A stretch of DNA of 64,000 nucleotides from Ectopseudomonas mendocina (lineage in GTDB: Bacteria; Pseudomonadota; Gammaproteobacteria; Pseudomonadales; Pseudomonadaceae). Where the stretch lies: positions 1 through 64,000 of the forward strand of contig NZ_JADTQG010000019.1 in assembly GCF_016008875.1 (NCBI RefSeq), read 5' to 3'. How positions within the stretch are numbered: position 1 is the first letter of the stretch; each line of letters starts with the position of its first letter. A program made the position numbers and the translations under genes. A model generated the notes under the pieces. The model was not told the origin of the DNA. It saw only the letters and a list, made by a program, of their open reading frames with translations, and did no database searches. This document shows, in pieces, positions 1 to 64,000 of this stretch.

Positions 1-77
1 ATCCAGCTTTGCAAGCCCTTCATTCAACTTAACTTATTGATTAACAAGAAGTTTTTGAAGCGCTTCATCGCTGAAGT

Positions 78-112
78 GGCGCGCATTCTACATGAGCAGA
101 GATGCCTGTAAA
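78..112 (-). promoter_or_regulatory. Leftward sigma-70 promoter with GC-rich discriminator (stable-RNA type)
   Basis: Read on the minus strand there is a -35 TTTACA (112-107), a 16-base spacer, a -10 TAGAAT (90-85) and directly after it GCGCGCC (84-78). A GC-rich discriminator behind a near-consensus -10 is the known layout of stringently controlled rRNA and tRNA promoters. Transcription would leave the window at base 1. The transcribed part carries a small hairpin (CTTCA-gcga-TGAAG) and no open frame, which suits a stable-RNA leader. The RNA itself is outside the window, so its identity is inference. Confidence 0.5.
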
Positions 113-167
113 CCCCTTTGCTGTAAAAAATCTGCAATCAATGGCTTCGCGGCTCCGCCCGCACATC

Positions 168-183
168 TTCTCTATATAGAGAA
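168..183. repeat. Perfect 16-bp palindrome downstream of gcdG
   Basis: TTCTCTATATAGAGAA is a perfect palindrome just past the gcdG stop codon and upstream of the leftward promoter at 78-112. There is no T-run on either side, so it is a poor intrinsic terminator. It could be an operator for the leftward promoter or a 3' end hairpin. Confidence 0.4.
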
Positions 184-188
184 AGCGC

Positions 189-1412
189 TCAAACCACTCC
201 GGCTCGGCGCAGCGCGGCTATCTGCGACGCACCCAGACCCAGCAGACGCTGCAGCACGGCCTCGCTGTCCTGGCCCAGCAACGGCGGTGCGGAACGATAG
301 GCTACCGGCGTCTCCGACAGGCGCAATGGGCTGGCCACCTGCGGCGTAGTACTGCCCAGCCCGTTGGGCAGGTCCACACGCAGCTTGCGCGCTTGCACCT
401 GCGGATCGGCGAACACCTGCTGCAGGTCGTTGATCGGCCCACAGGGCACACCCGCCTGTTCGAGCAGTTCAATCCATTGCGCCGTGGTCTTGAATACGGT
501 TGCCTGACGCAGCAGCGGAATCAGCTCGACACGATGCGCCACCCGCGCCTTGTTGCTGGCGAAGCGGGGATCATCGGCAAGCTGCGCGATGCCCGCGACT
601 TCACAGAACTTGCGAAACTGCCCGTCGTTGCCGACCGCCAGGATGAAGTTGCCATCCGCGCTGGGGAAATCCTGATAGGGCACGATATTGGGATGAGCGT
701 TACCCAGACGCTTAGGCGATACACCAGTGGCGAGGTAGTTCATGGCCTGGTTGGCCAGGCAGGCGACTTGCACATCGAGCAATGCCACATCGATGTGCTG
801 ACCAACTCCGGACTGCTCACGCTGATTCAGCGCAGCCAGCACCCCCACGGTTGCGTAGAGCCCGGTGAGGATATCGGTCAAGGCCACCCCGACCTTCACC
901 GGCCCGGCCCCTTCTTCACCTTCCGGACGCCCGGTCAGGCTCATCAGACCGCCCAGCCCCTGGATCATGAAGTCGTAGCCAGCGCGCTTGGCATAGGGCC
1001 CGGTCTGACCGAAGCCGGTAATGGAACAGTAGATCAAGCGCGGATTGATCGCCTTCAGGGACTCATAATCCAACCCATAGGCTGCCAGCCCGCCCACCTT
1101 GAAGTTTTCCAACAGCACATCGCACTGTGCGACCAGCTCACGCACCAGACGCTGCCCTTCAGGCTGGGTGAAATCCAGGGTCAACGATTGCTTGTTGCGG
1201 TTGGCGCTCTGGAAGTAAGCCGCCTCACGCGAGTCGTTACCCTCTGCGTCCTTTATATAAGGAGGCCCCCAGTGTCGAGTGTCGTCACCGGTTCCCGGCC
1301 GTTCGACCTTGATTACTTCGGCACCGAGGTCGCCGAGGATCTGCCCGCACCAGGGACCGGCGAGTACGCGGGAAAGATCGAGCACGCGGATATGGGACAG
1401 AGCACCGGACAT
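189..1412 (-). CDS. gcdG: CaiB/BaiF family CoA-transferase, glutarate CoA-transferase
   Basis: This is a class III CoA-transferase of 407 residues, the usual length of the family. It most likely moves CoA from succinyl-CoA to glutarate, giving glutaryl-CoA for GcdH in lysine/glutarate breakdown. The N-terminal LDLSRVLAGPWCGQ block and the GAEVIKVE segment are typical of the family. The catalytic aspartate is expected at about Asp180 in ALTDILTGLYA. ATG at 1412 was chosen over an upstream start because GGAG lies seven bases before it. It sits directly downstream of gcdH on the same strand (56-bp gap), a pairing known from Pseudomonas. Substrate assignment rests on context; the CoA-transferase family is certain. 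Confidence 0.9.
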   Translation of the reverse strand: MSGALSHIRVLDLSRVLAGPWCGQILGDLGAEVIKVERPGTGDDTRHWGPPYIKDAEGNDSREAAYFQSANRNKQSLTLDFTQPEGQRLVRELVAQCDVLLENFKVGGLAAYGLDYESLKAINPRLIYCSITGFGQTGPYAKRAGYDFMIQGLGGLMSLTGRPEGEEGAGPVKVGVALTDILTGLYATVGVLAALNQREQSGVGQHIDVALLDVQVACLANQAMNYLATGVSPKRLGNAHPNIVPYQDFPSADGNFILAVGNDGQFRKFCEVAGIAQLADDPRFASNKARVAHRVELIPLLRQATVFKTTAQWIELLEQAGVPCGPINDLQQVFADPQVQARKLRVDLPNGLGSTTPQVASPLRLSETPVAYRSAPPLLGQDSEAVLQRLLGLGASQIAALRRAGVV

Positions 1413-1468
1413 GGAGATTCTCCGCAAGGTGCGCCGGGCGCACCATGGATCAGTTAACAGGAGTGTCC

Positions 1469-2647
1469 TTAGAAGAACGCCTGAATGCCGGTCTGTGCAC
1501 GGCCGAGAATCAGCGCGTGCACATCGTGGGTACCCTCATAGGTGTTGACCACCTCGAGATTGACCAGGTGACGGGCAATGCCGAACTCGTCGCTGATACC
1601 ATTGCCACCCAGCATGTCGCGCGCCATACGCGCGATATCCAGCGCCTTGCCGCAGCTGTTGCGCTTCATGATGGAGGTGATTTCCACGGCAGCGGTGCCT
1701 TCATCCTTCATCCGACCGAGGCGCAGGCAGCCTTGCAGCGCCAGGGTGATCTCGGTCTGCATATCGGCGAGTTTCTTCTGGATCAGCTGATTGGCCGCCA
1801 ACGGTCGGCCGAACTGATTGCGATCAAGCACGTACTGGCGCGCGGTGTGCCAGCAGAACTCGGCAGCGCCCAGCGCGCCCCAGCTGATGCCGTAACGGGC
1901 AGAGTTCAGGCAGGTGAATGGACCGCGCAGGCCGCGCACATCCGGAAAGGCGTTCTCTTCTGGGCAGAACACGTTGTCCATGACGATCTCGCCGGTGATC
2001 GACGCACGCAGGCCAACCTTGCCGTGTATCGCCGGCGCGGAGAGACCTTCCCAACCTTTCTCCAGAACGAAGCCGCGGATCTCACCAGCATCGTCCTTGG
2101 CCCAGACCACGAAGACATCGGCGATCGGGCTATTGGTGATCCACATCTTGCTGCCGCTCAGGCGGTAGCCGCCTTCGACTTTCTTGGCGCGGGTGACCAT
2201 CGAGCCGGGGTCGGAACCATGGTTCGGCTCGGTCAGGCCGAAGCAGCCGATGTACTCGCCACTGGCCAGCTTGGGCAGATACTTCTGCCTGGTCGCTTCA
2301 TTACCGAACTCGTTGATCGGCACCATCACCAGCGAGGACTGCACGCTCATCATCGAACGGTAGCCGGAATCGATGCGCTCCACCTCACGGGCGATCAAGC
2401 CGTAGCAGACATAGTTGAGACCACTGCCACCGTAGGCTTCGGGAATGGTCGCGCCCAGCAGGCCGGTTTCGCCCATCTCGCGGAAGATCTTCGGATCGGT
2501 CTGTTCGTGACGGAAGGCCTCCAGCACGCGCGGCGCCAGCTTGTTGTCGGCGAACTGCTGGGCACTGTCGCGCACCATGCGCTCTTCTTCAGTCAGTTGC
2601 TGATCCAGCAGCAGCGGGTCGATCCAGTTGAAGCTTGCCTTGGCCAT
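1469..2647 (-). CDS. gcdH: Glutaryl-CoA dehydrogenase
   Basis: This FAD-dependent acyl-CoA dehydrogenase of 392 residues oxidises and decarboxylates glutaryl-CoA to crotonyl-CoA and passes electrons to ETF. The N-terminal helical domain, the [15 protein letters not shown] flavin/substrate segment and the C-terminal [16 protein letters not shown] block are diagnostic of GcdH. The catalytic base is the Glu of YEGTH, about residue 371. The gene is first in a minus-strand pair with gcdG, and divergent from the LysR gene gcdR, its expected activator. GAGG lies about nine bases before ATG 2647. Length, motifs and neighbours all agree. Confidence 0.97.
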
Positions 2648-2765
2648 TGCGAGAAACCTCGAAGCAGTGAAGTGAGCGGTCGACGCTGGCGACCCTGAAT
2701 AACCTCGATCCTAGGTGGGCTTTGCGCACAGGACAAACGCAGATTTCGCACAGACCTGTGCTTTT

Positions 2766-2782
2766 CTATCACTTCGAGATAG
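2766..2782. promoter_or_regulatory. Candidate GcdR operator in the gcdH-gcdR divergent region
   Basis: CTATC-N7-GATAG is a perfect inverted repeat in the 180-bp gap between divergent gcdH and gcdR, 46 bases upstream of gcdR. Its symmetry and size fit a LysR-type site. A second TATC motif follows at about 2795-2803. Binding by GcdR is inferred from position only. Confidence 0.4.
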
Positions 2783-2827
2783 CTTAACTGGCCGTATCTA
2801 TCACCTACGCTTGAGGCTTACGCACAA

Positions 2828-3724
2828 ATGCGCCGCAAGATTCCCAGCACTGCCGCCCTCGTCGCCTTCGAGTCGGCTGCTCGTCATCAGAGTTTCACCA
2901 AGGCCGCCGAGGAGCTAAGCCTGACGCAGAGTGCAATCTGCAGGCAGATCGGCGGTCTGGAGAGTTTTCTCAATGTCGAGCTGTTCCGCCGCTCACGGCG
3001 CGGCGTGGTATTGACCGAAGCCGGCGTCGCTTACAGCCGCAAGGTAGCTGCACAACTCGATGCCGTGGAGCGCGACACCCTCGCGCTGATGAGCAATCAG
3101 GGCACAGCCAGCATCGAGCTGGCCGTAGTGCCGACCTTCGGTACGCAGTGGCTGCTACCACGCCTGCGTGCTTTCCAGCAGTTGCACCCGGAAGTCACGG
3201 TACATCTGACCAACCGCACACGCCCCTTCCTGTTTGCCGACACCCACTTCGATGCCGCCATCTATTACGGCGATGCCGAATGGTCGGGTACGCAGGCGCA
3301 CTTTCTGATGCACGAGCACCTGCTACCGGTCTGCAGTCCGGCGCTGCTGGGCGACACCCCGGTGGACGCCGAGCGCATCGCTGCGCTGCCATTGCTGCAG
3401 CAGACCACTCGCCCCTACGCCTGGCGCCAATGGTTCGCCGCCCAAGGCATGAACGTGGCGCGCGACATGACCGGCCCACGCCTGGAGCTATTCTCCATGC
3501 TGGCCCAGGCGGCGCAGCATGAGATGGGCATCGCACTGATTCCGCCCTTCCTGATTCAACGCGAGCTGAAAGACGGGAGCCTGGTCATCGCCCTCGATCA
3601 TGCTGTACCCAACAACGACCGCGCCTATTACTTGATGGTGCCCGAGCGCAAGGCCGAGTCTTCGGCGCTCAAAGCCTTCCGCGACTGGCTACTTGGGCAG
3701 GCCGCCACGTATCGCCAGGCGTGA
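2828..3724 (+). CDS. gcdR: LysR-type transcriptional regulator of the glutarate genes
   Basis: The protein has 298 residues. The N-terminal winged helix-turn-helix spans about 1-65 (AFESAARHQSFTKAAEELSLTQSAIC), followed by the linker helix and a periplasmic-binding-like effector domain from about 90 to 290. It lies divergent from gcdH-gcdG with a 180-bp shared control region, the usual arrangement for a LysR regulator and its target. In Pseudomonas, GcdR responds to glutarate and activates gcdHG; that role is transferred by synteny. It belongs to the GcvA-like branch by its N-terminus (PSTAALVAFESAARH). Confidence 0.88.
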   Translation: MRRKIPSTAALVAFESAARHQSFTKAAEELSLTQSAICRQIGGLESFLNVELFRRSRRGVVLTEAGVAYSRKVAAQLDAVERDTLALMSNQGTASIELAVVPTFGTQWLLPRLRAFQQLHPEVTVHLTNRTRPFLFADTHFDAAIYYGDAEWSGTQAHFLMHEHLLPVCSPALLGDTPVDAERIAALPLLQQTTRPYAWRQWFAAQGMNVARDMTGPRLELFSMLAQAAQHEMGIALIPPFLIQRELKDGSLVIALDHAVPNNDRAYYLMVPERKAESSALKAFRDWLLGQAATYRQA

Positions 3725-4197
3725 AACACACTCGCAGCCATCACGTGCCGAGAACACTCGGCTGCCTATACGACCAAAATCGACACGAGTAGCGCGCATA
3801 AAGTCACACTACAACGTCTTCTCCGAATCTATCCGCGTCAAGACCAGTACTTTCGGGCTATTCCACTATTTCGAACGCTCTGTTCGCCACCTTTCACACA
3901 ATAGCCAATACGACCAGCGGTCATTCGCTTAATGAATGACGAAATGCCCCTCAAAGTCTCGTGCCATGTGCTCTTGATCAGAAACGACGCGGCCTGCGCG
4001 CAGTATAAAAATCCCTCATAGACCCATTACTTGTAGTAATCCATTTTTTTTACTCCATAACTTCTTGTAAGGGTCCGAGTTCGATTGCACAATCGCGGCG
4101 CCCGCCAAGTTCGGGAAAGTTTTGTGCTGATCCCCCAATCGCCGGCGCGCCAGCGCAGTGCACCGGTTCACAAGAAAGATCACGCAGGAGATTAGAA
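3725..4197 (+). other. Intergenic region upstream of pntAA
   Basis: These 473 bases have no supported gene. They hold an AT-rich stretch with TATAAA at 4004-4009 that could be a -10, though I see no good -35 at the right distance. An inverted repeat ATTAC-ttgta-GTAAT lies at 4026-4040 and is followed by a run of eight T. An AGGAG ribosome binding site stands seven bases before the GTG start of pntAA. Confidence 0.5.
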
Positions 4198-5319
4198 GTG
4201 CACATCGGTGTTCCTCTCGAAACCCATGCCGGGGAAACGCGGGTTGCCGCGACCCCAGAGACCATCAAGAAGTTGGTCGGCCAAGGTCATCAGGTGACCG
4301 TGCAGGCCGGGGCCGGCATCAGCGCCAGCATTCCGGACAGCGCTTACGAGGCTGCTGGCGCGACCATCGGCAACGAGACGAGCGCTTTCGGCGCCGACCT
4401 CGTGCTGAAAGTGGTCGCACCAACCGAAGCCGAGCTCGCTCAGATGAAAGCCGGGGCCGTGTTGGTTGGCATGCTCAACCCGTTCTGCAACGACACCATC
4501 GCACGCATGAACGCCCGCGGCATCGTCGCCTTCGCCCTGGAGGCTGCGCCGCGCACCTCCCGCGCGCAAAGCCTGGACGTGCTGAGTTCGCAGGCCAATA
4601 TCGCCGGCTACAAGGCCGTGATGCTCGCCGCCAATCACTACCCACGCTTCATGCCGATGCTGATGACCGCTGCCGGTACCGTAAAGGCCGCGCGCGTGCT
4701 GATTCTCGGCGCAGGCGTCGCGGGCCTGCAGGCCATCGCCACGGCCAAGCGCCTGGGTGCGGTGATCGAGGCCTCCGATGTGCGTCCGGCGGTGAAGGAA
4801 CAGATAGAGTCGCTCGGTGCCAAGTTCGTCGACGTACCGTTCGAGACCGATGAAGAGCGCGAGTGCGCACAAGGTGTTGGCGGTTATGCCCGTCCAATGC
4901 CCGCTTCGTGGATGGAGCGTCAGGCCAAGGCTGTGCATGAGCGCGCCAAGCAGGCCGATATCGTCATCACCACGGCACTGATTCCGGGCCGCAAGGCGCC
5001 GACGCTTCTTCATGAAAGCACGGTTGCTGAAATGAAGCCTGGCTCCGTGGTCATCGATCTGGCTGCAGCCCAAGGTGGCAACTGTCCGTTGACCGAGGCC
5101 GACAAGGTGGTGATCAAGCACGGCGTTACCTTCGTCGGCCACACCAACCTGGCCGCCCTGGTGCCGGCGGACGCCTCGGCGCTGTACGCACGCAACCTGC
5201 TGGACTTCCTCAAGCTCGTGATCGACAAGGATGGCCAGTTCCAGCTCAACCTCGAAGACGACATCGTCGCGGCCTGCCTGATGTGCAACGCCGGCGAAAT
5301 CGTGCGCAAGAACGGCTAA
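4198..5319 (+). CDS. pntAA: NAD(P) transhydrogenase subunit alpha part 1 (NAD-binding domain I)
   Basis: This is the soluble NAD(H)-binding domain I of the proton-pumping transhydrogenase, 373 residues. It exchanges hydride between NADH and NADP+ at the inner membrane, using the proton gradient to make NADPH. The alanine-dehydrogenase-like fold is clear: an N-terminal [18 protein letters not shown] segment and a Rossmann motif [20 protein letters not shown] near residues 165-185. The start is GTG, supported by AGGAG seven bases upstream. In enteric bacteria this domain is fused to the next one; here PntA is split in two genes, as is normal in Pseudomonas. It is first of a tight three-gene operon. 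Confidence 0.97.
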
Positions 5320-5330
5320 GGAGTAGAGAC

Positions 5331-5660
5331 ATGGATCTGATTTCCGACGGTATCTACAACCTGATCATCTTCGTGCTGGCCATTTATGTCGGCTATCACG
5401 TGGTCTGGAACGTCACCCCGGCTCTGCATACCCCGCTGATGGCCGTGACCAACGCAATTTCCGCCATCGTGATCGTCGGCGCCATGCTGGCCGCCGCGCT
5501 CACCGTCACCCCGCTGGGCAAGGCCATGGGCACCCTGGCCGTGGCCCTGGCGGCGGTCAACGTGTTCGGCGGCTTCCTGGTCACCCGACGCATGTTGGAA
5601 ATGTTCAAGAAGAAGGCGCGTGCCGTTGAAACAAAGAGCGCGCAGGTGGAGAAGCACTAA
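5331..5660 (+). CDS. pntAB: NAD(P) transhydrogenase subunit alpha part 2 (membrane segment)
   Basis: This small membrane protein of 109 residues supplies the alpha-side transmembrane helices of domain II. Three hydrophobic helices are visible (about 5-25, 38-60, 62-85), followed by a charged C-terminal tail rich in Lys. The segment [17 protein letters not shown] is conserved among transhydrogenase alpha subunits. ATG 5331 has AAGGAG at the proper distance, 11 bases past the pntAA stop. pntB starts directly after its stop codon, so the three products are very probably translationally coupled. Confidence 0.96.
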
Positions 5661-7097
5661 ATGAGCATGAACCTGATCACTGTTCTCTACCTCGTCGCCT
5701 CGGTGTGCTTCATCCAGGCACTCAAGGGCCTGTCGCACCCGACCACGTCGCGGCGCGGCAACCTGTTCGGCATGATCGGCATGGCCATCGCCGTACTGAC
5801 AACCGTGGGCCTGATTCACAAGCTGGGCAGCGAGCTGGCCGTTCAAGGCCTGGGCTTCGTCATCGTCGGCCTGCTGGTCGGTGGCAGCATCGGCACCATC
5901 ATGGCCAAGCGCGTCGAGATGACCAAAATGCCCGAGCTGGTCGCCTTCATGCACAGCATGATTGGTCTGGCTGCGGTATTCATCGCTATCGCCGCCGTGG
6001 TCGAGCCGCAGTCGCTGGGCATCGTCGCCGCGCTGGGTGATGCGATCCCGGCCGGTAACCGCCTGGAACTGTTCCTCGGTGCAGCCATCGGCGCCATCAC
6101 CTTCTCCGGCTCGGTGATCGCCTTCGGCAAGCTGTCGGGCAAGTACAAGTTCCGCCTGTTCCAGGGCGCGCCAGTGGTGTTCAAGGGCCAGCACCTGGTC
6201 AACCTGGTGATCGGCCTGGCGATTCTCGGCCTCGGTCTGTACTACACCTTCACCGGCGATATCACGGCCTTCGCCGTGCTGGTGGCCCTGGCCTTCGTCA
6301 TCGGCGTGCTGATCATCATCCCCATCGGCGGCGCCGACATGCCGGTGGTGGTGTCGATGCTCAACTCGTATTCCGGTTGGGCGGCCGCCGGTATCGGCTT
6401 CTCGCTGAACAACTCGATGCTGATCGTCGCCGGCTCGCTGGTGGGTTCTTCGGGCGCCATCCTCTCGTACATCATGTGCAAGGCGATGAACCGCTCGTTC
6501 TTCAACGTCATCCTTGGTGGCTTCGGCGCCGATGCCGACGCGGGCGCCGCTGGCGGCAGCCAGGAGCAGCGCAGCGTGAAGTCGGGCTCTTCCGACGACG
6601 CCGCCTTCCTGCTGACCAACGCCGACACCGTGGTCATCGTGCCCGGCTACGGCCTGGCGGTGGCCCGAGCCCAGCACGCGCTGATGGAGCTGGCGGAGAA
6701 GCTGACCCACCGTGGCGTGACCGTGAAGTACGCGATCCACCCGGTTGCCGGCCGCATGCCGGGCCATATGAACGTATTGCTGGCCGAGGCCGAGGTTCCT
6801 TACGAGCAGGTATTCGAGATGGAGGACATCAACTCCGAGTTCGGCCAGACCGACGTGGTGCTGGTGCTTGGCGCCAACGACGTGGTCAACCCGGCAGCGA
6901 AGAACGATCCGAAGTCGCCGATCGCCGGCATGCCGATCCTCGAGGCGTACAAAGCCAAGACCGTGATCGTCAACAAGCGCTCGATGGCCAGCGGCTACGC
7001 CGGCCTGGACAACGAACTGTTCTACATGGACAAGACCATGATGGTCTTCGGTGACGCCAAGAAGGTCATCGAGGACATGGTCAAGGCTGTGGAATAA
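5661..7097 (+). CDS. pntB: NAD(P) transhydrogenase subunit beta
   Basis: The beta subunit (478 residues) provides most of the proton channel (domain II, about eight to nine helices in residues 1-265) and the NADP(H)-binding domain III (about 290-478). Domain III shows VPGYGLAVARAQ, YAIHPVAGRMPGHMNVLLAE and LVLGANDVVNPAA, all diagnostic. A variable Gly/Ala/Ser-rich linker joins the two halves (about 288-310). ATG follows the pntAB stop without a gap and an AGGTGGAG site lies in the end of pntAB. A terminator hairpin starts about 20 bases after the stop, closing the operon. Confidence 0.97.
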   Translation: MSMNLITVLYLVASVCFIQALKGLSHPTTSRRGNLFGMIGMAIAVLTTVGLIHKLGSELAVQGLGFVIVGLLVGGSIGTIMAKRVEMTKMPELVAFMHSMIGLAAVFIAIAAVVEPQSLGIVAALGDAIPAGNRLELFLGAAIGAITFSGSVIAFGKLSGKYKFRLFQGAPVVFKGQHLVNLVIGLAILGLGLYYTFTGDITAFAVLVALAFVIGVLIIIPIGGADMPVVVSMLNSYSGWAAAGIGFSLNNSMLIVAGSLVGSSGAILSYIMCKAMNRSFFNVILGGFGADADAGAAGGSQEQRSVKSGSSDDAAFLLTNADTVVIVPGYGLAVARAQHALMELAEKLTHRGVTVKYAIHPVAGRMPGHMNVLLAEAEVPYEQVFEMEDINSEFGQTDVVLVLGANDVVNPAAKNDPKSPIAGMPILEAYKAKTVIVNKRSMASGYAGLDNELFYMDKTMMVFGDAKKVIEDMVKAVE

Positions 7098-7117
7098 GGC
7101 CTGACCACCCAGACAAG

Positions 7118-7147
7118 AAACCCGGCCATGTGCCGGGTTTCTCGTTT
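7118..7147 (+). terminator. Rho-independent terminator of the pnt operon
   Basis: Perfect 9-bp stem AAACCCGGC / GCCGGGTTT with loop CATGT (7118-7140), followed by CTCGTTTT. Confidence 0.9.
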
Positions 7148-7455
7148 TATGGCGCGGGTAAAACCTGATTTTCAGGTCAGTCGCCACAACAGATCAATTA
7201 CAAACTGTACTGCTCGCAAAACTAGCTTTATGGGGTTGCACCCAGTTAAAAATCTCGCATAAATCGGTTGCACCCAGCTTTTTCACTTATGACCAGTACA
7301 GATTATTTAAATCCTGACCGAACAGTTACAAAGCAACCTATCTAATAGCACAACAATTTCATCCAGCTGTGACTACTGAGTCCCAGCCCCGCTCGGGATA
7401 ATTTGCTCATCGAAAGTAAAACACCAGACCCGCCACAAGCGGAAGGATGACCACC
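7141..7455. other. Intergenic region between the pnt terminator and the DUF1127 gene
   Basis: About 315 bases without a supported gene, AT-rich compared with the flanks. It holds the two copies of a 12-bp direct repeat (7234-7277) and a possible -10 GATAAT at 7397-7402. A GGAAGG ribosome binding site lies at 7441-7446. A 125-codon open frame on the minus strand here is a shadow of the DUF1127 gene. Confidence 0.5.
7234..7277 (+). repeat. Two 12-bp direct repeats, 32 bp apart (operator-like)
   Basis: GGTTGCACCCAG occurs at 7234-7245 and again, identically, at 7266-7277. The 32-bp period is about three helical turns, so both copies face the same side of the DNA. They lie about 180 bp upstream of the DUF1127 start. 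I do not recognise the motif. Confidence 0.6.
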
Positions 7456-7671
7456 ATGGAACGTACCCTCAGTTCCGCCCTGCTTCAAACTTACAGCGTT
7501 GCCAGCGACAAATCGGCCTGGCCGCTCCGTGTGCTTGCCACCCTCAGCCTGTGGCAGCGTCGCATCGTCAGCCGTCGTCAATTGGCTCGACTGGATGCCC
7601 GCCTGCTTGCTGATGCCGGCATCACCGAAAATCAGCGTTACGTCGAACTGCAGAAGCCGTTCTGGCGCTGA
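7456..7671 (+). CDS. DUF1127 domain small protein
   Basis: A 71-residue protein ending in the DUF1127 (YjiS-like) module: an arginine-rich amphipathic helix (LSLWQRRIVSRRQLARLDARLLADAGI) followed by a short tail. Proteins with this domain are small, basic and often stress- or RNA-linked, but the role of this one is unknown. ATG 7456 is preferred to ATG 7447: the GGAAGG site at 7441-7446 abuts the first ATG but is nine bases from the second. The gene stands alone between the pnt and CPA operons and has its own terminator 40 bases downstream. Confidence 0.85.
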   Translation: MERTLSSALLQTYSVASDKSAWPLRVLATLSLWQRRIVSRRQLARLDARLLADAGITENQRYVELQKPFWR

Positions 7672-7711
7672 TACCCCGCTTTGCTCCATCCCTAAATTGG
7701 GATCTTCTGAG

Positions 7712-7748
7712 AGCTCCACCGTCTCTGCTGCGGTGGGGCTTTCGTTTT
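7712..7748 (+). terminator. Rho-independent terminator of the DUF1127 gene
   Basis: Ten-bp stem AGCTCCACCG / CGGTGGGGCT (one G-U pair, 7712-7721 and 7731-7740) followed by TTCGTTTT. On the minus strand no T-run follows, so it does not look like the end of the wbpZ transcript. Confidence 0.85.
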
Positions 7749-7808
7749 ATTCAGCCTCGGCAATTCGAGAACCACAGTTTGATTGCCGCGCAAGTTATGC
7801 CTTCCCTC

Positions 7809-8933
7809 TCAGCACTGCGACTTACGCTCGCACAGTTCTCGATACAGCTGCGCCGTCTGCTGCCCCATACGCTGCGCGGTGAAGAGCCGCTCATAGCGCT
7901 GCCTGGCTTTGAGTCCCATCTGCAGAGATCGCTCGGGGTTGTCCCACAGGGTGCGCATCGCCTGACGAAACGCCAGCGGATCGCCAGGCGGAACTACCAA
8001 TCCCGTTTCATCGTGGATGTTGATATAGCTGGTACCGGTTCCTATCTCACTGGAAATCATGGGTTTACCGTACATAGCGCCTTCCAGCAGGGATATGCCA
8101 AAAGCTTCGGAGCGCAGATGCGAGGGGAACACGATCGCGCTACACAATTGTAGAAGCGCCACTTTGTCCTCATCACCGAGCCGCCCGGCAAAATGCACGT
8201 GCGCCAACCCCAACGCCTGGGCCTGCGCACGCAGCTCGCGCTCCAGCGGCCCGGCCCCAACAATCACGATTGGATAATTCGTCCCCTGAGCGGCATGCAA
8301 CAAAATATGCAGCCCCTTGTAATAGCGCATTACACCGACAAATAAAAAGAAGCGAGAGCCGAAACGCTGCCGCCAGGAATCCAGAACATGCCGCTCGGGG
8401 ACTGGATAGGTAGTTTCGTCCAGACCGTACGGAATGATTGAGGTCTTGTGTCTGTAACGCGCCAGTACATCGCTGGTTTCCAGATAGTTTGGCGAAGCCG
8501 TGATAATCCGGTCAGCGCTGTTGAGGAAGCGGTTCATCAACGGCCGATAAAGCCTGAGCAGGTGTTTTTGGCGAATGATGTCGGAGTGGTAGGTCACCAC
8601 AGTCGGTTTGTCGATACGTGCGGCGAAATGCAGGAGGTCCATGAACGGCCAGGGGAAATGGTAGTTGATCAGATCTACCTCGGCCGCCAGGGTTTTCAGT
8701 CGAGCGAGTACGCTGTACGAAAAGCCCGTCGAGGCCAACTGAAGGTCCAGCCTGGCGCGATGTACGCGATGCTCCGCCACCATCAATTCCGTGGGCCCAC
8801 CTTCGGCGCTCAGGGTGAGCACCTCACCCTGAATGCCATGAGCAATGCCGCTCTGACAGATTTGAAAGATAACCTGCTCGATGCCCCCGACGGTCTCTGG
8901 CAGGTAGGTCTTGAACAAGTGCAGAACGCGCAT
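7809..8933 (-). CDS. wbpZ: Glycosyltransferase family 4, D-rhamnan synthesis
   Basis: A GT-B fold glycosyltransferase of 374 residues, last gene of the CPA operon. Its N-terminus (MRVLHLFKTYLPETVGGIEQ) and C-terminal half (VGVMRYYKGLHILLHAA, IVGAGPLERELRAQA, FPSHLRSEAFGISLLEGAMYGKPMI) are family 4, with the E-x7-E nucleotide-sugar motif at EAFGISLLE. By synteny with the P. aeruginosa A-band locus it is WbpZ, thought to add the first D-rhamnose to the lipid-linked primer. It acts at the cytoplasmic face. It begins directly next to the wbpY stop codon. Confidence 0.9.
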   Translation of the reverse strand: MRVLHLFKTYLPETVGGIEQVIFQICQSGIAHGIQGEVLTLSAEGGPTELMVAEHRVHRARLDLQLASTGFSYSVLARLKTLAAEVDLINYHFPWPFMDLLHFAARIDKPTVVTYHSDIIRQKHLLRLYRPLMNRFLNSADRIITASPNYLETSDVLARYRHKTSIIPYGLDETTYPVPERHVLDSWRQRFGSRFFLFVGVMRYYKGLHILLHAAQGTNYPIVIVGAGPLERELRAQAQALGLAHVHFAGRLGDEDKVALLQLCSAIVFPSHLRSEAFGISLLEGAMYGKPMISSEIGTGTSYINIHDETGLVVPPGDPLAFRQAMRTLWDNPERSLQMGLKARQRYERLFTAQRMGQQTAQLYRELCERKSQC

Positions 8934-10067
8934 TCAGTGCTCCAATGCCTGCCGATAGGCAGCTGCGGTGATACCTGCGCAACGCTTCCAGGAAAAGCTC
9001 TGAGCTTGCTTCAAACCCGCCAACCGGCGTGCATGCCATTCGGCCTGGTCTTCGATCAAACGAAGGATGGAGCCGCTCCAGCCTTCAAGGTCATCAATCT
9101 CGATATAGGTTCCCGCTTCGCCTGCCACCTCCGGTAATGCCGAGTTTGGCGACAGCACCACCGGTACACCACTGGCCATTGCCTCAAGTACGGGCAAGCC
9201 AAAACCCTCATAGAGCGAAGGGAACAACAGCATACGTGCTCCGGCCAGCAGCTCGGCCAGACGCTCATCGTCCAGATAGCTCAGCAGGCGCACATGTCCG
9301 CTAGCCAGAGCCCTTTGTAGCTCATCAGCGAAGGTGTCGCGCCGCCAGCCGGCCATACCTGCGATCAGCAGCGGATAGCGCTGTCGCACCGTCTCGGGCA
9401 ACAGTGCATGGGCACGCAGCGCCAGCGCCAGGTTCTTGCGGGGCTCGAGCGTGCCGACGAAAAGCAGGTAGGAGCCTGGTGTCACGCCCAGTGGAGCCGT
9501 TACCCGACCCAGCTCGGTAGCCAATCGCGGACGAAAGCGCTGGGCATAACCCAGCGGTGCTACCCTGAGCCGCTCACGCGCCACACCGTAATGTCGTTGA
9601 AGTTCGTCGGCAACGAACTGCGAATCGGTAAGAATGACTGTAGCCCGCTCCAGGGCAGGCTCGACGCGCCTGGCAATTTCAGCCAAGCGATCAGCCGGCT
9701 GCGTCTGCGGAAAGTGGACATGGGTCAGGTCGTGCAGAGTCATCAGCATCGGGCCTTGGAAATCCAGCGGCCACAGGCTTGGCTCGTGATACAGATCCAC
9801 CGCCTTATGTCGCAACCCCCGATCAAAATGACGCTGCTCAAGCAGGCGCCGAATGCGGTATGCCCCCGGCAAATGCTTCGCCCAAGCGGCCCAACGGCTA
9901 TAGCCAGGCAACGCCGCTGGCGGAAGTTGTCGATTCCATCCCCAGCCATGAAAGAACTCCAGCTCCAGCGAAGGGTCGCCCTCGAGCGCAGCGATCAGCT
10001 CGACCACGTACTGACCGATGCCGGTGCGCGGCGCCTGCAAAATACGTGTGTTAAGGGCAATCCGCAT
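8934..10067 (-). CDS. wbpY: Glycosyltransferase family 4, D-rhamnan synthesis
   Basis: A 377-residue GT-B glycosyltransferase. The N-terminus MRIALNTRILQAPRTGIGQYV fits rhamnosyl/mannosyltransferases; the donor-binding half shows LFVGTLEPRKNLALALRA and FPSLYEGFGLPVLEAMASGVPV with the E-x7-E pair. By synteny it is WbpY, one of the D-rhamnosyltransferases that extend the alpha-linked rhamnan. Its ATG lies 17 bases inside the end of wbpX, a sign of tight operon coupling. The specific linkage cannot be read from sequence. Confidence 0.9.
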   Translation of the reverse strand: MRIALNTRILQAPRTGIGQYVVELIAALEGDPSLELEFFHGWGWNRQLPPAALPGYSRWAAWAKHLPGAYRIRRLLEQRHFDRGLRHKAVDLYHEPSLWPLDFQGPMLMTLHDLTHVHFPQTQPADRLAEIARRVEPALERATVILTDSQFVADELQRHYGVARERLRVAPLGYAQRFRPRLATELGRVTAPLGVTPGSYLLFVGTLEPRKNLALALRAHALLPETVRQRYPLLIAGMAGWRRDTFADELQRALASGHVRLLSYLDDERLAELLAGARMLLFPSLYEGFGLPVLEAMASGVPVVLSPNSALPEVAGEAGTYIEIDDLEGWSGSILRLIEDQAEWHARRLAGLKQAQSFSWKRCAGITAAAYRQALEH

Positions 10068-11427
10068 CGACCACAGCCTTGCGCGAAGTGCCTTGAATAC
10101 CGTGCAGAGTACGCGATACCAATTGTTCCGCCGCCGCTGCCCAGTCGACCCATTGCCAGTGCTCTATAGAACGAGCGGCTGGAAACTGCCCGGAACGTTC
10201 GAATGCCTTGATCAGTTCGACCAAGCTCCCTGGGTCCTGCAGATCGAAGTAAGCCATGAAATCCTGCCCCACCTCGCGGAACACCGGGATGTCGCTCGCC
10301 ATCACCGGCAGCCCTCGCTGCATTGCCTCAACCAGCGGCAGGCCAAAGCCCTCGGCATGCGAGGGGAAGACCAGCGCGCGTGCTTTGGAATAGGCGAACT
10401 CAAGGCTCTTATCATCGACATTGTTAAACATGAACAGGCGCTTGCCCTGTTGCGGATGGCTCTTGATTCGCTCGACCAGCGCCTCACATTTCCACCCGAT
10501 CTTACCGATAATGCACAGGCGTGCATCAGAGCCCTCCGCCCATAAGCGCTCAAACGCATCGAGCAGATAGGCGTGGTTCTTGCGCGGCTCCACCGTGCTG
10601 ACCATCAGGTAGACCGGCGCCGGCTGTTCGAACATTCGCCGTACGCTCTTATGCAATTCCGCGGACGGACGCTTCAGGTCCAGCTCCGACCCCAGGTGAA
10701 AGTAACCATGCCAACGCCGCGCCGCCTCGGCGGAGCCCAATCGGGCCTGCAGCTCGGTGTCTACCTGCCTGCTAACCGTCTGCGAGATGGCCATGAAACC
10801 ATCCGCGGTTCTCGACACCCAGTCGAACCATTGATCAAAAACCTTGACCAAGCCGCTATCGCAGAATTGCGGGTGAGTCAGCGGGATCAGGTCGTAGATC
10901 ACCGAAACGATGCCGACACCCTGGCCTTTGAGACGCTCAGCCAAATCGAAGAAGTCGGCATGCCAGGAGGAATCGAGCAGCAGCAAGTAATCCCCCGCCT
11001 CAGCCTGTAATTCCACGGCACGTTGCGGTGCGGGCTGAGCGTTGCGGTTGAGCCAGAGCAGGCCACGTAACGGCAGGGTAATGCCCAGGCTCAGCAGCTT
11101 GCATGGCCAGTACAGCAGGCGCCTGGCCAGCTTCGAGCTGCGAAAGGGCGGCAACCGCTCAAGACGCGAATGCAGCCACCAATAACGATTTCGGGCATGA
11201 TCCAGGCGCATAACCAGCTTCTGCCGTCGGTTCTTCGCACGATCGACAGGCAGCGGTTCGAGGCTAAGCACTTGATACAGCCGCCCGCCATTCATCATCA
11301 CTGGTACGCACTCGACCCCGGCCTGCACGCGCGCCAGTTGCCTGATGATATTGCGCACTACGCGCTGAATCCCGGAATTATCCTGAGGATGCTCATATAC
11401 ATAGGTGCACTCGACCAATAACCGCAT
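10051..11427 (-). CDS. wbpX: Glycosyltransferase family 4, D-rhamnan synthesis
   Basis: A 458-residue glycosyltransferase, larger than its neighbours because of an inserted basic/hydrophobic region (about 60-130, with a likely membrane-contacting helix rich in Leu). The N-terminus (MRLLVECTYVYEHPQDNSGI) and the C-terminal blocks (MVSTVEPRKNHAYLLDAFERL, FPSHAEGFGLPLVEAMQRGLPV) are family 4. Synteny and length match WbpX of P. aeruginosa, a D-rhamnosyltransferase of the common antigen. It lies 11 bp downstream of wzt and overlaps wbpY by 17 bp. Confidence 0.9.
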   Translation of the reverse strand: MRLLVECTYVYEHPQDNSGIQRVVRNIIRQLARVQAGVECVPVMMNGGRLYQVLSLEPLPVDRAKNRRQKLVMRLDHARNRYWWLHSRLERLPPFRSSKLARRLLYWPCKLLSLGITLPLRGLLWLNRNAQPAPQRAVELQAEAGDYLLLLDSSWHADFFDLAERLKGQGVGIVSVIYDLIPLTHPQFCDSGLVKVFDQWFDWVSRTADGFMAISQTVSRQVDTELQARLGSAEAARRWHGYFHLGSELDLKRPSAELHKSVRRMFEQPAPVYLMVSTVEPRKNHAYLLDAFERLWAEGSDARLCIIGKIGWKCEALVERIKSHPQQGKRLFMFNNVDDKSLEFAYSKARALVFPSHAEGFGLPLVEAMQRGLPVMASDIPVFREVGQDFMAYFDLQDPGSLVELIKAFERSGQFPAARSIEHWQWVDWAAAAEQLVSRTLHGIQGTSRKAVVDADCP

Positions 11428-11438
11428 ACCGCCGCTCC

Positions 11439-12689
11439 TCAGTGACAGGCCTGGGCGGCCAATGAGCCGCTGCGCTCTATGGCAACCTGCGAATCGAGCC
11501 AGGCGCAGCCGACGAAATCGGGCTGCTGAACATTAATGACATGAAAGACCAGCGCGTAATCGCGCCACTCGTAGTTCTTGTCCAGGTGTGAGTCGAAACG
11601 CGAGAGCGACAGGGCAACCGAGTAGTTGCCCTTGCCAAGGCGCACCGGGAAACGGAATTCGTAGGTCACCCGTTCACCGGCGGAGAGATTCTCCAGCGCG
11701 CGCTGCAGACGATGGGTATTGATGCCGTAGATCGGCTGCCCCATACGGTCCTTGATCATGAAGCCCAACACCAGCCGCGGAATATCCGCCTTGATGTCCA
11801 CCACTACGCGCAAAGTGACGATGCTGCCGACGGAGAGCACCTCGATTCGCTGCCGCTCCTCGTTGAACAGACCAATATCGGCGAAGCCTGCCTCGCCAGT
11901 GCCTGAGATAGTGCGAATCTGCCCGCCTTCCAGGCGCTCCTGACGCACGGTCTGCTGCTCCTTCTCGGCCAGCATGGCACTGTAGAAGTCCATCACCTCT
12001 TCCGGGGCGCCTTCGAGTGCCAGTCGTCCATTGACCAGCAGGATGGCGCGATCACACAACGATTGGATCGCCTGACGGTCATGGGACACGATCAGCAGGG
12101 TGGTACCGGCCTTACGAAACTCGCGGATACGGTCGAAGCTCTTGTGCTGAAAATAGGCATCACCCACCGAAAGCGCCTCGTCGACGATCAGTACATCGGG
12201 CCGCCGAGCGGTGGCAACGCTGAAGGCCAGGCGCATCTGCATGCCACTTGAATAAGTGCGTACAGGATGATCGATATACTCGCCTATTTCGGCGAAGGCC
12301 TCGATCTCGGGCATCAAGCCCCGCAGTTCATCCATGCTCAGACCGAGCAACTGCCCGGCCATGAACACATTTTGCCGACCCGTGAAATCCGCGTGGAAGC
12401 CCATACCTAGCTCCAGAAGGGCTGCGACACGACCATCGATGTGAATGCTGCCGGCGTTGGGCTGTGTGGTGCCGGTGATCATCTTCAATAGCGTGCTCTT
12501 TCCAGCACCGTTAACCCCAATGATCCCCAGTGCCTCTCCAGGTTGAACGCAAAACGAGATGTCCCGCAGAACCCAGTTCAACTGGTGACGCGATCTGCCG
12601 AAGGGGATCACCCACTCCGCCAGGCGCGACCAGCGCGACGGGTATTGCTTATAAGCCTTGCCAAGACCACTGACCTGAATACTGCCCAT
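11439..12689 (-). CDS. wzt: ABC transporter ATPase for D-rhamnan export, with carbohydrate-binding tail
   Basis: The nucleotide-binding subunit of the polysaccharide exporter (416 residues). Walker A is GVNGAGKST at 58-66, the signature is YSSGMQMRL at 146-154, and Walker B ends in D170-E171. The C-terminal third (about 260-416) is the beta-sandwich seen in O9a-type Wzt proteins, which binds the finished O-polysaccharide before export. The segments GFMIKDRMGQPIYGINTHRLQ and FPVRLGKGNYSVALSL are typical of it. It pairs with Wzm (one-base overlap) and moves undecaprenyl-linked rhamnan across the inner membrane. Confidence 0.95.
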   Translation of the reverse strand: MGSIQVSGLGKAYKQYPSRWSRLAEWVIPFGRSRHQLNWVLRDISFCVQPGEALGIIGVNGAGKSTLLKMITGTTQPNAGSIHIDGRVAALLELGMGFHADFTGRQNVFMAGQLLGLSMDELRGLMPEIEAFAEIGEYIDHPVRTYSSGMQMRLAFSVATARRPDVLIVDEALSVGDAYFQHKSFDRIREFRKAGTTLLIVSHDRQAIQSLCDRAILLVNGRLALEGAPEEVMDFYSAMLAEKEQQTVRQERLEGGQIRTISGTGEAGFADIGLFNEERQRIEVLSVGSIVTLRVVVDIKADIPRLVLGFMIKDRMGQPIYGINTHRLQRALENLSAGERVTYEFRFPVRLGKGNYSVALSLSRFDSHLDKNYEWRDYALVFHVINVQQPDFVGCAWLDSQVAIERSGSLAAQACH

Positions 12690-13486
12690 CAGAGTTCATC
12701 CACCATTTCGCCGGAGCGCTTGCGGAACAATTGCAATGCCAAGGCACAAAGCGCCACCGAGACCAGGGTGATGGGGAGCAGCGAGCCCCAGTCGGGCCAA
12801 CGGCCATAAACGAATATGCCTTGATAAGCAGCTATTACCGGCATCATTGGATTCAGCTCAAGCACCGGGCGAACGGCTTCCGGCAAAATCGAAGCGGGAT
12901 AGACGATCGGCGTGAACCAGAACCAGAATTGCAAAAGTATGCCGGTGAACTGTCCGACGTCGCGGAAGAAGACGTTAAGCACTCCGAGAATGATGCCGAG
13001 GCCGACAGAGAAAGCCAGTTGCACCAGCAATACAGGTAGCGCTGCCAACAATACGAACCCGGGGAAAGTCTCGGTCAGCAGCAGAAAGCCGAGGAACAGC
13101 GCGAAGATGATGGCGAAGTTCACCGAGGCGTTCAGCACCACGATCAACGGCAGACAAATGCGCGGGAAACTCAATTTCTTGATCAAGTTGGCGTGCTCTA
13201 GGAACACTGACTGGCTTCGCCCAATGACCTCGGCAAAGAATCCCCAGGTAATGATGCCCGCACATAAGTAGATGCCGTATGCCAGGCTATGCGCGACGCC
13301 AGGCAGACGGGCCTGCATCACTTGCGAAAAAATCACCGTGTAGACAATGATCATCGACAACGGGTTGAGCACCGTCCACAGGGCACCTAAGAGGGAGTTT
13401 CGATAACGCGTCTGAAACTCTCTTTTGACGCTGCCCAGGACAAAACCGCGGTAACTCCAAACGGCGCGCGCCATACTCAAGGCCAT
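12689..13486 (-). CDS. wzm: ABC-2 type permease for D-rhamnan export
   Basis: The membrane subunit of the A-band exporter, 265 residues with about six hydrophobic helices. The N-terminal amphipathic block (FVLGSVKREFQTRYRNSLLGALWTVLNP, quoted in part) is the ABC-2 family entry. Two starts are possible: GTG 13489 and ATG 13486. ATG was chosen since AGGA lies seven bases before it and the length then equals that of the P. aeruginosa protein. The start overlaps the wbpW stop as TGATG. Confidence 0.93.
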   Translation of the reverse strand: MALSMARAVWSYRGFVLGSVKREFQTRYRNSLLGALWTVLNPLSMIIVYTVIFSQVMQARLPGVAHSLAYGIYLCAGIITWGFFAEVIGRSQSVFLEHANLIKKLSFPRICLPLIVVLNASVNFAIIFALFLGFLLLTETFPGFVLLAALPVLLVQLAFSVGLGIILGVLNVFFRDVGQFTGILLQFWFWFTPIVYPASILPEAVRPVLELNPMMPVIAAYQGIFVYGRWPDWGSLLPITLVSVALCALALQLFRKRSGEMVDEL

Positions 13487-14925
13487 CACTTGATCCTGCC
13501 GTACTGATCCTCGAAGCGGACAATGTCGTCCTCTCCCAGATACTCGCCGCTCTGCACTTCGATCATCACCAGCTCGATAACCCCAGGATTTTCCAAACGA
13601 TGCTTGTGCCCGGCGGGGATAAAGGTCGATTCATTGGCGCTCACCAGCCGCGGTTCGCCGCCGTTCACCACCCGGGCCATACCCTGCACGACCACCCAGT
13701 GCTCACTGCGGTGGTGGTGCATCTGTAGCGATAACGCCGCGCCCGGCTTGACCACAATGCGCTTGATCTTGAAGCGTGGCCCCTCCTCAAGTACCGTGTA
13801 GGACCCCCAGGGTCGGCTCACCGTGCGATGCAGGCGATAAGCGTCATGCTCGCTCGCCTTCAGCTGCTTGACCACCTGGCGTACATCCTGCGCGCGGTCG
13901 GCGTGAGCAATCAGCAACGCATCCGCGGTATCAATCACGATAAGGTCGTCAACCCCGACCGCCGCCACCAGCCGCTCCTCGCTCTGCACGAAGTTATTGC
14001 GACTATCGATGAACAGCGCATCCGCAGCTGCGCGATTGTTGTGCTTATCCGCCTCGACCAGTTCGCTCAGAGCGTTCCAGGAGCCGATATCGCTCCAGTC
14101 GAACGCCGCCGACACTACAGCCACTTTCTCCGAACGCTCCATCAGCGCGTAGTCGATGGAAATATCCGGTAGTTCGGCAAACAGCTCGGCATTCAGCTCC
14201 TGCAGCGACAGCTCGCCTTGTTGCAGCGCAGGGCTGGCAGCGATGCAAGCGGCGACCTGATCGAGCAATTGCGGTGCCTGTTTAGCCAGCTCGCTCAGCA
14301 GACCGCCGACGGTGAAGCAGAACATGCCGGAGTTCCACAGGAAGCGGCCACTGGCCAGATAGTGCTCGGCCGTTTGGCGATCCGGCTTTTCCACGAAGCG
14401 CACGACTCGCGCGGCACCATCGCCGGCCAGGGCTTCACCCGCCTCGATATAGCCGAAACCGGGTTCAGCGCGCGTCGGCCGAATACCGAAGGTCACCAGG
14501 TAGCCCTCGAGCGCTAAATTGGCCGCCTGCCTGGCAGCGGCGACGAACGCCTCGCTGTCGCGAATCAAATGATCGGCAGGCATAACCACCATGATTGCCT
14601 GATCGCCATGCCGCTCGCGCAGCGCCAGCGCCGCCGCGGCAATCGCAGGGGCGGTATTGCGCCCCAGCGGCTCGAGCAAATAATGAGCTCGCCGCTGCGG
14701 CAGCTTGGCCGCAGCGAATTCGTCTTTGCTCTGAAAGTAATAATCACGGTTGGTAACCGTGACCACCTCACCGCCTTCGGCCAACAGGGTGCCGGCCCTA
14801 CGATAGGTCTTGAGCAGCAGTGAATCGCCATCCGGCAGGGCCATGAACGGCTTGGGATGGCCTTCACGGGAGACTGGCCATAAACGAGTGCCGGCACCGC
14901 CGGACAGAATCACGGGGAAAAACAT
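13486..14925 (-). CDS. wbpW: Mannose-1-phosphate guanylyltransferase / mannose-6-phosphate isomerase
   Basis: A type II bifunctional enzyme of 479 residues. It isomerises fructose-6-phosphate to mannose-6-phosphate and makes GDP-mannose from mannose-1-phosphate and GTP. The N-terminal pyrophosphorylase signature LSGGAGTRLWPVS lies at about 8-20, and FVEKPDRQTAEHYL is the substrate loop. The C-terminal cupin (about 345-479) has the isomerase metal motif QMHHHRSEHW. It feeds Gmd, whose gene lies four bases upstream in the operon. It is the CPA-specific paralog of AlgA/PslB by synteny; algC, needed for mannose-1-phosphate, is not in the window. Confidence 0.94.
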   Translation of the reverse strand: MFFPVILSGGAGTRLWPVSREGHPKPFMALPDGDSLLLKTYRRAGTLLAEGGEVVTVTNRDYYFQSKDEFAAAKLPQRRAHYLLEPLGRNTAPAIAAAALALRERHGDQAIMVVMPADHLIRDSEAFVAAARQAANLALEGYLVTFGIRPTRAEPGFGYIEAGEALAGDGAARVVRFVEKPDRQTAEHYLASGRFLWNSGMFCFTVGGLLSELAKQAPQLLDQVAACIAASPALQQGELSLQELNAELFAELPDISIDYALMERSEKVAVVSAAFDWSDIGSWNALSELVEADKHNNRAAADALFIDSRNNFVQSEERLVAAVGVDDLIVIDTADALLIAHADRAQDVRQVVKQLKASEHDAYRLHRTVSRPWGSYTVLEEGPRFKIKRIVVKPGAALSLQMHHHRSEHWVVVQGMARVVNGGEPRLVSANESTFIPAGHKHRLENPGVIELVMIEVQSGEYLGEDDIVRFEDQYGRIK

Positions 14926-14929
14926 CGGC

Positions 14930-16811
<1,882 letters not shown>

Positions 16812-17301
16812 AATTCTCTCCTTGCAGAGATCTTTGCTACCTGCGGCTAAAAGCCCTGAAACCACCTTGAAAAGAAGAAAAATCGAGGTGTATTTATGGG
16901 CGATCAGCAGATTGATTACAACCACCAAATTGCATGGACCGGCATCCCGACTGCGACCTTCCAGTCACACTGCAGTACTCCACGGCACCCGATGAGGCTG
17001 GGGAACCGAATATGGGGCCGCGCAGATTCGGCCTAGCCATGAAAACGTTTGAATTTGGTTCAGCTAGCACAGAGCCTAGAAGCAAGGCGTCGAAGCTGGC
17101 TCTGGCCTTGTCGCAGGCAAGGTGAATGGAAAAGGAGTCTGGCCGCGCCGTCTGGCGGCCCCGCTAGAACAAAACAACAACGCGGACGATAGAGGGAATT
17201 TCCCGCCAATTTCATAGCCAGCTCCAATCGACAAGCTTGCCGGCTTTCTGGCAATCTCCAGCACCGCTACTCCAAAAAACAGGCTCAAGGCCGCACAAGA
17301 A
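16812..17301. other. Divergent control region between the CPA operon and the accessory island
   Basis: These 490 bases lie between rmd (leftward) and the first DUF6311 gene (rightward) and hold no supported gene; the short open frames here lack ribosome sites and family features. It must carry promoters for both units. A weak leftward candidate is TTGTAA (around 16916-16921) with CATAAA 17 bases on. I found no convincing JUMPstart/ops element. Confidence 0.5.
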
Positions 17302-19407
17302 ATGGAAATTCGCACTCAGCCACACGGCCATATCCTGCAGCGACGACTCTGGGCGGATATCCATGGCGGGTGGGCATATGCGCTGGCCTGGAGCATGGCG
17401 CTTTCGCTGGTAGCAACGCTTTATCCGCTTACGTTTTTGATGGGGCATGGCGCTTTTTTCGAAGGTGGCGATGCCAGCACCAATGTTGCGGGATGGTTGT
17501 TTTTCCGCCATGACAGCTGGCACTTCCCACTGTTGAAAACGACTGCGCTCGGTTATCCGGAAGGCACCAGCATTGCCTTCACCGACAGCATCCCGCTGCT
17601 GGCATTACCGCTCAAACTCTTCTCCCATGTTCTGCCAGAAGATTTTCATTACTTCGGTATCTGGCATGCATTGAGCTACCTGCTGCAGGCCAGCGGCGCC
17701 GTATTTCTCATCCGCAGCCTGGGTGTGCGCCACCTGCCAGGCGCTCTGCTGGCCACGGCCTTCGCGCTGTGTTGGCCCGCGTTCACCTTCCGCTTCGGCC
17801 ATACAGCGCTGATGAGCCAGGGGCTATTGCTGATTGCACTGGGCCTCTATATGCGAGGCGTAAAAGCTCCGACAACATCCCAACGCCGTTGCTTTCAACT
17901 AAGCATCCTTTCGGCCCTGGCACTGCTCATACATCCCTACTTGCTGGCGATGATCTATCCGCTGCTTCTGGTTTTCCTGCTGCATCAGTGGCGAACCCAG
18001 GCAATCAGCGTTCGCCAGGCAGCCGGCTGGGTCATCGGTTCGCTTATTGCGCTGATCGCCATACTTGTCGTTGGGGGCTACTTCATCGGCAAGGGTACTG
18101 CTGCGGGCGGTTACGGAATCTATTCACTCAACCTGCTGGCCCCTTTTTGTGGCGGATTGATCTGTGCCTTCGTTGATGGCACTGGTGGGCAGGCAGAGGG
18201 GTTCAATCACCTAGGGGCCGGCCTGCTGCCGCTGCTTCCGTTCGCCCTGATACTGGCACCGAAAGCGCTGATACCCACCATCAGCCGACACCGCTACCTG
18301 TTCCTGTTGCTGGCGCTACTGACCCTTTATGCGGTCAGCAACCGTATCTACTTGGGCAAGTGGGCGCTGGTAGACATCGATCTGCCACATCTGCTGCAGG
18401 GGGTATTCGGGATATTCCGGGTTAGTGGGCGGTTCTTCTGGCTGGTGGGTTATTGCATTCTGTTCTTCGTCCTGGCGCTGCTGCTGCGTAGGCAGAGCTT
18501 GGCCGTCCTGGGGCTTGTGGTGCTGGCTTTTGCCCTGCAATGGTTCGATACCCGCAGCCTTAGGGACAGCGTGAGAGCGCAGAGCCATCAACCATCCGCC
18601 ATTGATCTGGCCGCATGGCAGGCGGCACTGGATGATGTGCAGCAAATAGACCTCTATCCCCCTTACGGCTGCGGTACGGCGGCGACAGACGGGTACGCGC
18701 ACTATCAATACATTGCCGCCCGATCCGGCTTGCGCATCAATACGGGTTATACAGCTCGCCAGATGACGGACTGCCTGGCCAAGAGCGCTTTCGCCCGCCA
18801 GCCTGCCGAAGCGAGACACGCCTACATCTTTCTCGAGTTCGCCAGCAACCGGCTGGGTTTACCGCCGCTTTACCGGGACGCCCTCCAGGCAGGCAATTGC
18901 GCCATCGCCAACGGGCATCTGCTGTGCCGCTCAGGCCTGGATAACGTGCGCTGGGATGGCCTGGCGTCTCCGCTGCCGTACAACAGCACACAGACCTTGC
19001 GCCAGCAATGGAGTGCCGAGCAGTTACCCAGTGTCATCGGCCACCTGAAAGACGGACGTATCGTTGCACGGCAGCCAGGAACACCTGGCTATCTAAGCTT
19101 CGGACCTTACGTCAGCCTACCGGCAGGTATCTATCGCTTCCGTATCGACTATGTCAGCGATGCCGAGCCCACGACTCAGGTCGGGGAATGGGACGTAGTG
19201 GCTGAACTAAATGAACAATTCAAAGTACTGGCTACGGGCCGGACAAGCGGTAGTGCGGGACATCCGGCCGAGATCGAGGGGCTTTTCGTGCTCGAACATG
19301 ACGCAAAAAAATTGGAAATACGCCTGCATAGCAATGGTGGCGACATACAACTGGTAGCCCTGACCGTGGCGGCAGGGCATGAAACGGAGCAAACCACCGG
19401 GTACTAA
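17302..19407 (+). CDS. DUF6311-type GT-C membrane glycosyltransferase, copy 1
   Basis: A 701-residue protein with about ten to twelve membrane helices in residues 25-430, then a large outside domain. The first loop after helix 1 holds acidic residues (FFEGGDASTNVAGWLFFRHD), where GT-C enzymes that use polyprenyl-phosphate sugars place their catalytic acid. The tail (about 540-690) is a beta-rich module with PGTPGYLSFGPY, VGEWDVV and SNGGDIQLV, shared with the second DUF6311 protein at 21663-23723. A role as a GtrC-like periplasmic transferase that decorates surface polysaccharide is inferred from fold type and from GtrA/GtrB-like neighbours. The acceptor and sugar are unknown. Confidence 0.75.
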   Translation: MEIRTQPHGHILQRRLWADIHGGWAYALAWSMALSLVATLYPLTFLMGHGAFFEGGDASTNVAGWLFFRHDSWHFPLLKTTALGYPEGTSIAFTDSIPLLALPLKLFSHVLPEDFHYFGIWHALSYLLQASGAVFLIRSLGVRHLPGALLATAFALCWPAFTFRFGHTALMSQGLLLIALGLYMRGVKAPTTSQRRCFQLSILSALALLIHPYLLAMIYPLLLVFLLHQWRTQAISVRQAAGWVIGSLIALIAILVVGGYFIGKGTAAGGYGIYSLNLLAPFCGGLICAFVDGTGGQAEGFNHLGAGLLPLLPFALILAPKALIPTISRHRYLFLLLALLTLYAVSNRIYLGKWALVDIDLPHLLQGVFGIFRVSGRFFWLVGYCILFFVLALLLRRQSLAVLGLVVLAFALQWFDTRSLRDSVRAQSHQPSAIDLAAWQAALDDVQQIDLYPPYGCGTAATDGYAHYQYIAARSGLRINTGYTARQMTDCLAKSAFARQPAEARHAYIFLEFASNRLGLPPLYRDALQAGNCAIANGHLLCRSGLDNVRWDGLASPLPYNSTQTLRQQWSAEQLPSVIGHLKDGRIVARQPGTPGYLSFGPYVSLPAGIYRFRIDYVSDAEPTTQVGEWDVVAELNEQFKVLATGRTSGSAGHPAEIEGLFVLEHDAKKLEIRLHSNGGDIQLVALTVAAGHETEQTTGY

Positions 19408-19485
19408 CCCTCGCAGGCGATGGAATGCCGGCATGCTCTCGCACTCTGGACTGTAACTGACGTCATCATCCACGATGGAGTGAAC

Positions 19486-20463
19486 TTGGAAACTCAAGCC
19501 CCTCGGACAGACTCGCCCTCCAGCCTGCTGGAACTATCGCTGGTCATTCCCGTTTTCAATGAGTCAGAAACCGTTTCTCTATTCGCCGAACAGGTGCGCA
19601 AGGTATTCAGCGTGCATCCTGAAATCCGCGTGGAGATGGTGTTCGTCAACGACGGCAGCAGTGACGATACGCTCGTCAGGCTGCTCTCACTGCAACAGGC
19701 GTTTAACGGCCTGCGCATTGTCGACCTCAGTCGCAACTTTGGCAAAGAGGCTGCACTTACCGCCGGACTGCAAGCCGCGACGGGACAGGTCATCGTTCCC
19801 ATCGACGTCGACCTGCAGGATCCGCCCGAACTGATCCTGGAAATGATCGACAAGTGGCGTGACGGCTATGAAGTCGTGCTCGCCCGCCGCGTCCATCGCG
19901 GCTCCGACTCCTGGGCAAAGCGGGCCTCCGCGGGCTGGTTCTACCGGATTCACAACCGGATTGCGGAGCCGCAGATACCTGCCAATGTCGGTGATTTCAG
20001 GCTCATGGATCGTACCGTCGTCGATGCCCTGCGCAGCCTTCCCGAATCACGCCGTTTCATGAAAGGACTCTTCGCGTGGGTGGGTTTTCGCACCACTCAC
20101 ATAGACTACACCCGCCCCGAGCGTATTGCCGGCAAGACCAAGTTCAACGGTTGGCGGTTATGGAATTTCGCACTCGAGGGCATCACAAGCTTCAGCACCG
20201 CTCCCCTGCGATTTTGGACCTACCTGGGTATGCTCGTTTCGCTCTTCGCTCTGCTGTTTGCCGCCTCCATCGTCCTGAAGGTGCTGATCCACGGGGTAGA
20301 CGTTCCAGGCTATGCGTCCCTGATGGTCGCGGTGACCTTCCTCGGAGGGCTGCAGCTCATCGGCATCGGCGTGCTTGGCGAATACCTAGGCAGGACTTAT
20401 CTGGAATCCAAGAATCGCCCCGTATTTCTGGTGCGACACGTTTACGAAGCCAAGGGCGACTGA
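19486..20463 (+). CDS. Family 2 glycosyltransferase, GtrB/DPM1-like (polyprenyl-phosphate sugar synthase)
   Basis: A GT-A enzyme of 325 residues that should attach a hexose or related sugar to undecaprenyl phosphate at the cytoplasmic face. It shows LSLVIPVFNESE, FVNDGSSDDT (about 53-62) and the metal-binding DVDLQDP (107-113). Two C-terminal helices (about 240-265 and 280-305) end in the GVLGEYLGRTYLESKNRP signature of GtrB-like proteins. TTG 19486 was chosen: GGAG lies five bases upstream and the tail before the first strand is then short. ATG 19420 in the same frame would add 22 residues. It pairs with the GtrA gene 700 bases downstream. Confidence 0.82.
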   Translation: METQAPRTDSPSSLLELSLVIPVFNESETVSLFAEQVRKVFSVHPEIRVEMVFVNDGSSDDTLVRLLSLQQAFNGLRIVDLSRNFGKEAALTAGLQAATGQVIVPIDVDLQDPPELILEMIDKWRDGYEVVLARRVHRGSDSWAKRASAGWFYRIHNRIAEPQIPANVGDFRLMDRTVVDALRSLPESRRFMKGLFAWVGFRTTHIDYTRPERIAGKTKFNGWRLWNFALEGITSFSTAPLRFWTYLGMLVSLFALLFAASIVLKVLIHGVDVPGYASLMVAVTFLGGLQLIGIGVLGEYLGRTYLESKNRPVFLVRHVYEAKGD

Positions 20464-20466
20464 ACA

Positions 20467-21183
20467 ATGGATCTCAAAGAAAGCGATATTCTCGGTGATG
20501 CAATCGGCCAGCACTGGTATTACCAGTCGAAGATGAAGGCCGTCAGGCGGCTGCTCGGCAACATCCCCGCCAGACAAATACTGGACGTGGGCGCAGGCTC
20601 GGGCTTCTTTTCCCGCGGGCTTCTCGCCGAAGGTCACGCCGAGCAGGCCTGCTGCGTGGACATCAGCTATCCCGCGGACTCGGACGCCACCCATGCCGGA
20701 AAGCCCATCAGTTTCAGGATAAACATCGACCAGATCGACGCCGACCTGGTATTGCTGATGGATGTACTCGAACACGTCGACGACGACGTAGGCCTGCTTA
20801 GCGACTACGTTGCCAAGGTTCCCAGCGGGGCGCTGTTCCTGATATCGGTCCCGGCGTTCAACTTCCTGTGGAGCGGGCATGACGTATTCCTGGAGCACCG
20901 CAGACGCTACGACCTGCCCCAGATCGAACAGGTGGCGCGACGTGCTGGCTTGGAGGTCACGCTGGGCAGCTATTACTTTGGCGCTGTCTTTCCAATCGCA
21001 GCGGCCACCCGCCTAGCCGGCAGGTTGTCAGGCCAGAACCAACAGCAGCCGCGCTCTCAATTGAAAATGCATCATCCAGCTGTCAACACCGTGCTGGCAA
21101 AGCTCTCCAGCCTGGAATTACCACTGTTGCGGCACAACCGCTTAGCAGGGCTGACAGCCTTCTGCCTGGCCAGAAAGCCATGA
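20467..21183 (+). CDS. Class I SAM-dependent methyltransferase
   Basis: 238 residues with a Rossmann methyltransferase core: motif I ILDVGAGSGFFSRGLL (about 38-53), and LVLLMDVLEHVDDDVG (about 92-107) as the post-II segment. The motif DVLEHV is common in methyltransferases of cell-surface and lipid pathways. It lies three bases after the gtrB-like gene and overlaps the gtrA-like gene as ATGA, so it belongs to the lipid-linked sugar unit. It could methylate the sugar or lipid carrier before flipping; the substrate cannot be told. Confidence 0.8.
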   Translation: MDLKESDILGDAIGQHWYYQSKMKAVRRLLGNIPARQILDVGAGSGFFSRGLLAEGHAEQACCVDISYPADSDATHAGKPISFRINIDQIDADLVLLMDVLEHVDDDVGLLSDYVAKVPSGALFLISVPAFNFLWSGHDVFLEHRRRYDLPQIEQVARRAGLEVTLGSYYFGAVFPIAAATRLAGRLSGQNQQQPRSQLKMHHPAVNTVLAKLSSLELPLLRHNRLAGLTAFCLARKP

Positions 21184-21611
21184 CCAACAGGAAGCAGATG
21201 CCCGCGCGCCTGCTACGCGAGATGATCATCGCCTCGCGCTTCACCCTGGTCGGGATCACCGCCACCGGCGTCCATATACTGGTGCTCTGGTTATTGATCA
21301 GCCACGCTGGGCTATCCACATTGCTGGCAAACCTGTTTGCATTTATGACTGCGTTCGGCATCTCCTTCGCCGGCAACTACATCTGGACATTCTCCGCACC
21401 TGGCCAGCCGTACAAGGCAGTGCGTCGCTTCCTGCTGATATCCGGCACGGCCTTCGTCACCAACAGCCTGTTGCTGGCATGGCTGCTGAGCACCAAATGG
21501 CTCGCACCCATACATGCCGCACTGTTTTGCGCCGCCGCGATCCCGGCGATCACCTTTGTCGCCAGCCGGCTGTGGGGATTCAATTATTCACGACGTGCGC
21601 CAGAGAAATAG
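21180..21611 (+). CDS. GtrA family flippase-like membrane protein
   Basis: A 143-residue protein with four predicted helices (about 18-40, 45-68, 80-100, 110-130), the size and form of the GtrA family. GtrA proteins are thought to flip undecaprenyl-phosphate-linked sugars from cytoplasm to periplasm. The signature NYIWTFS follows helix 2, and F-N-Y near the end is also typical. The start overlaps the methyltransferase stop as ATGA. With the GtrB-like gene and the two DUF6311 genes it completes a three-component glycosylation module. Confidence 0.85.
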   Translation: MTNRKQMPARLLREMIIASRFTLVGITATGVHILVLWLLISHAGLSTLLANLFAFMTAFGISFAGNYIWTFSAPGQPYKAVRRFLLISGTAFVTNSLLLAWLLSTKWLAPIHAALFCAAAIPAITFVASRLWGFNYSRRAPEK

Positions 21612-21662
21612 TCGAAGGTCTCAAGAGCCCCTTTCCCACCTGACTTTTGTCGGAACATTCAA

Positions 21663-23723
21663 ATGCCCAACAGCACTCCATCTTGGCAGTCACTCTGGAT
21701 TCCAGCCACTCTGGGTGTAGTTCTTTTTATTGCCCTGGGGGGACTAAAAATCCTCGATCCGTCCAGTATCGGATGGCTCATGCGCGGCCTGCTCGATCCT
21801 CCCACCTACCAGTTAGGCTGGGAGTTCTTCCGACACACCCCCTGGATGCAGTTTCCGCTGGGTGCAAACCCCGATTACGGTATGGCCCTGGGAAGCTCTA
21901 TCGTCTTTTCCGACTCGCTGCCGTTGTTCGCCCTGCCCTTCAAGCTGCTCGATCCCTGGCTACCGGAAACCTTCCAGTACTTCGGCCTGTGGATACTCAC
22001 CTGCTTCATGTTACATGCCGTATTCGCCTACCTACTGCTTTCCCGCTTCACCGACAACAGATGGTTGCTGGTCGTTGGCACCAGCCTGCTATTGCTAATG
22101 CCGGCCTACCTCATGCGCATGACCATCCATATGGTTCTGAGCGGACAATGGTTGCTACTAGCCGGTTTCTACCTTTATTTCGCGGAGCGCTTCAGGGATC
22201 GCTTCTGGGTTGGCCTGTTGATCGTGGCGACACTGACGCATGCCTATTTTCTGGTGATGCTGGGCGCGATCTGGGCAGCCGATCTATTGCAGCGCCTACT
22301 CAAGCGTGAGCACGACATCGCCAGATGTCTGCTCCGCACCGCTGCAGGGATAGTGCCGGTCGTTGTGCTGATGTGGCTGCTCGGCTACTTCATGCTCGGC
22401 CCGTCCCCCGTAGCCCCACAGGGGTATCTGCGGATGAACCTGCTATCGTTCGTAGACTCGCGGGGTGAGTGGTCGAGGTTGCTTCCCGATCTTCAGACGG
22501 ACTTCTGGGACAGCGACGGCTTTGCCTACATGGGTGCCGGGATGCTTCTCCTGCTGGCGCTGGCACCCGTTCTGATCTGGAGGAAAACAGCACATGCCAC
22601 GCGCCGCCACAGCGCATGGCCGCTGATCTTGATGAGTCTCAGCCTGCTATTGATAGCGCTGACCAACACGGTAAATATCGGCCCTTACACCGCCGTGCAG
22701 TTCGACGTGCCCGAACTGGTCACGCGCGCCTATCAGACATTCCGCTCCCCGGGGCGGCTGTTCTGGCCAACCTACTATCTGCTCGGAGTCATCACCATCG
22801 TCTTGGTTTGTCTGCGTCTACCAGCCAGAGCAGCCCTGCCGGTGTTATCCCTCGCACTGGTGATTCAGCTCTATGACCTATCCAAGATGCTGCCGCGCAT
22901 CCACGACTACTTCACTCAAGAAACGAGTTGGCAAAGCCCGCTAGTAGCACCAATGTGGGACGAGCTTGGCGGGCGCTACCAGAAAATTCTCTATGTACTG
23001 CCGCACAACAGTGCACCACACTTCATCCTCCTCGCCGACCTGGCAAATCGTTATCGCATGGGGGTAAACATCGGTAACTTCGCCCGCGTCGATCTACGCA
23101 AGGAGAAGGAACACCAAGAAGAAATACTCGCCGCCATCAGCACCGGTCAGTTCGACCCGCAGGCAATCTACGTGTTCATGAACAATGAACTGTGGGAACA
23201 GGCCAAATCGAACATGGGTCCCGAGGACCAGGCCGGAACACTTGATGAAACGATGCTAGTACTACCCAACCTGAAAAGATGCGCAGACTGCAAGCGGCAG
23301 GGCTTTTCCGAGCGGATCTGGGGCAGCTGGCCCGCAAATCAGTTGCCTACCCTGATCGGCGATTTGCGTGACGAGCGCCTGGTCGCTCGCCCCGGCGTTG
23401 CCGGTTACCTCAGTTATGGCCCTTACACGCAGATTCCGGCCGGTCCGGTGGAGTACGCAATCACCTATGCGAGCGAAGCGACGCCAGATATCGAAGTAGG
23501 TACCTGGGATATCGTGAGCAATGCTACTGAGGCCCCGCTAGTGCTGGGCAACGGTCTCTTGAACGGGACCGCAGGCCAGCAGCGGACGTTGAGGGGGCAG
23601 ATGAACCTGAACGAAGCCAGACCGCAGAGCGAAATCCGGACGCTGAGCAACGGTGGACATGAGCTGCAACTGATACGCATCGAACTGAAGCGCGCTCCGC
23701 TATTCCAGACGACAACGCCCTGA
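21663..23723 (+). CDS. DUF6311-type GT-C membrane glycosyltransferase, copy 2
   Basis: A 686-residue paralog of the protein at 17302-19407 with the same plan: about ten to twelve helices, then an outside beta-rich tail. Shared signposts include SLPLFALPFKLLDPWLPETFQYFG in the first third, FRSPGRLFWPTYY near residue 360, and the tail blocks PGVAGYLSYGPY, VGTWDIV and LSNGGHELQL. Overall similarity looks moderate; the two are old duplicates rather than recent copies. A GGA site lies eight bases before ATG. Presumed role: second periplasmic transferase, using the same or a different acceptor. No direct evidence for substrate. Confidence 0.74.
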   Translation: MPNSTPSWQSLWIPATLGVVLFIALGGLKILDPSSIGWLMRGLLDPPTYQLGWEFFRHTPWMQFPLGANPDYGMALGSSIVFSDSLPLFALPFKLLDPWLPETFQYFGLWILTCFMLHAVFAYLLLSRFTDNRWLLVVGTSLLLLMPAYLMRMTIHMVLSGQWLLLAGFYLYFAERFRDRFWVGLLIVATLTHAYFLVMLGAIWAADLLQRLLKREHDIARCLLRTAAGIVPVVVLMWLLGYFMLGPSPVAPQGYLRMNLLSFVDSRGEWSRLLPDLQTDFWDSDGFAYMGAGMLLLLALAPVLIWRKTAHATRRHSAWPLILMSLSLLLIALTNTVNIGPYTAVQFDVPELVTRAYQTFRSPGRLFWPTYYLLGVITIVLVCLRLPARAALPVLSLALVIQLYDLSKMLPRIHDYFTQETSWQSPLVAPMWDELGGRYQKILYVLPHNSAPHFILLADLANRYRMGVNIGNFARVDLRKEKEHQEEILAAISTGQFDPQAIYVFMNNELWEQAKSNMGPEDQAGTLDETMLVLPNLKRCADCKRQGFSERIWGSWPANQLPTLIGDLRDERLVARPGVAGYLSYGPYTQIPAGPVEYAITYASEATPDIEVGTWDIVSNATEAPLVLGNGLLNGTAGQQRTLRGQMNLNEARPQSEIRTLSNGGHELQLIRIELKRAPLFQTTTP

Positions 23724-23740
23724 TCAGGACCAGAAATCTC

Positions 23741-24787
23741 ATGTTAGGTATCATGCGTTTCATTCTGGCAATTCTGGTTCTGCTTTCCCATGCGAACGGC
23801 ACAGGATTCAAGCTCAACCTCGGCGTGGCCGCCGTTATTATCTTTTACTTTATCAGCGGCTACCTGATGCAGCGCAGCTATGCCCGCTTTCTCATGCACT
23901 CCCCTACGCCGATTCGCAGCTTCTACGCAGATCGCCTACTCAAGCTCTTCCCGCAATACGCGCTCGTGGTATTGGCCAGCTTTGCTCTCATCGCCGTAAT
24001 CGGTCCCGCCCAGAACGTGTTGTTCATGGGACAGGAGCCTAGTCTCGACAAGATACTTCTCAACCTTGCCTTGCTGCCTGCGAACTACGTATTCGCCCCG
24101 TTAGTGATCGAGCAGATGCTGCCACACCCTATCGTGCCGCCGGCCTGGTCTCTGGCAGCCGAGTTCCATTTCTACCTGCTGCTGCCCATGATTTTCCTGC
24201 TGCCACGCAAAGGGCTTCTGGCATTGCTCGGTGTCTCAGCCTGCATCCAGGTCAGCGCAATGTTCTTCGCCGACGGGCCGTTTAATAGTGATAACTTCGG
24301 CTACCGCTTCATTTTCGGCGTGCTGACATTCTTTTTATTCGGTTATGCCTACAGTAAGCGCGATGATTCTTTCTTCGCACGAATGGCCCAGTTCATCTGG
24401 CTGGTCTATGCAGCACTGCTTCTGGTGGTGGCGCCTACTTTCCAAATGCTACGCCATCCACACGTCATGGAGCTGCTGCTGGGGGCGGTACTGGCCTGGC
24501 CACTGACAGCGACAGCTCTTGCCAACACTGCAACAAAGAATTGGCTTACGCAGGCCGACAATATTCTGGGGCGTCTTGCCTATCCCATATTCATCAGCCA
24601 TTTCCTGGTCTTCTACCTGTGCGAAAAACTACTCAGGCTGACCTCGACCGAGCAGCCTCTATACATACCAGCCGCAATCACGATCTGTATGCTCCTCTCC
24701 TGCGGGCTGATGTGGATGCAGAGAGGTATCGACACTTATCGCCTGCGCCGCAGAGGTTTTCGTAGCATGGCGGCACAAGCCGCCTAA
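23741..24787 (+). CDS. Acyltransferase family 3 (OafA-like, membrane-only)
   Basis: 348 residues, about ten helices, no periplasmic SGNH tail. The start LAILVLLSHANG holds the conserved His of helix 1, followed by AAVIIFYFISGYLMQRSY and a basic DRLLKLFPQY segment, all typical of acyltransferase family 3. These proteins move acetyl or other acyl groups across the membrane to sugars. It ends the plus-strand unit of the island. ATG 23741 has AGGA 10 bases upstream; ATG 23753 is an alternative. Likely O-acylates the polysaccharide made or decorated by neighbours. Confidence 0.8.
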   Translation: MLGIMRFILAILVLLSHANGTGFKLNLGVAAVIIFYFISGYLMQRSYARFLMHSPTPIRSFYADRLLKLFPQYALVVLASFALIAVIGPAQNVLFMGQEPSLDKILLNLALLPANYVFAPLVIEQMLPHPIVPPAWSLAAEFHFYLLLPMIFLLPRKGLLALLGVSACIQVSAMFFADGPFNSDNFGYRFIFGVLTFFLFGYAYSKRDDSFFARMAQFIWLVYAALLLVVAPTFQMLRHPHVMELLLGAVLAWPLTATALANTATKNWLTQADNILGRLAYPIFISHFLVFYLCEKLLRLTSTEQPLYIPAAITICMLLSCGLMWMQRGIDTYRLRRRGFRSMAAQAA

Positions 24788-24793
24788 GCGCAG

Positions 24794-25630
24794 TTAGACA
24801 ACCAAAGGCTTGCGCGCAATGATCGCCTGGCTTTTCGGCATAACGTTATCGAGCGCCTGTTTGACCTGGGCACCGCCCGGTTGCTTCAGCAGCGCTGCCC
24901 AGGTTCTGGCCCAACTGTTCAACAATGGATGATCGGGCGCAGTCAAATCTTTCTTGCAGACCCAAAAGAAAGCCCACCAAACTGCCCAGTAAAATCCGTA
25001 ATAGTTTCGTTGCTCGATAACTAAACCGGCATCCAGTACCAGTCGTTCAAAATCGTCGCGGCTGAAGACGTTGATGTGGTTGGGTTTCATGAAGTGCGCA
25101 GCGGGTGCCAACTGTTGCTGAACCCCCTCACTAGCGGCGTCTGGCACAGTCAGCAGATACATAGCTCCGGGTTTTCCCACCCGTACCAACTCGCGCATAA
25201 AGTCGGTAGGTACGTCCACGTGTTCGAGAACCTCCATGGCAATAATCTTGTCGAGATGGGCATCGGGCAGCGGCAGGGGGTTACCGTCCGTGACCAATGG
25301 ATGCAATGCCCTGGCGGGTGAATCTTGCAGTAGTCTTTCAACCGCGCTGACACGCTCAGGGTCGATATCAGCGAAGATGACTTCGGCCTTCATCTTGGCG
25401 CAGAAATGAGTGAAGGGCCCCTCGCCACAACCCACGTCCAGCACCCTGTCCTCGGGGAGAATCGGAAAACCTTTCAGCAATTCACCGGTTTCGGTATTGA
25501 ACCAGCCGCTCAGACAGGCATCGACCAAAGCGAAATCATCCGACAAGGCTTCTGCTTCAGAACCTCCAGGTTGTGCTGCAGGAATAGGGCTTGATTCGCT
25601 GAAGAATTTCTTGAAAGCGCTGAACATCAC
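24794..25630 (-). CDS. Class I SAM-dependent methyltransferase, paralog A
   Basis: 278 residues with a short N-terminal tail and a Rossmann methyltransferase core: LDVGCGEGPFTHFCAKM (motif I), FADIDPERV (acidic loop), IIAMEVLEHVDVPTDFMREL, and the distinctive PNHINVFSRDDFERLV and NYYGFYWAVWW blocks. The last two blocks recur in the gene at 26793-27683, so these are paralogs. It is the last gene of the minus-strand unit and overlaps the acyltransferase by four bases. A role in capping or methylating rhamnan sugars is suggested by similar genes next to the P. aeruginosa CPA operon; that comparison is from memory. Confidence 0.8.
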   Translation of the reverse strand: MMFSAFKKFFSESSPIPAAQPGGSEAEALSDDFALVDACLSGWFNTETGELLKGFPILPEDRVLDVGCGEGPFTHFCAKMKAEVIFADIDPERVSAVERLLQDSPARALHPLVTDGNPLPLPDAHLDKIIAMEVLEHVDVPTDFMRELVRVGKPGAMYLLTVPDAASEGVQQQLAPAAHFMKPNHINVFSRDDFERLVLDAGLVIEQRNYYGFYWAVWWAFFWVCKKDLTAPDHPLLNSWARTWAALLKQPGGAQVKQALDNVMPKSQAIIARKPLVV

Positions 25631-26796
25631 GATTCCTTGACTCGTTGACTGGCCTGACCGTCTTTCAAACTATTTTGAGCAGCGCCGCCAGTCAGGAACC
25701 GTCTGGCCACGACCGCGCCATGCCGGCGCAAGGGTGTTTCGATCAGGCGATAGTTGAGTTCGCTGCCCATAATGATCAGCGCAGCCGCTATGAATAGAAA
25801 TGGATAGAACAGCTCCTCACCGAGTGCTGAGTCAGGACTGACCCGGTGCCAGATCTCCCGTGTCGTGAAGAACGCCGGTATATGGATCAGATAGATGGCA
25901 TAGGAGCGGGTTCCGACCCACAGCAGCACCTGCCTGAAAGGATTGGTCGGCACGAACAGACGCAAGTCGTAAGAGGCCATCCAGACCAGCAAGGCCGAAA
26001 GCACCGCGAACAGGCTGAAGCGGTACGACACCACATTCAGCACTTCGGATCCCACCACGCCCATGCAGAGAAAGATGCCGGCCATCACCGCCGTGCCCAC
26101 GCCTCGCCGGCGTAGGAACTCGGGGCGCACCAGAGCGTAGCTGGCGTGCTGACTCCAGATCGCCAACAGTACGCCGAGGGCAATGGCATCGGTGCGGAAC
26201 ATCACGCTCAGCAGCGTTCGGCTCGACAGCAGTTGGACGATCACCACGGCGATCAGCACATAAGGCAGGTAGCGCCGGGTCAGCAGCGCCAGCAGGGGCA
26301 AAACCAGATAGAACTGCTCCTCCAGCGACAGGGTCCAGTAGACGAAGCTGGCACCATATTCACGACTGCCGAAGGTTTCTGCGAAGCGCAGGTTCGCCAC
26401 CTGCAGCACGCCGGCTACCGTCGCCTCGACATTTGCCCGCAAGGTGCCGAATGCTCCCGAGTCGTTGAACAGGAAGGATGCCAGCAGTATCAGCGCCAGC
26501 CAGATCCAGGCCGACGGCAGCAGGCGCCAGGCCCGACGAATCCAGAATGCAACGGTAATGCGGGTAGACATCTGTGCGTTGTCGCTGGCTTGCAATCTGG
26601 GTAACAGATCACGCGCGATGACGAAGCCGGAAATTGCAAAGAACAGGTCAACACCAAAACCGCCACCGAAATAGACACCCAGACGCGCCAGTGCCGGTGT
26701 GGTCCAGGTAAACAGGTTGCCCAGCGCATGATGTAAAACCACGAAAAGCACAGCGAACGCGCGCAGTATCTCGATATCGTCGATTCTTCTGCTCAT
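25627..26796 (-). CDS. Acyltransferase family 3 (O-acetyltransferase-like)
   Basis: 389 residues, about ten helices. Typical family 3 features: IEILRAFAVLFVVLHHALGN with the conserved His, FGVDLFFAISGFVIARDL, and SLEEQFYLVLPLLALLTR. ATG 26796 is chosen since it overlaps the stop of the preceding methyltransferase gene as ATGA; the longer open frame upstream is a shadow of that gene. It likely O-acylates a surface glycan. It sits between two paralogous methyltransferases. Confidence 0.85.
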   Translation of the reverse strand: MSRRIDDIEILRAFAVLFVVLHHALGNLFTWTTPALARLGVYFGGGFGVDLFFAISGFVIARDLLPRLQASDNAQMSTRITVAFWIRRAWRLLPSAWIWLALILLASFLFNDSGAFGTLRANVEATVAGVLQVANLRFAETFGSREYGASFVYWTLSLEEQFYLVLPLLALLTRRYLPYVLIAVVIVQLLSSRTLLSVMFRTDAIALGVLLAIWSQHASYALVRPEFLRRRGVGTAVMAGIFLCMGVVGSEVLNVVSYRFSLFAVLSALLVWMASYDLRLFVPTNPFRQVLLWVGTRSYAIYLIHIPAFFTTREIWHRVSPDSALGEELFYPFLFIAAALIIMGSELNYRLIETPLRRHGAVVARRFLTGGAAQNSLKDGQASQRVKES

Positions 26797-27683
26797 GGCT
26801 GCTGCCCCACTGACAGCGGCTTGCGTGCCAGGATGATCTGAGTCTTGGGCAACGCATCGTCCAGAGCCCGGCGAATCCTGTCTCCTCCGGGCAGGTGAAT
26901 GGTCTGGTGCCACAGTGACGCCCACTGGTCGAGCAACGGATTGAACGGTCCATGGATCTGATCATGGGTCGCCCCCTGGAACACATGGCCTTCCGCTTCC
27001 CTGGTGCCCCAGAACAACATCATCCACAGCGTCCAGTAGAAGCCATAGTACTCGCGCGATTCGATCACCAGCCCTGCGCTTTCCACCAGGTCGGCGAATG
27101 CATCTCGAGAAAAGACGTTGATATGGTTGGGCGCCTCGAAATGCACGGACGGGGCAATAACCTGCTGCAGCTCCTCGCTGCGCTGATCGGGCACCGAGAT
27201 GAAGTACTGGGCGCCAGGACGCCCCACACGCACCAATTCACGCAGGATTTCCAGGGGCTGCTCGACATGCTCGAGAACCTCTAGCGCGATGATCCTGGTG
27301 GCCAAGGCATCCGGCAAGGGCAGCGGCAGACTGTCCGATACGATGCCCTGCGATTCACGGGCTGGCGTCCGGGCAACCTGCTCACGCAACGACTCGACCT
27401 TGTCCGCCTCGCTGTCGGTGAAGATCACATGGGCGCCGCGTCGGGCGCAAAACAGCGTGCTGCCGCCATGCCCGCAGCCCAGATCCAGCACCGTATCGTC
27501 CGCGCTGATGGCAAAGCCACGAAACAGCTCATCGGTCCCGTTCTGAAACCAGCCGCCCATTACGGCATCGACCAGACCACAATCCCGAGAGCCGACGCTG
27601 CACACCGCTGCTTCGGCCGGATTGACCGCGGATTCCGGTTCAGGACGGGACATGCCCCGCCACCATTCACGCAAGGCTCGCAC
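26793..27683 (-). CDS. Class I SAM-dependent methyltransferase, paralog B
   Basis: 296 residues. Motif I is LDLGCGHGGSTLFCAR, the acidic loop FTDSEADKV, followed by RIIALEVLEHVEQPLEILREL. The PNHINVFSRDAFADLV and EYYGFYWTLWMM blocks match paralog A at 24794-25630. GTG 27683 is used as start: GGAGG lies nine bases before it. ATG 27653 is the alternative. The start overlaps the upstream glycosyltransferase by 17 bases. Probably methylates a sugar of the same glycan. Confidence 0.8.
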   Translation of the reverse strand: MRALREWWRGMSRPEPESAVNPAEAAVCSVGSRDCGLVDAVMGGWFQNGTDELFRGFAISADDTVLDLGCGHGGSTLFCARRGAHVIFTDSEADKVESLREQVARTPARESQGIVSDSLPLPLPDALATRIIALEVLEHVEQPLEILRELVRVGRPGAQYFISVPDQRSEELQQVIAPSVHFEAPNHINVFSRDAFADLVESAGLVIESREYYGFYWTLWMMLFWGTREAEGHVFQGATHDQIHGPFNPLLDQWASLWHQTIHLPGGDRIRRALDDALPKTQIILARKPLSVGQQP

Positions 27684-29232
27684 GCGCTACCGCCTCCTCA
27701 CTCAGCAGTGCCTGAATTCGCCCTCGGGCAACCTCTCGCGAGCAGTGCCCACGCATACGCTCGACCGCACTGGTCGCCATACGCTGGTAGCGCTCAGGAT
27801 CGGTCGTTATGCACTGGTAGGCGTTCAGGTAGGCATCTCGCAAGGAGGCCCAGTCGATCTGATGACGCCGGGTGCGGTAAGCCAGGCGCGGGTCATGCGA
27901 CCAGGCCGTGAAGTCGAGCCAGCTATCGACCACGAATGCGACCTGCTCGTCGATGTAATCCAGCATCGCCGAATGCCGCGGAGCGACTGCAGGCTTGCCG
28001 CAGGAAAGAAACTCCATCAACGGCAGGCACTGCCCTTCTCCGTGAGAAGCGTTGACTGCGTAGGCACTGGCCTGGACCAGCGCTTCGAAGTCTTCGCCGT
28101 CCAGATAACCATGCAGCAGCACGATGCGGCACTGGAATCTGGGCATGCGCGCCATCCAGATCAGCATGTCGTGCATGGCGGACAGGTATTCATGATGCCC
28201 CAGCTTGAATACCAGGGTCGCATCCGGAACGTCACGGAAAGCGGCGCAGAAGGCCGTAAGCATGTCGGCCCAGTTCTTGCGCCCGTCATAAGGATTGAAC
28301 AGGGCCGTGAAGATCACTCCGGACAGCTGGACCTCGCATTCACCCGGTTGCCAGTCCGGCATCTTCGGTGTGAGGCCTTTTTCCTCCGGCTGCGGGGGCT
28401 CGACCATATTGCGCGGCTCGAGCGGCTTGTCACCATCCTGTACCACTATCTCCAGCGGCGCACCGTCAGGCTTGGGCAACATGGGCAGAAGAGGCTGTAG
28501 CACCTTGAGATACCACTCGCCGAGATAACGCCGGGTAATGCGGTAGCGTGATTGCCCAACGCTTTCCGTTGGTACGGTTACCGCCGAGCTGGCCCGTGCA
28601 CGTGCAGCCGCTCCCTCATGCTCGCGAATGGCCTGCACCACGCGCGCGGTCGCGGCGCTGCCGAATATATGAGGGGCCAGCGCAGGGTCTCGCGTGTCGA
28701 CCACGACCCCCGACGCCATCTTGATCGTCACGCTGTCATTGGGAAGTTGCCCGGCCCACTTCTGCCGGAACGCAGCAAACTTGTCCCAAACGGGTGAAGG
28801 TACGGAAATGATCGGAAAACCGTCGCCCAGCTCCCGGCGTACGGCATCGACGATCATCCGTGAATGGGTGATGCCCTGACCGCACTGTCGCAAAACGTGA
28901 CGCCAGTCCTGTTGAGGCTCATCCAGCCATGATTCGCTGGGAATACTGTCAAACTCCCAGGCAAACACCGGAATTGTGGGGCAACGCAACCGGGTTAGCG
29001 TCTTGTGCGGAGGCGAGAACGAAAGGAACACACAGCGCTCGCTAGCGGCGCGAGCCGCTTCATACAGCGGATCGACTTGCCGCTCGGGTTCGTCCACGAC
29101 CACGATCTCGCCCAGCGTCTGCAGGACAGGCAAGAAGTCGCGCAATACGAAGTAGTAACTGTACTCGGGAAGCCCCATGCTGCTGGCGATCCTGGCAGCG
29201 GTGACCTGGGAATAGACCAGAATCTTCATCAC
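27667..29232 (-). CDS. GT-B glycosyltransferase (family 4-like), large paralog A
   Basis: 521 residues. The N-terminus (MMKILVYSQVTAARIASSMG) and the block LPEYSYYFVLRDFLPVL are shared with the next gene. The donor half carries FTALFNPYDGRKNWADML, FKLGHHEYLS, VLLHGYLDGEDFEALV and HGEGQCLPLMEFLSCGKP, an E-x7-E type nucleotide-sugar site. About 100 residues between (about 200-300) are less ordered and Pro-rich. ATG overlaps the stop of the upstream paralog as ATGA. It should extend or cap the glycan in the cytoplasm; the sugar is unknown. Confidence 0.78.
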   Translation of the reverse strand: MMKILVYSQVTAARIASSMGLPEYSYYFVLRDFLPVLQTLGEIVVVDEPERQVDPLYEAARAASERCVFLSFSPPHKTLTRLRCPTIPVFAWEFDSIPSESWLDEPQQDWRHVLRQCGQGITHSRMIVDAVRRELGDGFPIISVPSPVWDKFAAFRQKWAGQLPNDSVTIKMASGVVVDTRDPALAPHIFGSAATARVVQAIREHEGAAARARASSAVTVPTESVGQSRYRITRRYLGEWYLKVLQPLLPMLPKPDGAPLEIVVQDGDKPLEPRNMVEPPQPEEKGLTPKMPDWQPGECEVQLSGVIFTALFNPYDGRKNWADMLTAFCAAFRDVPDATLVFKLGHHEYLSAMHDMLIWMARMPRFQCRIVLLHGYLDGEDFEALVQASAYAVNASHGEGQCLPLMEFLSCGKPAVAPRHSAMLDYIDEQVAFVVDSWLDFTAWSHDPRLAYRTRRHQIDWASLRDAYLNAYQCITTDPERYQRMATSAVERMRGHCSREVARGRIQALLSEEAVARASLA

Positions 29233-30677
29233 GCTTCACTCCCCGCCAGGCCTGCCTTCTCCTGTGAGGCCTGGTCTCCCGCCACTCGCCCGAGAAATTC
29301 CTCAAGGGGCCCGGCAACCTGGCCGATGGAGGCGAAGGCCCGCATGCGCGCGTCGGCCTTCATCGCCATATCGCGATACTTCTCCGGGCTCTGCGTGATC
29401 ACCTGATAGCTCTGCTGGTATGCCTCGACCAGCGACTGCCAATTCAGACGGTGACGGTGGGTCATGAAGATGCCGGTCGGATCATGCGGCCAGCAGAAAG
29501 GCTCCAGCGCACACTTGATCGTGAAGGCCAGCTGATCATCCACATAGTCCGCCATGGCGGTATGGGTCGGCGCGATCACCGGGACTCCAGCACTGAGGAA
29601 CTCCATCAGGGGCAAGCAAAGTCCCTCGCCCGACGACGCATTCACGTAGTAGTTGGAAGCGGCGATGAGCTGGCGATACTGCTCATCCTGAAGAAAACCA
29701 TGGAGCACGACGACACGGCAGGCGAACGGCGCCAGGCGCGAAAGCAATGTCATCAATACGATCCGGTAGTACTCAAGATCATGGTGGGTCATCTTGACGA
29801 TCAGCGTGGCATCCTGCCGGTCCTTGAATGCCCAGCAGAATGCAGTGATCAGCTCCACCCAGTTCTTGCGGCTGTCTGCGGGGTTGAGCACCGTCGTGTA
29901 TACCACGCCCGATACAACAATCCGGCGGACCTCCGGTTCCGGAGCCGGCTCTGCGACCATCCGCGGCGCTGGCGACTTTTCTTCAGCAATCTCCGCTTTG
30001 CGCATCTCCCGCCACCAACCAGCGGCCAGAGCACTGGTCGTCAACCAGGCCTGTCGGAGGCGGCTTTGCTCAGGCACCTCATCTACAGGCGGCGCAATCA
30101 CAACCTCCGGTTTGCGCACCAGACCGTCAGCCGACAAGCCAAGGGTTGGGCTATCGATAACCACTCCGGCGAAGGGGAAGCCTCGTTCGGCCATCATTGG
30201 CTTGCCCGCAGCCGGCTGTTCAATCCGGTAACGGTCCCAGACGGGGGCCGGAAGCGCCACGACCGGATAACCGGCCGGCATCGCCTCGCGCACCAGTGCC
30301 GCAGCTTCTCGGCTGGTGCTGATGGCACCCTGGATATGAGAAAAGGTGTAGCGCCAGTCGTTCTGCGAGTTACCTTCCCAAGCGATGGAAGGCAGAGTGT
30401 CGAACTCCCAGGCGAACACGCAGACGGTCGGACAGCTCAAACCCAGCGGCACTTGATGCGGCGGGCTGAAACTCAGGTAAACGACCTCCTCACCGATACT
30501 GCGATAGTGCTCGGCAAGTTGCTCGATCTGTTCGAGACTCTGCACGATTTCCATGCCTGCGACACGCTCGAGAACGGGCAGGAAATCCTTCATGAGAAAG
30601 AAGTAACTGTACTCCGGCTTCCCAAGAGAATTATGAATGCTGGCTTGATCGATTTTTGATCCCACGAGGATGATCAT
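29229..30677 (-). CDS. GT-B glycosyltransferase (family 4-like), large paralog B
   Basis: 482 residues and first gene of the minus-strand unit. It has the same plan as paralog A: KPEYSYFFLMKDFLPVL near the N-terminus, YTTVLNPADSRKNWVELI, VKMTHHDLEYYRI, VVLHGFLQDEQYRQLI and SGEGLCLPLMEFLSAGVP. A Pro/Glu-rich linker of about 40 residues (near 225-265) separates the halves. ATG 30677 is chosen since homology to paralog A begins there; the open frame extends 45 bases further up without a ribosome site. Tandem paralogs suggest two successive transfers with related donors. Confidence 0.76.
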   Translation of the reverse strand: MIILVGSKIDQASIHNSLGKPEYSYFFLMKDFLPVLERVAGMEIVQSLEQIEQLAEHYRSIGEEVVYLSFSPPHQVPLGLSCPTVCVFAWEFDTLPSIAWEGNSQNDWRYTFSHIQGAISTSREAAALVREAMPAGYPVVALPAPVWDRYRIEQPAAGKPMMAERGFPFAGVVIDSPTLGLSADGLVRKPEVVIAPPVDEVPEQSRLRQAWLTTSALAAGWWREMRKAEIAEEKSPAPRMVAEPAPEPEVRRIVVSGVVYTTVLNPADSRKNWVELITAFCWAFKDRQDATLIVKMTHHDLEYYRIVLMTLLSRLAPFACRVVVLHGFLQDEQYRQLIAASNYYVNASSGEGLCLPLMEFLSAGVPVIAPTHTAMADYVDDQLAFTIKCALEPFCWPHDPTGIFMTHRHRLNWQSLVEAYQQSYQVITQSPEKYRDMAMKADARMRAFASIGQVAGPLEEFLGRVAGDQASQEKAGLAGSEA

Positions 30678-31009
30678 GATGCAGAGACAACCCCACCAGT
30701 GCCGACGCGAACGATCACGCACTTCTTGATATTGTTATTGGGTCACGACCTGAAAAACAGCGGCATCAACACTCTCGGCAACCACGGAATTTTTCGTAAA
30801 ATCCAGGAAGTTACCCCAAGAAAACTCCGTTTTCATGCCCAATCAGCATCGCAACCTTTAACGACGCATGCAACCGTCTCGAGACTGCGTATCATCAAAA
30901 AAGTCCTGCCACTGCACGGTAACTGGCCGTAGCCAGCCTTGCCGCGCTAGGCTTACGTCGCCAGCTGCAGTCCGACTGCGCTCTCCCTGAAATTCTCGAG
31001 GAATTCACC
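30678..31009. other. Divergent intergenic region, glycosyltransferase unit / DUF2388 operon
   Basis: 332 bases separating the leftward glycosyltransferase unit from the rightward DUF2388 operon. I see no gene or strong hairpin. It should carry a promoter for each side; no good -35/-10 pair stands out. GAGGAA ahead of the TTG start at 31010 is the only clear signal. Confidence 0.45.
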
Positions 31010-31330
31010 TTGGCACAATCTCGTCGCCTGGCTTTCGCCATTCTTCTGCTATCGAGCACATCGGCCTCGGCCAGCAGCTTCGTCGCCACCACAGACACCC
31101 TCGGCAGTGCGTTGGCGGGCAGCGCCGAAGCCACTTCAGACGCGACGTCCTCGCTGCGCGATAGCAAGGTCGTGCATGCGGCCCAAGACGACGCCGCCAG
31201 CTTCGTTGCCAGCAATGGCGAGCTGCGCGGAGCACGCCTGGAAGCCGCGCTGCGTTATCTGCGCAGCCAGTCGCCGGATCTGCACAGCGCCAGCGATCTG
31301 CAGCTGGCAGGCGCCATCCTCTCGCGCTGA
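31010..31330 (+). CDS. DUF2388 exported small protein, copy 1
   Basis: 106 residues with a signal peptide (LAFAILLLSSTSASA, cleavage after about residue 21). The mature part holds the DUF2388 pattern: a segment beginning TTDTLGSAL, then SSLRDSKVVHAAQDDAASFV, then GELRGARLEAALRYLR. TTG 31010 is the start; GAGGAA lies seven bases upstream and there is no in-frame ATG before the signal peptide. Function unknown; members are small periplasmic proteins of Pseudomonas, often in several copies. First of a three-gene unit with a second DUF2388 gene and a DUF4105 gene. Confidence 0.85.
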   Translation: MAQSRRLAFAILLLSSTSASASSFVATTDTLGSALAGSAEATSDATSSLRDSKVVHAAQDDAASFVASNGELRGARLEAALRYLRSQSPDLHSASDLQLAGAILSR

Positions 31331-31459
31331 TTGCCTCGCGTGGCTGCTGACCGCCGCGCCGCCGCCCCGTAAACTACGACGACTTCCACCCTGCCAGCGG
31401 AACCGCGCTGGCAGCGGTACGTCCAATTGTCCGTCCTGCAGTTCTCGGAGCCATCTGTC

Positions 31460-31780
31460 ATGCGTCGTTCATTCGCCATCGCCATCACCGCCTGCGCCCT
31501 GTTCAGCGGTATCGCTCAGGCGCAAACCGTGGTCGCCACCAGTAACATCGTTGTGCGCGCCCTGGATCGCAGCATCAATTTCACATCCGACACCACCACA
31601 TCGCTGCGCGACATGAAAGCCGTGGTGCAGGCTCGTGACGACGCCGCCAGCTTCGTCGCCAGCGCCGGTGAGATTCGTGGCGCGCAACTGGAAGCCGCGC
31701 TGCAGACTATTCGCCAGCAACTGCCCGAGGCGCAGGCCGCCAGCGACCTGCAACTGGCCGAAGCCATTCTCGCTCTGTGA
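31460..31780 (+). CDS. DUF2388 exported small protein, copy 2
   Basis: 106 residues, the same length as copy 1. Signal peptide FAIAITACALFSGIAQAQ, cleavage near residue 22. The core TTSLRDMKAVVQARDDAASF and GEIRGAQLEAALQTIR closely matches copy 1, so these are tandem paralogs 130 bp apart. ATG 31460 is preferred to ATG 31427, since CGGAG precedes it by nine bases and the signal peptide then starts directly. Its end overlaps the DUF4105 gene by four bases (GTGA), so the two are probably translated together. No known function. Confidence 0.87.
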   Translation: MRRSFAIAITACALFSGIAQAQTVVATSNIVVRALDRSINFTSDTTTSLRDMKAVVQARDDAASFVASAGEIRGAQLEAALQTIRQQLPEAQAASDLQLAEAILAL

Positions 31781-33732
31781 CCCACCTTCTCGCCTGGTGC
31801 TGCGGCGCGCTGCTGGCATTGGCCGCTGGCGTCGCCCAGGCGCAATTGCGTCTGACGCTGGAGGACAGCGCTCTCGACGCCGCGCAGCGCCAGGCGAGCC
31901 AGGCGCTGCTCAACGAGGCGATGGCTGCATTGCCGCCGCGCTTCATCCAGCGCCTGGATCGCGAAGTGAAGGTCAGCTGGCGCACCGGGCTGCCTGCGGA
32001 GGTGTACGGCCAGGTCGGACGCTTCAGCGGTATCGAACTGAATGCCGAATTGCTGCCCAGGCTGGTCGATGGCACGGCGGCTCGTAACCAGACCGGCCGC
32101 CCTCACGGTACTCAGCGCCAGGAGTTGCTGGCCACCCTAGTGCACGAGCTCACCCATCTCTATGATCGCGCACGCCTCTGGCCTGCGGGCGAGCGGCGCC
32201 ACATCAACAGGTGCAGACAACGCGTCAGCTCGATGGGCCTGGTCGGGTTGCCTGAGGATTGCCGCGGCCAGAGCGAACGGCGTTTCACCCTTAGCGACGA
32301 TCCACGGCTGCTCGACCTGGCCGGCTGGCAGCAACGGGTCGGCCAGCGTGGCGCGCGCGACCTGGACAACGGTCAGGTCGCCCGCAGCCCGGACAGCTAC
32401 GAGCTGACCAATGCGCTGGAGTTCGTCGCGGTCAACCTCGAGTACTTTCTGCTCGACCCCAACTATGCCTGCCGCCGCCCCTCGCTGGCGCGCTATTTCC
32501 GTCAGCACTTCGACTGGACACCGGCCGGCGAGCCCTGCGCCAGCGACCACCCCTACCTCAATGCCGGGCGTGATTTTGCCGTTCAGCCTCTGGGCCGGCT
32601 CGATCCCGAGCGCGTATATGAGGTTGATTACCTGCTCGCCGAGGCCAACGATGCCTGGATGAGCCGCTGGGGCCACAGCATGCTGCGCCTGGTGGTCTGC
32701 GCGCCGGGGCGGCCGCGCGGCCCGGACTGCCGGCTGGATCTCGACCACCACCTGGTGCTCTCATACCGCGCCTTCGTCGGCGACCTACAGCTATCGAGCT
32801 GGGATGGACTGACCGGCGTCTATCCGTCGCGCCTGTTCGTCCTGCCGCTGGAGCAGGTGATTGACGAATACACCAAAGTGGAGCTGCGCAGCCTTGCCTC
32901 GGTGCCGCTGCGCCTGACGCGCGATGAGCTTGAACAAATGGTGGTACGCGCCGCCGAACAGCACTGGAGCTATGACGGCGACTACTACTTCGTCTCCAAC
33001 AACTGCGCGGTGGAAACCCTCAAGTTGCTGCGCAGCGGCACCGGCAATCCGCGCCTACACGCACTGGACAGCATCCTGCCCAACGGCCTGCTGGAGCTGA
33101 TGGATGCTCGCGGCCTGGCCGACACCAGCGTGCTCGACGATCCGCGAGAAGCACTGCGTCTGGGCTATCGCTTCGACTCCTTCCGCGAACGCTACCAGGC
33201 GATGTTCCGCGTCCTGCGCGAGCGCCTGCCGATCACCCAGGACAGTGTCGAGACCTGGCTGGAGCAGCCTGCACAGGATCGCAGTCAGTGGTTCGCCAAG
33301 GCCGATCTGCGCGCCAGCGCAGCCCTCTTGCTGCTGGAACAGGCCGCGCTGCGCCGACAACTACTGCTGGCCCAGGACGAACTCAAGCGCCGCTACCTCA
33401 CCGGCCGCGCCGCCGGCGACCCGAGCCTGAACAAGGCCGGCGCCGCGCTGGAGCAGATCCTTGCCAACAGCGGTTTTCTCAGCCGCCCTGCAGAGTTGCT
33501 CGAAGGGGGTTACGGCTTGCCGCAGCAGCAGGAATGGGAGCGCCTGGAAGCCAGCAGCCGTGACCGCCAGCAGCAGCTACGCCAACTCAGCGACGAGCTC
33601 GATGGCGAAGTGCGCAACCTGCTGCAGCCCGAGCGTCTGGCCGAGCTGGAAGCCAACGAGGCCAACCTAGTTGCGCTAGGCGAACACCTGCGTGCATTGC
33701 ACAAGGCCAGTGGCGGCCTGGAGCTGCCCTAG
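31777..33732 (+). CDS. DUF4105 exported protein with zincin-like and papain-like motifs
   Basis: 651 residues, with a signal peptide (residues 1-22, ending GVAQAQ). The N-terminal half has HELTH at 123-127, a gluzincin-type HExxH zinc motif, with Glu215 in NALEFVAVNLEYF as a likely third ligand. The DUF4105 domain follows (about 275-430) with His300 in WGHSMLR and Cys410 in SNNCAVETL, placed like the His/Cys pair of NlpC/P60-like fold proteins. The C-terminal part (about 500-651) is helical, rich in Leu/Arg/Glu, probably coiled coil. GTG start overlaps the DUF2388 stop. Enzyme activity is inferred from motifs only; the substrate may be a cell-wall peptide or a protein. Confidence 0.82.
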   Translation: MTHLLAWCCGALLALAAGVAQAQLRLTLEDSALDAAQRQASQALLNEAMAALPPRFIQRLDREVKVSWRTGLPAEVYGQVGRFSGIELNAELLPRLVDGTAARNQTGRPHGTQRQELLATLVHELTHLYDRARLWPAGERRHINRCRQRVSSMGLVGLPEDCRGQSERRFTLSDDPRLLDLAGWQQRVGQRGARDLDNGQVARSPDSYELTNALEFVAVNLEYFLLDPNYACRRPSLARYFRQHFDWTPAGEPCASDHPYLNAGRDFAVQPLGRLDPERVYEVDYLLAEANDAWMSRWGHSMLRLVVCAPGRPRGPDCRLDLDHHLVLSYRAFVGDLQLSSWDGLTGVYPSRLFVLPLEQVIDEYTKVELRSLASVPLRLTRDELEQMVVRAAEQHWSYDGDYYFVSNNCAVETLKLLRSGTGNPRLHALDSILPNGLLELMDARGLADTSVLDDPREALRLGYRFDSFRERYQAMFRVLRERLPITQDSVETWLEQPAQDRSQWFAKADLRASAALLLLEQAALRRQLLLAQDELKRRYLTGRAAGDPSLNKAGAALEQILANSGFLSRPAELLEGGYGLPQQQEWERLEASSRDRQQQLRQLSDELDGEVRNLLQPERLAELEANEANLVALGEHLRALHKASGGLELP

Positions 33733-33778
33733 CCTCTTGAATAGCCTGGATGAAAACCGGGAAATCAATCTGCCCAGT

Positions 33779-33802
33779 CCCCGGATTGCATCCGGGCTAC
33801 GG
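33779..33802. repeat. Short intergenic palindrome (CCCGGAT-tgc-ATCCGGG)
   Basis: A 7-bp perfect inverted repeat with a 3-base loop, followed by CTACGG, between the convergent DUF4105 and GFA genes. The motif resembles dispersed Pseudomonas intergenic repeats and may also act as a weak bidirectional terminator. Confidence 0.45.
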
Positions 33803-33810
33803 TCGACACC

Positions 33811-34215
33811 CTACGGAATCAACTCCTGATCCTCTTCCGGCAACTGCGGATCGACCGTCAGCCAGAGCAGCCGACTGCTCACCCAGATATGGCGATCCGC
33901 CGGCGCCTGTTGCGGTTCGTCCAGGGTAGCGACGGTCACGTCCAGCGTATCCGGGCTGAGCGAGGTGAGCAGCGCCAGATGCGCGCCGCAGTCCGCGCAG
34001 AAATAACGCGTGCAGCTGGCCGATGAGGCGAACGCCTTCGGTGTACCGCGCAGCCAGCGAAACGCCTGGCGCGGTACCGTGACCCAAGTGGTGAGGATGC
34101 CGCCACTGCTGCGCCGGCAGATCGAGCAGTGGCAGTGAGCGATGTCCGTCAACGGCGCATCGATCCGATAACGCAGCGCGCCGCACTGGCAGCCGCCCTG
34201 ATGTTCGACTTTCAT
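33811..34215 (-). CDS. GFA (glutathione-dependent formaldehyde-activating enzyme-like) family protein
   Basis: 134 residues with the zinc-binding cysteines of the GFA/CENP-V fold: GGCQCGALRY near residue 8, HCHCSICRR near 29, and FCADCGAHL near 73. Family members bind two zinc ions; most have no proven reaction beyond the founding Gfa. ATG 34215 is chosen over an upstream start because GGAGG precedes it closely. It is a single gene, divergent from the AEC carrier. Confidence 0.88.
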   Translation of the reverse strand: MKVEHQGGCQCGALRYRIDAPLTDIAHCHCSICRRSSGGILTTWVTVPRQAFRWLRGTPKAFASSASCTRYFCADCGAHLALLTSLSPDTLDVTVATLDEPQQAPADRHIWVSSRLLWLTVDPQLPEEDQELIP

Positions 34216-34283
34216 CCCGCCTCCGCCTTGCATTGCCCCGCGCCGCTGACCAAGATAGGCGCTCACCACCACAGGGGATTGCC

Positions 34284-35189
34284 GTGATAGACCTGTTGCT
34301 GGCCTTGTGGCCGCTGTTCGCCATGATAGTCGCCGGCTACTGGCTGCGCCTGCGCGAGTTCCCCAGCGAGGCCTTCTGGCCGGGCGCCGAGCGCCTCAAC
34401 TACTTCATCCTGTTCCCTGCGCTGCTGTTCTCCAGCCTGGCCCGTGCGCCGCTGAACAACCCGGCGCTGCCACGCCTGGCACTGGCGGTGCTGCTCGGCC
34501 TGGGCATCGCCTGGCTGGCGTTGCTGCTGGTACGTCGTCTGCGAGGCTGGCCGGCGGGGCGTTTTGGCGCCTTCACGCAAGGCATCCTGCGCTTCAACAC
34601 CTACCTTGGCCTGGCTGCGGTCGGCAGTCTGTTCGGTCAGGAGGGCCTGACGCTCGCCGCCCTGATGCTGGCCCTGATGGTGCCGACGGTAAACGTGCTG
34701 TCGGTTTGGTCGCTGACCGCGGAGCGTGGCGTCAGCGCCCGCAGCCTGCTGCTGCCGATCATCAAGAATCCGCTGATCCTCGCCTGCCTCGGCGGCGCGC
34801 TGTTCAACCTTACGGGCATCGGCCTGCCGGGTGGCACCGACCGCCTGCTCAGCCTGCTCGCCGCGGCCAGCCTGCCTTTGGGCCTGCTCTGCGTTGGCGC
34901 GGCACTCAAGCCGGAACAGCTGGGCGGAGAAATCCCGGCGCTGACCTGGAACAGCGCCCTGCGCCTGCTGGCGATGCCGCTACTGGCCTGGGGTGTAGCT
35001 TGGGCGCTGGCGCTGCCGGCCATGGAAACCGCGGTGCTGGTGCTGTTCTTCGCCCTGCCCACCGCGCCCACCGCCTACGTGCTGACCCGCCAGCTCGGCG
35101 GCGACAGCCAGCTGATGGCCGGCATCATCACCTTGCAGACGCTACTGGCGGCGGGCAGCCTGGTGGCGATCATGATGGTGCTGGCCTGA
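34284..35189 (+). CDS. AEC (auxin efflux carrier-like) family transporter
   Basis: 301 residues, about ten hydrophobic helices in two repeats. The N-terminus LLALWPLFAMIVAGYWLR and FALPTAPTAYVLTRQLGGD near the end are typical of AEC carriers, which export or take up organic acids and similar solutes. GTG 34284 is taken as start: AGGGG lies five bases before it, and homology begins there. It converges on the solute-binding gene with 15 bases between stops. Substrate unknown. Confidence 0.85.
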   Translation: MIDLLLALWPLFAMIVAGYWLRLREFPSEAFWPGAERLNYFILFPALLFSSLARAPLNNPALPRLALAVLLGLGIAWLALLLVRRLRGWPAGRFGAFTQGILRFNTYLGLAAVGSLFGQEGLTLAALMLALMVPTVNVLSVWSLTAERGVSARSLLLPIIKNPLILACLGGALFNLTGIGLPGGTDRLLSLLAAASLPLGLLCVGAALKPEQLGGEIPALTWNSALRLLAMPLLAWGVAWALALPAMETAVLVLFFALPTAPTAYVLTRQLGGDSQLMAGIITLQTLLAAGSLVAIMMVLA

Positions 35190-35204
35190 TTGGCCAGCTA
35201 GGCG

Positions 35205-35882
35205 CTACTCCACGTAGCGCTCGATCAGTCGCTGATAGTCACCGCGCGCCTTGAGCGCCGCGAATCCACGGTCGAAGCGCTCGATCAGTTCGGCCGCGCG
35301 CGGATGCTGACGTGAGACGATGAAGTGCAGCGTATTGTGCTGAAACGCGGCTTGCGAGCGATGGAACGCGCCTGCGTCGGCGCCGGTGGAGCGCAACGCA
35401 CTTTCGCCCAGATGACGGTCAGCGATGAACAGGTCGTCACGCTGCAACAGCAGCAGCCGCGCGCACTCCTGTAGCCCGAGCGGCGAATGGCGGCGCAGCA
35501 CGCCCTGCTCGATCAGCTGCTGGATCACCTCTGGCGCCTGCCAGCCCAACGGATAACAGAGCCGGCGACCCGCCATGGCCGGCAGATCAGCGAGTTCGAT
35601 GGCGTCGCCCGCGCGACTGTAAAGGAACTGGTCGGCCTCATAAATCGGCGCCGAATAGAGGAAATCCGCCTCGCGTTCGGCAGAGGGCACATAGGGAAAG
35701 GTGGCGTCGTATTCGCCGCGCCTGGCCTTCAGGTAGCCGCGGTTCCACGGCAGCCAGTCGAGCGTGATCGCCATGCCCTGCTCGGCCAGTGCCGCGCGTA
35801 CCACCTGGGTAAGCATGCCCTGCCCCACCAGTGCCTTGCCGGTGAACGGCGCATAATCATCCCCCGTGGCCAGATGCAGCAC
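35205..35882 (-). CDS. Transporter substrate-binding protein (family 3), signal peptide out of frame
   Basis: 225 residues of a periplasmic amino-acid-type binding protein: EVLHLATGDDYAPFTGK at the mature N-terminus, then WLPWNRGYLKARRGEYDATFPYVPS and a C-terminal lobe ending in ALKARGDYQRLIERY. Counting from the GTG at 35882 there is no signal peptide. In the same frame just upstream one reads CAQSARA, a perfect signal-peptidase site, then a stop codon. The hydrophobic part of the signal peptide lies one base out of phase (feature 35883-35946). Either the gene is frameshifted, the sequence has an error, or translation slips. As it stands the protein would stay in the cytoplasm and be useless for uptake. 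Confidence 0.7.
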   Translation of the reverse strand: MLHLATGDDYAPFTGKALVGQGMLTQVVRAALAEQGMAITLDWLPWNRGYLKARRGEYDATFPYVPSAEREADFLYSAPIYEADQFLYSRAGDAIELADLPAMAGRRLCYPLGWQAPEVIQQLIEQGVLRRHSPLGLQECARLLLLQRDDLFIADRHLGESALRSTGADAGAFHRSQAAFQHNTLHFIVSRQHPRAAELIERFDRGFAALKARGDYQRLIERYVE

Positions 35883-35946
35883 CTCGGCTCGCGCCGATTG
35901 CGCACACCAGCAGACTCAACAGAGTCGCCCGCCAGAATCCCACCAT
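35883..35946 (-). other. Out-of-frame signal-peptide start of the binding-protein gene
   Basis: ATG 35946, preceded by GGAG, opens MVGFWRATLLSLLVC, a clean signal peptide n- and h-region. Its frame does not join the mature protein; the c-region CAQSARA is read one base later. A loss of one base or gain of two between about 35905 and 35920 would restore one frame of about 247 residues. Confidence 0.6.
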
Positions 35947-36129
35947 CAATCTCCAGTCATTGGCGTGCAATCGCCTCCCGCCTTGAACACGGACTCTTGC
36001 TTGCGCGAGCGCGGCTGTCCAGCAAAAGGACATAGGGCGACCATTCATGTCCTTATCTTGATACGCGACAACTGAATTGGCAGGACGCCAGCTATCCTTG
36101 CTGGACCACGAAGCAACTGCGACACGCCG

Positions 36130-37260
36130 ATGAACGACACCAGCGCCAACGACCAGCTCGACGTTTTCCCCTATCTGCAGCTGATGCATCAACATGCCGG
36201 TTCGGACCTGTTCTTCAGCGTCGGCGCACCGCCGCACATGAAGGTAGAAGGGCATAGCCAGCCGGTTGGCCAGCGCATCATGAAGGCTGGTGAGGTGCAG
36301 CAACTGGCCTATCAGTTGATGACGCAAAAGCAGATCGCCGAGTTCGAACGCGACCTGGAGATGAACCTGGCCGTCAGCCTGCAAGGCGCCGGGCGCTATC
36401 GCGTCAATGTCTATTACCAGCGCGGCGAAGTGGCCATGGTGGTGCGCCTGATCAAGAGCGAGATACCTGGTTTCGAGGCGCTCGGTCTACCCAGGCTGCT
36501 GGAGAAACTGGCCATGCAGGAGCGCGGGCTGATCCTGGTCACCGGCGCCGCCGGCTCGGGCAAGTCCACCACCCTGGCGGCGATGCTGGATTTTCGCAAC
36601 CGGCACAAGAGCGGGCATATCGTCTGCATCGAAGATCCCATCGAATTTCTCCACAACCATCAGCGCTCGATCATCGACCAACGTGAAGTCGGCCTCGATA
36701 CCCACAGTTTCGACGACGCCCTGCGCAACGTGCTGCGCGAGGCACCGGACGTGATCATGCTCGGCGAGATCCGCGACGCCGCCACCATGCAGCACGCCCT
36801 GCACTACGCCGAAACCGGCCATTTGTGCGTCGCCACCCTGCATGCCACCAGCAGCAGCCACGCCATCGAACGCATCGCCCGCTTCTTCCCCGACGATGCC
36901 CGCAAGCAGGTGCTGGCCGACGTGGCGCACAACCTGCTCGCGGTGATCGGCCAGCGTCTGGTGCCGGGCATCGAACAGAAGCGTGTGGTGGCGGTGGAGC
37001 TGATGCTGGGCACGCCCTATATCCGCGACCTGATCCAGCGCGACGAACTGGACGAGCTGCGGGAGGCCATCGCCCGAGCCGCGGAGCAGGGCCTGCAGAC
37101 CTTCGATCAGCATCTGTTCGCCCTGCTCGAGGCCGGCCGCATCAGCCTGGCCGAAGCGCTGAAGTTCGCCGACTCGCGCACCGATCTCAGCCTCAAGTTC
37201 AAACTCGAACGCGGTTTCTCCGCTGACGATGCCGAACTCAAGGTGCTGCGCGACGGTTGA
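36130..37260 (+). CDS. PilT/PilU family type IV pilus retraction ATPase-like protein
   Basis: 376 residues of the PilT-like hexameric ATPase family, closest in feel to PilU (long C-terminal tail, DLFFSVGAPPHMKVEG at the start). Walker A is GAAGSGKST at 139-147; the Asp box follows in HIVCIEDPIEFLH; Walker B is MLGEIRDAATMQHAL; the His box is CVATLHATSSSHAIERI. All catalytic elements are intact. It is not next to a pilT gene or other pilus genes, so it is an orphan paralog of the pilTU pair. Probable role: modulating pilus retraction. I see no strong ribosome site before ATG 36130. Confidence 0.85.
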   Translation: MNDTSANDQLDVFPYLQLMHQHAGSDLFFSVGAPPHMKVEGHSQPVGQRIMKAGEVQQLAYQLMTQKQIAEFERDLEMNLAVSLQGAGRYRVNVYYQRGEVAMVVRLIKSEIPGFEALGLPRLLEKLAMQERGLILVTGAAGSGKSTTLAAMLDFRNRHKSGHIVCIEDPIEFLHNHQRSIIDQREVGLDTHSFDDALRNVLREAPDVIMLGEIRDAATMQHALHYAETGHLCVATLHATSSSHAIERIARFFPDDARKQVLADVAHNLLAVIGQRLVPGIEQKRVVAVELMLGTPYIRDLIQRDELDELREAIARAAEQGLQTFDQHLFALLEAGRISLAEALKFADSRTDLSLKFKLERGFSADDAELKVLRDG

Positions 37261-37267
37261 AAGCCCG

Positions 37268-37365
37268 ATTCGCGGACGAGTCCGCTCCCACAAGCAGCGA
37301 TTTGCATACCCGCAAATGAATTTGGTCAGTGCAGTTGGCAGCTGTGGGCGGACTTGTCCGCGAAT
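37268..37365. repeat. REPIN-like pair of inverted REP sequences, right arm degenerate
   Basis: Left arm 37268-37293 starts ATTCGCGGACGAGTCCGCTC; right arm 37343-37365 is its inverse but lacks two bases (TGTGGG-CGGACTTG). Both match the arms of the REPINs at 56507 and 63886. A small hairpin ATTTGC-ataccc-GCAAAT lies between. It may serve as terminator after the PilU-like gene. Confidence 0.8.
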
Positions 37366-37539
37366 GACCCGAACTACGAGATACAGGAGCGCTGACACCG
37401 GGCGCATGACCACGGCGCGAACGCCTCGACAGGGCTGTTTTCCTCAATGACTGGCGCATCGGCGATTTTCGGCCGATGCTCATCTCTACAGGCCGAAACC
37501 ACAACGTCTAATCGGCCGTCGTTCAGGGGGGGCCGATTT

Positions 37540-39180
37540 ATGCTGACCCTGCTGCATTTACTGTCAGCCATTGCCTTGCTGGTCTGGGGCACCCACATCG
37601 TACGTACCGGCATCCTGCGCGTGTTCGGCTCGCAGCTGCGTAAGGTGCTCAGCCACAACATAGACCGCCGGCCGCTGGCGTTCGTCGCCGGCATCGGCGT
37701 CACGGCGCTGGTGCAGAGCAGCAACGCCACCGCGCTGCTGGTCACCTCCTTCGTCGCCCAGGGCCTGATGGCGCTGGCGCCCGGCCTGGCGATCATGCTC
37801 GGCGCCGACGTCGGCACCGCGCTGATGGCGCGCGTACTGACCCTGGACCTGAGCTGGCTGAGCCCGTTGCTGATCTTTCTCGGGGTGATCTTCTTTCTCT
37901 CGCGGCGGCAGACACGCGCCGGGCAACTCGGCCGCGTCGCCATCGGTCTCGGGTTGATGCTCCTGGCGTTGGAGTTGATCGTCGCCGCCGCCACGCCGAT
38001 CACCGAGGCGCGTGGCATTCGCGTGCTGTTCGCATCGTTGACCGGCGACCTGCTGCTCGATGCCCTGGTCGGCGCGCTGTTCGCCCTGCTCACCTACTCC
38101 AGCCTGGCGGCAGTGCTGCTCACCGCGACCCTGGCCGGCGCCGGGCTGATCAGCCTGCCGGTGGCCATCGGCCTGGTGATCGGCGCCAACATCGGCAGCG
38201 GCCTGCTGGCCTTTCTCACCAGCAGCCTGCAGAACCCCGCCGGGCGCCGTGTGGCGCTGGGCAGCCTGATCTACAAGCTGATCGGGCTGCTGTTGGTGCT
38301 GCCCGTGCTGCAGCAGTTGGCCGAATGGTTGGACAGCCTGAACTGGCGCGCGGCGGAGCTGGTGATCTTTTTCCATCTGCTCTACAACAGCCTGCGCGCG
38401 ATACTGATGTTGCCCAGCGTCGGACTGATGGCGCGCTTCTGCAACTGGTTGCTGCCGGACCGTGCCGACGACAGCGGCGTCGCTCGCCCGCGCCACCTCG
38501 ACCCGACGGCGTTGGCCACGCCGAGTCTGGCGCTGGCCAATGCCGTGCGGGAAACCCTGCGCGTCGGTGACAAGATCGAAGCCATGCTCGGCCGCCTGCT
38601 ACCGGTGCTGGAACAGAACCAGCCGGCACTCAACAAGGAGCTGCGCAGCCTCAATGATGATGTCGCCAGCCTGTGCCGCGCGGTCAAACTGTACCTGGCG
38701 CAGATCCCGCGCGAGGCGCTGAGCGAGCAGGAAAGCCGGCGCTGGGCGGAAATTCTCGAACTGGCGGTGAATCTGGAGCAGGCCGGCGACCTGATCGAGC
38801 GCATGCTCGGCAAGATTCAGAATCAGAAGACTGCGCAACGCCGGGCTTTCTCCGAGAAGGGGCTGGAGGAACTGACCAGCCTGCATGAACAGCTGACGGC
38901 CAACCTGCGCCTGGGGCTGAACGTGTTCCTCAGCGCCGATCACGCCAGCGCCAGCCAGCTGCTGCGCGAGAAGCGCCGCTTCCGCGCGCAGGAGCGGCGC
39001 CTGGCCCATGCGCATATCGGCCGGCTGCAACGTCAAGTCGTGCAGAGCCTCGAGACCAGCTCCCTGCACCTGGAGCTGATCGCCGACATGAAGCGGCTCA
39101 ACTCGCTGTTCTGCACCAGCGCCTACGTGGTACTCGAGGGTCGCGAGACCGGCGCCCTCAAGCTCGAAGGCGGCGAGTGA
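37540..39180 (+). CDS. Na/Pi cotransporter family protein (NptA/YjbB-like) with PhoU-like tail
   Basis: 546 residues. The N-terminal two thirds hold the two PNaS repeats; the first carries VQSSNATALLVTSF, the QSS motif of sodium-phosphate cotransporters, the second TYSSLAAVLL. The C-terminal part (about 345-540) is helical and PhoU-like, with many heptads. Function: sodium-coupled phosphate movement, in bacteria often export. ATG 37540 is preceded by AGGGGGGG; the open frame starts further up without a ribosome site. It converges on the NCS2 permease gene with one base between stops. Confidence 0.87.
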   Translation: MLTLLHLLSAIALLVWGTHIVRTGILRVFGSQLRKVLSHNIDRRPLAFVAGIGVTALVQSSNATALLVTSFVAQGLMALAPGLAIMLGADVGTALMARVLTLDLSWLSPLLIFLGVIFFLSRRQTRAGQLGRVAIGLGLMLLALELIVAAATPITEARGIRVLFASLTGDLLLDALVGALFALLTYSSLAAVLLTATLAGAGLISLPVAIGLVIGANIGSGLLAFLTSSLQNPAGRRVALGSLIYKLIGLLLVLPVLQQLAEWLDSLNWRAAELVIFFHLLYNSLRAILMLPSVGLMARFCNWLLPDRADDSGVARPRHLDPTALATPSLALANAVRETLRVGDKIEAMLGRLLPVLEQNQPALNKELRSLNDDVASLCRAVKLYLAQIPREALSEQESRRWAEILELAVNLEQAGDLIERMLGKIQNQKTAQRRAFSEKGLEELTSLHEQLTANLRLGLNVFLSADHASASQLLREKRRFRAQERRLAHAHIGRLQRQVVQSLETSSLHLELIADMKRLNSLFCTSAYVVLEGRETGALKLEGGE

Positions 39181-39181
39181 C

Positions 39182-40690
39182 TCAGTCGGCGCTGCTCACC
39201 CGCTCCGGCGCGGCTGGCTCGACGCCGCGCCAGGCGTACCAGGCGAAGAACAGCGCCATCAGCAGATAGCCGTGGACGAAGTCCGGCGCGGCGTACCACG
39301 CCAGCTTCGGCGCGTGCATCAGACCGACGAAAGCCATGACCGCCGCCACCAGGGCGAAGGCGGTGGCGCGGCGGAACTGGCGATCAATCACCGTCACGCA
39401 CATCGCCCCGAGCAGGATGGCGCTGAACATCGCGCCCTGCCCCAGCGCGCCGATGGCGCTGGAAATGCCCTCGACCACTTCGGGGGCGCCACGGTTGAAG
39501 CGGGTCGCCAGGTAGTTGGCGAAATACGGCAGCATCGCCAGCGCCACCGCCGGGTAGTAACGGGCGTGGTTGCTGTTGAACGCCGTGGCGATCATCGACA
39601 TGCCGACGAACACCAGGATCGGCGCCACCACCGACACCGGAATCAGCGCGGCGATGAAGGCGATCAGGCCGAACATGGTCGCCACGCCGTACACCGCGCC
39701 GTTGAGCAGGCTGTAACCGCGCCCCGCGCCCATCCACTTCGAGCCCACGGTGGCGATGTACACCGTGGTGGGGAACACCCCGCCGAACAGCGCACCGAGC
39801 GAGGTGCCGAGACCGTCCACGGCCTGGCACTCGCGCACGCTGTAGCTGTCGCCTGCCGCGCTCATGGCCTCGACGTTGTTCATGGTCTCGATGGCGTTGT
39901 ACAGAGTGATCGGCAGGATCACCGTCATCAGCGCCAGCAGGCTGGTGAACAGCAGGCCCAGGCCTTCGTACCAGGCCAGGTTGGGCAGCAGCGGATAGAA
40001 ACCCAGGTGGGTGAAGGCATCGCTGAACTTGCCACCGTCCGCCGCGCCGATCAGGTAGGCCAGCGCCGTACCGACGACAATGGCGAACAGCGAGGCAGGC
40101 AGGCGGAACGGCATGCTCACCCGCGCCACCAGGCCGACGATGGTGATGGCCAGTACCAGCAGGCCGATCACCGGAATCTCCAGGGTCTTGAACAGCATTT
40201 CCCCGGCGATGAAGGTCAGTGCCACCCCGGCCACCGCGCCGAGCATGGCGGCACGCGGCAGATGGCGCTGCACCCAGTTGCCGATCAGGCTGATTGCCGC
40301 CTCGATCAGACCGCTGATGAAACACGCGGCCACCGCCACCTTCCAGGCCAGCTCGGCATCGCCGGTCAGGTTCTTTGCCGGCAGCAGCACGCCGAACAGG
40401 AAGACGAACATCACCGGCGTACTGATGCCGTAGGACAGCGCGGTGACGTCGGCGCGGTTCTCCTTGCGAGCCAGGCGCGCGGCGCTCCAGGCGTAGTAGA
40501 AGTTGCCGGCCATCACCGCCACCGCTGCCCCGGGCAACACCTGGCCGAACACGATCTCGGCAGGGAAACCCATGCCCAGCATGCTGATGGCGATGATCAC
40601 GAAGTTGGCGATGTTGTTCTGGAACAGGGCGAAGAAGGCGTCGGTGTCCTCCTTCTTGTACCAGGGGTAGTGCACGCGCGGCGTCGACAT
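39182..40690 (-). CDS. NCS2 family nucleobase permease-like membrane protein
   Basis: 502 residues, about 12-14 helices, of the xanthine/uracil permease superfamily. Supporting blocks are ALSYGISTPVMFVFLFGVLLP (helix 3, AzgA-like), ETMNNVEAMSAAGDSYSVRE (the conserved acidic loop of helix 8-9) and FGGVFPTTVYIATVGSK. Likely proton-coupled uptake of a purine or related base; the subfamily is uncertain. ATG 40690 has AGGA upstream; the longer frame lacks family features. It follows the TRAP gene on the same strand, but a strong terminator lies between. Confidence 0.8.
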   Translation of the reverse strand: MSTPRVHYPWYKKEDTDAFFALFQNNIANFVIIAISMLGMGFPAEIVFGQVLPGAAVAVMAGNFYYAWSAARLARKENRADVTALSYGISTPVMFVFLFGVLLPAKNLTGDAELAWKVAVAACFISGLIEAAISLIGNWVQRHLPRAAMLGAVAGVALTFIAGEMLFKTLEIPVIGLLVLAITIVGLVARVSMPFRLPASLFAIVVGTALAYLIGAADGGKFSDAFTHLGFYPLLPNLAWYEGLGLLFTSLLALMTVILPITLYNAIETMNNVEAMSAAGDSYSVRECQAVDGLGTSLGALFGGVFPTTVYIATVGSKWMGAGRGYSLLNGAVYGVATMFGLIAFIAALIPVSVVAPILVFVGMSMIATAFNSNHARYYPAVALAMLPYFANYLATRFNRGAPEVVEGISSAIGALGQGAMFSAILLGAMCVTVIDRQFRRATAFALVAAVMAFVGLMHAPKLAWYAAPDFVHGYLLMALFFAWYAWRGVEPAAPERVSSAD

Positions 40691-40761
40691 GACTGGCTGA
40701 GTCCTTGTTGTCTGAATGGTCAGGTCGGCGAGTCTAGCAACCCGCCGACACGGCATAAACG

Positions 40762-40788
40762 AACAAGGCAGCCAAAGCTGCCTTGTTT
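40762..40788 (-). terminator. Rho-independent terminator after the TRAP permease gene
   Basis: Perfect 11-bp stem AACAAGGCAGC / GCTGCCTTGTT with a 4-base loop (40762-40787), 17 bases past the TRAP stop codon. The A/T-rich ends form the tract on both strands. Confidence 0.85.
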
Positions 40789-40804
40789 CAGTCTCAGCCG
40801 CGCT

Positions 40805-43363
<2,559 letters not shown>

Positions 43364-43392
43364 AGGGTCGTACACCTACGTTGTCATTCGGA

Positions 43393-43434
43393 TAAAAACG
43401 GCGAGCCCCTCGCTGACGGAGGGGCCCGGTTTTT
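43393..43434. terminator. Bidirectional terminator/attenuator between TAXI gene and TRAP permease
   Basis: Hairpin built on GCCCCTC / GAGGGGC, flanked by AAAAAC on the left and GGTTTTT on the right, so it can end transcription on either strand. On the minus strand it lies after the TAXI gene and before the permease, and would lower permease expression from the upstream promoter. Confidence 0.7.
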
Positions 43435-43535
43435 GAGCCTGTAACAGGGGCTCTGAGCGCGCAGTTTACCTATCCCAGCTCAACTGCGCCCGTTATCGAA
43501 GAGTTTAGAGCCCAGCCGGAGACTCTCCACCCCGG

Positions 43536-44507
43536 CTAGAGCCAGCCCTTTTCCTTGTAGAAACGTATTGCCCCGTCATGCATAGGGGCCGTCAGCCCCG
43601 CTTTTATCATGTCCTCGGCCTGCAGATCGGCAAAGGCCGGGTGCAGGCGCTTGAAGCGCTCCAGGTTATCAAACACCGACTTGACCAACTGGTAGACGAC
43701 CTCGGGATCGGTCTTGGCCGAAGTGGCCAGCACCGCTTTACCGCCGATGGACGGAACGGGCTGATCCACGCCAGGATAGACACCCGCCGGGATATCCGCC
43801 CTGGTGAAGTAGCTGGCCTGCGCCAGAAGCTTGTCGATATCCGGCCCGCTGACCGGGATCAGGCGGGTTTGCACGGTCGCCATGGCCTCCTGGATGGCAC
43901 CACTCGGATGACCGACCACATAGGTGATGGCATCCAGATTGTTGTCCCCCAGTGCGGCCGCCATCTCGGCAGGTTTGAGTTCAGCGGCGAGGGCGAAGTC
44001 GGACTTGCTCCAGCCGTTGGCCTGGATCACCTCATCGAAGGTATCGCGACTGCCAGAGCCCGGCACGCCGATATTCACCCGCTTGCCTTTAAGATCCGCG
44101 AAGGTCTCGATACCGCTGTCTGCACGGGCGACTACCGTGAGGATCTCGCTCTGCAGGGAGAAGACCACGCGCAGATCTTCGACCGCGCCATCCTGGCCGA
44201 AAGGCGGCTGGCCGGAGAGCGCCTTGTTCTGGTGATCGGATTGGATGAACCCGAAGTCGTAGTCGCCGCTCTTGATCGAGGCGATGTTGCTGACGCTGCC
44301 CGCGGAAGACGGCGCGTTGCATTTGATGCCGTGCTCGGTAGCACTGCGATTGAGGAACCGGCAGATCGACTGTCCGGCTGTGTAATAAACGCCCGTCTGT
44401 CCACCGGTGCCGATGGTCACGTAACGCTCCTGAGCGGCCAGGGGGCTGCTCAGCAAGGTACTGCCCATGACGCAGGCCAGAAAGCCCATGATTCGATGCT
44501 GCTGCAT
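43536..44507 (-). CDS. TAXI family TRAP transporter solute-binding protein, copy 1
   Basis: 323 residues with a signal peptide (LACVMGSTLLSSPLAAQ). The mature protein starts with the TAXI hallmark RYVTIGTGGQTGVYYTAGQSI and carries GKRVNIGVPGSGSRDTFDEV and YVVGHPSGAIQEA. It captures the solute in the periplasm for the permease at 40805-43363. It closely resembles copy 2 at 47293-48264, reading almost collinear with it. GAGGA precedes ATG by six bases. It is third in a run dadA-like, ridA-like, TAXI, all on the minus strand. TAXI systems often carry glutamate or related acids; the substrate here is unknown. Confidence 0.92.
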   Translation of the reverse strand: MQQHRIMGFLACVMGSTLLSSPLAAQERYVTIGTGGQTGVYYTAGQSICRFLNRSATEHGIKCNAPSSAGSVSNIASIKSGDYDFGFIQSDHQNKALSGQPPFGQDGAVEDLRVVFSLQSEILTVVARADSGIETFADLKGKRVNIGVPGSGSRDTFDEVIQANGWSKSDFALAAELKPAEMAAALGDNNLDAITYVVGHPSGAIQEAMATVQTRLIPVSGPDIDKLLAQASYFTRADIPAGVYPGVDQPVPSIGGKAVLATSAKTDPEVVYQLVKSVFDNLERFKRLHPAFADLQAEDMIKAGLTAPMHDGAIRFYKEKGWL

Positions 44508-44558
44508 ATCAACGTCCTCGTGTTGTTGTTTTTTCGAACGATGTAACCAATGCGGCGG

Positions 44559-44918
44559 TCAAGCCGCCTTACGCACTGCAATGACCATGATCTCGACCAG
44601 AACATCGGCAGAAGCAAGACGTGCCTCGACCGTAGCCCGGGCAGGCGCGCAGCCGGCTGGCAGCCAATCACTCCAGACCGCGTTCATGGCGGCAAAATCC
44701 TTCTCGATGTCTTTCAGCCAGATCTGCGCGCTGAGCATGTGACTTCGATCAGATCCCGCCTCGGCCAGCAGCGTGTCGATCTTTTCCAGCACCTGGGCGG
44801 TCTGCCCTGCTACATCCTGGCTGCGGTCACTCGGCACCTGGCCAGAGAGAAAAACCAGATCGGAGAAGAGCGTCGCGCCAGAAAGGCGGTCGTTGGTCTG
44901 AATACGTTGCACGGACAT
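44559..44918 (-). CDS. RidA family protein (YjgF/YER057c/UK114)
   Basis: 119 residues, standard length. The catalytic Arg is Arg94 in APARATVEAR, and LFLSGQVPSD and LSAQIWLKDIEKDFAAMNAVW are family blocks. RidA proteins hydrolyse reactive enamine/imine products released by amino-acid dehydratases, oxidases and dehydrogenases. Position right behind the DadA-like dehydrogenase fits exactly that task. ATG 44918 has AGGAG at a good distance. It lies 35 bp after the dehydrogenase stop. Confidence 0.9.
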   Translation of the reverse strand: MSVQRIQTNDRLSGATLFSDLVFLSGQVPSDRSQDVAGQTAQVLEKIDTLLAEAGSDRSHMLSAQIWLKDIEKDFAAMNAVWSDWLPAGCAPARATVEARLASADVLVEIMVIAVRKAA

Positions 44919-44953
44919 GGCAAACTCCTGCTGTTGTGAGCGTTCGGGTGTTC

Positions 44954-46195
44954 TCAGGACGCCAACTGCATACCATCGAGAGCGATCGCCGGTTGTTGCT
45001 GGCCTATCAGTTGCGTCAGCACCTCGGCGCTGCCGCACGCCAGGGTGAAGCCCAGGCTGCCATGGCCGACGTTCAGCCAGAGATTGCCGATACCGCTGGC
45101 TCCTAGCAGAGGCGTTCCCTCCGGTGTCGCCGGGCGCATTCCCGCCCAGGTCTCGGCAGCCGCGTAATCGCCCGCGCGAGGAAAGCTGGCCTGGGCCAGC
45201 TGTCTCAACTCGGCCAGCCGATCAGGGTCTGGCGTGGCATCCCAGCCGCCGATATCGACCATTGCGGCAACCCGCAAGCGCTCGCCCAGGCGGGCGTAGA
45301 CCACCTTGTGGTCGTAATCGGTGACGTTGGTCTCCGGGCCCGCTGCACGGTCGGCCAGCGGCAGGGTGAGGCTGTAGCCCTTGAGCGGGTATATCGGCAG
45401 CCGCAAGCCCAGCGGGCGGAGCAAGGCCACGCTGCCGATACCGGCTGCGACCACCACATGATCGACCTCCAGCTCGCCATCATGCAGCGCCACGGCCCTC
45501 ACCCTGCCGTTTTCCAAAGGTATTGCAGTGACCCGCTGCCCGGCATGCAGGCGGAACAAAGGATTGCTGCGCAGCTTGCGCAGCAGCTGCCGGCAAAACT
45601 GATGACAATCACCGACCTCGTCGCCAGCGGCGAAGACGCCGCCCTGAAATCGTCCGGCCAAGCCCTTCAGAGCCGGCTCCAGTTCAAGGCATTGATCGGC
45701 ATCGAGCAGGCGTTGATGCGCCGATTCACCGACTGCGCTGCGCGCCTTGTTCCAGCTCGCAGCGTTGCGGTAGATCACCAGCTTGCCATTGGCGCGCCAG
45801 GAGAAATCATCCAGCGCCTCATGCTCACGCCAGCCCTGCAGTACCGACTGGCTGTACAACGCCAGGCGCAGCAGGTGCGCGCCATTGCGCTGGTTCACCG
45901 AGCGACGGCAAGCCAGCAGGAAACGCAGGCACCATTGCCACTGATGCGGGCTCAGGCTGGGGCGAAAACGCAGCGGGGCATTACCCTGCAGCATCCACGA
46001 CAGCGCCTGCAGCGGCACACCGGCATCGGCCAAGGGTGAAACATAGCGATAACTGAGCTGACCGCCGTTGGCGAAGCTGGTCTCCAGCGCTACTTCCTCA
46101 CGCTGCTCGATCAGATCCACCCGATACCCTTGACGCAGCAGCGCGTAGGCCGTGCTCAGCCCTATCACCCCACCGCCGATAACCGCGACCCGCAT
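44954..46195 (-). CDS. FAD-dependent D-amino acid dehydrogenase-like protein (DadA family)
   Basis: 413 residues. FAD-binding motif GGGVIGLSTA at about 7-16, then the DadA-type block ETSFANGGQLSYRYVSPLADAGVP (quoted in two parts: SFANGGQLSYRYVSP, LADAGVP), and a C-terminal WAGMRPATPEGTPLLG / WLNVGHGSLGFTLACGSA signature. It should oxidise a D-amino acid (or a secondary amine such as hydroxyproline epimer) to the imine, giving electrons to the respiratory chain. It is first of the minus-strand unit and divergent from a LysR gene. It may be a DadA paralog of narrower specificity; no alanine racemase gene lies near. Confidence 0.87.
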   Translation of the reverse strand: MRVAVIGGGVIGLSTAYALLRQGYRVDLIEQREEVALETSFANGGQLSYRYVSPLADAGVPLQALSWMLQGNAPLRFRPSLSPHQWQWCLRFLLACRRSVNQRNGAHLLRLALYSQSVLQGWREHEALDDFSWRANGKLVIYRNAASWNKARSAVGESAHQRLLDADQCLELEPALKGLAGRFQGGVFAAGDEVGDCHQFCRQLLRKLRSNPLFRLHAGQRVTAIPLENGRVRAVALHDGELEVDHVVVAAGIGSVALLRPLGLRLPIYPLKGYSLTLPLADRAAGPETNVTDYDHKVVYARLGERLRVAAMVDIGGWDATPDPDRLAELRQLAQASFPRAGDYAAAETWAGMRPATPEGTPLLGASGIGNLWLNVGHGSLGFTLACGSAEVLTQLIGQQQPAIALDGMQLAS

Positions 46196-46272
46196 GATCC
46201 ATCCCCCGCATCTGAATGAGCTCAGGGTATGAAGGGGCGAAACGGGCGGCCAATGAAAAGATGGCGGCAGCC

Positions 46273-46289
46273 CATAACCCTAGGTTATG
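46273..46289. promoter_or_regulatory. Candidate LysR operator (T-N11-A palindrome)
   Basis: CATAACC-cta-GGTTATG is a perfect palindrome with T at 46275 and A at 46287 spaced by 11 bases, the classical LysR box. It lies in the 126-bp gap between the divergent dadA-like and LysR genes, 33 bases before the LysR start. Confidence 0.65.
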
Positions 46290-46321
46290 TTCCCTCGACC
46301 ACGCGGGACCACGGATTGCTC

Positions 46322-47227
46322 ATGCGCCTACGCCACGTCGAACTGTTTCAGGCAGTCCTGCAGACCGGGAGTCTCACGGCAGCGGCAGAGCTGCTGCACA
46401 TCTCCCAGCCGGCTGCCAGCAAGATCCTTCAACATGCCGAACAACAGCTGGGTTTTGCCCTGTTCAGCCGCGTGCGCGGCAAGCTGCTGCCGACTGCAGA
46501 AGCGCGAATACTGCAGCAACAGACCGAACGCCTCGCGGCCGAACTGCAGGATCTGCGGCGCCTGTCCGATAGCCTGCGCCGCGGCGAGGAACGGGCGCTG
46601 CGCCTGATCTGCACCCCCACTCTGGCGCAAACCCTGCTACCTGACGTGGTATGCGGCTGGCGCGCCGAGTTTCCGCACACCCGATGCGACCTCGCGACCC
46701 AGCACACCAGCGAAATCATCCAGGCCTTGTTGCTGCGCGAGGCCGATCTGGGCCTGACGCTGCAACGTGTGGAGCACCCAGGCCTGCACACTGAAGTGCT
46801 GACTCAGGGACGGATGATGGCCATCGCCCCACCGGGTTGGTGGAGTGACCAGGAATGCGCGACGCCCATGCGCCTGCAGAACATGGCGGGGCTCAGCCTG
46901 ATCGGCCTGGACACACGCGACGCATTGGGCGGCCTGCTGCGCGGGCACATCCAGGAGCTGGACCCGCCTGCTCGTATCGACATTTCGGTACAGACCTACC
47001 AACTGGCCCGCATGCTGGTGGCCGCCGGGCAGGGGCTGGCCCTGGTCGACCCGTTCACCGCCCTGTCAGGCAATCTCGGAGAGGTTCAGGCCCGCCCGCT
47101 GGAGCCCGTGATCCCCGTGCCCTTGTACCTGTTGCGGCGCTTCGACGAGACGCCCTCTGCCGCTCAGCAAGCCCTGCTGAAACGTCTGCAGACACTGGCC
47201 ATCGATCTGCTCGATGAGCAGGGCTAA
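46322..47227 (+). CDS. LysR-type transcriptional regulator
   Basis: 301 residues. N-terminal winged helix-turn-helix (RHVELFQAVLQTGSLTAAAELLHISQPAASK), and an effector domain from about 90 to 295. ATG 46322 begins just at the family start MRLRHVELF; the open frame upstream has no homology. It lies divergent from the dadA-like/ridA/TAXI unit with a palindromic T-N11-A box between, so it is very likely the local regulator. Its inducer may be the solute carried by the TAXI system. A shared terminator separates it from the convergent TAXI copy 2. Confidence 0.88.
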   Translation: MRLRHVELFQAVLQTGSLTAAAELLHISQPAASKILQHAEQQLGFALFSRVRGKLLPTAEARILQQQTERLAAELQDLRRLSDSLRRGEERALRLICTPTLAQTLLPDVVCGWRAEFPHTRCDLATQHTSEIIQALLLREADLGLTLQRVEHPGLHTEVLTQGRMMAIAPPGWWSDQECATPMRLQNMAGLSLIGLDTRDALGGLLRGHIQELDPPARIDISVQTYQLARMLVAAGQGLALVDPFTALSGNLGEVQARPLEPVIPVPLYLLRRFDETPSAAQQALLKRLQTLAIDLLDEQG

Positions 47228-47247
47228 GGCAAAACCGAGGCAAAAGA

Positions 47248-47275
47248 AAACCGCGGCCAGGGCCGCGGTTTCGTT
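47248..47275. terminator. Bidirectional terminator between convergent LysR and TAXI copy 2
   Basis: Perfect 11-bp stem AAACCGCGGCC / GGCCGCGGTTT with a tiny loop (47248-47271), T-run on each strand's 3' side. Confidence 0.9.
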
Positions 47276-47292
47276 ATCGCCGGAACGCTGAC

Positions 47293-48264
47293 TTACAGCC
47301 AGCCGCGCTCTTTGTAGTAACGCTCGGCGCCCTCGTGCAGCGGGGCAGTCAGACCGACCTTGATCATGTCCTCTTCCTTCAGGTCAGCGAAGGCCGGGTG
47401 CAGACGCTTGAAGCGATCGATGTTGTCGAATACCGACTTGACCAGTTGGTAGACCACTTCCGGGTCAGCCTTGGCGCTGGTGGACAGCACGGCCTTGCCG
47501 CCGATGGACGGGGTCGGCTGATCGTTACCCTTGTACAGACCACCCGGGATATCGGCCTTGGTGTAGTAGGACTTCTCGGCCAGCAGCTTGTCGATCTCGG
47601 CGCCGGTCACCGGTACCAGAACGGCGTCGGTGGTGGTGGTGGCTTCCTGGATCGCGCCGTTGGGATGACCGACGAAGTAGGTCATGGCGTCGATGTTGTT
47701 GTCGCCCAGGGCGCTGGCCTGTTCGGCCGGCTTCAGCTCGGCAGCCAGAGCGAAGGCGGAACGGTCCCAGCCTTTGACGGCGAGGATTTCTTCCAGGGTG
47801 TCGCGCTGACCGGAACCCGGGTTGCCGACGTTGACGCGCTTGCCCTTGAGGTCATCGAAGCCTTTGATGTTGGCATCACGACGGGCGAGGATGGTGAACA
47901 CTTCGCTCTGCAGCGAGAACACCGCACGGATGTCGTTCATCGCACCTTCGGCTTCGAACGGCGCAGCGCCGTTGAGGGCCTTGAACTGGTGGTCGGACTG
48001 CATGATGCCGAAATTGAATTCGCCGCTGCGAATGCCGTTCACGTTGGCCACACCGCCACCGCTGGCCGGGGCGTTGCACTTGATACCGTGCTCGGCCGAG
48101 CCACGGTTGAGGAAGCGGCAGATGGACTGACCGGCCACGTAGTAGACGCCTGTCTGGCCGCCGGTGCCGATGGTGACGAACTTCTCTTCGGCCTGTGCCA
48201 TGCCACTCAGGGCAGTGCCCGCGAGCGCGGCGGACAGGACCCATGCCAAGGATTTGCCTTTCAT
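47293..48264 (-). CDS. TAXI family TRAP transporter solute-binding protein, copy 2
   Basis: 323 residues, identical in length to copy 1. Signal peptide LAWVLSAALAGTALSGMAQAE, then KFVTIGTGGQTGVYYVAGQSI, GKRVNVGNPGSGQRDTLEEI and YFVGHPNGAIQEA. ATG 48264 is preceded by a strong AAGGAG. It stands alone: the LysR gene converges on it and its promoter faces away from the Anr-like promoter at 48478. Codon use is more biased to preferred GC codons than in copy 1, suggesting higher expression. It is probably the original partner of the fused permease. Confidence 0.93.
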   Translation of the reverse strand: MKGKSLAWVLSAALAGTALSGMAQAEEKFVTIGTGGQTGVYYVAGQSICRFLNRGSAEHGIKCNAPASGGGVANVNGIRSGEFNFGIMQSDHQFKALNGAAPFEAEGAMNDIRAVFSLQSEVFTILARRDANIKGFDDLKGKRVNVGNPGSGQRDTLEEILAVKGWDRSAFALAAELKPAEQASALGDNNIDAMTYFVGHPNGAIQEATTTTDAVLVPVTGAEIDKLLAEKSYYTKADIPGGLYKGNDQPTPSIGGKAVLSTSAKADPEVVYQLVKSVFDNIDRFKRLHPAFADLKEEDMIKVGLTAPLHEGAERYYKERGWL

Positions 48265-48477
48265 GGGAAATCTCCTTTTTTTCTGTTGTTTTTGAGCGAG
48301 CGCGCCTTGTGAGCGACGTCCGGGTGGGAAGTCTAACCGCTCACGGCGAATATGCACGCTTTGTTGCTCAATCGGTCGTAACCGCTTGTGAGACGCGCTC
48401 CCCGGAAAGCTTCCCGCACGATCCCTGCCACTGCGGCCAGAGCGAGCGGGCCATGCGTCGATTCACCGCGGCCCGGA

Positions 48478-48519
48478 CTGATCCTGATCAATAAATCGCC
48501 AGCGGGCACATCCTAGTAT
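48478..48519 (+). promoter_or_regulatory. Anr/Dnr(FNR)-type class II promoter
   Basis: CTGAT-cctg-ATCAA at 48478-48491 matches the FNR/Anr box TTGAT-N4-ATCAA at nine of ten positions. A -10 TAGTAT lies at 48514-48519, which places the start near 48526 and the box centre at about -41.5, the standard class II position. It drives the small gene at 48551. Regulation by oxygen is inferred. Confidence 0.65.
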
Positions 48520-48550
48520 TGCTAGCCAATTGCCACTTAGCGCGACCGTC

Positions 48551-48868
48551 ATGCCTCAGACCCACCTGTTGCTCAGCCTGCCGGACACCGCGTCCAGCCA
48601 GCAGATTGCTCATCTGCTGCGTCGTCAGGCGCCTCACTGCCAGGTCATCGATAGCCTCGACAGCTGCCGGCAGCAGCCGCTGTGTCGCTGGCTGCAACGC
48701 TTGCCGGTGGGCAGCCTGGGCGATGTCCAAAGCAATCTCGACGACGCCATCGAGGTGCTCGAACGTACCCGGCACGCGTTCAAGTCGGGCCAGCTGGCCG
48801 AGCTGCGCAAGCGCCTGAGCCGGCTGCGTGAAGAGTTGTCCGCGCTGGGGCAATGCGGTAAAAGCTAG
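48551..48868 (+). CDS. Small hypothetical protein, probably Anr-controlled
   Basis: 105 residues, cytoplasmic, no signal peptide or membrane helix. I do not recognise a family. The first third has alternating Leu (LLLSLPDTASSQQIAHLLRR), then a Cys pair separated by a few residues (QQPLCRWLQ), and the last 40 residues form a charged helix with heptads (LDDAIEVLERTRHAFKSG, LRKRLSRLREELSAL), likely a coiled coil. ATG 48551 follows the Anr-like promoter by 25 bases; the ribosome site is weak, and an in-frame ATG 21 bases up is possible. A strong terminator follows 66 bases after its stop. Confidence 0.65.
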   Translation: MPQTHLLLSLPDTASSQQIAHLLRRQAPHCQVIDSLDSCRQQPLCRWLQRLPVGSLGDVQSNLDDAIEVLERTRHAFKSGQLAELRKRLSRLREELSALGQCGKS

Positions 48869-48934
48869 CCGCAGTAGGTTCCGCCCCGCGCGGAGACCGG
48901 CTTTGCCGGGCAGGACACAGGGCCTGCAAGACAG

Positions 48935-48988
48935 AGCGCCGCTGGCCGCCTTCCTTCGAGGAAGCGCGGCCAGCGGCGCTTTTTTTTG
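48935..48988 (+). terminator. Very strong rho-independent terminator
   Basis: A perfect 15-bp stem (48935-48949 with 48966-48980) topped by an inner hairpin CTTCCT-tcg-AGGAAG, followed by eight T. It cleanly separates the small Anr-controlled gene from the globin-GGDEF-EAL gene 25 bases downstream. Confidence 0.95.
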
Positions 48989-49013
48989 CGCTGAGGAAAA
49001 GCACGAGGCTGAG

Positions 49014-51254
49014 ATGGGCAACGAACAAGAGTTTCTAGACCTGCTGCAACACATCGCTCCAGATCTGGATGAGCTGCGTCAGCGCCTGCGTTTTCTCGAC
49101 TGGAGCCAGGTCGACAACGAGCGTCTGGCACGTTGTGCGCAGCGGGTCGAGCGCGCCAACCAGAACTTCGTCGATACCCTCTATCAGGAACTCGTCGATT
49201 ATCCGGCGCCAACAGCGATTCTTGGCGACAGGACCGTCATCGAACGTCTCAAGCAACGCCAAGCCGACTACTACCGCGGCCTCTGGCAAAGCCCGCTGGA
49301 TGAGGCCTACGTCCTGGAGCGGCTGCGCATCGGCTGGGTCCACCAGCGCGTAGGCGTCGACCTGAAGTGGTACCTCGGCGCCTATCGCCTGTACCTGGAT
49401 CGCCTGCTCGGGGAACTGCTCGGCTCCTCGGTGGCCAGCGACTGTTTCTCCAGCCTGATCAAGAAGGTGTTCTTCGATATCGGCCTGGCCCTGGACAGCT
49501 ACGGCGCCGCCCAGCGCAAGGCGCTGCAGGACAGCGAAGCGCGCTATGCCCGCGCCATGCGCGGCGCCAATGACGGACTGTGGGAATGGCAGCTGGAGCA
49601 GGACCAGCTGTACCTCTCCGAACGCTGGATTCGCATGCTCGATCTCGACCGCGACAGCCTCTCGCCCACCAGCCAGAGCTGGTTCAGCCGCGTTCACAGT
49701 GACGACCTGCCCGGCCTGCGCCAGGCCATCGACAATCACCTGCGCGGCCTGTCGCCCTTCCTCCATCACGAGTACCGCATCCGCCGCCGCGACGGCAGCT
49801 ACCTCTGGGTGCTGGTGCGCGGCGTCGCCGATATCTGCAGCAGCGGCCTGCGGCGTATCGCCGGCTCGCAGAGCGACATCAGCCAACGCCGCGCCGCGGA
49901 AGAACGACTGCACCATGCCGCGCGCCACGATCCGCTCACTGGCCTGGCCAACCGCGCCCGCCTCAGCGAGCTGCTGCAACAGGCCGTGCAACGCCGGCAG
50001 CGCCCCGGCGCCCGCGAGGCCGCCCTGCTGTTCATTGACCTGGATCGCTTCAAGCTGATCAACGACAGCCTCGGCCACCAGACCGGCGACCGCGTGCTGG
50101 TGGAAGTCGCCGAACGCCTCAGCCACTGCCTGCGTCCGGGCGATCACCTGGCGCGCTTCGGCGGCGATGAGTTCGTCGCCCTGCTCGACGACCTGGCCTG
50201 CATGGGCGATGCCGAGCGGGTCGCCCAGCGCATGCTCGACAGCCTGCACGTGCCGCTACGGCTGCCGGAGCAGACCTTGTCGGTCAGCGCCAGCATCGGC
50301 ATCGCTGCGCTGCAGGAAAGCGGCCAGCCACTCGACCCGCTGCAGGCGGCCGATCTGGCGCTGTACCGCGCCAAGAGCGCGGGCAAGGCCCAGTTCGCCC
50401 GCTACAGCAATGAACTGCAGCAGCAGGCGCAGCGCCAGCTGGAACTGCAAAGCGCGCTCGCCCAGGCCAATGCGCGCGGCGAGCTGCGCCTGGTGTACCA
50501 GCCGATCTGCCAGCTGGACGGCAACCAGCCACGTTTGATCGGGGTGGAAGCCCTGCTGCGCTGGCAACATCAAGGATGTGATATCTCGCCGCTGGAGTTC
50601 ATCCCCTGCCTGGAAGAGTCCGGCGAGATTCTTGCGGTCGGTGACTGGGTGCTGCAGCAGGCATGCAGCCAGGTACGCGCCTGGCAGTTGGGCGGGCAGC
50701 CGCACTTGCGCTGCTCGGTCAACCTGTCCAGCCGCCAGCTGCAGCAGAGCGACTTCGCTGCACGCGTTGCCGATATCCTCCGGCACAGCGGGCTGCCGCC
50801 ATCGAGCCTGGTGCTGGAAATCACCGAAAGCCAGCTGATGGAGGACAGCGCGCAGAACCTGGCCTGCCTGCGCGAACTGGCCAGCCTCGGCATCCAGCTG
50901 GCGCTCGACGATTTCGGCACCGGCTACTCCTCGCTCGGCTACCTCAAGCGCTTCCCGTTGCACATCATCAAGGTGGACAAGAGCTTTATCGCTGGCGCGC
51001 CGCAGGACAGCGAGTCGCTGGCCATCAGCCGGGCGATCATTGGTCTGGGCCACAGCCTGGGCCTGGCGGTGGTGGCCGAGGGCGTGGAAAAGCAGGCGCA
51101 GCTCGATTTTCTCTGCAGCGAAGGTTGTCACTACGCACAGGGTTACTGGTTCAGCCCGCCGCGAGCACCGCACGAGTTGCAGCGCCTGTTCAGCGGCGAG
51201 GACTGCTTCGATGGCCTGTGGTGTCAGTTGCACACAGAAGGCGTGCAGACATGA
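49014..51254 (+). CDS. Globin-coupled PAS-GGDEF-EAL c-di-GMP enzyme
   Basis: 746 residues. A globin-sensor domain fills about 1-165, with the expected haem-ligating His110 in [23 protein letters not shown] domain follows (about 175-295, [17 protein letters not shown]). The cyclase domain has FGGDEF at 382-387, preceded by the allosteric RxxD site (Arg374-Asp377). The phosphodiesterase domain has EALLRW at 512-517 plus [23 protein letters not shown] and AEGVEKQ. Both active sites look complete, so oxygen or redox may switch between making and breaking c-di-GMP. ATG 49014 with GAGG upstream starts the globin domain; earlier codons run through the terminator. It overlaps the receptor gene as ATGA. 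Confidence 0.93.
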
Positions 51255-52846
51255 AGCGCAACCTGCCGGTGAGCGGCCGCCAGATTCCGGTACCGCCGCA
51301 GACCAACATCCTCTCCACGACCGATCTCAAGGGCGCGCTGACCTACGTCAACGCGGACTTCGTCGCCATCAGCGGCTTCAGCGAAGGCGAGCTGCTCGGC
51401 TACAACCACAATATCGTGCGCCACCCGGACATGCCGCCCGCCGCCTTCGCCCACCTGTGGCAGACGCTCAAGGCCGGTCGCTCGTGGATGGGCCTGGTGA
51501 AGAACCGCTGCAAGAATGGCGATCACTACTGGGTCAGCGCCTACGTCACGCCGATGCGCCGCGACGGGCAGGTGGTCGAGTACCAGTCCGTGCGTACCGC
51601 CGCCAGCGCAGCACAAGTCGCCGCCGCCGAGGCGCTGTATGCCGAACTGCTGGCAGGCCGTACGCCAAGTGCCTTACGCCGGCCGTTGCTGGGGCCGGAC
51701 CGGCGCCTGGCGCTGCTCGGCCTGCTAATGCCGCCTGTGGGCGCGCTGCTCACCAGCCTGGCGCTGGGCCTGCCGCCGCTGCCGCAACTGGCCGCCGGTG
51801 CGTTGCTGGGGCTGGCGCTGGGAGGCGTCATCCAGCACACCCTGCGGCCGCTGCGGGGCCTGGCCGAGATGGCCCGACGGCATGCCGACAACCCGCTGAG
51901 CCAGGTCCTCTACAGCGGACGCCGTGATGACTTCGGCGCCATCGACTTCGCCCTGCAAAGCCTGCAAGCCGAAGCCGGTGCAGTGGTCGGGCGCATCGCC
52001 GACTCGGCCCGGCAGCTCAGCGGCGAGGCCGGGCAACTGGCCGGTGCGGTGGAGCATCACAACAGCGCCACCCTGCAACAGCGCCAGGAAACCGAACAGG
52101 TCGCCAGTGCCATGGGGCAAATGGCGGCGAGCGTCCAGGAAGTGGCGCGCAACGCCCAGCTCAGCGCCAGCGCGGCCAGTGCTGCGGATCAGGAAACCGG
52201 CGATGGTCGCCAACTGGTGGAGGATACCCGCAGACAGATCGCCACTCTCGCCGAGGCGCTGCAGGCCAGCCATGCCCAGGTACGCCAACTGGCCGACAGC
52301 AGCCGAGAGATCGGCACGGTGCTCACAGTGATCGGCGACATCGCCGAGCGCACCAACCTGCTTGCCCTCAATGCCGCCATCGAGGCGGCCCGTGCCGGCG
52401 ACGCCGGTCGTGGTTTCGCCGTGGTCGCCGACGAAGTGCGCGCGCTGGCCCGGCGCACCCAGGCGGCCACCAGCGAGATCGATGCCATCATCGGCGGCCT
52501 GCAGAGCACCATCGACGGCAGCGTCGCCGCGATGACCGATAGCCAGCAGCACGCTCAGGGCATTGCCGGCCAGGCGCAACAAGCTGCCGAGGCGCTGAGC
52601 GGGATCAGCGAGCGGGTCAGCCAGATCAGCGACATGAACCTGCAGATCGCCAGTGCCGTGGAGCAGCAGAGCGCGGTTGGCGATGACATCCAGCGCAACC
52701 TGCATGGCATCCGCCAGGCGTGTCAGAGCACCGCCGAAGCCAGCGCCCGCAGCCACGGCAGTGCCGAACAGCTCGCCAGGCTCGCTGCGCGCCTGCAGTT
52801 GCTGGCCGAGCAGTTCTGGAGTCAGCGTCAGAGTCGCCCGAGTTGA
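51251..52846 (+). CDS. Aer-like PAS-containing methyl-accepting chemotaxis protein
   Basis: 531 residues. The N-terminal PAS domain (about 15-120) has [17 protein letters not shown] and [20 protein letters not shown], the Aer signature for FAD binding. Two hydrophobic helices (about 152-175 and 177-196) are followed by a HAMP-like stretch and the signalling domain. The conserved tip is [20 protein letters not shown] (about 365-384). It directs taxis to oxygen or energy state. ATG overlaps the globin-GGDEF-EAL stop by four bases, so the two sensors are coupled in one operon. It has no periplasmic ligand domain, as in Aer. Confidence 0.92.
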
Positions 52847-52960
52847 AGCGCTGCACGCACCAGCCCATTATCCGCGTCGATGATGACTATGCCTGCGCCG
52901 GGCGTGCGAGCCACGACCCATGGGGTTAGAGTAGCCGGCCATGCAACGAGGAGACTCCCC

Positions 52961-53962
52961 ATGAGCCGACTGGCCTCCATCAAGCTCTCCACCCTCGACC
53001 TGGCACCGATCCGCGATGACGGCGATGCCGCCCAGGCCCTGCACAATTCACTGGCACTGGCCCGACACGTCGAAAGCCTCGGCTTCGAGCGCTTCTGGGT
53101 TGCCGAACACCACAACATGGATGGTATCGCCAGCTCCGCCACATCCGTCTTGCTCGGCTACCTGGCCGCCGGCACCTCGAAGATCCGCCTCGGCGCCGGT
53201 GGCGTGATGCTGCCCAACCATGCGCCGCTGGTGATCGCCGAACAGTTCGGCACCCTCGCCACGCTCTACCCCGGGCGGATCGAACTGGGCCTGGGCCGCG
53301 CGCCCGGTGCCGACCAGTACACCGCCCATGCCCTGCGCCGCAGTCGCGACGGCAGCGCCGACGACTTTCCCAAGGACGTCGAGGAGCTGCAGGCCTACCT
53401 CGGCCCGCGCCAGGAAGGGCAACGGGTGATCGCCATGCCCGGCACCGGCACCAACGTGCCGATCTGGCTGCTCGGCTCCAGCCTGTTCAGCGCCCAGCTC
53501 GCCGGCATGAAGGGGCTGCCCTACGCCTTCGCCTCGCACTTCGCGCCGCGCTACATGCACGAGGCGATCCGCATCTACCGCAACCATTTCCGCCCGTCTG
53601 AAGTGCTCAACAAGCCCTACGTGATGCTCGGCGTGCCGCTGCTGGCCGCCGACAGCGACGAGCAGGCGCAGCATCTGGCCACCTCGGCGTTCCAGCGCAT
53701 TCTCGCGCTGATCCGCGGCCAGAGCCTGGTGCAGCGCGCACCAGTGGCGAGTATGGAGAGCCTGTGGCTGCCGCATGAGCGCCAGGCCGTCAGCGAATTT
53801 TTCGGCCTGGCCGCCATCGGCGGGCCACAGACCGTGCGCCAACGCCTGGAACAATTGCTCGAGCAAACCGAGGCCGACGAACTGATCTTCACCTGCGATA
53901 TGTACGACTTCGCCGACCGCCTGCACGCCTTCGACATTCTGGCCGAGCTGCAACGTCGCTAA
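52961..53962 (+). CDS. LLM class flavin-dependent oxidoreductase (luciferase-like)
   Basis: 333 residues of the bacterial luciferase-like monooxygenase fold (TIM barrel, FMN). Family blocks: [59 protein letters not shown], and [17 protein letters not shown]. This is the YhbW-like group, substrate unknown. GAGGAG lies seven bases before ATG 52961; the open frame upstream is noise. Single gene ending in a terminator. Confidence 0.9.
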
Positions 53963-54001
53963 GTGCGAACTTGTGCGCGTGACTGCCCTCTGAATCAGAA
54001 C

Positions 54002-54028
54002 GGGCTGCCAGACCGGCAGCCCCTTTCA
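54002..54028 (+). terminator. Rho-independent terminator after the LLM gene
   Basis: Perfect 8-bp stem GGGCTGCC / GGCAGCCC with loop AGACC (54002-54022), then CTTTCATT. Confidence 0.8.
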
Positions 54029-54045
54029 TTCAACGGGAGACGCAC

Positions 54046-54471
54046 ATGAAGAAGACAGCTTCGGCCCACTGGCAGGGCGGCATCAAGGACGGCAAGGGCA
54101 CCATCTCCACTCAGAGCGGCGTGCTCAAGGACTCCCCTTACGGCTTCAACACCCGTTTCGAGGACAAGCCCGGCACCAACCCCGAGGAGCTGATCGGCGC
54201 CGCCCACGCCGGCTGTTTTTCCATGGCCCTGTCCAAGGAGCTGGGCGAAGCCGGGATGACCGCCGAGAGCATCGACACCGAAGCACAAGTGACCCTGGAC
54301 AAGGTCGATGGCGGCTTCGAGATCAGCACGGTGCATCTGTCGCTGCGCGCGAAGATTCCCGGCGCCGACCGCACCGCCTTCGAGAAGGCCGTGGAAACCG
54401 CCAAGACCGGCTGCCCGGTGTCCAAGGTGCTGAATGCGGCGATCACCCTGGAAGCCGTGCTGGAAAACTGA
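54046..54471 (+). CDS. osmC: OsmC family organic hydroperoxide reductase
   Basis: 141 residues, standard for OsmC. The two redox cysteines are Cys57 in AAHAGCFSMAL and Cys123 in KTGCPVSKVLN; Arg37 and Glu48 (NTRFED, NPEELI) complete the usual active site. It reduces organic hydroperoxides in the cytoplasm using dithiols. The assignment to OsmC rather than Ohr follows from the N-terminal WQGGIKDGKGTI block. It is a lone gene; OsmC is stationary-phase and osmotically induced in other bacteria, but no promoter motif is evident here. Confidence 0.9.
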   Translation: MKKTASAHWQGGIKDGKGTISTQSGVLKDSPYGFNTRFEDKPGTNPEELIGAAHAGCFSMALSKELGEAGMTAESIDTEAQVTLDKVDGGFEISTVHLSLRAKIPGADRTAFEKAVETAKTGCPVSKVLNAAITLEAVLEN

Positions 54472-54481
54472 AGCGATGCCG

Positions 54482-54520
54482 CGCCGCAGCCGATGATCCG
54501 TCGGCTGCGGCGTGCGTTTC
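54482..54520. terminator. Hairpin terminator between convergent osmC and lipoprotein gene
   Basis: Perfect 12-bp stem CGCCGCAGCCGA / TCGGCTGCGGCG (54482-54493 and 54501-54512), followed by TGCGTTTCGTG. It can serve osmC; the tract is weak. Confidence 0.75.
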
Positions 54521-54526
54521 GTGTAG

Positions 54527-54946
54527 TTAGATCGCCGTCCCGCAGCGCAACACCTCGCCGCGTGCGAGCACGTTGCGCTGCTCGTCATAGAGCCAGGCCT
54601 GCGCCTTCATCAGCTGCTGGCGCGCCTCGATGCGATAACGCTGGCCCGCCGCGAACCCCTCATAACGCAGGCGAATCTCGCAGGTCATGCGCAGCGGTTC
54701 GCTCTGCATGCCAAGCCCACCGGTGCGCACCTCGAATTGAAAGCGCGTCTCCAGTTCGTGCTGGCCGGGCGTCACCTGAAAATAGCGACCATCCGGCCAG
54801 CGCTTGCCGTCCAGGCGGTCGGCCATCAGCAGGGTATCGGCAGTGGAATACAGCTCGACCCAGGCCTGCTGCGGGTCAGGCGTGGGCAGGGGTGAAGCGC
54901 AGGCCCCGAGCAGCATCAGGGCGGGAGCGAGAAGCAGGGCGCGCAT
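54527..54946 (-). CDS. Small putative lipoprotein
   Basis: 139 residues with a lipoprotein signal: MRALLLAPALMLLGACAS, lipidation at Cys16. The mature part is beta-rich (ELETRFQFEVRTGGLGM, CEIRLRYEGFAAGQRYRIEA) and two more cysteines could form a disulfide. I do not recognise a named family; the shape suggests a lipid- or protein-binding sandwich in the envelope. ATG 54946 is preceded by GGAGGT, so the start is firm. Single gene, divergent from the aminopeptidase gene. Confidence 0.78.
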   Translation of the reverse strand: MRALLLAPALMLLGACASPLPTPDPQQAWVELYSTADTLLMADRLDGKRWPDGRYFQVTPGQHELETRFQFEVRTGGLGMQSEPLRMTCEIRLRYEGFAAGQRYRIEARQQLMKAQAWLYDEQRNVLARGEVLRCGTAI

Positions 54947-55050
54947 GGCGACCTCCGATAAGGGTCCGGATACCAGCCTACACCGGGAGGCAGGCAAAAC
55001 CGAGGCGAAAGGGGCTGGAGACAACTTGCGCGATCAGCTAGCGTGACGGC

Positions 55051-56112
55051 ATGCCCAACGCCTGCCCTATCGACCTGCTGCGCCGCATCGCGGTTCCCCT
55101 GCTCGCTCTGCTGCTGGGCGGCTGCTCGACGCTCGACTATTACACCCATCTCGGCCAGGGTCAGTTGCAATTGCTGAGCGCGCGCCAACCGGTCGAACGC
55201 CTGCTCGAAGACCCTGCTACCGACCCCGACCTGGCCAGGCGCCTGAGGCTGAGCCAGCAGGCACGGGACTTCGCCAGCGCCAGTCTGCACCTGCCCGACA
55301 ATCGCAGTTATCGCCTGTACGCCGACCTTAATCGCCCCTTCGTGGTGTGGAACCTGTTCGCCACGCCGGAATTTTCTCTCGAACCCGAGCTGCACTGCTT
55401 TCCCATCGCCGGCTGTGTCGCCTACCGCGGCTACTACCAACAGGGTCGGGCACGTGGCGCCGCCGCGCTGCTGCGCCAGGAGGGGCTGGATACCTACATC
55501 GGCGGCGTGGAGGCCTACTCGACGCTGGGCTGGTTCGACGATCCGCTGCTCAACACCATGCTGCGCTGGAGCGACGAGCGCTTCGTCGCGGTGATCTTTC
55601 ACGAACTGGCGCACCAGCAGTACTACCTGCCGGGGGACACCGCCTTCAACGAGTCCTTCGCCACCTTCGTCGAGCGCGAAGGGCTGCGCCAGTGGCATGC
55701 CGCCCGCGGCGAGACACCGCCGGCCAGCGACGACCGCCAGCGCCAGCAGTTCATCGAGCTAGTGCTGGCCAGCCGCGAGCGCCTGCAGCAGCTCTATGCC
55801 AGCGACCTGCCGGAGCACGCCATGCGCGCCGCCAAGCAGGCCGAATTCGAGCGTCTGCGTCGCGACTACCGCGCCCTGCGCCAACGCCAATGGGGCGGGC
55901 AGGGCCGCTATGACGCCTGGATCGAAAGCCCGCTGAACAATGCCAAGCTGCTGCCCTTCGGCCTCTACGACCAATGGGTGCCGGCCTTCGCGGCCCTGTT
56001 CGAGCACGAGGCGCGAAGCTGGACGGCCTTCTACGCCGCCGTAGCCGAGCTTGGCCGGCTGCCGGAAGCAGATCGTCGGGCCCGATTGGAAAGCCTGCTG
56101 CAAAACGACTAG
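55051..56112 (+). CDS. Predicted aminopeptidase (COG4324 family lipoprotein)
   Basis: 353 residues with a lipobox LLLGGC (Cys25). The zinc motif is HELAHQ with His184, Glu185, His188; Glu201 in NESFATFVERE is the likely third ligand. The N-terminal helix-rich part (30-110) carries ARDFASASLHLPDNRSY and the family block NLFATPEFSLEP. It is a membrane-anchored zinc peptidase by motif; its substrate is unknown. No clear ribosome site precedes ATG 55051. It stands alone; a DUF1161 gene follows 63 bp later. Confidence 0.87.
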   Translation: MPNACPIDLLRRIAVPLLALLLGGCSTLDYYTHLGQGQLQLLSARQPVERLLEDPATDPDLARRLRLSQQARDFASASLHLPDNRSYRLYADLNRPFVVWNLFATPEFSLEPELHCFPIAGCVAYRGYYQQGRARGAAALLRQEGLDTYIGGVEAYSTLGWFDDPLLNTMLRWSDERFVAVIFHELAHQQYYLPGDTAFNESFATFVEREGLRQWHAARGETPPASDDRQRQQFIELVLASRERLQQLYASDLPEHAMRAAKQAEFERLRRDYRALRQRQWGGQGRYDAWIESPLNNAKLLPFGLYDQWVPAFAALFEHEARSWTAFYAAVAELGRLPEADRRARLESLLQND

Positions 56113-56175
56113 AACTGCTGGGCAGATTGCCAGTCCAACCTACTCAGGTTTCGCCCAACACTGGAGGTACAAGCG

Positions 56176-56406
56176 ATGCAACGACTGATTCCCGCCCTGG
56201 CCCTGATGCTCCTGGCTGGCGGCGCGCTGGCCGCGCCCAAGCCCTGTGAAGAACTCAAGCAGGAAATTGAAACGAAGATCCAGGCCAACAACGTGCCCAG
56301 CTATACCCTGGAAATCGTGCCCAACGCCGACGTGCAGGACCAGAACATGGTCGTCGGCAGCTGCGATGGCGGCACCCAGAAGATCATCTATCAGCGCAAC
56401 GACTGA
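56176..56406 (+). CDS. DUF1161 small exported protein
   Basis: 76 residues with signal peptide IPALALMLLAGGALAA. The mature part is short with two cysteines (KPCEELKQEI, VVGSCDGGTQKIIY) that should form a disulfide, as in DUF1161 proteins. Function unknown. GGAGG is a few bases before ATG. A REPIN lies 100 bases downstream. Confidence 0.88.
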   Translation: MQRLIPALALMLLAGGALAAPKPCEELKQEIETKIQANNVPSYTLEIVPNADVQDQNMVVGSCDGGTQKIIYQRND

Positions 56407-56506
56407 TCCCCGCGAAGGCGGCTTCCCGCAGCACAGCGGGAGGTCGTCTGCCGTTCCGCCCTTGAGTCTACTTCCGGCGATGATCTTTGCGCTAGGTGGA
56501 GGGCCG

Positions 56507-56569
56507 TTCGCGGACAAGTCCGCTCCCACAGATCAGCGACACACCTGTGGGAGCGGACTTGTCCGCGAA
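56507..56569. repeat. Perfect REPIN (inverted pair of REP sequences)
   Basis: Arms of 25 bases at 56507-56531 and 56545-56569 are exact inverse copies (TTCGCGGACAAGTCCGCTCC... on the left). The 13-base spacer is the loop. It lies between the convergent DUF1161 and HAD genes and matches the element at 63886-63950. Confidence 0.93.
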
Positions 56570-56616
56570 TCTTTCGACCTGACCTACGACATTCGTTCAG
56601 TTATAAGCGGGACGGA

Positions 56617-57264
56617 TCAGCGACTGAACGCCTGGTGCATCTCTGCCAGCGTCTCGAAATGAAAGGCCGGCGACTCGCCGAGCAACTCCTCACGACTACC
56701 GAAGCCATAGCCCACCGCCACCGCCTGCAGGCCATTGCTGCGCGCGCCGATCAGGTCGTGCTTGCGGTCGCCGATCATCAGCGCCGACTCGGGCGCCAGT
56801 TTCTCCGACTCCAGCAGATGCGCCAGCAGCTCCACCTTGTTAGTGCGAGTGCCATCCAGCTCGCTGCCATAGATGCGCTTGAAGTAGCGATCGAAACCGA
56901 AGTGCCGGGCGATCTCCTCGGCGAATACCGTCGGTTTGCTGGTGGCGATATATAGCGTACGCCCCTGCGCCACCAGTGCTTCGAGCAGCGTCTCGACACC
57001 CTCGAACACGCGATTCTCGTAGAGACCGGTGACCCGGAAGCGCTCGCGGTAATGATTGACCGCCTGCCAGCCGATGGCCTCGTCCAGCGCATAGGTCGCC
57101 ATGAAGCACTGCAGTAAGGGCGGGCCGATGAAGTGCTCCAGCGCGGTCAGGTCCGGCTCATCGATCCCCAACTTGGCCAGGGCGTACTGCACCGAACGGG
57201 TGATGCCCTCACGCGGGTCGGTGAGGGTGCCGTCGAGGTCGAAGAGGATGGTGGAGTGATGCAT
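56617..57264 (-). CDS. HAD family hydrolase (phosphoglycolate phosphatase-like)
   Basis: 215 residues of the haloacid dehalogenase superfamily, Gph/PpaX-like. Asp9 and Asp11 in LFDLDGTLTD are the nucleophile and acid; the cap domain fills about 18-85; TSKPTVFAEEI is motif II and GDRKHDLIGARSNG is motif IV. It probably hydrolyses a small phosphoester in the cytoplasm. ATG 57264 begins at the family N-terminus; the 20 codons before lack homology. The membrane protein gene lies 60 bases upstream on the same strand. Confidence 0.88.
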   Translation of the reverse strand: MHHSTILFDLDGTLTDPREGITRSVQYALAKLGIDEPDLTALEHFIGPPLLQCFMATYALDEAIGWQAVNHYRERFRVTGLYENRVFEGVETLLEALVAQGRTLYIATSKPTVFAEEIARHFGFDRYFKRIYGSELDGTRTNKVELLAHLLESEKLAPESALMIGDRKHDLIGARSNGLQAVAVGYGFGSREELLGESPAFHFETLAEMHQAFSR

Positions 57265-57324
57265 GGGCGAGCGCCTATTCGCAACTGGAACGGTGGCGAA
57301 GGATACCTGCCTTTGCCCAGGCAT

Positions 57325-58296
57325 TCACGCCTGAGCGGCTTGCGCACGATAGCCCCAGCGCAGCCCAAGGCGGGTGAATGGCCACAGCAGCGCCAGTTGC
57401 AGCAGGCTGAAGAACAGCATCAATACGAGGCTGTTTCCCAGTCCAAGCCAAAGCAGCGCCAGCAGCACAATGCCGCAAAGCAATGCACTGCCTATCCACA
57501 ATGACAAGGTGATCGCCACCGCCGCCGCCAGCCGTCCGCCATTGAACCCTCGTACCTGCGCTGGCAGTGCTGCACGCGCAGTGAAGAACGCGACCAGCAG
57601 AAACAGCCCGGCATTCACCAGGTTGACCAGTCCTTCCCAGCCCTGCAGCTCGTACCCATAGGCCATCCCGCTCAGCAACTGGGTGGTCATCCCTGCCAGT
57701 TGCAGGGAAGCCACCACGACAGCCAGCGCGAAGCACCAGGTCAGTGTCGTGCCCGGCACCTGCAAATCGTCAGCGCCTACTTCCGCCTGCGGTCGGAACA
57801 GATGCAGCAGCAGCCAGAGCGGTAGCAGCGCCTCGAGGCAGAAGATCAGCAAACCGACGCCCCACCAGCCGAGACCAAACAGCAGACGCGCAACGCCGTA
57901 GACGTCCAGTTGCTGATACAGCCATGCGTAGAGTTGCCCAGAGGCAAAACCCAGCGCCCAGGACAGCAGCAGGTAGGCCAGGCCATAACCGATCAGCAAC
58001 CCTGCCGGCTGCCGGTAACTCGCCAGGCGATGGCGCTCCATGTAGGTGTTGGCCAGCCAGTAGACGCACAGCCCGGCCATCAGCAGATGGGTTATCCAGT
58101 AGCTGGCGACGTAGCGCAGCCAGAACATGGCATCGGTGTCGACATCATTGATCAGCCACCCAACCAGCGTGACCGCGATACTGATCAGGCTCATCAGCAG
58201 CACCACGCCAACCAGATGCAGCGGCAACACCGGCAGTTGCCGTGAAGCCAATGTCGGCGCGCGCGGCTCCGGGGCGAAGGGATTGGCTTCGGTCAT
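57325..58296 (-). CDS. Integral membrane protein of unknown function
   Basis: 323 residues with about seven to eight helices (first at about 25-48, last at about 280-310) and a short charged N-terminus. No family recognised. Aromatic residues are rich in the middle part (YGLAYLLLSWALGFASGQ, LLFGLGWWGVGLLIFC). No signal peptide, catalytic or metal motif stands out. It shares orientation with the HAD gene 60 bp downstream and may be co-transcribed with it. Confidence 0.75.
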   Translation of the reverse strand: MTEANPFAPEPRAPTLASRQLPVLPLHLVGVVLLMSLISIAVTLVGWLINDVDTDAMFWLRYVASYWITHLLMAGLCVYWLANTYMERHRLASYRQPAGLLIGYGLAYLLLSWALGFASGQLYAWLYQQLDVYGVARLLFGLGWWGVGLLIFCLEALLPLWLLLHLFRPQAEVGADDLQVPGTTLTWCFALAVVVASLQLAGMTTQLLSGMAYGYELQGWEGLVNLVNAGLFLLVAFFTARAALPAQVRGFNGGRLAAAVAITLSLWIGSALLCGIVLLALLWLGLGNSLVLMLFFSLLQLALLWPFTRLGLRWGYRAQAAQA

Positions 58297-58441
58297 GGGG
58301 CGATCCTTGTCGTCGACACAGTCCGTTGGGAAGTAATCGCAGAATAACGACCCTGACGACAGAAGAAAGTGCGACAGCCCGTTTACGTGCTGCAGTCGAT
58401 ACAGGGCAAGGCTACTTATCCACCTGGCTGGCGCATGCTTC

Positions 58442-58942
58442 TCAGTCCAGCAACCTGCGATACATCACATAGCAATCCACCAACCCATGCCGGGCATGGC
58501 GGTAGGCCTTGGGCAGGGTGCCGACTATGTCGAAACCGTGCTTCTGCCACAGCGCCACGGCCACCGTGTTGGTGGCCACCACGCTGTTGAACTGCATGGC
58601 GCTGAAGCCCAGTTGGCGAGCTACGTCCAGCGAATGGGCGCAGAGCTTGCCGGCGATGCCATGACCGCGAGCGGCAGGAGCGGTCATATAGCCGCAGTTG
58701 CACACATGGTCGCCGGGACCTGCGGCATTGGCCTTGATGTAGTAGGTACCGAGAATCTGCCCATCCTGTTCCGCCACGAAGGTTGCGCGCGGCAGTTCCA
58801 CCCAGAGTTTCCAGGCCGTTTCGCGATCCATCTGCGGATCGAAGGCGTAGGTTTCCTGCGCCTGCACCACGCCTTCGATGATTGGCCAGACCTGGTCGAA
58901 GTCGGCCGCCTCGATGGGGCGGATGATCAGTTCGCCACTCAC
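58442..58942 (-). CDS. GNAT family N-acetyltransferase
   Basis: 166 residues with the GNAT fold: IRPIEAADFDQVWPIIE at the start, VAEQDGQILGTYYIKAN (strand 4), then the acetyl-CoA loop TAPAARGHGIAGKL (Q/RxxGxG/A form, about residues 88-101) and FNSVVATNTVAVALWQKHGF. It acetylates an unknown small molecule or protein. Its ATG overlaps the gamma-carbonic anhydrase stop by four bases, so the two are one operon. Confidence 0.9.
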   Translation of the reverse strand: MSGELIIRPIEAADFDQVWPIIEGVVQAQETYAFDPQMDRETAWKLWVELPRATFVAEQDGQILGTYYIKANAAGPGDHVCNCGYMTAPAARGHGIAGKLCAHSLDVARQLGFSAMQFNSVVATNTVAVALWQKHGFDIVGTLPKAYRHARHGLVDCYVMYRRLLD

Positions 58943-59481
58943 TGGTCGTAACCCTCGGCCAGATGATGGTCCTTGAGCTTCACGTAATTGCCCGCTGTGT
59001 AACTGAAGAAGTTGCGCTCCTTGTCGGTCAGCGGACGTGCCTGTTTCACCGGGCTGCCGACGTACAGGTAGCCACTCTCCAGGCGCTTGCCCGGCGGCAC
59101 CAGGGAGCCGGCGCCGATGATCACCTCGTCCTCGACCACCGCGCCATCCATGACGATGCTGCCCATGCCTACCAGGATGCGGCTACCCAGGGTGCAGCCG
59201 TGCAGAGTGACCTTGTGCCCGACGGTCACTTCGTCGCCGATGATCAGCGGATAGCCGTCCGGGTTGAACGGCCCGGCGTGAGTGATATGGAGCACGCTGC
59301 CGTCCTGCACGCTGGTGCGCGCACCGATGCGGATGCGGTGCATGTCGCCACGGATCACGGTCATCGGCCAGACCGAGCTGTCCTCGCCCAGCTCGACATC
59401 GCCGATGACCACGGCAGAAGCGTCGACGAAGACGCGCGCGCCCAGTTGCGGGAGGTGTTGCTGGTATTTGCGAATCGCCAC
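58939..59481 (-). CDS. Gamma-carbonic anhydrase-like left-handed beta-helix protein
   Basis: 180 residues. Left-handed beta-helix with hexapeptide repeats; the zinc histidines are in VLHITHAG and DEVTVGHKVTLHGC, as in YrdA/CaiE-type proteins. The start VAIRKYQQHLPQLG uses GTG 59481 with GGAGCC upstream; the longer frame reads through the prlC promoter. The role is gamma-carbonic anhydrase-like; activity in this subgroup is often low or unproven. It is divergent from prlC, as in P. aeruginosa, and co-transcribed with the GNAT gene. Confidence 0.9.
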   Translation of the reverse strand: MAIRKYQQHLPQLGARVFVDASAVVIGDVELGEDSSVWPMTVIRGDMHRIRIGARTSVQDGSVLHITHAGPFNPDGYPLIIGDEVTVGHKVTLHGCTLGSRILVGMGSIVMDGAVVEDEVIIGAGSLVPPGKRLESGYLYVGSPVKQARPLTDKERNFFSYTAGNYVKLKDHHLAEGYDQ

Positions 59482-59602
59482 GATAGAGGCTCCTGGGCTG
59501 CGGTAAAGCTTGATTGTAATTAAGATGAACCCCATATCGACTGCAATCGCCCTGGGATTTTCCCCGGCGCAGCCTCTCTTCATTCGCCACAGGTGCCTCG
59601 TC

Positions 59603-61651
59603 GTGACCGCGAACAATCCCCTGCTGCAAGACTTCGACCTGCCGCCCTACTCGCAGATCAAACCGGAACATGTCGAGCCTGCCGTCGACCAGATTCTGGC
59701 CGACAGTCGCGCGGCCATCGCCACGCTGCTCGAACAGCAACAGGCCAATCCGAGCTGGGACGGCCTGGTGCTGGCGCTGGACGAACTGGGCGCACGCCTG
59801 GGCTGCGCCTGGAGCCCGGTGAGCCATCTCAACTCGGTGTGCAACAGCCCCGAGCTGCGCGCCGCCTACGAGGCCTGTCTGCCCAAGCTGTCGGAATACT
59901 GGACCGAAATGGGCCAGAACAAACCGCTGTTCAACGCCTATGACGCGCTGGCCAAGAGCCCGGCCGCCGCCGACTTCGACGTGGCACAGAAGACCATCCT
60001 CGAACACGCCCTGCGCGATTTCCGCCTGTCCGGCATCGACCTGCCGATCGAGCAGCAGAAGCGCTATGGTGAGATCCAGATGCGCCTGTCCGAGCTGACC
60101 AGCAAATTCTCCAACCAGCTGCTCGACGCCACCCAGGCCTGGACCAAGCACATCACCGACGAAGCGCGCCTGAGCGGCCTGACCGACTCGGCCAAGGCGC
60201 AGATGAAGCAGGCTGCCGAGGCCAAGGGCCTGGACGGCTGGCTGATCACCCTGGAGTTCCCCAGCTACTACGCGGTGATGACCTACGCCGACGACCGCGC
60301 CCTGCGCGAGGAGGTCTACGCCGCCTACTGCACCCGCGCCTCCGACCAGGGGCCGAACGCCGGCCAGAACGACAACGGCCCGCTGATGGCCGAGATTCTC
60401 GACCTGCGCCAGGAAATGGCGCGCCTGCTCGGCTTCGCCAACTACAGCGAGCTGAGCCTGACCAGCAAGATGGCCGAGTCCACCGATCAGGTGCTGAGCT
60501 TCCTCCGCGACCTGGCGGTGCGCAGCAAACCCTTCGCCGAGCAGGACCTGGCCGAACTGAAAGCCTTCGCCGCCGAACAGGGCCTGAATGACCTGCAAAG
60601 CTGGGACGTCGGCTACTACAGCGAGAAGCTGCGCCAGCAGCGCTACAGCATCTCCCAGGAAGAAGTACGCGCCTGGTTCCCGGTGGACAAGGTGCTCAGC
60701 GGCCTGTTCACCATCGTGCAGAAGCTCTACGGCATTCAGATTCGCGAGCTGAAAGGCTTCGACACCTGGCATCCGGACGTGCGCCTGTTCGAGATCAGCG
60801 AGAACGGTCAGCACGTCGGCCGCTTCTTCTTCGACCTCTACGCCCGCGCCAACAAGCGTGGCGGCGCCTGGATGGACGGCGCCCGCGACAAGCGCCGCGA
60901 TGCCCAGGACCAGCTGATCGCCCCGGTGGCCAACCTGGTGTGCAACTTCACCCCGCCGGTCGGCGGCAAGCCGGCGCTGCTGACCCACGACGAGGTCACC
61001 ACCCTGTTCCACGAATTCGGCCATGGCCTGCATCACCTGCTGACCCGCGTCGAGCACGCCGGCGCCTCGGGCATCAACGGCGTGGCCTGGGATGCAGTCG
61101 AGCTGCCGAGCCAGTTCATGGAGAACTGGTGCTGGGAGCCCGAAGGCCTGGCGCTGATCTCCGGCCACCATGAAACCGGCGAGGCGCTGCCGCAGGCCAT
61201 GCTGGACAAGATGCTGGCGGCGAAGAACTTCCAGTCCGGGCTGATGATGGTGCGTCAGCTGGAGTTCTCCCTGTTCGACTTCGAGCTGCATGCCAGCCAC
61301 GGCGACGGCCGCAGCGTGCTGGACGTGCTCGAAGGCGTGCGCGCCGAGGTCTCGGTGCTGCGCCCGCCGGCCTACAACCGCTTCGCCAACGGCTTTGCGC
61401 ACATTTTCGCCGGCGGCTATGCGGCCGGTTACTACAGCTACAAGTGGGCCGAAGTGCTCAGCGCCGATGCCTTCTCCAAGTTCGAGGAAGAAGGCGTGTT
61501 CAACGCCGATACCGGCCGCGCCTTCCGCGAAGCCATCCTGGCCCGTGGCGGTTCGCAGGAACCCATGGTGCTGTTCGTCGACTTCCGCGGCCGCGAGCCG
61601 AGCATCGATGCCCTGTTGCGTCACCTCGGCCTGAGCCAGGAGGCCGCATGA
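59603..61651 (+). CDS. prlC: Oligopeptidase A
   Basis: A zinc metallopeptidase of the M3 family, 682 residues. The motif HEFGH is at about 470-474, with Glu about 25 residues further on (NGVAWDAVELPSQFMENW) as third ligand. It degrades signal peptides and short peptides in the cytoplasm. GTG 59603 is chosen: AGGTG stands before it and the protein start (NNPLLQDFDLPPYSQIKPEH) is family-like, whereas the codons before, from 59510, are not. It overlaps yheV by four bases. Confidence 0.95.
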   Translation: MTANNPLLQDFDLPPYSQIKPEHVEPAVDQILADSRAAIATLLEQQQANPSWDGLVLALDELGARLGCAWSPVSHLNSVCNSPELRAAYEACLPKLSEYWTEMGQNKPLFNAYDALAKSPAAADFDVAQKTILEHALRDFRLSGIDLPIEQQKRYGEIQMRLSELTSKFSNQLLDATQAWTKHITDEARLSGLTDSAKAQMKQAAEAKGLDGWLITLEFPSYYAVMTYADDRALREEVYAAYCTRASDQGPNAGQNDNGPLMAEILDLRQEMARLLGFANYSELSLTSKMAESTDQVLSFLRDLAVRSKPFAEQDLAELKAFAAEQGLNDLQSWDVGYYSEKLRQQRYSISQEEVRAWFPVDKVLSGLFTIVQKLYGIQIRELKGFDTWHPDVRLFEISENGQHVGRFFFDLYARANKRGGAWMDGARDKRRDAQDQLIAPVANLVCNFTPPVGGKPALLTHDEVTTLFHEFGHGLHHLLTRVEHAGASGINGVAWDAVELPSQFMENWCWEPEGLALISGHHETGEALPQAMLDKMLAAKNFQSGLMMVRQLEFSLFDFELHASHGDGRSVLDVLEGVRAEVSVLRPPAYNRFANGFAHIFAGGYAAGYYSYKWAEVLSADAFSKFEEEGVFNADTGRAFREAILARGGSQEPMVLFVDFRGREPSIDALLRHLGLSQEAA

Positions 61652-61935
61652 GCGATACTCCAGTGAACAGCACCCCGAAACGCTTTATCGCCGGCGCCGT
61701 GTGCCCGGCGTGCAGCGAAACCGACAGCATCAAGATGTGGAACGTCGACGGCGTACCGCACCGCGAATGCGTGAAGTGCGGCTATGCCGATACCCTCGAT
61801 GCACGCGGCAACTCGGTACCCAAGGAGCTGCCGACCCGGGTCAACGTCAGCGGCCTGAAACCCAAGGCGGCCGATCCCAAAGTGCAGGCGGTGCAGTTCT
61901 TCCCCAATCCCAAGCTAAAAAAAGACAAGGACTGA
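61648..61935 (+). CDS. yheV: YheV family putative zinc ribbon protein
   Basis: 95 residues with two CxxC knuckles: AVCPACSETDS and ECVKCGYADT, spaced for a zinc ribbon. The basic C-terminal tail ends KKDKD. It follows prlC in many gamma-proteobacteria, and here ATG overlaps the prlC stop as ATGA, with AGGAGG inside the end of prlC. Function unknown; the ribbon suggests nucleic-acid or protein binding. Confidence 0.92.
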   Translation: MSDTPVNSTPKRFIAGAVCPACSETDSIKMWNVDGVPHRECVKCGYADTLDARGNSVPKELPTRVNVSGLKPKAADPKVQAVQFFPNPKLKKDKD

Positions 61936-61938
61936 GCC

Positions 61939-62715
61939 ATGTGGCATCTGGTCTGCGGCGACAACGCGGTGGCCGGCGTTACGCGAGTGATCGGCCAGCA
62001 GGCCGCCGATGCCAGTCTGCGCGTGCTGCGTGACGACCTCGCCGTCGGCCCGCTGGGCGATGTGGACAACCCGCCGTGCAGCGCCCGCGCCACCTTCTGG
62101 AGCGCGCTGTGGCCCGCTGCGGTCACCCCGGTGCCGGAGTTTTCCACAGGCCTGGCTGAGGATGCTCGCTGGCTCGCCAGTCTGGCCGAGCAGGATCGGC
62201 CCGTCACCGTCTGGCATGGTGACAGCAGCAGCGAGCAGTTGCTGCTGGCGCGCGTCGCCAGCGCGTTGCAAGGCAGCAGCGTCGAACTCTGGGAAGTGCC
62301 CTGCGGCAGCGGCGACAGCCGTGTGCAGACGCGCAAGGCCGTGGCCATGCACAGCCCCGAGGCGCTGGCGCAGATCGCCGAGCCGCGTCTGGTTCAGGCC
62401 GAACGCAGGGCCGAGCTGGCAGCGCAATGGCAGCAGGTACTGGCTGATGACGCACTGATTCGCCCTTGGCAGGCGGGCGTCTTCTCCGGCGAAAGCTACC
62501 AGGCTATCGATGCCGCGCTGGTCACTGGCGCCAGCGCCCAGGCACAACCACTGGCGCGGCTGATGGCCGAGGTCATGGCGCGCAGCGATGGTTTCTTCGC
62601 CACCGATTTCTTTCTGTTCTGGCGCGTCCGTGAACTGGCGGCCGCCGGCCTGCTGGCGCTCAGTGGCGAGCCCGGTGAATACAGTTATCAGGGTTTGCAG
62701 GTGCGTCGCGCCTGA
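61939..62715 (+). CDS. DUF1835 (with DUF3658) domain protein
   Basis: 258 residues. The DUF1835 part (about 1-125) begins MWHLVCGDNAVAGVTRVI and has VLRDDLAVGPLGDV, VTVWHGDSSSEQLLLAR; the DUF3658 part (about 150-258) includes RPWQAGVFSGESYQAID and FFATDFFLFWRVREL. Function not known; a nucleotide-binding or enzymatic role is only a guess from the conserved polar residues. It starts three bases past yheV, so it is the third gene of the prlC operon. Confidence 0.85.
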   Translation: MWHLVCGDNAVAGVTRVIGQQAADASLRVLRDDLAVGPLGDVDNPPCSARATFWSALWPAAVTPVPEFSTGLAEDARWLASLAEQDRPVTVWHGDSSSEQLLLARVASALQGSSVELWEVPCGSGDSRVQTRKAVAMHSPEALAQIAEPRLVQAERRAELAAQWQQVLADDALIRPWQAGVFSGESYQAIDAALVTGASAQAQPLARLMAEVMARSDGFFATDFFLFWRVRELAAAGLLALSGEPGEYSYQGLQVRRA

Positions 62716-62746
62716 TTCGGCTTGTTGTATGTCCAGGGAGGACAGG

Positions 62747-63835
62747 ATGCGTTACTTACCCCTATTGATGCTCGCTACCGTGATGCCGGTGAGCGCCGAA
62801 CTGCGTATCGACGATCTGCACGCCAAGCGCAGCGAGTGGGAAACCTACCGTTTCCCGCTGTTCAAGGGCGACAGCCCTACCATCCGGCGGATCAACACTT
62901 ATCTGCACGCCATGGAACTGGAAGGATTGCCGGGGCGCTTCGAGCGTTCGCCTTTCGAGCGCATCTGGCCGAAGGAAGGTGAGATCTGGGGCACCAACAG
63001 CCTGGATTACCGGATCGACACGGAGCAACCCGGCTTTCTGTCCCTGACCATCAGCGGCGAGTACACCGGGGCCTATACCAGCATGGGCCATGTCACCTAC
63101 GCGTTCGACTTGGCCAGCGGCCAGCCCATTGGCCTGAGCCAGCTCTTCACATCGGCTGGTCTGCAACGGCTGGGCGAACGCATCGGCAGAGAACGAAGCA
63201 AGCGCATCGAAGACTATCTGGCCGGTATTCCGGTACCCGGCGGACATACCGAAGAGTTGTTATCGCTCTCCCCTGACGACCACGACGAACGCAGCGACGA
63301 ACAGCGGGATATGTATCGTCAGTGTTTGCCCAGTCGTAGCAAGGCCGACCTTCGCTACGACCGCCTGCAACTCGGCAAACAACGACTGACGCTGAGCGCC
63401 GAAAGCTGCGCGCCCCATGTGGCACGAGCCCTGGATGACCTCGGCGAGTTCGTCAACAGCGTGCCCTATGCCGGGCTTGACGCTGACCTCAGCGCCTACG
63501 GGCGCTGCCTGCTGCTGGAACGACGCAGCGACTGCCAGCATCCGGGCGACCTGAAGGCCGGCGGTGTGTACTGGGGCAAGATCGGCGGCCGCTATCCCAT
63601 CACCCTGGTCGTCGGCACCAGCGAGAATAGCCGCCCGCAATCCAGCGCCTACTTCTACGACAAGTACGCCACGCGCATCGAGCTGGATGGTCGAGAGCTC
63701 CACGACGGGCGCCTGCACCTGCGGGAAGGCGGCGACACCCCGGCCAGCTTCGACCTGCACCTGCAACCGAATGGCTCGCTGATCGGCACCTGGCAGCAGG
63801 AAGGCGGCAAGGCGCTGCCGGTGGTTCTTGACTGA
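62747..63835 (+). CDS. Exported protein of unknown function (RsiV/DUF3298-like possible)
   Basis: 362 residues with a signal peptide (YLPLLMLATVMPVSAE). The first half resembles the RsiV/DUF3298-type fold by pattern: PTIRRINTYLHAM, LSLTISGEYTGAYTSMGHVTYAFDLASGQPIGLSQLF (quoted in short runs: LTISGEYTGAYTS, TYAFDLASGQPIGLSQLF). The second half has six or so cysteines and a beta-rich end (SAYFYDKYATRIELDGREL). It starts 31 bp after the DUF1835 gene with GGGAGGACAGG before ATG, so it may be part of the prlC operon. I do not know its function. Confidence 0.72.
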   Translation: MRYLPLLMLATVMPVSAELRIDDLHAKRSEWETYRFPLFKGDSPTIRRINTYLHAMELEGLPGRFERSPFERIWPKEGEIWGTNSLDYRIDTEQPGFLSLTISGEYTGAYTSMGHVTYAFDLASGQPIGLSQLFTSAGLQRLGERIGRERSKRIEDYLAGIPVPGGHTEELLSLSPDDHDERSDEQRDMYRQCLPSRSKADLRYDRLQLGKQRLTLSAESCAPHVARALDDLGEFVNSVPYAGLDADLSAYGRCLLLERRSDCQHPGDLKAGGVYWGKIGGRYPITLVVGTSENSRPQSSAYFYDKYATRIELDGRELHDGRLHLREGGDTPASFDLHLQPNGSLIGTWQQEGGKALPVVLD

Positions 63836-63885
63836 AACCGGCCGCGCATTTCGTCCTCACCGCTGGCTGCCCATAACTGGAAAGC

Positions 63886-63950
63886 TTCGCGGACAAGTCC
63901 GCTCCCACAGGGGGGCGGTGGCTGATCCGTGGGAGCGGACTTGTCCGCGA
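63886..63950. repeat. REPIN (inverted REP pair)
   Basis: Left arm 63886-63910 is identical to the left arm of the REPIN at 56507; right arm 63928-63950 is its inverse. The spacer is 17 bases and differs from the other element. It lies 50 bases past the last gene of the prlC unit. Confidence 0.92.
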
Positions 63951-64000
63951 TGCGCGCAGCGCCCGATTACCCTGAGAGCAGCGGCTACTCACGAAAGAAC

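Follow-up and report, generated by a model that had tools for sequence, protein, structure and literature searches.

The 64,000-nucleotide stretch of Ectopseudomonas mendocina DNA analysed here (the window) carries six genes in one plus-strand run, in the order D1, gtrB, MT, gtrA, D2 and AT, and the ORF list and Pfam confirmed all six reading frames of the initial annotation at their coordinates. D1 (17302–19407) and D2 (21663–23723) are DUF6311 proteins, matching Pfam PF19830 at 87 and 271 bits, both above the curated cut-off of 27 bits. gtrB (19486–20463; PF00535, Glycos_transf_2) encodes a polyprenyl-phosphate glycosyltransferase whose proposed GtrB-like nature is borne out by a score of 373 bits to the solved GtrB sll0501 (5ekp); its start is the TTG at 19486 in that annotation and the ATG at 19420 in the mechanical ORF list. 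MT (20467–21183; PF13489, Methyltransf_23) is a SAM-dependent methyltransferase that would act on a lipid-linked or nucleotide sugar, gtrA (21180–21611; PF04138, GtrA_DPMS_TM, 69 bits) encodes a small membrane protein and putative flippase, and AT (23741–24787; PF01757, Acyl_transf_3) is an acyltransferase that would O-acylate the side chain or the backbone. The intergenic gaps of +78, +3, −4, +51 and +17 nt (with gtrB starting at 19486) are operon-like, the negative value being the 4-nt overlap of MT and gtrA. A promoter and terminator scan yielded nothing usable, its counts being close to the shuffled level. Against NCBIfam, D1, D2, gtrA and AT had no match, and the other genes scanned had none that exceeded the cut-off.

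This run sits between two minus-strand gene groups. To its left lies a D-rhamnan (CPA-type) cluster (7809–16928), the putative source of the acceptor, comprising glycosyltransferase genes, wzt, wzm, a wbpW-type gene, gmd and rmd. Pfam assigned seven of its eight ORFs; the third glycosyltransferase gene (7809–8933) was assigned from position only. The Pfam families are those of a CPA/D-rhamnan ABC-transporter locus (rmd, gmd, GDP-mannose pyrophosphorylase, Wzm and Wzt with Wzt_C, together with two GT4 genes), upholding the D-rhamnan context first proposed for the locus, where the name rmd comes from family and gene order and D-rhamnan is the predicted product. To the right, Pfam identified a block of methyltransferase, acyltransferase, methyltransferase and two glycosyltransferase genes (24794–30722). 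This block did not appear in the initial annotation; its make-up is presumably that of PA5455–PA5459, a likeness of composition only.

The six genes form an exchangeable cassette. Alignment by blastn with a relative (G299, locus L209) showed 85% identity over 12692–16652 and 77% over 24807–30696, with no match between 16652 and 24807 at an E value of 1e-5; within these collinear flanks, the relative carries a different cassette at this position. The cassette ends, 16653 and 24806 on the plus strand, are thus where the alignment stops rather than exact junctions, and the cassette as delimited here takes in the 5′ end of the annotated rmd ORF on one side and, on the other, the 3′ end of the right-hand methyltransferase gene. 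Five other genomes, among them those of P. nitroreducens TX1 and H. pertucinogena, also carry the five-gene block D1–gtrB–MT–gtrA–D2, all with rmd/gmd and the methyltransferase/acyltransferase/glycosyltransferase block near; there, the five-gene block lies beyond the flanking block, not between that block and rmd. Because the five-gene block recurs and the insert is bounded by collinear flanks, the six-gene arrangement is not a product of chance.

We analysed the catalytic part of the DUF6311 proteins by structure prediction on D2 (model pLDDT 89.2). Foldseek of residues 1–540 against the PDB returned AftD at an E value of 1.1e-7, and also EmbA and AftA, with low global TM-scores (0.40 for AftD); structural comparison matched Pmt4 (Z 17.0, 4.3 Å, 352 residues) and also STT3, DPY19 and ArnT. 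The DUF6311 profile found nothing meaningful among PDB sequences, and the fold therefore rests on the model. D2 is thus a predicted GT-C enzyme, in line with the GtrC-like reading given to these proteins initially, and D1, as a homologue of D2, is assigned to GT-C through that homology only. Residues that do not vary across 36 aligned D1/D2 rows include D45, D84, R152 and R365 (D2 numbering). DUF6311 is not named in any paper of the literature searched, from which most subscription journals were absent.

Both proteins end in a CBM-like β-sandwich (CTD), at 19003–19404 in D1 (profile match 157 bits) and 23322–23720 in D2 (model pLDDT 90.4; Foldseek CBM4/6/16/36). The two copies are 43% identical over 129 positions, and the D2 CTD model matches many CBMs at Z 11–12.7 (best 12.7), giving it the fold of the CBM superfamily (CBM6/16/35/36-like β-sandwich), which also occurs in non-CBM proteins. 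The catalytic part of D2 is nearer to the proteins of the stand-alone operon described below than to D1, yet its CTD matches that of D1. The same CTD occurs at this locus on sequence-unrelated GT-C-like proteins in four genomes with arabinofuranose-donor (DprE) genes, and in all, at least four catalytic parts that show no clear relation in sequence carry it: when the CTD-bearing groups were compared, the lowest E value was 0.083 (for a set of seven; the L263 profile consisted of the query and one further sequence). A relative of the L235 type that has no CTD (L217) matched D1 at an E value of 0.0055 with 4 bits, and comparison of the DUF6311 and L235 profiles gave 6% probability and an E value of 0.006; a deep common GT-C origin is therefore possible. 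Three findings led us to reject the CTD as a tail native to the DUF6311 family: stand-alone DUF6311 proteins, where compared, end in a different tail (in a comparison that leaves out the L034 sequences, where the automatic domain split was misplaced), the CTD profile misses the stand-alone genomes, and other GT-C-like proteins carry the domain. The new observation is that one CTD is common to D1, D2 and unrelated transferases at the same locus in other genomes.

The CTD was found in at least 14 of 398 family genomes by a profile search that scored the best 10–12 candidates per genome, so it may have passed over weak relatives. A CTD protein shares a fetched region of no more than 20 kb with homologues of gmd and rmd in 12 of these genomes, which are not independent because some CTD genomes are close relatives. 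Ten of these have strong Rmd and Gmd scores; two (G169 and G250) have weak ones, with Rmd at only about 130 bits, and may therefore not be D-rhamnose clusters. Two genomes do not fit: G306, and G342, which has a rhamnan-type Wzm without rmd/gmd in the fetched region and its CTD protein far away beside DprE1/E2. A second CTD protein of G318 lies away from the locus, and L179, L181 and L288 carry the CTD with no rmd/gmd nearby. The tie of the CBM-like domain to rmd/gmd loci supports the proposed action of the GT-C enzymes on D-rhamnan.

Other contents of this site were surveyed in 69 loci chosen by Wzm identity of at least 59%. Among the 63 of D-rhamnan type, 45 have none of the cassette types counted, a figure that includes a contig end of 3.3 kb where no cassette could have been seen (L285) and a locus with another membrane protein of this site (L257). 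L265 has gtrB/DUF6311 with rmd/gmd not above threshold and stands outside the 63. Nine of these 63 other genomes have homologues of DprE1 and/or DprE2 at this site, and AT homologues stand beside GT-C-like genes at this locus in L223, L230, L235, L261 and L263.

The gtrB–MT–gtrA–DUF6311 arrangement also exists as a conserved operon in many Pseudomonas, usually with a single DUF6311 gene. gtrB–MT–gtrA was present in 21 of 26 fetched DUF6311 regions of the genus sample, with gtrB and a weak gtrA match in three more, and in 54 of 80 named DUF6311 loci, in that order; exceptions in order are a DUF6311 gene between MT and gtrA (L185) and a membrane protein between gtrB and MT (L275). All three genes are missing from 21 named loci, 19 of them outside Pseudomonas. 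In the regions read gene by gene, with names assigned by eye, the stand-alone operon is usually away from O-antigen genes, and nearly all loci listed have no rmd/gmd match. The initial annotation therefore stands in part. Its Gtr-type families, GT-C prediction and gtrA/gtrB neighbours hold, DUF6311 genes in Pseudomonas being mostly accompanied by gtrA and gtrB; the finding that would have refuted it, DUF6311 mostly apart from such neighbours, did not turn up in this genus. The view of MT as an exceptional insertion peculiar to this window is rejected: a widespread operon regularly has MT as its second gene.

From gene content, conservation, predicted folds, domain sharing and cassette exchange, all observed, we infer the reactions themselves, together with donor sugar, acceptor and binding, as follows. 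GtrB would transfer a hexose from a nucleotide sugar to undecaprenyl phosphate; MT would methylate the sugar on the cytoplasmic side, most likely as the lipid-linked sugar; and GtrA would move the methylated lipid-linked sugar across the membrane. D1 and D2, as GT-C enzymes with a common donor, would, in the periplasm, attach it to the D-rhamnan that Wzm/Wzt exports; the two enzymes would probably either use separate acceptor positions or act one after the other. The acyltransferase would add an acyl group. The CTD of both enzymes would bind D-rhamnan, and it is this proposed binding that would point D1 and D2 to that polymer; D-rhamnan is not the general DUF6311 acceptor, as the family operates with other tails at stand-alone loci. 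The best explanation, and in our judgement a probable one, is that the cassette glycosylates the D-rhamnan of the adjoining cluster outside the cytoplasm, as a Gtr-type system to which a methyltransferase has been added. Counting against it are the CTD genomes that do not fit or score weakly, the partial loss of MT in G265, the different position of the block in the other five genomes, the 45 D-rhamnan-type loci with none of the cassettes counted, the low TM-scores for D2 and the dispensable CBM of GT136. We further infer that the CTD is a D-rhamnan-binding address tag on exchangeable transferases. The fullest form of the proposal is more tentative, and we would rate it a little short of an even bet: the CTD would be an undescribed D-rhamnan-specific CBM that directs any fused GT-C to D-rhamnan regardless of donor, be it methylated hexose from GtrB or arabinofuranose from DprE, therefore making the D-rhamnan locus a plug-and-play diversification site, and the gtrB–MT–gtrA unit would belong to a four-component system flipping an already methylated sugar.

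The step most exposed to an alternative is methylation. MT may instead act on a nucleotide sugar, or on D-rhamnan before export as the methyltransferases of the flanking block may, and we regard this as a serious minority possibility: two more methyltransferases lie in that block, no close solved relative of MT fixes its substrate, the gene order has the two exceptions noted above, and one of the six block genomes (G265) has lost about 100 residues of MT to an in-frame internal deletion, with the remainder of the block intact. Against it, the order gtrB–MT–gtrA is kept in the 54 named loci, most without D-rhamnan genes near, and MT overlaps gtrA here. It is rather unlikely that the CTD is a structural β-sandwich of the GT-C protein with no sugar-binding role. 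The jelly-roll fold does match modules other than CBMs, Eph receptors and Cry proteins among them, but this domain is common to catalytic parts without clear sequence relation at one locus type, and another GT-C CBM is reported to bind its own O-polysaccharide (PMC11127046).

Still less do we favour a different acceptor (core, another O-polysaccharide, exopolysaccharide or protein), with the cassette adjoining D-rhamnan genes only since the region collects envelope genes. The setting of the related stand-alone operon and the three CTD loci without nearby rmd/gmd would suit such an acceptor; however, the stand-alone proteins compared have a different tail, the CTD profile does not match the stand-alone-operon genomes of the family sample, and in 12 of 14 genomes gmd and rmd have CTD proteins close by, of types unrelated to one another. 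That one DUF6311 protein is redundant or inactive, its second copy reflecting paralogue drift, seems to us improbable. Single-DUF6311 operons are the usual form and D2 of one block genome (G322) is split over two frames, but six genomes from three genera retain both proteins, in order and each with a CTD to itself. D1 of the other block genomes is 48–55% identical to that of the window, D45, D84, R152 and R365 are conserved in the D1 sequences aligned, and D2 is 51 and 56% identical in the two named species, P. nitroreducens TX1 and H. pertucinogena. The D-rhamnan-directed system remains our preferred reading.

If it is correct, a share of relatives decorates CPA, described as a D-rhamnose homopolymer (PMC5297154), with exchangeable side chains, altering the surface met by phages, tailocins and immune systems. 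In one tailocin screen of three Pseudomonas strains, though, no CPA-cluster gene passed the criteria (PMC8319346), and a further tailocin paper has no bearing on the module (PMC9213528). DUF6311 gains a predicted fold and a testable role; the CTD, small and suited to expression on its own, lends itself to a D-rhamnan binding test by a method already in print for a GT-C CBM; and a prediction of the model is that GtrA-type systems are able to flip sugars already carrying an O-methyl group. Searches for a mobile origin covered D2 and MT. For D2, the 50,697 phage records contained no match, viral contigs gave a single one at 28% identity, and three plasmid records matched at 27–33% identity; for MT, no match was confirmed in viral contigs. 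A phage origin found no support for D2 and MT, a phage or plasmid origin was rejected on these results, and the cassette was not classed as a phage gtr cassette.

No published title or abstract describing the module (gtrA, methyltransferase, GT-C, CBM, rhamnan) was found in a search with most subscription journals outside it, and four known systems come close. One is formed by the blocks PA5455–PA5459 and fuzVWXYZ (PMC6804347, PMC5297154, PMC8719888). PA5455–PA5459 consists of five genes, transferase genes among them, beside the CPA cluster; the right flank here resembles it by gene composition only, and that flank has no GT-C or GtrA/GtrB gene. The stand-alone Pseudomonas operon has the same four genes in the same order, but as a rule one DUF6311, a different tail in those compared (in L034 with a weak DUF7024 match below cut-off) and, in nearly all cases, no D1; AT was not found beside it in the loci listed. 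Pentofuranose three-component systems with GT136 (Citrobacter youngae O1/O2) are alike, by description, in having a GT-C with a C-terminal CBM. According to the accessible text of PMC11127046, that CBM binds the unmodified O-polysaccharide, an ABC-transporter-dependent rhamnose/mannose backbone, and was dispensable for activity under the conditions tested; the donor is made by PPPRS from PRPP, in contrast to the GtrB-type enzyme here, and that text mentions no methyltransferase in the side-chain system, in contrast to MT here. None of the six cassette genes matches the Pfam families UbiA or FAD_binding_4, sought for PPPRS/DprE-type donor genes, and the cassette was not classed as a pentofuranose system. 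The closest parallel in components is GtrA/GtrB/Gtr(type) O-antigen glucosylation in Shigella, Salmonella and Escherichia, with a galactose version in Klebsiella that, according to PMC11127046, acts on an ABC-transporter-dependent O-polysaccharide. The cassette matches it in its GtrB-like synthase, its GtrA-like membrane protein and its GT-C fold, modelled for D2 and through homology for D1. Set against the classical system, only the cassette described here has a methyltransferase between gtrB and gtrA, two DUF6311 transferases and a CBM-like domain common to both.

An open reading frame check confirmed the six initially annotated genes, all on the plus strand: a DUF6311 gene (D1, 17302–19407), gtrB (19486–20463, or from 19420), a methyltransferase gene (MT, 20467–21183), gtrA (21180–21611), a second DUF6311 gene (D2, 21663–23723) and an acyltransferase gene (AT, 23741–24787). 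They are nearly contiguous, with gaps of +78, +3, −4, +51 and +17 nt when gtrB starts at 19486, and minus-strand genes border the run on either side. Pfam assigns, in order, DUF6311, Glycos_transf_2, Methyltransf_23, GtrA_DPMS_TM, DUF6311 and Acyl_transf_3. It also identifies the left flank in this 5.13-Mb genome as a D-rhamnan-type ABC-transporter cluster (GT4 genes, Wzt with Wzt_C, Wzm, GDP-mannose pyrophosphorylase, Gmd and Rmd) and the right flank as methyltransferase–acyltransferase–methyltransferase–GT–GT. The putative labels wbpW, rmd and PA5455–9-like are backed by family and order, and the right flank has the probable gene-by-gene make-up of PA5455–PA5459. That five-gene block adjoins the CPA cluster (PMC6804347, PMC5297154). 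Sequence at 31059–31786, at and before the start of a DUF7844/Lnb_N gene, matches two places in the corresponding region of genome G299 (L209) and several in another region (L210), in a repeat-like manner.

The predicted structure of D2, built from an alignment of 36 rows (mean pLDDT 89.2, pTM 0.79), points to a GT-C enzyme. Top Foldseek matches in the PDB were the GT-C enzymes AftD (E 1.1e-7, with a TM-score of only 0.40), EmbA, AftA and AglB. VIA-align placed Pmt4 best (Z 17.0, 4.3 Å over 352 residues), followed by STT3, DPY19, AftD, PglB, AftA, ALG12/ALG9, AglB and ArnT, down to Z 11.6, although helix arrangement alone can yield middling Z-scores. Among the best 50 structural matches, every one spanning D2 residues 1–540 is a GT-C enzyme by title or complex. 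The 36 rows agree without exception at several positions, D45, D84, R152 and R365 among them; D45 follows the first helix, which is where the catalytic acid of GT-C enzymes sits.

A methyltransferase inside the unit had been considered exceptional in the initial annotation, and proved instead to be a general feature of the operon type. DUF6311 is present in 26 of 149 genus-sample genomes, including that of the window, and the other 25 provided 26 regions for examination. The order gtrB–MT–gtrA–DUF6311 occurs in 21 of these; three (L050–L052) combine DUF6311 and gtrB with a weak gtrA match (22–36 bits) but without MT, inside clusters with wzm and wzt; one (L040) holds DUF6311 alone; and at L053, where the DUF6311 match is below the cut-off, none of the operon genes was found. 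Gene-by-gene listings of eight loci place the four-gene operon outside any O-antigen cluster, its neighbours, judged by eye, being LysR-type regulators and various others. A wider collection scan took 80 of 120 confirmed DUF6311 loci into the counts. In 54 of the 80, gtrB, MT and gtrA all lie within 4 kb and share the strand, and without exception their order is gtrB–MT–gtrA. The remainder comprise three with gtrB only, one with MT and gtrB (weak scores), one with MT only and 21 with none of the three, 19 of them outside Pseudomonas. MT between gtrB and gtrA is thus regular on both counts. In the phylum sample, 3 of the 318 genomes other than that of the window yield an MT match at E 1e-25; all three belong to other families, and in each gtrB lies a few genes away at most. 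Three operons (L046, L066 and L185) have two D2-type DUF6311 genes; transferase doubling seems to have occurred more than once. At a locus of Pseudomonas chlororaphis EA105 (L072), MT aligns by its end only and the DUF6311 gene downstream is intact, a pattern like that left by a deletion.

The block D1–gtrB–MT–gtrA–D2 was found in six genomes of three genera: the window, P. nitroreducens TX1 (L106), Halopseudomonas pertucinogena (L056), G284, G322 and G265. It lies near rmd–gmd and a methyltransferase/acyltransferase/GT block in all six, and between the two in the window only. In G265, the MT lacks ~100 internal residues through an in-frame deletion. In G322 (region L168, 5985–8188), D2 is broken across two overlapping frames by a frameshift or sequencing error. 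Among the six, a window-like AT adjoins D2 in the window only; AT homologues adjoin other GT-C-like genes at the same locus in five other genomes (L223, L230, L235, L261 and L263).

Relatives of the locus were chosen by Wzm identity of at least 59%, and the rmd-side region was taken from all 69 such genomes besides the window; 63 regions hold rmd and/or gmd. Five of the 63 contain gtrB/DUF6311, nine DprE1 and/or DprE2 homologues, two a YfhO-type protein and two a GT-C-like protein with AT only, and none of these cassette types was found in the other 45. Pfam backs the query proteins as DprE1-like (FAD_binding_4), DprE2-like (adh_short), UbiA and YfhO. G299, which shares 96% identity with the window in Wzm, is collinear with it at 85% DNA identity over 12692–16652 and 77% over 24807–30696; the intervening 8.15 kb in the window and 6.3 kb in G299 share no alignable DNA. 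At this position L209 (4114–10164) encodes a GT2, a phosphodiesterase-like protein (below cut-off), a YfhO-type protein and one further open reading frame. A similar YfhO-type protein occurs at L284, and the methyltransferase/acyltransferase/GT block, relative to rmd, runs in the opposite direction to that of the window at L225, L227–L229, L231 and further loci up to L280.

D1 and D2 share a C-terminal domain (CTD; 19003–19404 and 23322–23720). Modelled by itself from six sequences (pLDDT 90.4), it resembles CBM4, 6, 16, 35 and 36 domains by Foldseek and VIA-align (Z up to 12.7 at 2.4 Å), a jelly roll that both also matched in non-CBM proteins. The CTDs are 43% identical over 129 positions and the catalytic parts 32% over 364. 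The catalytic part of D2 is closer to the stand-alone operon protein of L060 (38% over 517 positions, score 875 versus 369 for D1), whose tail does not match that of D2 (32 versus 258 for D1); the L046 stand-alone protein repeats the pattern (catalytic 847, tail 29). Because its catalytic part is nearer L060 and L046 and its CTD nearer D1, the two portions of D2 differ in origin.

A profile of 17 CTDs, at E 1e-4, detected the domain in 14 of 398 family genomes, counting that of the window, and weakly in 1 of 318 phylum-sample genomes besides it. For 12 of the 14, the region fetched around a CTD protein, 20 kb at most, contains homologues of gmd and rmd as well, with strong scores in ten (G000, G149, G166, G194, G258, G265, G274, G284, G318 and G322) and weaker CTD, Gmd and Rmd scores in G169 and G250; G342 and G306 are the exceptions, and in G318 a further CTD copy lies away from this region. 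Of the nine DprE loci, four (L218, L219, L235 and L263) carry the CTD on a GT-C-like protein. The catalytic parts joined to it form at least four groups (DUF6311, the L235 type, the second L263 protein and the L181 type) whose sequences show no clear kinship (lowest pairwise E 0.083 in a set of seven; at most 6% probability in profile comparison with DUF6311), although a deep common GT-C origin is possible. In G342 (region L181, 9478–14785), distant from the Wzm cluster, a CTD-bearing GT-C-like protein adjoins DprE2-, DprE1- and UbiA-type homologues; this unit looks like a stand-alone arabinofuranose-type system. GT-C-like proteins with weak CTD relatives occur at L286, L287 and L288; the first two loci are ABC-transporter clusters that contain gmd together with weak rmd homologues, and DprE or Gtr donor genes were not recognised in them.

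Of the original reading, Gtr-type tailoring of the neighbouring D-rhamnan, what stands is a Gtr-type system with GT-C enzymes (by the D2 model) beside D-rhamnan genes; the supposed peculiarity of the MT does not. The CBM-like domain common to dissimilar GT-C-like proteins at D-rhamnan loci is an added finding, and the one worth testing. By analogy with three-component systems, GtrB would load a sugar, the MT would methylate it before flipping by GtrA, and D1 and D2 would transfer it to D-rhamnan held through their CTDs. Methylation would be set in the cytoplasm, since the MT shows no stretch hydrophobic enough for a transmembrane segment (top 19-residue mean 1.37) and is encoded by a gene coupled to both gtrB and gtrA. 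Among such systems as described, a Klebsiella case targets an ABC-transporter-dependent O-polysaccharide, arabinofuranose donors involve DprE1/E2, and the CBM of a GT-C enzyme (GT136) binds unmodified O-polysaccharide and is dispensable under the conditions tested (PMC11127046).
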